Of a DNA stretch of 33,271 nt, positions 1 through 33,271 are shown piece after piece. A program made the position numbers and the translations under genes. Every line of letters starts with the position of its first letter. Within the stretch, counting starts at the first letter, position 1. Below the pieces are notes generated by a model that was given only the letters and a program-made list of their open reading frames with translations, was not told where the DNA came from and did not search any database. Source of the stretch: a virus; IMG/VR virus record IMGVR_UViG_3300040801_004062, positions 1 through 33,271 of that record; one strand, given 5' to 3'.

Positions 1-67
1 CACATCCCCCAATGCCGCCTTGTCACTAACTGACGCTAAATCAACTGCTTACGCCAAAATAAAATTT

Positions 68-96
68 GGGCTACCTCACGCTGTGGAAGGTAGCCC
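68..96 (-). terminator. Possible minus-strand terminator hairpin
   Basis: The 8-base arms GGGCTACC (68-75) and GGTAGCCC (89-96) are perfectly complementary around a 13-base loop. Read on the minus strand, the stem is followed by AAATTTTATTTT, a T-rich tail that could end leftward transcription. On the + strand no T run follows, so it would not act as a classic terminator there. No minus-strand gene is seen immediately to the right, so the role is uncertain. Confidence 0.3.
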
Positions 97-164
97 GGGA
101 ATGGGTGGAAGACCGGGGCATATTCGAACCCCCCATAGTGATTTAGCGGCCGTTCGTGCCTATA

Positions 165-185
165 CGGTGAAGTACAATCTCACCG
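165..185 (+). promoter_or_regulatory. Inverted repeat abutting the endolysin start
   Basis: CGGTGA (165-170) and TCACCG (180-185) form a perfect 6-base dyad with a 9-base loop containing GTAC. It ends four bases before the ATG at 190. The arrangement CGGTG, two bases, GTAC, a few bases, ACCG, four bases, ATG recurs before the gene at 6161. It could be an operator or a hairpin controlling translation. Confidence 0.4.
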
Positions 186-189
186 CGTA

Positions 190-843
190 ATGGACCACCG
201 TTCCCTACTGTATCTAGTGGCCGCCCTTTCGGTAGGCTACCTTGCTGGTTGCCTGCAACGACCTCACCCGCCCGGCCCGGTAGGCCACGTGACGTGCGCC
301 GTCGTGGTCTACGATACCGTCACCGCGAAGCAAGCGCCCGCCGCCGGCCATTCACCTTCGCATCCTCCCACGACCGCCCCCACCGCTGCCGAAGCCCGCT
401 ACATTTCACGCTTCGCCAAGATCGCTCAACAGGAGGAAGCGCGCTACGGCATCCCGGCGGCGATCACGATTGCCCAGGGGATGCTCGAAAGCTCGGTCGG
501 TCGTAGCCGACTGGCGCGCAAGGCCAACGCCCATTTCGGCCTGAAGTGCTGGAAGGGGGGCTGCGGTGACGATCACTGCCTGCCGCACCATGACGACAGC
601 CCCGATGATCGCTTTCGACGGTACGCCAATGCCTGGCTTTCTTACCGCGATCATTCGGAGTTCCTTTCGGGCGGTGAACGCTACGCCCATCTATTCGACC
701 TACACCTAACCGACTACCGGGGCTGGGCGCGGGGACTTCAGCGGGCGGGGTACGCTACCGACCCGCACTACGCCGATAAACTTATCACTTTGATCGAACG
801 GTGCGGGCTGGCTGCATCCAAAAATCCTACCTATGCCAAGTAA
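190..843 (+). CDS. Exported glucosaminidase-type endolysin
   Basis: Predicted N-acetylglucosaminidase of the FlgJ/LytG type that cuts peptidoglycan glycan strands for host lysis. The core begins near residue 70 and holds the family pattern of a helix with IPAAITIAQGMLESSVG; Glu100 is the expected catalytic acid. The C-terminal half keeps the YRDHSEFL and Y-A-D stretches typical of these lysozymes. Residues 5-20 are hydrophobic and end in LAGC, a lipobox with Cys21 as the possible lipidated residue; the segment is also rich in small residues, like signal-anchor-release endolysins. A Pro/Ala/Thr-rich linker (49-68) joins anchor and enzyme. The next gene starts inside its last 11 bases. The enzyme class is well supported; lipoprotein versus signal-anchor release is open. 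Confidence 0.85.
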   Translation: MDHRSLLYLVAALSVGYLAGCLQRPHPPGPVGHVTCAVVVYDTVTAKQAPAAGHSPSHPPTTAPTAAEARYISRFAKIAQQEEARYGIPAAITIAQGMLESSVGRSRLARKANAHFGLKCWKGGCGDDHCLPHHDDSPDDRFRRYANAWLSYRDHSEFLSGGERYAHLFDLHLTDYRGWARGLQRAGYATDPHYADKLITLIERCGLAASKNPTYAK

Positions 844-1183
844 AACAGGCCATTATCCCGTCCGACGCTGGCGGCTTTCTCCCTCCACCGTAGCCGCCGC
901 CCTACATGCCGTCAGAAGCGGAACGGACAACGACCAACGCCCGATGTCAGAGTTCCGCCGAAAGGAATACGACCTAACGCTACGGGCTGAACGGGCGAAG
1001 CGAGGCCGGTTATTATACGATCCGAAAGGCGGAGCTAAGTGGGGGAAAAGCCCGGCCCGGAGAAATCCGTTTCACGGAATTGAAGATCAGCCACACTACC
1101 TCACCGAAGACGAATATCGGCGGCGAAAGCGTAACTCCACGCTAACGAAATATCCGATGCTCCCATCATGGAAACAAACCTAG
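833..1183 (+). CDS. Hypothetical basic protein
   Basis: I do not recognise this 116-residue protein. It is rich in Arg and Lys, including the stretch RRNPFHGIEDQPHYLTEDEY, and has no signal peptide or membrane segment. An N-terminal extension of about 37 residues precedes an internal Met (944) before the charged part, so the true start could be 833 or 944. Using 833 gives an 11-base overlap with the endolysin, matching the dense packing of the neighbours. The last 16 bases overlap the next gene. Its basic character would allow nucleic-acid binding, but that is only a guess. Confidence 0.6.
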   Translation: MPSKTGHYPVRRWRLSPSTVAAALHAVRSGTDNDQRPMSEFRRKEYDLTLRAERAKRGRLLYDPKGGAKWGKSPARRNPFHGIEDQPHYLTEDEYRRRKRNSTLTKYPMLPSWKQT

Positions 1184-1539
1184 TCATGCCATATACCTAT
1201 CTACCTCCCCACTTTCCGTTTGATGCCGTTACCCATAATGGGATACGAACGGCATGGAACATGATCAAGGATAGTTACCCTCGCCTTATACTGGAGGAGT
1301 GTACCGTGTACGCTAAAAACCCCGTGACACGAAGGAAGAAAGCCGTTCTCACCTTTACCGTTTATTCCCTCAATGTTGGCCTAACGCGGGAAGATGCGGC
1401 CCGTCGTTCTGGGTGCGAAATAGCCTTGGTTGCGGAGTTTGCCTACGACGATCAAACGACCAACGTCCGGCATGCACAACGCTTTTTCAGCGGATTACTC
1501 GAAGCCACCAGACACCTCGGCAACAACCCGACAAACTAA
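1168..1539 (+). CDS. Hypothetical protein
   Basis: I do not recognise this 123-residue soluble-looking protein. The middle part alternates hydrophobic and charged residues, as in a small alpha/beta domain (LILEECTVYAKNPVTRRKKAV, then LTFTVYSLNVG), followed by helices toward the C-terminus. The ATG at 1168 overlaps the previous gene by 16 bases; a second ATG at 1186, three bases after the upstream stop, is an equally good start. It lies in the tightly spaced series from the endolysin to the csf genes. Confidence 0.6.
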   Translation: METNLVMPYTYLPPHFPFDAVTHNGIRTAWNMIKDSYPRLILEECTVYAKNPVTRRKKAVLTFTVYSLNVGLTREDAARRSGCEIALVAEFAYDDQTTNVRHAQRFFSGLLEATRHLGNNPTN

Positions 1540-1551
1540 CTCCACCCCCGC

Positions 1552-1905
1552 ATGAAAATACCCATCTACGCCCTAGCTGCTGTCGGCCTACTAACCATAG
1601 CCGCCATCGGAGCCCAAACCATCATCGACCATTACCGCTTGTGTAAGTGGGAGTGCCAGCGCCGCCGCAAAAAAGGCGAGGAAACGGAATGGGACTTTGG
1701 GCACATACCGATCTTCTTCATTGAAGGGCAACAAGCGGATGAATTACTGAGCTACTTGCAAGGCAGCGAACCCGCCAACCGCAGCCCCTTTCCCACTCAA
1801 CGGGACTTGTTGGAATGGGATCTCATTCACGCCGAAGAAACGGAAGACTACGAGCGGGCGGCACAAATTCGGGATGAGCTAAACCGGATGCAGCGTGATA
1901 AGTAA
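1552..1905 (+). CDS. Small membrane protein with UVR-like helical hairpin
   Basis: Residues 5-24 form a single hydrophobic segment (YALAAVGLLTIAAIGA) that would anchor the protein or act as an uncleaved signal. A short basic stretch (residues 38-43) follows. The last 33 residues match the UVR helical-hairpin pattern of UvrB, UvrC, McsA and ClpC: an acidic helix, then EDYERAAQIRDELNRM. In those families the motif mediates protein contacts. A membrane-tethered UVR-like module is unusual, and the partner is unknown. It starts 12 bases after the preceding gene and overlaps the following one by 11 bases. The motif is seen by eye only. Confidence 0.65.
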   Translation: MKIPIYALAAVGLLTIAAIGAQTIIDHYRLCKWECQRRRKKGEETEWDFGHIPIFFIEGQQADELLSYLQGSEPANRSPFPTQRDLLEWDLIHAEETEDYERAAQIRDELNRMQRDK

Positions 1906-2206
1906 GCAAAATCAAAATCGGGCATTGTCCGATATGATGCGGGACGACGAAGCGGATGGGCTGTACGATACGGGGCACCCGTTGGCAGGCAGGCCCATCT
2001 ATCGCAGTACCGATTGGAAGGAAAGGGTAGCAGCCGATCATTTCAATCCACCCGCTCCCGGCATCTACCGCTGCGTGGTCGGTAGCGTCACCCGCATGTA
2101 CGAGTTCCTAGCTTGGGATGGTCGGCAGTGGTTACAAGCTGATATGGAAAGCCCGGCGCATGGGGTTGTGCAGTGGGATTTGGTGGCCTTTAAGGACGCG
2201 CCGTGA
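1895..2206 (+). CDS. Hypothetical protein, GTG start
   Basis: I do not recognise this 103-residue protein. The GTG at 1895 sits inside the end of the previous gene; a later ATG pair near 1934 is an alternative start. The C-terminal half (PGIYRCVVGSVTRMYEFLAW, then DGRQWLQADM) looks like a small beta-rich fold with Trp-rich strands, a style seen in many small phage proteins. The stop overlaps the GTG of the RuvC-like gene by four bases, so translation is probably coupled to it. Confidence 0.6.
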   Translation: MISKQNQNRALSDMMRDDEADGLYDTGHPLAGRPIYRSTDWKERVAADHFNPPAPGIYRCVVGSVTRMYEFLAWDGRQWLQADMESPAHGVVQWDLVAFKDAP

Positions 2207-2748
2207 AGATGTCCATCAACGAGTTCCGCGCCTACCGGGACGGCCTGAACGCAAAGACGACCGAGGCTAACCGTGCCGCCCTACGAGGCGACCACACCGC
2301 CGTGCTCGGCATCGATCCCGCCTTCCGCAAGGGCGGCATTGGCTTATGTCTTATCAACGGACTGAAGGTCACCTTCCCCAAGGTCCCGACTACCCTTGCC
2401 GCCGTCGATTATATCCGGAAACACGCCCCCCGTTGCCGGGTGGTGATCGAGAACTCCAATCTTCAGAACGCCAGCTTCGACCTATCCGGTTCCAAGCCCG
2501 TGGTTGCCCGCAAGAGCCGCAACGTGGGGGCAAACCAGGCTATCAGCCAAATCCTAGTTGAAGCAGCGCAGGAGCGGTTTGCCGACGTACTGGAGCTCTC
2601 CCCTAAAAACAAGGGGAAAAAGTGGTGCCGAACCCTTGCCCGCTCGGTTGCCGCAAGCCTGGGACACGTCCTGCCTTCGCGCATGAGCCAGGATAAGCGG
2701 GATGCTTACCAGTTGGCCGTCCGGGGGATCAGCAATCGCCACGCATGA
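2203..2748 (+). CDS. RuvC-like RNase H-fold nuclease
   Basis: A 181-residue protein with the signature of phage RuvC-type resolvases. The first strand carries VLGIDPAFRKGGIGLCLI with catalytic candidate Asp38; Glu83 lies in VVIENSN at the end of a second core strand; SQDKRDAYQLAV near the C-terminus supplies the Asp-x-x-Asp pair (Asp164, Asp167) that RuvC uses as its third metal site. RuvC-family enzymes cut Holliday junctions and other branched DNA, which phages use to resolve DNA before packaging. The start is GTG 2203 or ATG 2209. The stop overlaps the csf1-like ATG by four bases (ATGA at 2745-2748), so it is translationally coupled to the CRISPR-like operon and might be a recruited effector; a plain resolvase is the simpler reading. 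Confidence 0.8.
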   Translation: MKMSINEFRAYRDGLNAKTTEANRAALRGDHTAVLGIDPAFRKGGIGLCLINGLKVTFPKVPTTLAAVDYIRKHAPRCRVVIENSNLQNASFDLSGSKPVVARKSRNVGANQAISQILVEAAQERFADVLELSPKNKGKKWCRTLARSVAASLGHVLPSRMSQDKRDAYQLAVRGISNRHA

Positions 2749-3497
2749 CTTCGAAGCCGCATATTGCCCGGCTCTACGAACTCAGCGAACGGCCCGCCTA
2801 CGGACAGGTAGAGGGCGTGTGTCGTGTCACTGGCCTTCCGGGCCGGGGGGTACCCTTTGATAAGTGGGTGAAAAAGACGTTTACCGATTGGCAGTACCTT
2901 TGCCCGGGGGACATTGTGAGTAACGAAGCCCTACTGACCTTCGACGAAAAAAGCGAAGAAATTAAGCGCCGAACCGGTAAGGAAAAGGCCCAAAAATTTC
3001 GCTCTTATTCCCACTTCATAGTCGGGGGGCGGTGGGCGCTTTTCACCAAGGCCAATAAGGTCGAGATGTGGAACGCCCTGTTCGACGCTACCCTAGAAAT
3101 GGCCGTCATCGCCGATTCGGGTCAAAAGCACTTGGTCTTCAAACATCAGCCGGGCACGTGGCAACTTGAAGAACTGCAGGTCTATCCCGACCCCGAACGG
3201 CTCAGGGTAGACCACCTTGCGTTGCAAACCCTTCTTGCCATGGGGTTCAACCAAAAGGAGGCCATCACCGGGACATATCCAGCATACAAACTCGCCCGAC
3301 TGGACAGCCTTACGCAGTGGCTCGAAATCGATACCTACCTGAAGACCCGCCGGCAAAGCGGTCTGTTTCAGATTGCCGCTTTCCTACTTTTTCCCGACGA
3401 AACCATACAACTCAATGACGCACGAACAACTAGTCCACCTGCTGCTACACCCCCTGTTCCGGTGCATTCCGGCGGAATACAAGGTCAGCTATTCTAG
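2745..3497 (+). CDS. csf1: Csf1-like type IV CRISPR large-subunit protein
   Basis: Likely homologue of Csf1, the small Cas8-like protein of type IV effector complexes. Sequence support: an N-terminal finger-like region with Cys26-x-x-Gly, then FTDW (46-49) and Cys53, placed like the Csf1 zinc-finger region with its FTD motif; and a downstream DSGQKHLVFK segment (124-133) resembling the SGQKH stretch I recall in Csf1 proteins. At 250 residues it has Csf1-like length. Only two Cys remain where four would bind zinc, so the finger looks degenerate. The tail after residue 225 is Pro/Thr-rich and probably disordered; it is encoded in the 83-base overlap with the next gene. First gene of the csf set by position. 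The assignment leans on context as well as motifs. Confidence 0.6.
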   Translation: MTSKPHIARLYELSERPAYGQVEGVCRVTGLPGRGVPFDKWVKKTFTDWQYLCPGDIVSNEALLTFDEKSEEIKRRTGKEKAQKFRSYSHFIVGGRWALFTKANKVEMWNALFDATLEMAVIADSGQKHLVFKHQPGTWQLEELQVYPDPERLRVDHLALQTLLAMGFNQKEAITGTYPAYKLARLDSLTQWLEIDTYLKTRRQSGLFQIAAFLLFPDETIQLNDARTTSPPAATPPVPVHSGGIQGQLF

Positions 3498-3750
3498 GAC
3501 CATTTGGGAGCAATTCGAGAGCCGCATCCGTGCGAGCGCCTACACCGACCGGCTTCCTGTTTTCCTGGAAAATATCAAACGCAAGTTGGGCATCCGGTTG
3601 CGTAAGGAATACGTAGCTGGCGTAGCTCAGGTCGTTAACGAAAGCGACGACCGCGCCGTGCTCGCCATGCTGCGCGACGACACGACCTACCTAACCATCC
3701 TGACCCGTCTGCGTAATGATGCGGAAAAGGAACAGATCAAAGAACCATGA
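3415..3750 (+). CDS. Cas11-like small helical subunit (candidate)
   Basis: A 111-residue, almost wholly helical and charged protein placed between the csf1-like and csf2 genes. That is the position, size and predicted fold expected for the Cas11 small subunit of type IV-B effector complexes, which lines the inner face of the Cas7 backbone. Cas11 proteins share little sequence, so this rests on length, helicity and synteny. The ATG at 3415 is chosen because an upstream in-frame start at 3373 would lengthen the overlap with csf1 and has no better leader. The overlap with csf1 is already 83 bases; the stop overlaps csf2 as ATGA. Confidence 0.5.
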   Translation: MTHEQLVHLLLHPLFRCIPAEYKVSYSRTIWEQFESRIRASAYTDRLPVFLENIKRKLGIRLRKEYVAGVAQVVNESDDRAVLAMLRDDTTYLTILTRLRNDAEKEQIKEP

Positions 3751-4718
3751 GAACCTACGAATTAAACGGCCTAGTTACGGCCCTTTCCAGCATAGCCCAT
3801 TCCGGCGGCGAGCGCAACGGCAACATCAGCCAGCTACGCCGAGAGCCGGTCATCCAGCCGGACGGGCGGCCCGAACAGGTGCCCGTAATCTCAGGGAACA
3901 GTATCCGCGGCATCCTGCGCGACCGGGGTATGTACCACATGCTTTCTAAGCTTGGATACGGGGTGCGCGAAGACGGCACGGTCAAAGGCCTGCCTCTCCC
4001 CGCCTTTCACTTCCTATTTTCGGGGGGCAGCCTGACCAGCACCGGGTCGAACGGGCTGGACATCGACGATATGCGCCGCGTAGAGCACCTGCTGCCGCTA
4101 ATGAGCGTATTTGGTGGCGCGATCGGCAATGCCATCAAGCCCGGAAAAATGAAGGTCGGCAAGATGCGTCTACGCTGCCGGGAAAATGACCACCTGCTAC
4201 CCGAACGCTACCGCTTGGGGGAAAACGCGGCGAGCTGCTGGTCGATGACGGGCGTGGAGTTTTATACCCGCCGCGATGACGCGAAGAACGACCGCCTGCT
4301 GCCCATGCTTCACGGTGGCCATCCAGGCATGAAGTACGTCGGGGACGATAACAGTATGTTCGACTCTAAGGAGGTGCGGCAAAAAAAGGACGGAACGCCC
4401 CAGCAGATGATGTACGAAATCGAAACCATCGCTGCCGGTGCGCAGTTCGTGTGGCGCATCATTTTGGAAGACGTGACCGACCTGGAGTTTGAGGCCTTTC
4501 TGACCACTATGCTGGCCTTCAGCCGCTCGCCCTTTATCGGGGGAAAGAGTGCCGTCGGATTGGGCGAAATCAGCATTCACATGGACCGATGGATCGAAAT
4601 TGACAGCCGGCTTGCGGCTACCGGAAAAGAAATTGATCTGCCACTGCTTGAAAAATACGACCGCCACCTAACTGAAAACGCCGAAGACATCCGCGAGTGG
4701 CTACACAACGTGAAATAG
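3747..4718 (+). CDS. csf2: Csf2, type IV Cas7-family backbone protein
   Basis: A RAMP-superfamily protein best read as Csf2, the Cas7 subunit that polymerises along the guide RNA in type IV complexes. After an N-terminal strand with IAHSGGERNGN (16-26) comes VPVISGNSIRGILRD (46-59), the ISGNS-LRG motif characteristic of type III/IV Cas7 proteins. Near the C-terminus is the glycine-rich loop SPFIGGKSAVGLGEI (261-275) that closes the RRM-like core. Its 323 residues fit the family. It overlaps the cas11-like gene by four bases and the CysH-like gene by 22. This is the most confident CRISPR call of the operon. Alternatives such as a Csm3 or Cmr4 homologue are unlikely, because the neighbours are Csf3-like and CysH-like and no Cas10 is present. 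Confidence 0.82.
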   Translation: MRTYELNGLVTALSSIAHSGGERNGNISQLRREPVIQPDGRPEQVPVISGNSIRGILRDRGMYHMLSKLGYGVREDGTVKGLPLPAFHFLFSGGSLTSTGSNGLDIDDMRRVEHLLPLMSVFGGAIGNAIKPGKMKVGKMRLRCRENDHLLPERYRLGENAASCWSMTGVEFYTRRDDAKNDRLLPMLHGGHPGMKYVGDDNSMFDSKEVRQKKDGTPQQMMYEIETIAAGAQFVWRIILEDVTDLEFEAFLTTMLAFSRSPFIGGKSAVGLGEISIHMDRWIEIDSRLAATGKEIDLPLLEKYDRHLTENAEDIREWLHNVK

Positions 4719-5392
4719 CCCGGGCGTACGCGGGCCTTTCTACTTACCGCCGGCGTGTTGCCGCGACACGGGACTGGATCGCCCAACAACTAGAAACGGT
4801 TGAGCGGCCCTACGTGGCTTGTTCGTTCGGAAAGGATAGCGGCGTAATGCTGGATTTGGTCCTCAAAATGCGCCCCAATATTCCGATCCGATTTATCCGC
4901 TGGAAGGTGGAAACGGAGCTGTTCAACAATTTTGACGACGTGATCGGGCAGTGGCAGAACCGCTATCCGGACATGACCCTGGAGCAGGTGACGCACGTCC
5001 GCAAATCGGCTAGCGACTTTCGAAAGGATCGATTTGATGCAAAACCCGGCCGGTACGACAGTTACTTTGTCGGCATACGTGCACAGGAGAGCCGGGGGCG
5101 GCGAATTAGTTTGCGGCACCATGGCATGCGCTACCTGAACACCGCCGGACTCCTGCGCCTATGCCCGTTGGCTTGGTGGAAAACCGAAGACGTAGCAGCC
5201 TATACGGTCATCCATGATCTTCCCCTATTGGACAGCTACCGGTCGCACGGCTTCGAAACTCGCACCGGATCGGGCATTGCTCGGGACAGTCACGGCCAAC
5301 GTGAACTCAGCCTATCAATCTTGAAAAAGCGCGATTTAGCGGCTTTCAACCGGCTACTAGACTACATGCCAGAACTAGCCCAGTGGTCCTAA
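4697..5392 (+). CDS. cysH: CysH-like PP-loop ATPase of type IV-B loci
   Basis: A 231-residue member of the PAPS reductase/adenine nucleotide alpha-hydrolase superfamily. The PP-loop SFGKDSG (43-49) binds ATP or adenylated nucleotide; VGIRAQESRGRR (125-135) is the second nucleotide-site motif; LCPLAWWKTEDVAAY (from 155) is the usual segment before the C-terminal helices. True sulfonucleotide reductases carry a catalytic Glu-Cys-Gly-Leu-His near the C-terminus; it is absent, and the only Cys are Cys42 and Cys156, so sulfate reduction is unlikely. CysH-like proteins are a known partner of type IV-B CRISPR operons, with unknown activity. The GTG start lies inside the csf2 end (22-base overlap). 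Here the gene sits between csf2 and csf3. Confidence 0.8.
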   Translation: MATQREIARAYAGLSTYRRRVAATRDWIAQQLETVERPYVACSFGKDSGVMLDLVLKMRPNIPIRFIRWKVETELFNNFDDVIGQWQNRYPDMTLEQVTHVRKSASDFRKDRFDAKPGRYDSYFVGIRAQESRGRRISLRHHGMRYLNTAGLLRLCPLAWWKTEDVAAYTVIHDLPLLDSYRSHGFETRTGSGIARDSHGQRELSLSILKKRDLAAFNRLLDYMPELAQWS

Positions 5393-5403
5393 TCAAAACA
5401 ACC

Positions 5404-6108
5404 ATGAATGACTCCACTGCTAACCGTCCTACCTCCTTGCGAATCCGCGCCCACCTCGCTACGGGCGTTATCTCTGATCAATGGCTTCCTCTAGATAGTG
5501 TCATGTACTACCACGCCGTGCGGCGGCGCTACGGTTCCCAGACCGTAACCCATGCCCGGCGTGGCGTCCATTTGGAGGGCGGCGGAATCAATCTTCCGTT
5601 ACTGAAGCGGAACGCCAATGCTGGACCCCGATGGTACTACGCTATGTCATTTGCTCAGTGGCCCGAGCACACCGTGGAGAGCAAAACATTCTTCACGAAG
5701 CAGAACCGCCTGCGGTTCCAGCACATGGTTGATTTTCGAGGGAAACGCGGCAAGATTGAGACGAAGAGTGGACGTTACAAGCCGCTGCACGTCCACGTAC
5801 ACGCTCGCCACGCGCTATACATTGATTGGTACTGCACTGGGCATCGCGCAGAAATTGAAGACCTGCTGCGCTTCTGCACTCATTTGGGTAAGAAATCATC
5901 TCAGGGGTGGGGCGAAGTGTTACGTTGGGAGATTGTCGACTGGCCGGAAGCGTGGTATTTGAACGGACCGGGCGGAAAGTTGATGCGGGCCGTGCCCACA
6001 AGGGGACCGGGTTATCTTTACGGTATTCGCCCGAGCTATTGGCTGCCTAAACACCAATTTACGTGTCGAATGCCGGAGGTGCAGAGGGGGGAAGCAAACC
6101 GGGGATGA
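5404..6108 (+). CDS. csf3: Csf3, type IV Cas5-family protein
   Basis: A RAMP protein with Csf3 (Cas5) character, expected to cap the 5-prime handle end of a guide RNA in a type IV complex. The clearest mark is the C-terminal glycine-rich loop LGKKSSQGWGEVLRWEIVDW (161-180). The N-terminal part has the strand pattern expected of an RRM-like fold (LRIRAHLATGVISDQWLPLD, then an Arg-rich YHAVRRRYG helix), and a long basic middle (RLRFQHMVDFRGKRGKIETK) suits RNA binding. The ATG at 5404 has an A-rich leader and is preferred to GTG 5383, which would overlap cysH by 10 bases. It is the last gene of the csf set; a co-axial dyad follows 18 bases after its stop. Confidence 0.75.
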   Translation: MNDSTANRPTSLRIRAHLATGVISDQWLPLDSVMYYHAVRRRYGSQTVTHARRGVHLEGGGINLPLLKRNANAGPRWYYAMSFAQWPEHTVESKTFFTKQNRLRFQHMVDFRGKRGKIETKSGRYKPLHVHVHARHALYIDWYCTGHRAEIEDLLRFCTHLGKKSSQGWGEVLRWEIVDWPEAWYLNGPGGKLMRAVPTRGPGYLYGIRPSYWLPKHQFTCRMPEVQRGEANRG

Positions 6109-6126
6109 ACGGACGAAAGTCGGGGA

Positions 6127-6158
6127 TTCGGTCCGGTGTGGTACGACACAAAACCGAA
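6127..6158 (+). promoter_or_regulatory. Nested co-axial dyad before the membrane protein gene
   Basis: Outer arms TTCGGT (6127-6132) and ACCGAA (6153-6158) and inner arms GTGT (6136-6139) and ACAC (6146-6149) share one centre at 6142/6143, on a GTAC core. Twelve of sixteen base pairs match, so it looks like an operator for a dimeric or tetrameric regulator, or a hairpin covering the start region. It ends two bases before the ATG at 6161, and no T run follows, so it is not a standard terminator. Confidence 0.5.
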
Positions 6159-6160
6159 AG

Positions 6161-6640
6161 ATGACCAATAATAAACTTTGCGACATTAAGCAACTAGAGC
6201 GGACATACACAATTTGGAAGTGTGGGTTTTTTCTACTGGCATACACTATGCTTGCCGCCTTTGGGTGGTGCTTGGTCAGGACGGCTTGGGATGTTTTTGA
6301 TTGGAGCATATCCGGCTTTGCGCTATTGGTTTTTGGACTGTTGATTCTTGTAGTTGTGTGCTTCATAGCATCAATGCTTCTTGCTGTCCTTATTGCTCTG
6401 ATTGCTGAAAAATCACCGGACCGATCCCGGCAAACGGACCTCATCACCGAGTACATCGCCCCCACTACCGATCATCCCGGCGGTAAGTATGTGACCAGCG
6501 AAGAAGCCCATAACTTGATTGACGGCGAATGGTGGGGTTTGCCACTTTCAGCGCACAAGTCCGATAAGATTCACGCCGAAATTATGGCTAGGAACGATCA
6601 GAAATATCCGCTACTGATCGCCAGGGGCAAGGCCAAATAA
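6161..6640 (+). CDS. Membrane protein of unknown function
   Basis: A 159-residue protein with hydrophobic segments at roughly residues 20-42 and 50-85, the latter long enough for one or two passes, and a soluble C-terminal half (YIAPTTDHPGGKYVTSEEAH and beyond) with no motif I recognise. It could be a holin-like or superinfection-exclusion protein, but the large soluble tail is not typical of holins. Base composition is more A/T-rich than the genes around it, a hint of separate origin. It follows the csf operon after a 52-base gap containing the co-axial dyad, so it may be separately controlled. Confidence 0.7.
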   Translation: MTNNKLCDIKQLERTYTIWKCGFFLLAYTMLAAFGWCLVRTAWDVFDWSISGFALLVFGLLILVVVCFIASMLLAVLIALIAEKSPDRSRQTDLITEYIAPTTDHPGGKYVTSEEAHNLIDGEWWGLPLSAHKSDKIHAEIMARNDQKYPLLIARGKAK

Positions 6641-6654
6641 ACGCAGTGCCAAAC

Positions 6655-6858
6655 ATGAAACTCTACGCATTCCGCAACCCCACCGACCACCCCAAAGCCC
6701 TCGCCTACGTGGTCGCTCCAAGCCAGGATGAAGCCACCAAGGCCCTATCGAAAAAGCTATCGGCCGACGTTATGGAGAATACCGTATTCGTGCGTGAATT
6801 GGCCCTTTCGGACTTTAATCGGCCCACGGTGCTGGATATGACGATCGTTCCATTTTGA
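6655..6858 (+). CDS. Small hypothetical protein
   Basis: A 67-residue soluble protein I do not recognise. It starts with strand-like KLYAFRNPTDHPKALAYVVA, then a helix (SQDEATKALSKKLSAD) and a final strand pair, consistent with a small alpha/beta fold. ATG 6655 is preferred over GTG 6646 because it directly precedes the conserved-looking strand and has an AAAC leader; the gap to the previous gene is 14 bases. The gene ends just before the hairpin at 6860. Confidence 0.55.
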   Translation: MKLYAFRNPTDHPKALAYVVAPSQDEATKALSKKLSADVMENTVFVRELALSDFNRPTVLDMTIVPF

Positions 6859-7156
6859 AGGGAATAATTTTAATTCCCGTACCTTAGATCCAAGGTTGGC
6901 ACCACCGGACCCGCTTATTCCCATGTCGTTACCCCTAGCGACCGCCAACCCAACCCCCCCACCAAGTCCGACCCGACGAACCGCCCGGCCCCGCGCCCGG
7001 CATTTCTCTCATAGTTGTGTTCGTTCATTAGCATTTTCAGCCCTCACCCGCGCCCGCGAGCCCATCACCCGATTGCCGGGGGATAGTCTCTGGGGAGATG
7101 CCCGTGGGCCGGGTCGGGGTTATTCTGCGCACCCGCAACCCGTACTGAAATAGCCC
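6859..7156. other. Gene-poor stretch between cargo and packaging genes
   Basis: About 300 bases without a convincing gene. An open frame at 6896-7153 (TTG start, or ATG 6923) encodes a low-complexity Pro/Arg/Ala-rich product and is probably chance in GC-rich DNA. The stretch contains the hairpin at 6860-6878 and an A/T-richer patch around 7000-7040, the best place for a promoter driving the terminase genes, although I cannot match a full consensus. Confidence 0.5.
6860..6878 (+). promoter_or_regulatory. Short hairpin after the small gene
   Basis: GGGAAT (6860-6865) and ATTCCC (6873-6878) are perfect 6-base arms around an A/T-only 7-base loop, two bases after a stop codon. The position suits a transcription end or mRNA 3-prime stabiliser, but there is no T tract after it. 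An operator is the other possibility. Confidence 0.35.
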
Positions 7157-7522
7157 ATGCGCCCACTATTGGAATACGCCCCGATGAGCCTGCTCGAAGT
7201 CTTGGATGCAGCTACGCGCGCCGGATCAAGCGGAGATGCCGGACTTGCCGACTACTCGCCAAGCGAATACCGGGCTCTGGTAGGCCTACTTGCCACCCGT
7301 TCACTCACCAATCAGGTCCTGTTCGCCTATACCCTGGCCAGCGACCGGGCCGGACGGGAAAGGCGTAGCGGACTGTTCTTTCTGCTGCGCACGGTCTTCG
7401 ACGAGCAACAGGAATTGACCTACGACGGCCTACGCACCCGTTACCGCCGGATGCTGTCCCGGTACTACACTGCCGAAAAGGAAGAACGGCGAAAGGGACA
7501 AATTGCCCCTTCACGCGGCTAG
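7157..7522 (+). CDS. Hypothetical protein upstream of terminase
   Basis: A 121-residue, mostly helical protein that I do not recognise. The first half (MSLLEVLDAATRAG, then YSPSEYRALVGLLATRSLT) and the second half (VFDEQQELTYDGLRTRYRRM) look like compact helices with a basic C-terminus. It begins the packaging module and lies 36 bases before the small terminase gene; it could be a regulator or packaging accessory, but nothing in the sequence decides this. An internal ATG at residue 10 is an alternative start. Confidence 0.55.
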   Translation: MRPLLEYAPMSLLEVLDAATRAGSSGDAGLADYSPSEYRALVGLLATRSLTNQVLFAYTLASDRAGRERRSGLFFLLRTVFDEQQELTYDGLRTRYRRMLSRYYTAEKEERRKGQIAPSRG

Positions 7523-7533
7523 TGCCGGCAGTA

Positions 7534-7548
7534 GTTTAGCGGCTAAAC
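7534..7548 (+). promoter_or_regulatory. Perfect 7-base palindrome before terminase
   Basis: GTTTAGC and GCTAAAC flank a single G, giving a 15-base dyad that ends ten bases before the TTG start of the small terminase gene. It could be an operator, or part of a packaging recognition site, since such sites often lie near the small-subunit gene. No experimental support exists in the sequence. Confidence 0.4.
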
Positions 7549-7558
7549 CCGCCCCGAA

Positions 7559-8110
7559 TTGGCCGATAAGCCCACGAAAAACGAACTGGTTGCAGCCCTG
7601 ACCGGGAAGCAGCGACAATTCTGCGAGGAGTACGTCATTGATTGGAACGGCACCCGGGCGGCAAAGCGGGCTGGGTATAGCAAAAAGACGGCCCATGTTG
7701 TCGCTTCCGAAAACTTAACTAAACCTAATGTTCGGGCCTACGTCGAATACCTGCGTGAAAACGTAGCCGAGGCGGCGGGCATCAGTGCTTTGTGGGTCGC
7801 CCAACACTACAAAAGCCAAGTAGAGTCCGGGGTCGACAAGGTCTTTCAGGACTGGTTCAACCGTAAGGACTTCGACGAACTGCCCGAAGCGGTCAAGGCC
7901 TGCATTAAGAAGATCGAAACCCGTATCGAAACCTACACGACCAAAGACGGGCAGGAAATTCAGCAGGAACAAGTCAAGCTGGAGTTCTACGATAAGCAAA
8001 CTGCCCTGCGGGGCCTTCGTGATATGTTGGGCCTCGACCAACCCACGCGGACCGAAACGAAGCACACGGGCGAAGTTGCCATCGGCGGCATCAACATCCT
8101 CCAGCCGTGA
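7559..8110 (+). CDS. terS: Terminase small subunit
   Basis: Predicted DNA-recognition subunit of the packaging motor, Terminase_2 family. The N-terminal domain shows the family hallmark LTGKQRQFCEEYVIDWNGTR followed by AAKRAGYSKKTAHVVASENL and PNVRAYVEYL, a helix-turn-helix that binds the packaging site. The middle and C-terminus are helical and acidic, suited to ring formation and contact with the large subunit. The length of 183 residues is normal. The start appears to be TTG at 7559, because the conserved domain begins about 15 residues later and no ATG or GTG precedes it in frame. The stop overlaps the GTG of the large subunit by four bases. Confidence 0.88.
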   Translation: MADKPTKNELVAALTGKQRQFCEEYVIDWNGTRAAKRAGYSKKTAHVVASENLTKPNVRAYVEYLRENVAEAAGISALWVAQHYKSQVESGVDKVFQDWFNRKDFDELPEAVKACIKKIETRIETYTTKDGQEIQQEQVKLEFYDKQTALRGLRDMLGLDQPTRTETKHTGEVAIGGINILQP

Positions 8111-9540
8111 CGGCCATCCCGAACCCCAATGCGCTGCGCACCCTGGACTTTCAGCCGCAGAGCCAACCGCAGTACGATGTCTTCGTGCTGCTCATGGACG
8201 CGGTCACCCGCTCGGTGGGCTTTGGCGGCGGGGCCGGTGGCGGGAAAAGCTTCGTGGGTGTGGCGTGGATATGGATGATGTGTACGATCTACGCCGGGGT
8301 GCGCTACTTCTTCGGGCGTAAGGAGTTGAAGCGCCTGAAGCAGACGACCTACGCCAGTTACCTGAAGTTCTGCGAGCTGTACGAAATCCCCCTGGCGCAA
8401 CGCGGCATCTATAACGACAAGACCAGCACCCTGACCTTTCCCAACGGGTCGGAGATCATCTTTCTCGATTTGGCCTACAAGCCTTCAGACCCGTTCGGTG
8501 GCACGTTCGGCTCACTCGAATTCACGGGTGGCTTCATTGACGAAAGTTGGGAAGTCAACGCCGTCTACGTCCGCTTGCTCTACACCCGGATCGGACGGTG
8601 GAAGAATGAGCAGTACGGCATCTTCGCCAAGGTTCTCGAAACCTTCAACCCCGACAAGGGGCATTGCTACACCCGCTTCTACAAGCCCTATCGTAGCGGT
8701 ACCGAATCCGAACGCACCCGATTTGTGCCGGCCCTGGCGATCGACCGCCTAAAACAGGCCGACCACTTCCGCCGATCCCACACCCTGCACCCTGACGACC
8801 AGGGTACGGAATTGGGGCAGTACATCGAAGGGTTACTGGATGCGGACGAAACGACGAAGCAACGCCTGCTCTACGGCAACTTCGACTACGACGACGATCC
8901 CACGGCGCTGATTGAGTATTCGGCCATTGAGGACTTCTTTGATGCCCAGCAGGTGCAGCCCGATCCGCTTCACCGCTACCTCACCGCCGACATTGCCGGC
9001 CGGGGGTCGGATAAGTTTGTCGTCATGATATGGTACGGCTGGGTGGTGGTCGAGCTTGTCGAAATGGCAAAGAGCGGCGGACGCGAAGTGCTGGACCTCA
9101 TTACTGATCTGGCGCGGAAGCACACCGTCCGGGAAAGCCACATTGCCTACGACAACGACGGACTGGGCTTCTTCATCGGGGGGCAGGGTGGCTTTTTGCC
9201 GGGTGCCCTACCCTTCCGCAATGGCGCGCGCCCGCTAAAGGTGGACGGTAAGGAAGAAAACTACTTCAACCTGAAAACGCAGGTGTACTACCACTTAGCA
9301 CGGCGCATCCGCCAGGGCACCATTGCCTTTCACGCCCCCCGCAGCGAACAACAGGCCGAGGACATCCGCCAGGAACTCGGGCAAATCAAGACGTTCGCCG
9401 CCGACACCGATGGTAAGATCAAGATGAAGCCCAAAAAACTGGTCAAGGCCGACATTGGCCGCTCGCCTGACTACACCGACACCCTCGCCATGCGCTGCTA
9501 CTTCGACCTGGTGGGCAGTTCGCTGGTACAGTACCTCTAA
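8107..9540 (+). CDS. terL: Terminase large subunit
   Basis: ATPase and nuclease that drives DNA into the prohead. The ATPase domain has the Walker A loop FGGGAGGGKS (39-48) and Walker B GGFIDE ending in Asp145-Glu146. The RNase H-like nuclease domain shows three acidic positions: Asp295 in LTADIAGRGSD, Asp349 in AYDNDGLG, and Asp455/Asp458 in SPDYTDTLA. The length of 477 residues is typical. The start is GTG 8107, overlapping the small-subunit stop. The order small terminase, large terminase, portal is the standard packaging cassette. Confidence 0.95.
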   Translation: MTAIPNPNALRTLDFQPQSQPQYDVFVLLMDAVTRSVGFGGGAGGGKSFVGVAWIWMMCTIYAGVRYFFGRKELKRLKQTTYASYLKFCELYEIPLAQRGIYNDKTSTLTFPNGSEIIFLDLAYKPSDPFGGTFGSLEFTGGFIDESWEVNAVYVRLLYTRIGRWKNEQYGIFAKVLETFNPDKGHCYTRFYKPYRSGTESERTRFVPALAIDRLKQADHFRRSHTLHPDDQGTELGQYIEGLLDADETTKQRLLYGNFDYDDDPTALIEYSAIEDFFDAQQVQPDPLHRYLTADIAGRGSDKFVVMIWYGWVVVELVEMAKSGGREVLDLITDLARKHTVRESHIAYDNDGLGFFIGGQGGFLPGALPFRNGARPLKVDGKEENYFNLKTQVYYHLARRIRQGTIAFHAPRSEQQAEDIRQELGQIKTFAADTDGKIKMKPKKLVKADIGRSPDYTDTLAMRCYFDLVGSSLVQYL

Positions 9541-9563
9541 CCCACCCGCCAAGCCCCTCACCC

Positions 9564-11378
9564 GTGACCTTGACCGACGCTTACCTCGAACTGGACCTCT
9601 GTATTCAGGGGGTGGAAGACGATCACTACGCCTTGGCGTCAGGCTACGCCGACTGGCTGAGCCGGATGGCTTCGGGAAGGGGCCACGAAGAGTGGGTGCG
9701 GGATGTCCGGCCCCGCGAATCGCAGGAAGAAAAGGATGACCGGGCGCGCATCTACATTCCGGCCACGAAGTCCGCCATTGGGCCGGTGCGCTCGCTGGTA
9801 GGGCGTGTGTACCGCTCGGACGGGCGCACGTTCACGCTCACGCATCCGGTCGACGAACGCTTGCAACGGGTACGGGCCGCTCTTGCCGACTACTACGACG
9901 GGCAGGGCGTGGAGGACTACCTGGACCGCGAGCAGTTCCGCCTGGCGTTCACCGACCCCAATGCCTACTTGCTCACTTTGCGCACTTCCGAGCGCGATCA
10001 CTTGGGTAATACGACGGCCATCCGGGTCTACCCCCTGCTGATCCCGTCGGCTGAAGTTCCCCGATCGGGCCGCCGCAACGGGGTGCTGGAGTGGATCATC
10101 CGCCGGCAGTACAATGCAGACAACCGGCAGACGCTGACCCTGTACGCCGCCGGCATGGTGGTGACGATGGCCGAACTTGCCGATGACGAAACCGGTGATC
10201 TGGTCCGCACCGTGGAAGGGGTGCGCTTTGCCGTGCAGCAAGTGACCAATACCGGTTCCGCGGAGTTTCCCGGCGACCAAATCGGGGCCTACCTTTCGGA
10301 GATCACCCCCAATTTGCGGGTCAGCGTCCTCGACCCCGCCAGCGAACTACTGCGGGAATTGGTGAAGGCGAAGTCGATTCTGGATGTAGCCCTCGATAAG
10401 CATTGTTTTCCCCACCGCTACGAATACAACGAGCCCTGCGACTACATGGATGCCGAACTGGGCTTGTCGTGCGCCGATCGCGGATACATCAACGCCGGGA
10501 CGGTGCTGGAAGATCATGACCGCATCCCGTGCCCTCGCTGCGGCGGCCGTAAGGGCGGGCGCAAGAGCGAAAACAACGTTACCCGCGTTAAGGTGCCCAC
10601 CGGCATATCTAGTGCCCGCGATGCATTCAAGCTCTCGGACCTCTACCACTATGAACAGGTGGACCTGACCACCATTGTCCGGCTGCAGGAAAACGTAGAC
10701 CGGCTCATCGATGCGATTCCCTACGCCGTCTTCGGGGGGCAACACATGGCCCCGCCCACCGTGAGCCGGACGGCTACCGAGACGGTCATCGAACACCAAA
10801 GCGCAACCGACCGGCTCTACCCCATGCCCTCCCGTTATGCCCGCCTGGTGGAAAAGATCGCCCGCGTGACGGCGCAGTACCTCGGGGCCGGGGATGGGTT
10901 CACCGTCGCCTACGCCTTCCCGGAGAACCTGCGCCTGCAAAATCTGACGGAATTAGTGAATCGCCTGGGTGCGCTGCGCAGGGCCGGGGCGAGCCAGGAG
11001 GCCATCTTTGCGGTCCAGTGCGAAATCGTCGAAAAGACCCACGCCGGCTCCGGTTCGGTCGTCGCCAATATGAAGGCCTTTGAGCGGCTGCGGCCCTGGC
11101 GTAGCCTGGCTACCGCCGAAGTGTTGTCGATCATCGCCCAACGGGCCGACGGCGATACCGACGCGGCAATCTGGCTCAACTTTGATCGCATCAAGTCTGA
11201 GTTGCTCGACACCTACCCGGACTTCCACCGCTTCACGCTGCCCGCCGCCCGCCGCCTGGTAGTCGAAAAGGCTACCGCCATTGCCGCCGAAGCGGAATAC
11301 GCCGAAGGGCCGCAAGTAGGCGAACTGGAGATTGGCGAAGTCCCCATCATCGAAAAGCCCGCCGATGTCCTGGAATGA
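9564..11378 (+). CDS. Portal protein with cysteine-rich insert
   Basis: Expected dodecameric head-vertex channel. Evidence is position directly after the large terminase, length (604 residues), and sequence style: an N-terminal helical part with IYIPATKSAIGPVRSLVGR, a central domain with predicted stem and wing strands, and AMAPPTVS-like helix regions later. Between residues 281 and 326 lies a compact cysteine set (Cys281, Cys292, Cys303 and Cys323-x-x-Cys326 followed by Gly-Gly), resembling a zinc ribbon or DnaJ-type knuckle. The GTG at 9564 is used, 23 bases after terminase. The last bases overlap the Mu gpF-like gene. Confidence 0.85.
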   Translation: MTLTDAYLELDLCIQGVEDDHYALASGYADWLSRMASGRGHEEWVRDVRPRESQEEKDDRARIYIPATKSAIGPVRSLVGRVYRSDGRTFTLTHPVDERLQRVRAALADYYDGQGVEDYLDREQFRLAFTDPNAYLLTLRTSERDHLGNTTAIRVYPLLIPSAEVPRSGRRNGVLEWIIRRQYNADNRQTLTLYAAGMVVTMAELADDETGDLVRTVEGVRFAVQQVTNTGSAEFPGDQIGAYLSEITPNLRVSVLDPASELLRELVKAKSILDVALDKHCFPHRYEYNEPCDYMDAELGLSCADRGYINAGTVLEDHDRIPCPRCGGRKGGRKSENNVTRVKVPTGISSARDAFKLSDLYHYEQVDLTTIVRLQENVDRLIDAIPYAVFGGQHMAPPTVSRTATETVIEHQSATDRLYPMPSRYARLVEKIARVTAQYLGAGDGFTVAYAFPENLRLQNLTELVNRLGALRRAGASQEAIFAVQCEIVEKTHAGSGSVVANMKAFERLRPWRSLATAEVLSIIAQRADGDTDAAIWLNFDRIKSELLDTYPDFHRFTLPAARRLVVEKATAIAAEAEYAEGPQVGELEIGEVPIIEKPADVLE

Positions 11379-12234
11379 TGACGAACGGCGGGACTTGCTG
11401 GAACGGCTCGAACGGGACTTTCTAGCGGAGGTAGCGCGGCGACAGACGGCCCTGCGCACCGACGTGCTGGCCCTGCTTTCGGGCTTGGACCTGGATGGCG
11501 ATATGATCAAGTCCACGGTACGCAACGTGCGGATGCGCGGCCGCCTCATGCGGTTACTCGACCGGGTGGGGGGTAATGAACGGCGCGGCCTGGTCAAGTG
11601 GCTAGTGGATGCGGTAAAGCGTATCGTGCGGGCCAACCGGGATTACTTCAGCCGGATGCTGCCGGGGCGCAACTTCGACCGCACCGAAGCGGCCATTCTC
11701 GCCAGTTTGGGCTACGCGGCCGGTAAGCTTACCGAAGGTTCCTACCTCTACCAGCTCACCCGTATGACCACCGTGCGCCGCGCCGTATTGGGTCGCTTCA
11801 CCAGCGCCGTGCTGTCCGGTACGCAGCAATTGGGGGGGTTGCTTTCCGCCATGCGCCGCCTATTGACCGGAGCCAAGGGGTTACTCCGCCGCTTCTTCAG
11901 CCGCCCGGCCGATGAACTGTTCGTGCGCATCGACCGCGAAACGCAAACCTACCTATCGGGAAAGGCGGGGCTGGTGTACGCCGTCTACGCCGGCACCCGC
12001 ATGGCGCGCACCCGGGAATTCTGCGCGGAGCGCTACGGACGGGTCTACACCCGCGCCGAAATCGAGCGGTGGCAGCGCTTCGAATGGAATGGTAAGATTC
12101 CCGATAGTGACGTGAAGGTCACACTCGGGGGCTACCGGTGCCGGCACATCCTGAGTTGGGTGACGGAAGCCATCGCCATTGCCATGGCCGGGGGGCGGGA
12201 AAACATCGACACCTACCGAACCGCCGCCGCCTGA
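11365..12234 (+). CDS. Mu gpF-like minor head protein
   Basis: A 289-residue head-morphogenesis protein. The C-terminal third carries the Mu gpF/SPP1 gp7 signature: an R-T-R-x-F-C motif (ARTREFC, Cys220), then GRVYTRAEIERW and a closing GGYRCRHILSW (Cys259-Arg260-His261). These proteins sit at the portal inside the head and help assembly or DNA entry. The N-terminal part is helical and basic. ATG 11365 is preferred to an upstream TTG at 11332; it gives a 14-base overlap with the portal gene. The stop overlaps the next ATG by one base (TGATG). Confidence 0.8.
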   Translation: MSWNDDERRDLLERLERDFLAEVARRQTALRTDVLALLSGLDLDGDMIKSTVRNVRMRGRLMRLLDRVGGNERRGLVKWLVDAVKRIVRANRDYFSRMLPGRNFDRTEAAILASLGYAAGKLTEGSYLYQLTRMTTVRRAVLGRFTSAVLSGTQQLGGLLSAMRRLLTGAKGLLRRFFSRPADELFVRIDRETQTYLSGKAGLVYAVYAGTRMARTREFCAERYGRVYTRAEIERWQRFEWNGKIPDSDVKVTLGGYRCRHILSWVTEAIAIAMAGGRENIDTYRTAAA

Positions 12235-13937
12235 TGGACTATGCAATCTACATCGACGGCCAACTTGCCGATCCGGCCTACGAAGACTTGACCTGGGAGG
12301 TAAGCCCTTCCGGGCCGGTGGATGTGGTGACGGAACTGGCGACGGAGTTCACCTTCTCCGGATCGGACTTCACCTACCTGCGCGCTACCCTTAAAACCGG
12401 TGGATCGTGTGCCCCGGTAAGGCTGGAAGTGCGCCACGCCGGGAGCGTAGTGTACACAGGGGTTCTCTCCATGGGGTCGGGGAAGTGGTCGGACCGCAAC
12501 GGGCGGGTGGCCTTCACGCCGCAGGTTGTGGCGCGGGATGCCCACCTGGAAGACCATGCCGAAGACGAAATTAACCTGCTCGACCTGGAGCGGGTGCCGC
12601 CGCTGCGCTTCGCCTTGGGCGCGGTGAGCGAGGCGGTCATTTGCACCCGCACCGGGCAGGGGTCGTACAATAATGTGCCGCCCCGCGACTGCCTACCCGA
12701 CGACATTGCCTGGACGCTGGTTCGCCTGGAGGAAGAAGAGGACGAAACCCTGCAAAACAGTCAGACCGGGCCGGGAACATTGGAGGTGAGCTACTTTGTC
12801 AAGGCCGTTTACCGGCGCGAAGAAATCACCGCCACCACTCCGCCGGGCGGGGGTTGGACACAGGTGGGGCCGGATCGCTACGCCCGCGCTCTACTCACGG
12901 GTCCGCCCCGGGTAAGCACATCGTCTTCTTTCGACCAGGGGACCGAGGAAAGCCGGTTCTCCCGAATTTCGACTTACCCCTTGGTGGACGACGATCCCAA
13001 CCTACAACCCGATAACGGGGTGCTGCTCTCCACGCTGCTGGCGGCCCTCCTTTCTGGATCGCCGTACACGATCGTAAGTAATTTTCTCGGTATCAATCCC
13101 GACGGTTCCGCGCCCGACACCCGCGCCTACCGCGCCGCCGCCGCCTACCGGGGCGCGGTGGTCTTCCAAAAGACGGACTTGACCAACGCCGACGCCGACG
13201 AAAATGCCACGATCGGACTGATCGCCCTAAAGGACGTGTGGAACCTGCTGGCGGGACTGCAGGTGTACCCCTACGTCGACGAAGCGAATGTCTTGCGCAT
13301 TGAGCACCTGAGTTACTTCACCGATACGGTGGTGCTGGACCTCAGCGAAGCTCCCGAAATCCGGGACGCAACCAACTTCACCTACGACCGCGAACAGGTG
13401 CCGCGCCGGGAAACCGTTTCGTGGATGGATGAAGGGACGGACCCCGACTTTGACGGCACTGACATCATCTATGATCGCTACTGCGCTACGACCGACGAAA
13501 GGCCCCTGAAGGTGGAACGCTTTTCCACCAACTTTCGCGACATGGTCAACCGGCCCGATGACTACGACAACGGCGGCTTTGGCATCCTCGCCACCTTCCT
13601 CTACCAGGGGGCGCGCTACGTTTCCATCGCTGAGGCTCCCGCCGGTGACCGCGGCCTCGTCAACGCCCCCTTTGCCTGGTCGGTCATTCAGGACGCGCTG
13701 TGGCGGGATGGGCGGCCCCTGAAAAATGCCATCCTGAACGGTCGGCCCGTGGTGTTCAATTCCACTGTCCCGGCAAAAGAACAAGAGGAGCTTTCGGTTC
13801 CCTTGCTGCCCGACGTGTTTCACGGTCTGGACCTACGGGGCCGCATCCGCACCCAACTGGGGGAGGCCAAGGTCAAGAAAGCCACCTATTCCTCTCGATC
13901 CGCCCTGTTCACCTTCACCCCCCTGCTGAACGATTGA
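12234..13937 (+). CDS. Large virion structural protein
   Basis: A 567-residue beta-rich protein in the structural operon; no family recognised with certainty. It begins MDYAIYIDGQLADPAYEDLT and continues with alternating strands (TEFTFSGSDFTYLRATLKTG, VYTGVLSMGSGKWS) that resemble baseplate, distal-tail or tail-tip proteins. A later part includes AFLYQGARYV-like strands and a C-terminal DLRGRIRTQLGEAKV segment. ATG 12234 overlaps the upstream stop by one base, so the longer open frame from 12138 is not needed. A tail-tip or neck role is plausible but unproven. Confidence 0.7.
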   Translation: MDYAIYIDGQLADPAYEDLTWEVSPSGPVDVVTELATEFTFSGSDFTYLRATLKTGGSCAPVRLEVRHAGSVVYTGVLSMGSGKWSDRNGRVAFTPQVVARDAHLEDHAEDEINLLDLERVPPLRFALGAVSEAVICTRTGQGSYNNVPPRDCLPDDIAWTLVRLEEEEDETLQNSQTGPGTLEVSYFVKAVYRREEITATTPPGGGWTQVGPDRYARALLTGPPRVSTSSSFDQGTEESRFSRISTYPLVDDDPNLQPDNGVLLSTLLAALLSGSPYTIVSNFLGINPDGSAPDTRAYRAAAAYRGAVVFQKTDLTNADADENATIGLIALKDVWNLLAGLQVYPYVDEANVLRIEHLSYFTDTVVLDLSEAPEIRDATNFTYDREQVPRRETVSWMDEGTDPDFDGTDIIYDRYCATTDERPLKVERFSTNFRDMVNRPDDYDNGGFGILATFLYQGARYVSIAEAPAGDRGLVNAPFAWSVIQDALWRDGRPLKNAILNGRPVVFNSTVPAKEQEELSVPLLPDVFHGLDLRGRIRTQLGEAKVKKATYSSRSALFTFTPLLND

Positions 13938-13948
13938 ATGCCCAACCC

Positions 13949-15154
13949 GTGACCAACGCGATCAACCCCTTTGCCGCCCTGCCTACCTACCGCAGCCTAT
14001 ACGATCAGGCGCACTTCCGTGCCGGGGTGCCGCCGCTGCGCTGCGAGCGCGGGCGGCTGCTGCCGGTGCAAATTGCCACCCCGGGGGATGTGGCGGGGGT
14101 GGATGCTACGTTCGTGGAGCGGCACGGGCGGTTCACGGTAGCCCTTCCCCGCGCCAACTTCAGCCGCACCTTCGTAGACGAAGGGCTGTATTACACCTAC
14201 GAAGCCGAACCCTTTGCCGCGATTCTACCGGAGTGCGAAGGCTTTTTGGAAATTCGGGTAGGTGAGGTGACGATCTACTCCGAAATGTTGCAGTTGCTCG
14301 ACATGGGGCCGGGGCGCGTCATCGAATTTGCGCCCCTGGCCTATTCGGCGGATGATGGTGGATCGGTGCGCATCATCCTATCGAAGCAGGATGCCCTTGC
14401 CTTTGCCTTCGCCGCCGACACCCGCTTTGAGATCCGGACCCCCGGCGGGGCGTGGCGCAGGATGTCGCTCGGGGGTGCTTCGCTCACCGTGCGCAATACG
14501 GACTTTGGAGCGGCCGACTACCCCGACGGCACGATGCAGGTGCGCTTTACGGGCTCCCTTGCTTCGGGTCGGGTGGTGCAGACCACCTACTTGCTCACGT
14601 TAAACCCAAAACTTAGCGAAGAGACCCGGCTCATCCCCCTGCCCGTAGCCCGTGAAATGCCGCAGGGGGACTTCTACTGCCTGGAATACTACAACAGCCG
14701 CGACTTGTTCGGAACCCTCTACGAAAAAGGATTTCGGCAGCGCATCTACCTGCAGGGCACCTTCGACGGGCCGGCGGTCAGCGAGAAGGACGAAGAGGTC
14801 GAGCGCGTGACGGGACGAACGGATCGCTACGCGTCCGTGGTCAAGGTGCGCCCGTCGTTTGTTTTTCACGGTTCCCCCGACTACCTGGTCGGCCCCCTGG
14901 AAGCGGCCGTTCGTCATGACTATATACGCCTGATCCGGATGGCGGACGGTACGGCCTACGACCTGGAAGAAGCCACCTTTGAGCACGCGCAGGGGGAAGA
15001 CCCACTAAGCATCGTGGGCACCATCACCTACACCGCCGGGCTAACCAATCGGTACGGGGCGGGCAAGCCGCTGAGTGCTACCAGCGCTCCCCTCATCGCC
15101 CCGGTAAAGGATGGTGGCATACGAGTCGGTTCCACACCAAATCGTCCCGGATGA
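13949..15154 (+). CDS. Virion structural protein
   Basis: A 401-residue protein of unknown family. It is strand-rich with phage-like motifs such as PPLRCERGRLLPVQIATPGD and FEIRTPGGAWRRMSLGGASL, suggesting a beta-sandwich structural component. The likely start is GTG 13949, eleven bases after the previous stop; TTG 13934, overlapping that stop, is an alternative. Upstream in-frame sequence is antisense-like and low-quality. It may pair with the preceding large structural protein, since the two are adjacent and of similar style. Confidence 0.65.
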   Translation: MTNAINPFAALPTYRSLYDQAHFRAGVPPLRCERGRLLPVQIATPGDVAGVDATFVERHGRFTVALPRANFSRTFVDEGLYYTYEAEPFAAILPECEGFLEIRVGEVTIYSEMLQLLDMGPGRVIEFAPLAYSADDGGSVRIILSKQDALAFAFAADTRFEIRTPGGAWRRMSLGGASLTVRNTDFGAADYPDGTMQVRFTGSLASGRVVQTTYLLTLNPKLSEETRLIPLPVAREMPQGDFYCLEYYNSRDLFGTLYEKGFRQRIYLQGTFDGPAVSEKDEEVERVTGRTDRYASVVKVRPSFVFHGSPDYLVGPLEAAVRHDYIRLIRMADGTAYDLEEATFEHAQGEDPLSIVGTITYTAGLTNRYGAGKPLSATSAPLIAPVKDGGIRVGSTPNRPG

Positions 15155-15606
15155 CCCCTCGCGAAGCCGCACAGCACTACCGCCGCCTGATTGAAAAAAT
15201 GGGCGCTACACAGGCCGAGGACGCCCTGCAAACCGCCTTCGACGGGGTGGGGCTGCTGCGCGCCCGTATCCCCCGGGGTGAAGACTTTCGGGGACAGTCC
15301 TTTTCGGACTATACGCCGGATTACGCCCAGCGGGGCCGGCTCGACTTGGGCTATCAGGCGGCCTACAAAGATTACACCCGCACCGGCGAACTGCTCAAAA
15401 GCATCACCGCTGAAGTGCGGCAGCAAACGCCCGGGGCGGTCACGATCGCCATTGCTCCGCAGGGAACCGAGAACATTGATAAGGTGCGCGGAGCGGTGCG
15501 CAAAGATGGCAATCTGATGAAGTTATCCGCTACCGAGATCGACCTACTTACCGACGCCTACTCCGCAGCGCGGGGCGAGCGCGTCAAAAAACACTTCCGC
15601 ACATGA
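15151..15606 (+). CDS. HK97 gp10-like connector or tail-completion protein (candidate)
   Basis: A 151-residue protein. The helix at the start (REAAQHYRRLIEKMGATQAE) is followed by basic, strand-prone parts (GELLKSITAEVRQQTPGAVT) that fit the gp10-like fold used by head-tail connectors. Its place between structural proteins and tail chaperones agrees. ATG 15151 overlaps the previous stop by four bases. The call relies on context and general pattern, not a diagnostic motif. Confidence 0.5.
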   Translation: MTPREAAQHYRRLIEKMGATQAEDALQTAFDGVGLLRARIPRGEDFRGQSFSDYTPDYAQRGRLDLGYQAAYKDYTRTGELLKSITAEVRQQTPGAVTIAIAPQGTENIDKVRGAVRKDGNLMKLSATEIDLLTDAYSAARGERVKKHFRT

Positions 15607-15914
15607 TTAAGCACCCGTACATATCCCGTACCATCCGTACCCTGTCGGACAGCCGTCAGGCGCACGACAATGAAAAGATGGGGGTCTACTACGAAAACGA
15701 CTTTGAGGATCACCCCGCCGTGGTTGACCTGGACCGAGTTGTCGAATACCACGGCACGAAGGTCTGCAACGCCGGGGCCTACACGGGGGCAAACGGGACG
15801 TGGCTATATTTTGATGACGGCAGCAGTACGATGTTACTCGAACCCTTCGCTAAGTTCCACGAGGCTATGGACGAACGCATCTACAACCCGAAATCCGCCC
15901 CCGATGCTGAATAA
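15603..15914 (+). CDS. Small hypothetical protein in neck region
   Basis: A 103-residue acidic protein I do not recognise, with strand-like VVDLDRVVEYHGTKV and a TWLYFDDGSSTMLLEPF segment. It overlaps the previous gene by four bases and the next by 11, so it is surely translated within the structural operon. Size and position suit a neck or tail-assembly component. Confidence 0.6.
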   Translation: MIKHPYISRTIRTLSDSRQAHDNEKMGVYYENDFEDHPAVVDLDRVVEYHGTKVCNAGAYTGANGTWLYFDDGSSTMLLEPFAKFHEAMDERIYNPKSAPDAE

Positions 15915-16530
15915 TGCCCTATTGCCCGCCGGCCGCGCCCTGACCGCCCTGCCGTGGCTGGAACGCTTCGGTGGCTTGGCGCGTCCGGTGCGCATCCCCC
16001 AAGAAAACGGCAAGCCCATCACCTATCCGGTGCCCCGCGGCTACTCCGATGACGAGTGCCGCCGCCTGAAGAAGTATACCGACCTGGTGCCGTCTTCCGA
16101 TAAGCGCTCGTTACTCTACTTCGAGCAAATCGGCCCCGGCCAGGCGGCCACCCAGCAGCCACAGGACCGCACCCACCACGCCATGCTGTTCCGGGTACGG
16201 GCGGTGTACTGGCTCAACTTAGCCGCGCTGGGGTTGGCTGGGCACAATGTTGCGGCGGGCCTGGCGGGGGCCTCGATCGTTGCCGCCCTTGCCGGTGCGG
16301 GTGGAACTACTGAACCGCCACAGATCGCCCGGGTAGCCTACGGGGTCTTTGCCTGCCAGCCGGCCGACGTGGAGCTGTTCAGCCGCTACGGGTACTCCGC
16401 CCAAATCGACGCCTTCCTGTTCTATCCCTACGACTTTGGGGCGATCGACTTCACCGTATCCTACACCTTTTCGGAGCGGTGCCTGACTGAACTCACCCCC
16501 CAAACCCCCATTGAATGTATTATCTACTAA
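15904..16530 (+). CDS. Tail-region structural protein (terminator-like candidate)
   Basis: A 208-residue protein starting at ATG 15904 inside the end of the previous gene; the longer open frame from 15670 overlaps a better gene and is discarded. A hydrophobic middle (LNLAALGLAGHNVAAGLAGA and on) looks like a long apolar helix or membrane-like segment. The C-terminal strand part FYPYDFGAIDFTVSYTF is the kind seen in tail terminator or tail-completion proteins. Role is inferred from position only. Confidence 0.55.
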   Translation: MLNNALLPAGRALTALPWLERFGGLARPVRIPQENGKPITYPVPRGYSDDECRRLKKYTDLVPSSDKRSLLYFEQIGPGQAATQQPQDRTHHAMLFRVRAVYWLNLAALGLAGHNVAAGLAGASIVAALAGAGGTTEPPQIARVAYGVFACQPADVELFSRYGYSAQIDAFLFYPYDFGAIDFTVSYTFSERCLTELTPQTPIECIIY

Positions 16531-16847
16531 TCTTTTGTGGGGCAGTAATCGGGATGTGGGCGTACTGCTACGTTGCCATGGTGCAGGACGGGGAGCTACT
16601 GGCACCTTGGGGGCGGACCATCAACCGCTACTTGCACGGGGAAGACTACCCGCCTGATCCGGCCTTGCTCACGGGCTTGCGCTACGCCCTCTACAAGTAC
16701 ACCTACTGCACTTTTTGCCTAGCCGGGGCAATGGCCTTCGTGGCTGCTACTGCTTGGTGCCTATCCGCACACACGCTCCTACCCCTGGCCACCCTTCCCC
16801 CCATCGCTATGATCACCACCCAACTACTCACTGCATGGACCAAATAA
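16515..16847 (+). CDS. Membrane protein in tail module
   Basis: A 110-residue protein with three predicted membrane segments, roughly residues 2-20, 61-82 and 88-107. It could be a holin placed within the tail module, or one of the small membrane proteins that lie before tail chaperones in some Bacteroidota phages. It overlaps the previous gene by 16 bases and the next by 13. No catalytic motif is seen. Confidence 0.65.
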   Translation: MYYLLIFCGAVIGMWAYCYVAMVQDGELLAPWGRTINRYLHGEDYPPDPALLTGLRYALYKYTYCTFCLAGAMAFVAATAWCLSAHTLLPLATLPPIAMITTQLLTAWTK

Positions 16848-17452
16848 ATACCGCTACCGAAGATGCCGGGCAAAAGGACCCGCTAGTGGCCGCCATTCCC
16901 CTGCCCCGGACCGACACGGGCGAATTGCAGCGCACGTTTCCCGCCGGGGGGTCAACCTACCGGTGGCTGAGTTTGGATGAAATCGCCGTTCGGCGGGCCA
17001 CCCACCTGGCGAACTGGCTGCGGCTGCTTGCCACCGGGCAGGACAGTCGGGAAAAGATGGCCGAGTTCGTCAACGAAACCACCCGGCAAGCCTTTCAGGC
17101 CGAAAACCTGATGGAGGTTCAAAAGCTGATCGCCATTCGCAACCAGGCCTTTCTGGACAACATCATTGTCCTGACCCAGGAAAAGCACCTGACGGCCATG
17201 TTGATTTGCGCTTGCTTCACCCTGCGGGAAGGGGAGGACGTGCGGACCTTTTCGGAAGAGATTGCGCAGGGTTACGTCCGGGACTTCGAACGGGAGGGCT
17301 ACAACCACCTTGATTTTTTTCAATTGGCCGGGGGCTTGTCGAGCGATTTCAGCGCAGACTTCCGGCGGACCCGCGAAACCGTAAACCAGCGCGAAGTTTG
17401 GCGGGACGATACCGCTACGAAATCGGACGGGACCGCAAACTTGTTCGCATAG
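16835..17452 (+). CDS. Tail assembly chaperone, zero-frame product
   Basis: A 205-residue helical protein directly before the tape-measure gene, the standard site for the lambda gpG-type chaperone that coats the tape measure during tail assembly. It starts at ATG 16835, overlapping the previous stop. Codons 160-162 read GAT TTT TTT, giving a slippery T7 run (17314-17320) in the correct phase for a -1 shift. Ribosomes that do not slip make this product; those that do make a 265-residue fusion with the following frame. Confidence 0.7.
   Translation: MDQINTATEDAGQKDPLVAAIPLPRTDTGELQRTFPAGGSTYRWLSLDEIAVRRATHLANWLRLLATGQDSREKMAEFVNETTRQAFQAENLMEVQKLIAIRNQAFLDNIIVLTQEKHLTAMLICACFTLREGEDVRTFSEEIAQGYVRDFEREGYNHLDFFQLAGGLSSDFSADFRRTRETVNQREVWRDDTATKSDGTANLFA
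17314..17320 (+). promoter_or_regulatory. Probable -1 ribosomal frameshift site
   Basis: The heptamer T-TTT-TTT satisfies X-XXY-YYZ in phase with the chaperone frame (codons TTT 17315-17317 and TTT 17318-17320). The -1 frame is open from 17320 to 17631 without a stop. A G/C-rich stretch follows within ten bases (GGCCGGGGGCTTG), which might fold as a stimulator, though I did not verify a structure. Confidence 0.65.
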
Positions 17453-17631
17453 ACACCTTCGCCGAGGCCCTGGCCGCCCTCCCGGGGGGCGTGGAAGTAA
17501 CGGCGCACTACACCGAGTACACCACATCCGAGCTATTCACCATGGCCTACTACGAATACTACCAACTGATGTACCTGGCCGAACAGCGGGATGAGGCAGC
17601 GCGAAAGGCGAGGCAGAAACAAGCGAAGTAA
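17320..17631 (+). CDS. Tail assembly chaperone, frameshifted C-terminal extension
   Basis: About 103 residues reached from the upstream chaperone by -1 shifting at 17314-17320, analogous to the T part of lambda gpGT. As a separate gene it would have only TTG 17398 as an early start, or ATG 17542 late, with no leader, which argues for expression by frameshift. The C-terminus has Tyr-rich FTMAYYEYYQLMYLAEQRDE and a charged helix, the kind of module that contacts the tail tube. The tape measure follows 34 bases later. Confidence 0.65.
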   Translation, partial: SIGRGLVERFQRRLPADPRNRKPARSLAGRYRYEIGRDRKLVRIDTFAEALAALPGGVEVTAHYTEYTTSELFTMAYYEYYQLMYLAEQRDEAARKARQKQAK

Positions 17632-17665
17632 CCTTACCCACACCCCCACCTAAACACCCTACCCC

Positions 17666-20600
17666 ATGGCCATTGAACAAGAATTAGTCTTCCGGGAAGA
17701 CCTGTCCGGCATTGCCCGCTCTGCCGATGCCCTCGATAGCTTGGGCGCTAAGGCCGAACGGGCAATGGGCAGCGTCAGTCGTTCCATCAATGAGGCGGGG
17801 CGGGCGGTGCAGGACTACGACAAGAACCTGAGCCAAGCCGCCCGGTCGGGACAGAAGAGCGCCACCGATGCCACCCGGCAACAGGACCGCGCCATTGCCG
17901 AACTGGTCAACCGGCTGGTGAAGGCCGAAAAGGAGGCGGCCCGCTACGCTGCTGCCCAACGGAAGGTGGAAAAAGAGGCGGCACGGGCGGCAAAGGAACT
18001 CGCTGAACAGGAACAACAACTAGCCGATCTGACCACCCGCTACGAGGGCTTATCCGACAAGGGCAGCGCGGCGGCGCGGGAACTGGCCGCCGAGATCGAA
18101 CGCCTGAGCGGAGCCACGAAAACCGGAGCTTCGGCCGCCGAAGACCTGGAGAAGCAAGCCGAAAACCTAGAAAAAGCGCAGGGTCAGGCTGCCGTTGCCG
18201 CCGCTAGCCACGAAAAGAGCCTGCTCGGCATTACTGCCCAACTCCGACGGGCCGGGGCCGATGCCGGGCAGTACGCTACCGCGCAGGGGCTGGTCAAGGC
18301 GCAAATTGACCAAACCAACTCCGAGATCACCGAACAGCGGGCGGTGCTACTAGACTTGCAGCGACAGTACGCCGCCCTGGAAGGGGAAGGGGGGCAGGCG
18401 GCGGCAACGCTGCAAGCCGACATCGAACGCCTGACAGCTTCGGTGCGCGAAGGGGAAACCGCCATGGGGTTGCTGCAGCTCGAAAGCATCGGATTGGGGG
18501 ATGCGCAGAAGCGGGCGGCAAAGGAAGCGGGCGGTTTGTCACGGCCCATTCGCTTGACGGCCAACGAGGCGCAGAACCTGTCGTTTCAGCTTAACGACGT
18601 GTTCACTTCTCTTAGCAGTGGAGGCGGCGCACTACGCACCTTTGCCCAACAAGGCCCCCAAATCACCCAAATTTTCGGCGGCGTAGGTAACACGCTGCGC
18701 TTCTTCGGGCAGCAAGCCCTCGGGGCGGTTAAGTCGGTATTCACCCTGCGGGGGGCGCTATCGGTCTTGGGAAAGGTGGGCATCCTCCTGCTCATTACCA
18801 CCGTTGCCACCGCGCTGGTGGCCCTCAACGATCGGTTCAACTTCGTAGGTAAGACCGTCACCGCTCTGACCGCAACCTTCGAGGTCATCACCGATCGGTT
18901 CAACATATTCAAGGGGGCGCTGGGCAGTTTCCTGACCGGCAACTTCCGCGAAGGCTTTCAGCAGTTGGGCGAGAGCGTAGCGGGCGTCGGCGGTGAAATA
19001 TCCGCCGCCGTCCGGCAGGCGCGGCTATTGGAGGCCGCGCTGGGTCGCGTCACGGCACGGCAAGCGGACCTCGACATCATCCGGGCCGGGGAACAGCGAC
19101 GGCTGGAAGAACTGGCCAGGCTGCGGGATGATGAAAGCCGATCTACCGCCCAACGGATCGCCAGCGAGCGCGAAATCGCGGAGATTACCCGACGGCGGGG
19201 GGAGGAGGAGTTGGCCTTGGCAAAAGACCAATTTGCGATTGAACAGGAAAAGGAAGAACGCTTTGCGCGGGGCAGCCAGGCCACCCTTGCCGCCATCCGC
19301 CGCAACGGCACGGCTGCTATCGCTGCTGCGCGCAACCTGTCCGAGGAAGAAGCCGAAGCCCTGGCCGAGCAAGCCAAAACCATCTTCGACCTGCAAGCGG
19401 AAGTAGCCGATCAGGCCGCCGCCTCCGAGGAAGTCATCGCCGGCATCCGCCAGGAAGGGCTTGAAGCCTACGAAGAAGCGATTGAGCGCCGTAAGGAACT
19501 GGAGGAAGAACTTGCGGACGTTCGCCTGAAGATTGCCGAAAAGGTGCGCGAAGCGGAAGCCCGGGGCTTGGAAGGGGAGGCGCTCATTCAGTTCCGCCGC
19601 AAACAGGCCGATGCCGAAATTGACGAACTGGAACGGGTCGCCAAGGCCGCCTTTGCCGCCGCCGGGGTGGAATACGACCAAGCGGAAAACTTTGCCGAGC
19701 TGCGACTGGACCTGGCCCGGGAAACGGCTAAGGAAATTGCCAAGGTGCGCATCGAAGAGGGGCAGCGGTCCATCGACTACTACCGGGATGCCGCGCTTGC
19801 GGAAGTGGAGCTCCTCAGCGCATCGGTAGACGATCAACTCAACCTGGAAGAGTTCAAGGCCGCCGAACGCGCCCGCATCCTGCGCACCAGCCTACTGCAA
19901 CAACGCGAACTACTGCTTCAGGCGGGCTTCGGGGAAGATTCGCTCGAAGTGCTACAGGTCGAAGTCGAGATCCAGGAACAGGAACGGGATGCGGCCGACG
20001 TGGCCCTCGACAGTCAGGCGCGCATCCGCGCCGGCCTGCTGGAAACGGCCGAAATCCGCCGGGACATCCGCGACCTCGAAATTGATGCCGAAGAAGAAGT
20101 GACGGACAAGTCGATCAGCTTGGCGAACTACCGCAAGCGCGAAAAGCTGAAGGCCGAAGAAGAGTTCCTAATCGAAAAGTTGCGCCTGTTGAAGCAGGAC
20201 CCCACCGCCACAGGGGAGCAGATCAAACTACTCGACCTGCAAATCCAAGCCGTCCGCCAGGGAATTGAGGACTTGGGCAACATCAAATTGGGACCCCTGG
20301 AGCGCATCAAACGCGCCATTGGGGAGGCCCTGAAGATCGACGAAGGCACCGTGGACGGCTTGCTCGCCCAGGTTGGGGGCATCATCAATAACGTAGCCGA
20401 GGGGCTCAACGCCCAGCTGGAAGCCGAAATTGCCGGCTACGACCGCATCATCGACCGACTGAGCGAACGCATTGAGGAAACGCAGTCGCTATTGGACGAG
20501 CAACTGGCCCTGCGCGCCGAAGGGCTAGCCAACGACGCGGACATTGTGCAGGAGCAACTCGACGAAGAATTGGCCGCCCGGCAACGGGCCGCCGAAAAGC

Positions 20601-21268
20601 AAGCCGAACTACAACAAAAGGCCGCCCGTCGGCAACTCGCCATCGATTCGGCGCAGCAAGCCAGCGCCCTGGCCCTTGCCGCCGCACAGTTGCTGGCCGC
20701 CAATGCTAGTGTGCCGCTGGTGGGGGTGATTATCGCCGCTTCCGCCATTGCGTCGGCCTTCGCCATCTTCTCCCGCTTCAAGGCGCAGGCGGCCCAGGCG
20801 GCCAACGATATTCCCACCTTCCGCCAGGGGGGCAAGTTAGTTGATGGCAAAGTCATCGGTCCCAGCCACGAAGACGGCGGCGTGAACGTCATCGACCGAC
20901 GTGGGCGGGTCTACAATATCGAGGGGGAGGAGTTCGTCGTCAACCGCAAGGAAGCGCGCCGCCGTCCGGGGCTACTGGACGCGATCAATACGGGAAAGAT
21001 CGACCGGATGCCGGCGGCCCAGGCGCTCGCCCTCATGGGGAAGACGGCATCCAACGACGGCCTCGTTCGGGTGTCGGGGCGAACGACGGAGCGCACCCCG
21101 GAGCCAAAACTGGGGGCTGCCGAACTCCAAGCCTTGCTCAACAACCACGCCGCCGAGATCGTCGAAGCAATCGGGGGGCGGCCCCATATTGTTCCGCTGC
21201 CTGACGGCCGGGTGCTGGAAAGGACGAAGACCGCCACGAAGGAGCGGACGCGAATGATAAAGGTCTAG
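17666..21268 (+). CDS. Tail tape measure protein
   Basis: A 1200-residue protein that sets tail length; long alpha-helical coiled coil rich in Ala, Glu, Gln and Arg from about 30-290 and 470-980. Hydrophobic segments lie near 370-388 (VGILLLITTVATALVAL) and 1000-1038, expected to help DNA passage through the host membrane. The C-terminus from about 1050 (TFRQGGKLVDGKVIGPSHED, then GVNVIDRRGRVYNIEGEEFV) is the glycine-rich tail common in tape measures of Bacteroidota phages. ATG 17666 has no Shine-Dalgarno. The stop overlaps the stop of the converging lipoprotein gene. Confidence 0.9.
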   Translation: MAIEQELVFREDLSGIARSADALDSLGAKAERAMGSVSRSINEAGRAVQDYDKNLSQAARSGQKSATDATRQQDRAIAELVNRLVKAEKEAARYAAAQRKVEKEAARAAKELAEQEQQLADLTTRYEGLSDKGSAAARELAAEIERLSGATKTGASAAEDLEKQAENLEKAQGQAAVAAASHEKSLLGITAQLRRAGADAGQYATAQGLVKAQIDQTNSEITEQRAVLLDLQRQYAALEGEGGQAAATLQADIERLTASVREGETAMGLLQLESIGLGDAQKRAAKEAGGLSRPIRLTANEAQNLSFQLNDVFTSLSSGGGALRTFAQQGPQITQIFGGVGNTLRFFGQQALGAVKSVFTLRGALSVLGKVGILLLITTVATALVALNDRFNFVGKTVTALTATFEVITDRFNIFKGALGSFLTGNFREGFQQLGESVAGVGGEISAAVRQARLLEAALGRVTARQADLDIIRAGEQRRLEELARLRDDESRSTAQRIASEREIAEITRRRGEEELALAKDQFAIEQEKEERFARGSQATLAAIRRNGTAAIAAARNLSEEEAEALAEQAKTIFDLQAEVADQAAASEEVIAGIRQEGLEAYEEAIERRKELEEELADVRLKIAEKVREAEARGLEGEALIQFRRKQADAEIDELERVAKAAFAAAGVEYDQAENFAELRLDLARETAKEIAKVRIEEGQRSIDYYRDAALAEVELLSASVDDQLNLEEFKAAERARILRTSLLQQRELLLQAGFGEDSLEVLQVEVEIQEQERDAADVALDSQARIRAGLLETAEIRRDIRDLEIDAEEEVTDKSISLANYRKREKLKAEEEFLIEKLRLLKQDPTATGEQIKLLDLQIQAVRQGIEDLGNIKLGPLERIKRAIGEALKIDEGTVDGLLAQVGGIINNVAEGLNAQLEAEIAGYDRIIDRLSERIEETQSLLDEQLALRAEGLANDADIVQEQLDEELAARQRAAEKQAELQQKAARRQLAIDSAQQASALALAAAQLLAANASVPLVGVIIAASAIASAFAIFSRFKAQAAQAANDIPTFRQGGKLVDGKVIGPSHEDGGVNVIDRRGRVYNIEGEEFVVNRKEARRRPGLLDAINTGKIDRMPAAQALALMGKTASNDGLVRVSGRTTERTPEPKLGAAELQALLNNHAAEIVEAIGGRPHIVPLPDGRVLERTKTATKERTRMIKV

Positions 21269-21609
21269 TCGTAGCGTTTCACTCGGTAGTCTGCTATCAG
21301 TAGCGAATCGGGTCCAGTTTGTTCGTAGACCAACAAGGAGCGCTTGCGCAGCATCGCCCCGAAGCGGTTCTGTGCGTCGACGTAGACGATCACCCGCCAA
21401 GAATTGGAGGGCTCACCCCCATTGTTCAGGCGCACCACGCTATTGAGGCTATCCACGAAGGCCGCCGTCGACGGGGTAAGTAAGCTCCCCCGCACCCGCT
21501 TGCGCGCATCCGATAGCAATACGTCCGCTCGCGTAGGCGCGGGCGGCGTGGGTTCGGAGCACGAAAGGGCGATCAGGCAAAGAATAAGGGTAGGCAGCAG
21601 GTGTTTCAT
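21265..21609 (-). CDS. Lipoprotein on opposite strand (moron-like)
   Basis: A 114-residue predicted lipoprotein: MKHLLPTLILCLIALSC has a basic start, a hydrophobic core and a lipobox ending at Cys17, then a Ser/Pro/Thr linker and a small domain with WRVIVYVDAQNRFGAMLRKR. It is the only convincing minus-strand gene and needs its own promoter, expected right of 21609. Phage lipoproteins of this type often block superinfection or change the host surface; this is a class inference, not shown here. ATG 21609 is chosen over the longer frame from 21693 because the signal peptide begins there. Stop codons of this gene and the tape measure overlap. Confidence 0.72.
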   Translation of the reverse strand: MKHLLPTLILCLIALSCSEPTPPAPTRADVLLSDARKRVRGSLLTPSTAAFVDSLNSVVRLNNGGEPSNSWRVIVYVDAQNRFGAMLRKRSLLVYEQTGPDSLLIADYRVKRYD

Positions 21610-21735
21610 GGCGCTAATGTAGGGGGCTTCGGAAAACACGCAATTCCAATAGACCAATCGGGGCAAATAGACGACCTGCGCGGGAAGTGCCATTTTGCCC
21701 CCTGTACCGGTATTGGACGGTCGGATATTGCGCCC

Positions 21736-22107
21736 ATGACCGATAAGCAGGCCATCGACACCTTACAGCCCGCCGCCCATGAAGCGGTGTTCCGGCACAA
21801 AACCCGCCGCACCGCTTCGGGTAGTATGGTGTACGCAAAGGATGCCCGCAGTCGCTCAGGCAGCTACCTCAAGGCTGGCTACGAAGTCGTACAGTCCCCC
21901 GTAGCGCCCCCGGCGGAAGCAAAGAAGGTAGATGGTTCTGGCAAGTCCCAATCCGGCAAAACGGAAGGTGCACCTGAAATCAACGCCTCGACCGCCGCCC
22001 GCACCCTGGCCGAAGAAGCCGGGATCGACCTGACCACCGTAACCGGCACCGGAGCCGACGGCAATATCACCAAGCCCGACGTACAAAACGCCATCGATGC
22101 GCTATAA
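21736..22107 (+). CDS. Small protein with C-terminal E3-binding-like domain
   Basis: A 123-residue protein. Residues 84-121 match the peripheral subunit-binding (E3-binding) fold of 2-oxoacid dehydrogenases: ASTAARTLAEEAGIDLTTV then TGTGADGNITKPDVQNAI, with the GTG-x-x-G-x-I-x-x-D-V signature. The first 50 residues are basic and unlike that family; a Pro/Ala/Lys linker joins them. In phage proteins such domains presumably serve as protein-interaction or capping modules. ATG 21736 is chosen because upstream in-frame codons overlap the divergent lipoprotein start. The next gene repeats the domain and overlaps by 11 bases. Confidence 0.75.
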   Translation: MTDKQAIDTLQPAAHEAVFRHKTRRTASGSMVYAKDARSRSGSYLKAGYEVVQSPVAPPAEAKKVDGSGKSQSGKTEGAPEINASTAARTLAEEAGIDLTTVTGTGADGNITKPDVQNAIDAL

Positions 22108-22372
22108 GGTCCGCCAAAAATCCAACCCCAAACTCGAACTGCCCGACCTGACCGCGGAGCAGTACGAAGCCCATTCTGCCGACCCCCAGTTGGCGGGTAA
22201 GTACACCTACACTCCCGTCCCGGACGTACCCCTTCCCGCCGAAGCCCGGCAGGTGACGGATGCGGCCGAAGACTTGGCCGAAGCCAACGCCATAGACCTA
22301 GCGACCGTGAATGGCACCGGCAAAGACGGACGGGTCACCGTGGGCGACGTGGAAAAACTCATCAAAAAATAG
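22097..22372 (+). CDS. Second small protein with E3-binding-like domain
   Basis: A 91-residue protein whose residues 53-91 (VTDAAEDLAEANAIDLATV, then NGTGKDGRVTVGDVEKLI) align residue by residue with the domain of the upstream gene. Its own N-terminus (YKVRQKSNPKLELPDLTAEQ) is different and strand-like. The pair looks like a domain duplication placed before scaffold and capsid, so a role as minor head or capsid-decorating proteins is possible. Confidence 0.72.
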   Translation: MRYKVRQKSNPKLELPDLTAEQYEAHSADPQLAGKYTYTPVPDVPLPAEARQVTDAAEDLAEANAIDLATVNGTGKDGRVTVGDVEKLIKK

Positions 22373-22377
22373 CCTAC

Positions 22378-23262
22378 GTGACGGCTGAAGAACTACTCGG
22401 AGGATTGCTTCCCCTCATTACAAGGAAGTCCGGCGAATTTCTTTCTGCGCTCAAAGAGGAAGATGGACAGTTTAAGGAAGATGCGATTGAGCAGGTTAAA
22501 GAACTTGCCTCACAGCACATCCAACAGCAGTACAAGCGCGGTCGCAAGGAGCGCGGAAAGGAGTACGAACACGTCATTCGCCGCCGCTTCCCGGACCTGG
22601 AGGGCGATTTGCAGGGGGACGACCTCGTAAACGCCATTCCCGAACCGACACCACCGCGTGAGCCATCCGAAGGGGAATTCGACCTGGACGCGACCATGGC
22701 CCGACCCGAAGTGCAACAGCGCATCCGGGCCATTTCGCAGAAAGCCACCGAAACCATTGCTAAGGAAAAGCAAGCCCTTGAACAGAAGCTGGCCGAAACC
22801 GCCTCTGCCTACGACCGAAAGGAACGGCAGGCGGTCCTCGATCGCTACGTTTTGGAGCGCGCCGCTGCGCACAATATCCCGCTTTCGGTCAAGGGCGACG
22901 ACGCCCTGACCGCCAAGCGACAGCGCACCCTGCGCCGGCTGCTCAACGTGGACGAGTTCACCATTTCCGACGGCATCCCGGTGCCGGTTGACGAAAAGGG
23001 GGAGCCCCGACACGATGAAAACGGCCTGGCCCTCACCTTTGATGATGTACTGTTGGAGGTCAACCCCTTCAGCGTGGCAACCTACAACAACGACACGGAA
23101 GACACCCCGCCCCCCGGTGGAGGTGGCACGTCCAAAAAGTTGAAGTACAAGTTCACCGACGGAGCCCAATTCGTCAAGGAGCGCGAACGCGCCATTGCCG
23201 AAGGCCGCCGCGAAGAAGCCCGTCAGATGAGTGCCGACTACGCCGCCGCCCAACAGGGGTAA
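22378..23262 (+). CDS. Capsid scaffolding protein
   Basis: A 294-residue, highly charged, mainly helical protein immediately before the major capsid gene. The coiled-coil centre (KATETIAKEKQALEQKLAET) and the basic helix near the C-terminus (FVKERERAIAEGRREEARQM) match scaffolds that organise the prohead and leave before DNA filling. A flexible Pro/Gly stretch (near residues 240-250) precedes the C-terminal capsid-binding helix. GTG 22378 follows the previous stop by five bases. No protease motif is seen. Confidence 0.8.
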   Translation: MTAEELLGGLLPLITRKSGEFLSALKEEDGQFKEDAIEQVKELASQHIQQQYKRGRKERGKEYEHVIRRRFPDLEGDLQGDDLVNAIPEPTPPREPSEGEFDLDATMARPEVQQRIRAISQKATETIAKEKQALEQKLAETASAYDRKERQAVLDRYVLERAAAHNIPLSVKGDDALTAKRQRTLRRLLNVDEFTISDGIPVPVDEKGEPRHDENGLALTFDDVLLEVNPFSVATYNNDTEDTPPPGGGGTSKKLKYKFTDGAQFVKERERAIAEGRREEARQMSADYAAAQQG

Positions 23263-23373
23263 CGCCCGCCGCCCTTCCTTTCGGCCCACCGGCCAAATTG
23301 TCCATAGCAACCCACACCTACACCGGGTGTCCGAACCGATCACTCGGAAGGGGGCACCTAAAATCCTATTGCT
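23263..23373. other. Spacer before the major capsid gene
   Basis: A 111-base gap, long for this compact genome. It contains a short dyad ACACC-G-GGTGT (23320-23330) and an A/T-richer leader just before the ATG. A separate promoter or mRNA processing site for abundant capsid synthesis would fit, but no clear consensus is visible. Confidence 0.4.
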
Positions 23374-24486
23374 ATGGCCTTTACCGCCTCCGAAATTCCC
23401 GACGTACTCACCCGGCTTGATAACGTCATGCCGGGCAGCACCGCCTACAAGGCGGAGCGCACTTTTCCCACGCCCCTGCTCGACGCCATGCTCGACATGC
23501 AGACGGTCAGCGCCATCCCTACCTTTCAGGAGGGGCGCTGCATTGCCGTCGATGCGGCCTTCCTCGAAGTCGGGCAGTCTACCACTACCGCCGCGGCCTA
23601 CGACCCCACGGCCCAGGGCTGCGACCTACTGGACGGACCCGAAGCGAGCACCCGCAAGAAGACCTTCACCAACGGCGTGATTGCAATCGCCTCGCATAAG
23701 ATCACCGCGCCCAAGTGCGCCAATGCCGTGACCCGCAATGAGGAAATGGCGGTGCTGATGCGCAAGGCCTTCGCCGACATCCGCAAAGTAGCCCAGCGGG
23801 AATACCTCGACCTGTTCACCACCAACGTCCAAGCCGACGTGAGCGGTGGCGAAGGCTTCGGAACGGCTACTTCCGGCGGCAACCGCTTGGCGGTCGACCC
23901 GGCCGAGTGGAATTTCGAGCTGCTGCGGCGCATCGAACTTCTGGCCGCCGCCAACCAGTTCCCTGAGCGCAAGCTGATCGCCAACGGTCAGAACCTGTGG
24001 CTGGACGCTGACCTGGCAACCTTCCGCGCCCTCAACGATGACAAGCGCGATCAGGCGGCCATCTTCGGCGAGTCCAACATCGTCTGGGACTACCGGATGC
24101 AGGATGCCTACCTGGGGCGCAATTCGACCTTCGTGGTCAACCCTGACCAGTTCATCTTCCACAACACGTCCTTCTACCCCCCCGAGGGTATGACGAAGGT
24201 CATCAACGGAAAGCAGCGCACCCTGTTCAGCGTAGCCGACCCGGAACTGTCTTTCCGCCTGGACGGCCGCTTGGTGCCGGTGCGCTACCACGTCGAAGTA
24301 GAGGAGACCTGCGTTGGCCGCACCGCCATGGACGAGCCCATCATGGAAATCCTGGTCAACGTCAAGTTACTGGGCCTAATCGACATCGCCCCGGCCGGAT
24401 ACACCAACCCCGCCCTGATCGCCGATGCCCCGGCCGTTGCCCTGACCGGCGTTCTCGAAATCGTTCGCGAAACGCCCGCCGCCTAA
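23374..24486 (+). CDS. Major capsid protein
   Basis: A 370-residue protein with the length, position and style of HK97-fold capsid proteins: directly after the scaffold, with an N-terminal arm, a long helix region (NEEMAVLMRKAFADIRKVAQ) and mixed sheet domains ending in a strand-rich C-terminus (MEILVNVKLLGLIDIAPAGY). It presumably forms the icosahedral shell. ATG 23374 lacks a Shine-Dalgarno and has an A/T-rich leader. The next gene begins with GTG directly after its stop. Confidence 0.85.
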   Translation: MAFTASEIPDVLTRLDNVMPGSTAYKAERTFPTPLLDAMLDMQTVSAIPTFQEGRCIAVDAAFLEVGQSTTTAAAYDPTAQGCDLLDGPEASTRKKTFTNGVIAIASHKITAPKCANAVTRNEEMAVLMRKAFADIRKVAQREYLDLFTTNVQADVSGGEGFGTATSGGNRLAVDPAEWNFELLRRIELLAAANQFPERKLIANGQNLWLDADLATFRALNDDKRDQAAIFGESNIVWDYRMQDAYLGRNSTFVVNPDQFIFHNTSFYPPEGMTKVINGKQRTLFSVADPELSFRLDGRLVPVRYHVEVEETCVGRTAMDEPIMEILVNVKLLGLIDIAPAGYTNPALIADAPAVALTGVLEIVRETPAA

Positions 24487-25551
24487 GTGAACCCGCTACG
24501 CGACATGGTCGGCCTGACGCAGTCTACGTGTGAGTGCCTCGGCGAACTTACCGAAGTGAGCAACGAAAGTACGTCTGGCTACTACCTGACGGATGCCGAG
24601 GGGGGCTACCCCCTGCTCGATAGCCTGACGGCAAGCTTGGACTGCCACGGGCCGAACCATGTCGTGCAGCGGCTCGACCGCGCCCGTTCCGCCGCCGTGC
24701 GGGACTTCCCCCTGGACGTGTCCGTGGCCCTGCGCAGTCGTTACCGGCAGCGTGGCGGCTTCACCGGCCACATCGGACAGCCCAAGCGCAAGGCCGTACT
24801 CAGCCCCGCCGGGGAAGTAGCGGGCCTGGAGCTCTCCCTTCCCGTCGTGCGCGGTCAAAACCTCCACCTGACCGGTATTGCTCTGGGTCTTACCGCTTCC
24901 GGACCGGTGACGGTCAATTTGTGGTGTTCCGACCCCACGGTGGAGCGTGACCCGGTGACGGTGCAGGCCGAACCCGGACGCTACCCGGTCGCCGAAGTCG
25001 ACTGGATGCTCCCGCAGTGGACCCCCGCCAGCCGGGGTCGCGTCCTCTACCGCGTCTACTACACCGTAGCCGGTCTACCCGGACAGCCCTACGGTAACGA
25101 CCTGGCCTGCTGTGGAGTGCGCCCTGATCACTACGGACACTTCGCGGTTAAGGGTTTTTCCGATACGCTGAACCGCACGGTCGATAGTCAAGATGCCATC
25201 GGCGGTTCGTCGCGGGCCTTCGGGATGCACCTGATCGGCTATACGGCTTGCGACCTGACCGGATGGCTGGCTACGACCCGCGAGCTTGGACACTACGACT
25301 TGCCGGACTTGATCGCCCGGGCCATCCGCTACAAGGGGGCCATTCACCTGATGCACGACGTGCTGGGATCCGACGACCTGTCGGCCTGCACGCTGCTGAG
25401 CCGCGAGGCCACCTACGGGCGCCGCAATGCCTACCAGAAACAGTACGCCGACATCGTGGCCTGGATCGCCGACAACGTCCCGGCCGGGGCGGTCGACTGC
25501 CTGGGCTGTGCGACCAACCCCCTGCTATCCACCTCCCTACACCCCCTATAA
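24487..25551 (+). CDS. Virion structural protein
   Basis: A 354-residue protein with no certain family. The centre (LELSLPVVRGQNLHLTGIAL) is strand-rich like a jelly-roll or Ig-like fold; the C-terminus has helices and a closing Cys-rich tail (VDCLGCATNPL). Several Cys are scattered through it. GTG 24487 is immediately after the capsid stop, so the two are coupled; a head-decoration, head-completion or adaptor role is likely but unproven. Confidence 0.65.
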   Translation: MNPLRDMVGLTQSTCECLGELTEVSNESTSGYYLTDAEGGYPLLDSLTASLDCHGPNHVVQRLDRARSAAVRDFPLDVSVALRSRYRQRGGFTGHIGQPKRKAVLSPAGEVAGLELSLPVVRGQNLHLTGIALGLTASGPVTVNLWCSDPTVERDPVTVQAEPGRYPVAEVDWMLPQWTPASRGRVLYRVYYTVAGLPGQPYGNDLACCGVRPDHYGHFAVKGFSDTLNRTVDSQDAIGGSSRAFGMHLIGYTACDLTGWLATTRELGHYDLPDLIARAIRYKGAIHLMHDVLGSDDLSACTLLSREATYGRRNAYQKQYADIVAWIADNVPAGAVDCLGCATNPLLSTSLHPL

Positions 25552-25567
25552 CCCATAATCGAAAAAT

Positions 25568-26164
25568 ATGAGCTTCATTAACGAGTTCGCCAGCATTTGC
25601 CCCGAAGACTGCACCACGGGCGTGGTCTTCCCCGCCGCTACGGTGGAGCAAGACTGCCTGAGCTACGACACCTTCTACTCCCAAATCGGGGACTTCGTCA
25701 TCGTTCCCGATGGTGCGCCGGACCCGTTTGAAAACTTCGCCGAAGGGGCCACCCTGACGCTCACCGCCGGGGCGATCGACAATGCCGGCACGGACAACAC
25801 CACCGGGCGGCGCTTGCGCGGCAAGGGCAGCCTCGGGGAAGGCGAAAACCAAACGGTGGAAGGCCCGTACCGGCAAACGAAGATTGTCAGCGTGACGGCC
25901 CCCTTCGAATTCATCGTCGATAACGTCAGCGAAGAGAATCGCGCCATTGCCCGCGCCCTGCAGTGTAACCCGACCAACTTCAAGGCCTACCTGGGAACGG
26001 CTGACCACACCTTCGGCAAGGCCGGCGGCATGGCTATGTCCAATGTGCGCGCCGTGCTTCCCCTCGGTGCCGGGCGGGATGATGTGCAGCAGATCATCAT
26101 TCGGGCCGACATCACCTGGCGCGGAGCAAGCCCCGAACGGGCGGCCAACAACCCGTTCGCCTAA
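25568..26164 (+). CDS. Virion structural protein, tail-tube candidate
   Basis: A 198-residue beta-rich protein. Strands such as FVIVPDGAPDPFENFAEGAT and EGPYRQTKIVSVTAPFEF with a final TWRGASPERAANNPFA are compatible with a tail tube or head decoration protein. ATG 25568 has the leader AATCGAAAAAT, typical of Bacteroidota. It sits after capsid rather than before the chaperones where a tube gene is usual, so the assignment is tentative. Confidence 0.5.
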   Translation: MSFINEFASICPEDCTTGVVFPAATVEQDCLSYDTFYSQIGDFVIVPDGAPDPFENFAEGATLTLTAGAIDNAGTDNTTGRRLRGKGSLGEGENQTVEGPYRQTKIVSVTAPFEFIVDNVSEENRAIARALQCNPTNFKAYLGTADHTFGKAGGMAMSNVRAVLPLGAGRDDVQQIIIRADITWRGASPERAANNPFA

Positions 26165-26211
26165 CCATATCCGGAATGCCCGATGCTTCGCAGCGCCCGT
26201 AATGCCCCTGA

Positions 26212-26862
26212 ATGAACCGCTTTTTGGACTTCGACGGAGATGGTCTACCGCTGTTGAGCGACCAGCCCTATTGCCTGAGCGCGGCGGCGGCCTCTCCTTC
26301 GCAAGTTTCGGACGTGTTCTTCGTGCCCCCGGGGACCAATGCACCTGACGACTGGCAAAGCCTTGCCGCCTGGCGCGCCCACGCCGAAACGAGCGACGTG
26401 CGGCACCTGGTGGTCATAGGTGCGGTCGACGTACCCGCAAAGGCGGTTACCCAGCTGCCCCGGCAGCGGACGCGGCGGGTGCGGGTGCGGGACTATACGC
26501 TAGTGGCAACGGTGATCGACCTGACGCAGGCCAACTACCGGCTCATCCGGCGGCTGCAAACCGGGCGGATCGGTTTTCGGATGTGGTACGCCAACTTGTC
26601 GGGGCGCATGTTCGGCGGGCGCGCCGGTATCTACCCCCGTTTCGTCGACGGTGATGCCCCCCTGGGTGGCGAAGTAGCCGACATCGAACGTGGAATCCTG
26701 TCCCTGATGTGGAGCGCCGACGGGGACCCCGACCGCAGCGGGCTGCCGGTAACCAGTCGCCCAACAATTCCTGGGCAGATTCAGCCCGCCCTTGCCGTGT
26801 GGGGGGAAGACGAAAACACCATTTGGGGCGAGGATGAAAACACCATCTGGGCCTACGCCTAA
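26212..26862 (+). CDS. Structural protein with C-terminal tandem repeat
   Basis: A 216-residue protein I do not recognise by family. It contains strand-like segments (RHLVVIGAVDVPAKAVTQLP, then RRVRVRDYTLVATVIDLTQA). The C-terminus holds the octapeptide WGEDENTI twice in tandem, then Trp (nt 26798-26850); the two DNA copies differ at synonymous positions, so selection on the peptide is possible. Context suggests a tail or distal-tail component. Confidence 0.6.
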   Translation: MNRFLDFDGDGLPLLSDQPYCLSAAAASPSQVSDVFFVPPGTNAPDDWQSLAAWRAHAETSDVRHLVVIGAVDVPAKAVTQLPRQRTRRVRVRDYTLVATVIDLTQANYRLIRRLQTGRIGFRMWYANLSGRMFGGRAGIYPRFVDGDAPLGGEVADIERGILSLMWSADGDPDRSGLPVTSRPTIPGQIQPALAVWGEDENTIWGEDENTIWAYA

Positions 26863-26874
26863 CACCTGTTCACC

Positions 26875-27660
26875 ATGCCCCCCTACGAAGGTCCCATAAC
26901 GATAAAGTCACCGGCAACCTTTCCCGAGGTCACCAGCCCGGAAGGCAAGTTCTTTACGCTCAGCGTGGCCGAACGCATCTCCTGGGCGAACCTGGTCGCC
27001 CGCATGGCTACCGACTTGGACGTGGTGGACATTCTTCTTGCCGTGTCCGGCAATGACCGGTTGCCCGTTTCGGCCGTCCTTGGGGCGAGCAAGTTAGTGG
27101 ACGTGGCCACGCGCAACGACCTACCCACCGAGGGGGGTAAGCACACCCTCTACCTTGTTGCAGACGACGGGGGAAAGCGCAGTATCCTCTTTTACCAGGA
27201 CGGCGATTACCGCGACTACTCCGGTAGCTCAGCAAGCGGGCTGCCGATCACTTCTTCCCTCCCCACGTCCGGTGATTGGCAGCGAGTAGAAGCCGAATAC
27301 ACGGGCACCCGGCCTTCCCTGAGCGGCGCGGGCGGTACCTACTTTCTGTCGTTTGCCGGTGGATCGGACCTGCGGGTCTTGCGCCTCTTCACCCGTAGCG
27401 AAACGGAGGGACAGAGCGGGGCCGACCTCGTTACCAATTCCAGCGGCAAGCTATCCCTGACGGTGGAAAACGGCAACGGCGGGCGCACCTATCTGCGGCC
27501 CATGCTGCTGCAGGAAGGGGAAACCATTTTTGACTTAGCCGCGGCTGGGGTGCGCCACTACCAGCGACCGCACCCCACGGCCGCAAACCAAACGATTCAC
27601 GAATTCAGCAGCCTGGGAACGGCGGCGGATTCCTTCACTCTAATTCTCACGCGATGCTGA
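26875..27660 (+). CDS. Tail-associated protein before the giant fibre
   Basis: A 261-residue protein. The N-terminal third (EGKFFTLSVAERISWANLVA) is helical; the middle has TRNDLPTEGGKHTLYLVADD and RSILFYQDGDYRDYSGSS, a pattern often seen in phage tail-fibre-associated proteins; the C-terminus is strand-rich. Its stop overlaps the fibre ATG by seven bases. It may connect the fibre to the tail or be a short receptor-binding protein. Confidence 0.6.
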   Translation: MPPYEGPITIKSPATFPEVTSPEGKFFTLSVAERISWANLVARMATDLDVVDILLAVSGNDRLPVSAVLGASKLVDVATRNDLPTEGGKHTLYLVADDGGKRSILFYQDGDYRDYSGSSASGLPITSSLPTSGDWQRVEAEYTGTRPSLSGAGGTYFLSFAGGSDLRVLRLFTRSETEGQSGADLVTNSSGKLSLTVENGNGGRTYLRPMLLQEGETIFDLAAAGVRHYQRPHPTAANQTIHEFSSLGTAADSFTLILTRC

Positions 27661-30600
27661 AAAGCCATTTCCTTTTGTTGGCCCTGTTATTCGTGACCGC
27701 CCTTTCGGCACAGGAAACGCAGCCCCAAGGGCAGGCGGTGGAGCGGCCGCAGTCTTCGCGGGTTTATGCGCCCGATCAAGCCATTCAGGCCGGGCGGCTG
27801 ACCCGGCTATCGGTAGCTTCGGCGCGGGCGTCTGGGTGGATGGAACAGCCCGACGGGACCTACGCCGGCGGAGCCCTGCGCTTCATCCGCGACGTATACG
27901 GTACCGGCACGGTGGGGCTTGCTGTGCGTCCGGGGGACCGCTTTATCGATAGCCGCTGTAATGTCTACGAGTTCATCACCGTCAGCGGCGGCACCTTCGT
28001 GAGCACCGAAGGCACCCTGCGCATGGTCACCAACGTAACGAGCCCGCAGCCACCACGTGGGTCGGGTGCCCTCTACCGCCCCCTGCCGAGCGGGCTCATC
28101 CCTTCCCTTCCGGAAGAAGACAACCTGATAAGCGAATACACGGCTGGCTGTATCAAGAACCACAACGCCGCCATCACCGACAATGCCCTAGCCCGAATCG
28201 ACACCCTGCGGCCCCAAGTCAGCGATACCACCGTTGCATCCCTGCGGGACTTTGCCCGCTCGGAGGCCGAACGGGCCATCGGCTTTGCCCGCGACAGCAT
28301 CACCCCCAGCCTAGACACCACCACGGTGGCGGCCATTGCCGAAGAGCGGGCAGCGGCCCGGGCTGCCGAAGCGCGGGATGCCGCCATTCAATTCGCGCGC
28401 GACAGTATTCAAACGGGCGGCGTTGACGTGCGCGTGATTGATAGCGTGTCTACGGTGCTGCAGACGCGCATTGATAGCCTCAAGGCCAACACCATACCGC
28501 TGCCGGCGCTGACCTTCGCGCACCAACGACGGGTGGTCGACGTGCCCTACCGGCTAAAAGCCATGCAGTACTACCGCTTCGAAATCACCGCGCCCCACGA
28601 CCGGGATACGTTTATTTACGCGGCCCCACGGAGCAACTCGATGGTGCTCACCGAGATTGTCAGCGACACCCTGAACCGCCTGGTACGGGTGGAGGGTACA
28701 TTTTACGTGACAGAGGCCGAAGACCTGGAGGTGTTCTTTCACGCCGTGGACTTGAAACGGACCAAGATCCAGTCGGGCGGTTTCGTGCGCCTGACCGAAT
28801 TGGCTCCTGTAGACCCGGCAACCCGCCGCAAGCGGTACTACTACGACTACGCCACCGACGAACCCCTTTTCACCGGCGAGGTGATCGGAGCGATGGACCT
28901 GCAGAACTGGCGGGACGGGGATGCTTTCGACCTCGGAAATGGGGAGCTGCGGGTCAATGTATATCTGAATAAGCGCGACACGACGGAATACTACGCCAAC
29001 CTACCCACCCCCGCGATTACCGATGGTTGGCGGGTGATTGCGTTCACGCTCACCCACGCCAACAAGGTTAATGGCGACATGGAGAAGATTCAGGTGGTGG
29101 CGTCGGAAAAGGAAAATCTGGAAGACCCCTTCGGTCGCTATATGTACCCCATTCGGGAGAACAATAGTGCCACCTACTACCTCTACATCCCCGACTCGGT
29201 TACCGAGATACGCAGTATCGGCCTAAGGCAAACGGGGCCAATGCCGGGATCGGAGTCGTCCGCCAATGCGCGTAACCAGTTCAATCTCCAGGCCGTGCAG
29301 TTCAAGAATCGCCGTCTTGAAATTGGCGAGGGGCCGGCGGCTTCCGTCATCAACGATCTCATGGCCGAGGCCGAGTACGGCGATACCATTGACATGGGAT
29401 TCCTGCCCATTTACCTGGGCGAGCGCATTGACATGAACGGGGTGCACGGACTTACGCTGCGTAATATGTTCCTCTACGATACCATCACCCGTGGCCCTAA
29501 TGAGGGGAATAGCCAGCACTGGATCAGCCTGTCCAACGGCAGCAATAACGTGGTGGAGAACACCACTATTTTCGCCGCCCGAAACGAGCGCAAGTACACC
29601 TTACCCGCCCTGGATACCGTGAAGCTCGATCGGTGGGTGTATCGCCACTACGAACCCGAGTACGGGCCTACGCATCGAATAGATATGTGGGGTCATTCGG
29701 CCGGGGACACCCTGGAGCTGTATTGGGACCGGAATGAGAAATTTGCGCCGGGTCAGGACCATACCCAGCCCTTCGCCCGCTACGTTGCGCCCTCAGCCGA
29801 TACGGTGCGCTGGCGGTTTGATCTGAAAAACTCCAGTTGGCGGTACCGGATGCGTCTGGTTCCCGGCCCCAACGGCTCGGCCACCGATACGGTGACGGCG
29901 AACCCCTGGGACGTGGTGGACCACATCTACGCCTACGAATTTTCGAGCGGGTTCAAGGCCGGGAGCGGGGCCAGAAACAATCTGGTGAAGAACGCCCACG
30001 TGGAGGGCGTTCTGGGCGACGGGCTACAATTATCTCCGGGGCTGGACGGTATGATATTCCGGGACTTCACCAGTATTGGGGCGGGCCGTCAGGGAATTAG
30101 CGTGAATGGCGGCTACAACATCGAGCTGTACGACTTCGAGATCGACCGCGCCGGTCGTTCGCTTTTCGACGTGGAACCTTACGCGTTCCATTGGCTGGTG
30201 TACCGGATGAAAGTGCGCAACTTCCATCTGCGCAACGCGATGGCCCTGGGATACATATCGGGCCATGATAAACGGGTGTTCTATGCCGACGTGGACGGTT
30301 TTTACTGCCACGAAAACGTGGACCAATGCTGGCGCGGGGGAACGATGTACGGGCGCATCCGCAACGTCGTGGGACGTGATCTTTCGATGGGCGGGTATAA
30401 GACGATCATATCGAACGTCAGGACTACCTCGTTTCGCCTGAATGGGGGAGATACGAAGGTCACTCCCTTCGGGGAGACGGTGCGCATGGGCTACAATGTC
30501 TTACGGGACGCGGTGATCGAAAAGGAGAGTTTCGAGGATGGCAATGGCCTTATTGTCACCGACAGCACGAACAGCGTGTTTAACGTCCGCATTTCGGCGC

Positions 30601-32543
30601 AGAACATGGAACCGGACTACACCAGCCGGTTCGGACTTACGCGCATCGAGCCTAATGTGACGATCGGGCACCTGATCCGGGAGGACTTGGAGGTTTTCTT
30701 CCCCAACATGTTACCCGAAAACTTTTCGGCCCCCTTGGGGGAGGTGAGTGCGTACCTGGAGGAGAAGGCGAACGTGAGTTGGACCGGCGAGCTCGACGGC
30801 ACCTACAAGTACAAACTCGGGGTACTGGTTTCGGGCCACGAAACCCGCGAAGTGATTGTGCCGGACAGCCTCGTAATCACCTACGACAGTAGTAGCACGA
30901 CGGGTTCGCGCATCGTGATTCGGGGGTGGCGCGACCTAGATAATGGCCGATTCTACCAAGAGTTCAATCTGTATCGGTATTCCAGCGCAGCGGCCACCGA
31001 ACCGGATCACGTCTACCGCATCCGAAAACTGGGCAGGGACGCGGCCAGTTCCGACTTCGACGTGCGCGACGAAGGAGATAGAATTGTCGCCCTTAGCAGC
31101 GGGAACTACTACGGCTACCCACAAGCCGAGATTGACGGCACAACGCTGGTATACTTCCCGGTATCCGACTGGACCGGTCGGGCGGGGGAATACGTACCCC
31201 GACCGAGTGCGGCCGTCACTGTGGTGCAGGAAAATACGGGAGTGATTACGGTGAAGAAGAGTGGCGGCGATTACGATAATCTCACGGATGCTCTCACCCG
31301 CGCCTGTGTGCTGGTAGGGCAGGGAATTGAACCTATTATCCAAGTATTCCCCGGAACCTACGTGGGGCAGTACACCGTCACCTGCCCTGGCGTAACCATT
31401 CAGGGGGTCGGTACCCCGAATCAGATATGCCTCGAAAGCTCAGGGACGGCGGGGCCTGTGCTGACTGTGACGGCTTCTCGATTCAGTCTGTCGACCATGG
31501 AGATTAGGTTCGAGGGTAACGCCCCAGAAACCAGCATGATTGTAGCCCACCCCAGCATCGATTCCCTATCGTTTGTAGACCTCACCTTCACAATTGGCGG
31601 AAACCGCGTAGAACGCTTCATTGATTTGCAAGCCGCCCAGTACACCCAGGCCACCTTACGAGGCATTACGGGCAGCGGGGGCAGCGGGAGCGGTGCGAAT
31701 GGCGGCGTTGTGGGTAAGCCCGGCGTGCTCTATCAGAACCTCACGATCACCTCTGAATTTGCGCTCCGGACCAGCACTGGGGGAAAGTTCGTGGAGTGCA
31801 AGTTCCTCGGGCGGAATGAGATTACTCAGGGCGAGTTTGTGAACTGCATCTTTGGTGCGCCTACGGAAGAATCGTATACGCTAGTGCATGGCGGGGCAGA
31901 GTTCACCTCCTGCACGTTCGCGGGGCTGATGTCCCAAGACCCTGTGCTGGCCCTGAAAAACGGAAGTTCCCGCTTCGACGGCTGCACGGCGATCAACACC
32001 TACCTCGGGAGTAGTGGGCAATCGGTCACCGTTTCGGTGGAGGGTGGATCGCCCACCTGGGTCGGTGGTACCATCGTCCACGCGGATAATGACGCCGGAT
32101 CGGAGAACCACTATGCGCTGGGATCAAAGGGTCAGGTGCAGCGAACTATAGAAGTTCGTGGGGTAGCCGTCACGGGCGGTATTGACCGCACTTTCCTTAC
32201 CGTGGCCGGTCCCGTTTTGGAGCTGCCATTGACCGCTACGCGCCCCACGTTTGAAAGCCAGGGTGGGTACCTTGACTACCCCGGCGGACTGGTATTTCTC
32301 CCCGTCGCTTACACGGAAAGCCGCAGCGTATCAGGTGTTGCTACTTACGACCTCACCTTTACCCACAATCTCAACTCAACCGACTACACGGTGGTACCCT
32401 CCGTCCGTCTCGTGAGTGGCACCTACCAGCCGGGCGTCGAATCATACGAATCCAACCATACAGCGAACAGTACCACCTGGAGGACTATCGGTCTGAACGA
32501 TCAGGCGAGTTACGAAATCAGAATAACCATCATCCGAAAATAA
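27654..32543 (+). CDS. Giant beta-helical fibre or spike with signal peptide
   Basis: A 1629-residue protein. Residues 1-19 are a standard secretory signal (LLLALLFVTALSAQ, cut probably after Gln). Residues 170-285 are helical and coiled, with two FARDSI blocks. From about 560 to 1005 a right-handed parallel beta-helix seems likely (strand-turn coils such as GVHGLTLRNMFLYDTI and NNLVKNAHVEGVLGDGLQLS), the fold of phage tailspikes. A second pectin-lyase-like region starts near 1196 (GVITVKKSGGDYDNLTDALT) and runs to about 1500. The last 80 residues are a separate beta domain. The protein would bind or cut surface polysaccharide. A signal peptide on a virion fibre is odd, so secretion of a depolymerase is an alternative. 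Confidence 0.78.
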   Translation: MLKSHFLLLALLFVTALSAQETQPQGQAVERPQSSRVYAPDQAIQAGRLTRLSVASARASGWMEQPDGTYAGGALRFIRDVYGTGTVGLAVRPGDRFIDSRCNVYEFITVSGGTFVSTEGTLRMVTNVTSPQPPRGSGALYRPLPSGLIPSLPEEDNLISEYTAGCIKNHNAAITDNALARIDTLRPQVSDTTVASLRDFARSEAERAIGFARDSITPSLDTTTVAAIAEERAAARAAEARDAAIQFARDSIQTGGVDVRVIDSVSTVLQTRIDSLKANTIPLPALTFAHQRRVVDVPYRLKAMQYYRFEITAPHDRDTFIYAAPRSNSMVLTEIVSDTLNRLVRVEGTFYVTEAEDLEVFFHAVDLKRTKIQSGGFVRLTELAPVDPATRRKRYYYDYATDEPLFTGEVIGAMDLQNWRDGDAFDLGNGELRVNVYLNKRDTTEYYANLPTPAITDGWRVIAFTLTHANKVNGDMEKIQVVASEKENLEDPFGRYMYPIRENNSATYYLYIPDSVTEIRSIGLRQTGPMPGSESSANARNQFNLQAVQFKNRRLEIGEGPAASVINDLMAEAEYGDTIDMGFLPIYLGERIDMNGVHGLTLRNMFLYDTITRGPNEGNSQHWISLSNGSNNVVENTTIFAARNERKYTLPALDTVKLDRWVYRHYEPEYGPTHRIDMWGHSAGDTLELYWDRNEKFAPGQDHTQPFARYVAPSADTVRWRFDLKNSSWRYRMRLVPGPNGSATDTVTANPWDVVDHIYAYEFSSGFKAGSGARNNLVKNAHVEGVLGDGLQLSPGLDGMIFRDFTSIGAGRQGISVNGGYNIELYDFEIDRAGRSLFDVEPYAFHWLVYRMKVRNFHLRNAMALGYISGHDKRVFYADVDGFYCHENVDQCWRGGTMYGRIRNVVGRDLSMGGYKTIISNVRTTSFRLNGGDTKVTPFGETVRMGYNVLRDAVIEKESFEDGNGLIVTDSTNSVFNVRISAQNMEPDYTSRFGLTRIEPNVTIGHLIREDLEVFFPNMLPENFSAPLGEVSAYLEEKANVSWTGELDGTYKYKLGVLVSGHETREVIVPDSLVITYDSSSTTGSRIVIRGWRDLDNGRFYQEFNLYRYSSAAATEPDHVYRIRKLGRDAASSDFDVRDEGDRIVALSSGNYYGYPQAEIDGTTLVYFPVSDWTGRAGEYVPRPSAAVTVVQENTGVITVKKSGGDYDNLTDALTRACVLVGQGIEPIIQVFPGTYVGQYTVTCPGVTIQGVGTPNQICLESSGTAGPVLTVTASRFSLSTMEIRFEGNAPETSMIVAHPSIDSLSFVDLTFTIGGNRVERFIDLQAAQYTQATLRGITGSGGSGSGANGGVVGKPGVLYQNLTITSEFALRTSTGGKFVECKFLGRNEITQGEFVNCIFGAPTEESYTLVHGGAEFTSCTFAGLMSQDPVLALKNGSSRFDGCTAINTYLGSSGQSVTVSVEGGSPTWVGGTIVHADNDAGSENHYALGSKGQVQRTIEVRGVAVTGGIDRTFLTVAGPVLELPLTATRPTFESQGGYLDYPGGLVFLPVAYTESRSVSGVATYDLTFTHNLNSTDYTVVPSVRLVSGTYQPGVESYESNHTANSTTWRTIGLNDQASYEIRITIIRK

Positions 32544-32548
32544 CGACC

Positions 32549-33208
32549 ATGAGATTTATCATGCTTCTTTCATTGATCCTTACCGCCTTGACCCTGATAG
32601 GGCAGGGGCAACTCCTCATCACGTCCGTAGGGCTGGACGACACCGAGTTCTCCATCGACGCGCTCGCTGGGGATAGTGCGCTACTGACCGCAATCCACCT
32701 CCACGATACTCCAGGGGATACCACCATTATGCGCCGAAGCTTTGACTCAATCGCACTGGTTGACCGCATTCGCGACGTGATTACGCGAGGCGGTTACCTC
32801 GGCGGCGTCCAGGTGGAAGGGTATACGCAGGTCACTGCGGCTTACCAGCGACTTCACGAAGCACTGCGTGCCGAACGGAGGTTACGCCTTCTTGAGCGTC
32901 TTTGGGAGCAGCACACGGGCGAGAACTGGAGCTCTGCCGTCACCGAGTTTGACGACCTGATCGAGGGGTCTTGGGAACTCGTTCTACGAGGCGAAGTGAT
33001 CGACACTGTTCGCGTAGTGCGCCGGACGAATCGCGTCGCAGTGTTGACCACGCTATACGGAAATGGAACCCTGGAAATTTTTGGCGACGCCCGAGTACTT
33101 CTACGAGGACTCCTTGGGATACCGTCCACTATGCTCGTGCGTTACAATCGGCAACTGGAATTCGGGAACTTCGACACTGACATTCAGCTCGTGAAGGTCC
33201 TGGAATGA
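32549..33208 (+). CDS. Exported protein of unknown function
   Basis: A 219-residue protein with an N-terminal hydrophobic signal (MRFIMLLSLILTALTLIGQG). The mature part has a helix-rich middle (YQRLHEALRAERRLRLLERL) and a strand-rich end (TNRVAVLTTLYGNGTLEIFG). I do not recognise it. It lies five bases after the fibre gene and shares with it an export signal, so the two may work together at the host envelope, for example as a fibre chaperone or partner. Confidence 0.65.
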   Translation: MRFIMLLSLILTALTLIGQGQLLITSVGLDDTEFSIDALAGDSALLTAIHLHDTPGDTTIMRRSFDSIALVDRIRDVITRGGYLGGVQVEGYTQVTAAYQRLHEALRAERRLRLLERLWEQHTGENWSSAVTEFDDLIEGSWELVLRGEVIDTVRVVRRTNRVAVLTTLYGNGTLEIFGDARVLLRGLLGIPSTMLVRYNRQLEFGNFDTDIQLVKVLE

Positions 33209-33218
33209 ACACCCATTT

Positions 33219-33262
33219 TTTGCCTCTTTAAGGAGCCTTTAAGCCCTTGCTAAAGAGGCAAA
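33219..33262. repeat. 12-base inverted repeat at the end of the late genes
   Basis: TTTGCCTCTTTA (33219-33230) and TAAAGAGGCAAA (33251-33262) are perfect complements around a 20-base loop that starts ten bases after the last stop. CTTTAAG also occurs twice in direct orientation (33226-33232 and 33237-33243), 11 bases apart. It could be a transcription end, but no T run follows on the + strand; a regulator or attachment-site role remains possible. Confidence 0.5.
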
Positions 33263-33271
33263 GTAGCGTCG

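Follow-up and report, generated by a model that had tools for sequence, protein, structure and literature searches.

In phage lambda, the tail assembly proteins G and GT arise through a -1 frameshift, which has counterparts in other long-tailed phages (Levin 1993; Xu, Hendrix and Duda 2004, as summarised in PMC5009743). The short and long lambda forms occur at a ratio of about 30:1, and both take part in wrapping the tape measure protein and in recruiting the tube protein (PMC5009743). Frameshifts of the G/GT type have long been known and are annotated in many phages (PMC10885494, PMC5009743). The chaperone fold of HK97 gp13 and YqbN is represented by the PDB entries 2OB9 and 3KLU (Pell 2013, as referred to in PMC9603447). 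In E. coli, H_HH.U_UU.Y motifs, including U_UUU_UUU and U_UUU_UUC, are among the efficient slippery sites (PMC4066793).

The window analysed here, meaning the whole stretch of DNA of 33,271 nucleotides, is a 33-kb virus record; its large terminase has matches in Flavobacterium phage 11b and other phages of Bacteroidota. Two consecutive ORFs lie directly upstream of its tape measure gene, and through them a single gene of this Bacteroidota tailed phage very probably yields a helper protein of tail building in two versions. The features of the locus are as follows:

15151-15606, plus strand: head-tail or tail gene, conserved upstream neighbour, with a homologue in the same order in prophage L010 (41% identity)
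16515-16847, plus strand: small membrane-type protein, conserved neighbour upstream of G, with a homologue in the same order in L010
16835-17452, plus strand: putative G-like tail assembly chaperone (first ORF, frame 0), 205 aa, with homologues in nine divergent loci
17314-17320, plus strand: predicted slippery heptamer T_TTT_TTT, in phase, matched by T_TTT_TTN at the corresponding alignment position of every homologue
17314-17631, plus strand: second ORF (T-like extension) in the -1 frame, supported by codon usage and by profile counterparts in relatives
17321-17452, plus strand: overlap with an open reading in both frame 0 (the G tail) and frame -1, its tail conserved with L010 and with dual constraint in the L145 family
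17327-17366, plus strand: candidate stimulatory hairpin (arms 17327-17334 and 17359-17366), 6 nt past the heptamer, sharing the outer stem of L010
17666-21268, plus strand: tape measure protein, 1200 aa (PF06791 TMP_2, E 1.6e-13)

The G ORF begins with ATG and comprises 205 codons. The initial annotation had placed a run of seven T in the correct phase for -1 slippage, and this is what the sequence holds, as the frame-0 codons at 17312-17323 are GAT TTT TTT CAA and the run at 17314-17320 counts exactly seven T. Just upstream of the heptamer the -1 frame is shut by TGA 17311-17313. The open -1 frame of 103 codons that had been reported was also recovered; after the shift it runs from TCA (17320) to AAG (17628) as 103 sense codons, ending at TAA 17629-17631, and these codons would be added to G residues 1-162. 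Unshifted G continues for 43 codons beyond the site, to TAG 17450-17452, so that the two-frame overlap is long. The second frame had been described as lacking a good start of its own, and accordingly neither ATG nor GTG precedes its conserved core GRYRYEI, and TTG 17398 is the sole conventional start ahead of that core; later starts in the -1 frame are GTG 17491 and ATG 17542. The position just before the tape measure was borne out as well, since the PF06791 gene follows the end of the -1 ORF after 34 nt.

As in lambda G/GT, the tape measure gene is immediately preceded by two ORFs, of which the second is in the -1 frame and lacks a usable start, and the first carries an in-phase slippery heptamer close to its end. 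As with lambda and its counterparts, the architecture is conserved and the sequences are divergent. The lambda slippery heptamer is GGGAAAG, whereas here it is T_TTT_TTN. Further differences from lambda G/GT systems are the long overlap with a conserved unshifted tail and the lack of detectable sequence similarity to known chaperone families.

Taken alone, the heptamer is unremarkable, because 29 other in-phase XXXYYYN heptamers occur in the 9,445 codons of the window's other genes. None of these 29 is TTTTTTN, and 17314-17320 is the only run of at least seven T in the window. An open -1 stretch of 105 codons is found at 4% of places inside other genes. The combination of heptamer and open -1 frame, and above all its conservation in relatives, is far beyond chance. 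Given the amino acids and the local codon usage, the codon-choice chance that all ten homologues spell xxT TTT TTN is 4.8e-8, a product of codon-choice probabilities in which the ten homologues are treated as independent.

When G, the -1 ORF or the fusion served directly as the query, no relative was detected in IMG/VR, GTDB contigs or INPHARED. An alignment of the Bacteroidota phage terminases led to a prophage of Lewinella sp. W8 (L010), whose terminase is 55% identical and in which homologues of the portal, the tail genes, G and the -1 ORF stand in the same order as in the window. Profile searches of genomes from the order, class and families around L010 yielded L159, L161, L164, L165, L167, L168 and L169. 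Locus L145 was picked by the G profile among terminase loci with a weak score (E 0.011), and its architecture agrees. Close relatives of L145 and L164 were taken from IMG/VR. Locus L162 was excluded (E 3e-4, five internal stops), and L002-L004, found as matches to the tape measure alone, are without the G/T pair of this family.

The conservation of the slippery site in relatives, which had been proposed as a check of the frameshift, was confirmed: all ten G homologues (the window and nine divergent loci) carry T_TTT_TTN at the aligned place, in phase and in the X_XXY_YYZ form, and a -1-frame ORF follows G in each of them. The identity of G to the window is 39% in L010 and 19-22% in the next four, thus about 19-39% where measured. 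The site is spelled TTT TTT in most homologues, TTT TTC in L010 and L169, and TTT TTA in L159; its last base varies (T, C, A) and the site is still kept. Locus L159 reads Phe-Leu here, yet retains the heptamer. Longer T runs occur in L161, L164, L167 and L168. In the alignment of the window, L010 and the next four, Phe161, within the site, is one of just seven invariant residues. No other in-phase heptamer among those checked inside G was common to the homologues.

The gene order of G, -1 ORF and tape measure position is the same in most homologues, with a tape measure gene or a long ORF in its position coming next in 8 of the 10. The exceptions are L161, where a long ORF was not seen after the -1 ORF within the stretch read, and L010. 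In L010 no tape measure gene follows the G/T pair (19260-21416), and an ORF with a lipoprotein-like start is found instead; this prophage may be cut short, decayed or rearranged. The profile of the -1 ORF independently finds its counterpart in L164 (E 7e-4) and L165 (E 9e-3). A mechanical scan of other terminase loci also revealed two viral contigs, L100 (2755-3003) and L113 (4704-4979), with an in-phase T_TTT_TTT, a -1 ORF and then a long ORF; neither is recognised by the G profile.

The use of the two frames was examined in a set of 19 close relatives, the L145 family, of which eight representatives served for counts of single-base codon differences. Upstream of the site, 71% of the differences are synonymous in frame 0, and beyond the G stop 84% are synonymous in frame -1. 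Within the overlap, frames 0 and -1 are both biased to synonymous change, whereas frame +1 is not. These substitution patterns show both frames to be in use in the overlap. At finer resolution, the first 60 bases of the overlap are dominated by frame 0, and from about +60 the signal of frame -1 is clear. Codon usage in the window itself gives the same hand-over between frames, with 0.54 per codon for frame 0 before the site, 0.19 for frame 0 and -0.20 for frame -1 in the overlap, and 0.49 for frame -1 after the G stop. The substitution pattern together with the hand-over in codon usage therefore places the predicted shift at or shortly after the 5' end of the overlap, where the heptamer is the only shared candidate site. 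The exact base assigned to the shift derives from the conserved heptamer and not from the substitutions, because frame 0 dominates the first 60 overlap bases.

The frame-0 tail after the site is conserved between the window and L010 (AGGLSxxFxxDFRxT), which indicates a use for the unshifted product as well. Conservation of the -1 translation beyond what frame 0 forces was unspecific in the comparison of the window with L010, as the +1 control was nearly as high.

A stimulatory hairpin downstream of the heptamer, expected for such signals at a spacing of 5-9 nt, is likely present in two clades. In L010 it starts 6 nt past the heptamer (z -5.2), and in L145 and L183 a longer hairpin starts about 7 nt past it (z -4.4 and -4.6). 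Nine outer pairs of the L145-family hairpin are kept in 14 of 14 sequences, and two pairs are changed on both sides, these changes coming from one sub-clade and thus representing few independent events. The window is able to form the outer stem of L010, with a G-U pair replacing an A-U pair. By plain folding the window hairpin does not stand out in its GC-rich stretch (z -0.1), and a placed-hairpin test on 50 nt, in which the spacing was not strictly enforced, gave a modest p of 0.02. The same test was negative for most of the distant homologues, and the hairpin is absent in several homologues. The hairpin of the window is thus a candidate weakly supported by these data.

The arrangement could also result from transcriptional slippage, in which the polymerase slips on the T run, mixed mRNA is made and the fusion arises by ordinary translation. 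Several members have seven to nine T, and transcriptional slippage was named as a possible reason for the rarity of T7 in E. coli genes (PMC4066793). However, the run counts only six T in L010 and L169, where C comes next, and in L159, where A comes next; it keeps the X_XXY_YYZ phase throughout, although slippage by the polymerase would not require this; and a hairpin at ribosomal spacing is found in two clades. Because of the six-T members, the strict phase and the hairpin, we regard this explanation as very unlikely. An error of sequencing or assembly, in which one real ORF was split by a wrong T count, might also be considered, since homopolymers are a common place for indel errors. Nevertheless, the split recurs at an identical position in about 30 contigs and genomes, where the six to nine T always stand in one phase. 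Beyond the site, frame 0 is conserved in its own right between the window and L010 and shows a synonymous bias in the L145 family. Given the recurrence of this split in so many contigs and genomes, such an error is almost certainly not the cause.

The second ORF might instead be an independent gene, initiated from TTG 17398 or a rare start, with no fusion made. The TTG of the window lies just before the conserved core, and Bacteroidota genes are often without a clear ribosome binding site. Nonetheless, the -1 ORF of L010 has no ATG, GTG or TTG before its conserved GRYRWEI, and the absence of a start there disfavours independent initiation. In L159, L161, L165 and L167 the first ATG lies well within the -1 ORF, and in the L145 family frame -1 is constrained upstream of any ATG. 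Across the homologues, the second ORF is a -1 extension without a conserved start of its own, whereas the slippery heptamer is conserved. Independent initiation is consequently considered highly improbable, and -1 frameshifting by the ribosome is retained as the reading of the locus.

No credible match of G or of the -1 ORF product was detected in Pfam, PHROGs or NCBIfam. The fold model of G is mostly helical and of low confidence (pLDDT 62). In the BFVD fold search with this low-confidence model, the named viral matches in the top 30 were all tail assembly chaperones, with E values of 0.1-0.6. The same model found nothing useful in fold searches of the PDB, where the chains compared included no listed chaperone. 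HK97 gp13 and YqbN are presumed to have the same role as G; their fold was not matched by the low-confidence, mostly helical G model in the PDB search.

Flavobacterium phage 11b, a Bacteroidota siphophage with a related terminase, resembles the window in that its genes 38 and 39 form a first ORF and a -1 ORF followed by a long ORF. Unlike in the window, its candidate site is A_AAA_AAA, and its proteins are missed by the G profile. In the scan of terminase loci mentioned above, A_AAA_AAA was located at the start of the -1 overlap, before a long ORF in the tape measure position, in phage 11b (L005, 17855-18528) and in a Sphingobacterium prophage (L030, 18283-19031). These ORF pairs are candidates for another type of frameshifted chaperone in Bacteroidota phages.

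The window also harbours a type IV CRISPR effector operon (2745-6108), a side observation on this phage, and a glucosaminidase-domain protein that is probably its lysin. The marks of type IV-B are a CysH-like gene and a missing array (PMC8175902). A CRISPR-like repeat array was not found in window positions 1-8100. The features are:

190-843: glucosaminidase-domain protein (PF01832, E 1.7e-34)
2745-3497: Csf1/Cas8 (PADLOC E 4.9e-10)
3747-4718: Csf2/Cas7 (E 4.1e-71)
4697-5392: CysH-like protein (PF01507, E 5.6e-13)
5383-6108: Csf3/Cas5 (E 7.7e-39)

Taken together, the conserved site, its phase, the -1 frame, the absence of a usable start and the position support the lambda-like G/GT frameshift suggested in the initial annotation. 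With high confidence, the locus is predicted to use programmed -1 ribosomal frameshifting as in lambda G/GT, giving a short G and a 265-aa GT as chaperones of the tape measure protein. Most ribosomes would read 16835-17452 and produce the short G of 205 aa. In a minority, tRNA-Phe would occupy both the P site and the A site over TTT TTT; by tandem slippage of the two tRNAs these ribosomes would move back one base at 17314-17320, possibly aided by the hairpin six bases downstream, and would continue in the -1 frame to 17631, producing the GT fusion of 265 aa. If the lambda model applies, the tape measure protein encoded by the neighbouring gene would be coated by many copies of G and few of GT, and the T part would recruit the tail tube subunit. 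We infer from sequence that the GT fusion is made, as well as its efficiency and the role of the hairpin in the window; the putative chaperone function is transferred from lambda by position and architecture.

The principle of this frameshift is long known; here it is retained throughout a family of relatives that so far has no name. On balance, we favour the view that these loci represent an unnamed chaperone family of Bacteroidota phages in which T_TTT_TTN is fixed, the proteins have diverged beyond the reach of standard family models, the long dual-coded overlap serves both the unshifted G tail and the beginning of the T part, and stimulatory hairpins were gained or lost clade by clade. Among the papers searched, none was found that describes it for this family or from phages of Bacteroidota, a weak indication that no such description exists. 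A gene pair of Bacteroidota phages missed by current family libraries thereby receives a frameshift assignment that is well supported, and probably its correct annotation. Where the proteins are unrecognisable, such a pair can still be spotted by a conserved in-phase heptamer and a -1 ORF located ahead of the tape measure gene. The T_TTT_TTN family is also a useful case for how Bacteroidota ribosomes slip, because U_UUU_UUN forms a minor class in the PMC4066793 survey of natural bacterial sites, where IS elements mostly carry A_AAA_AAR.
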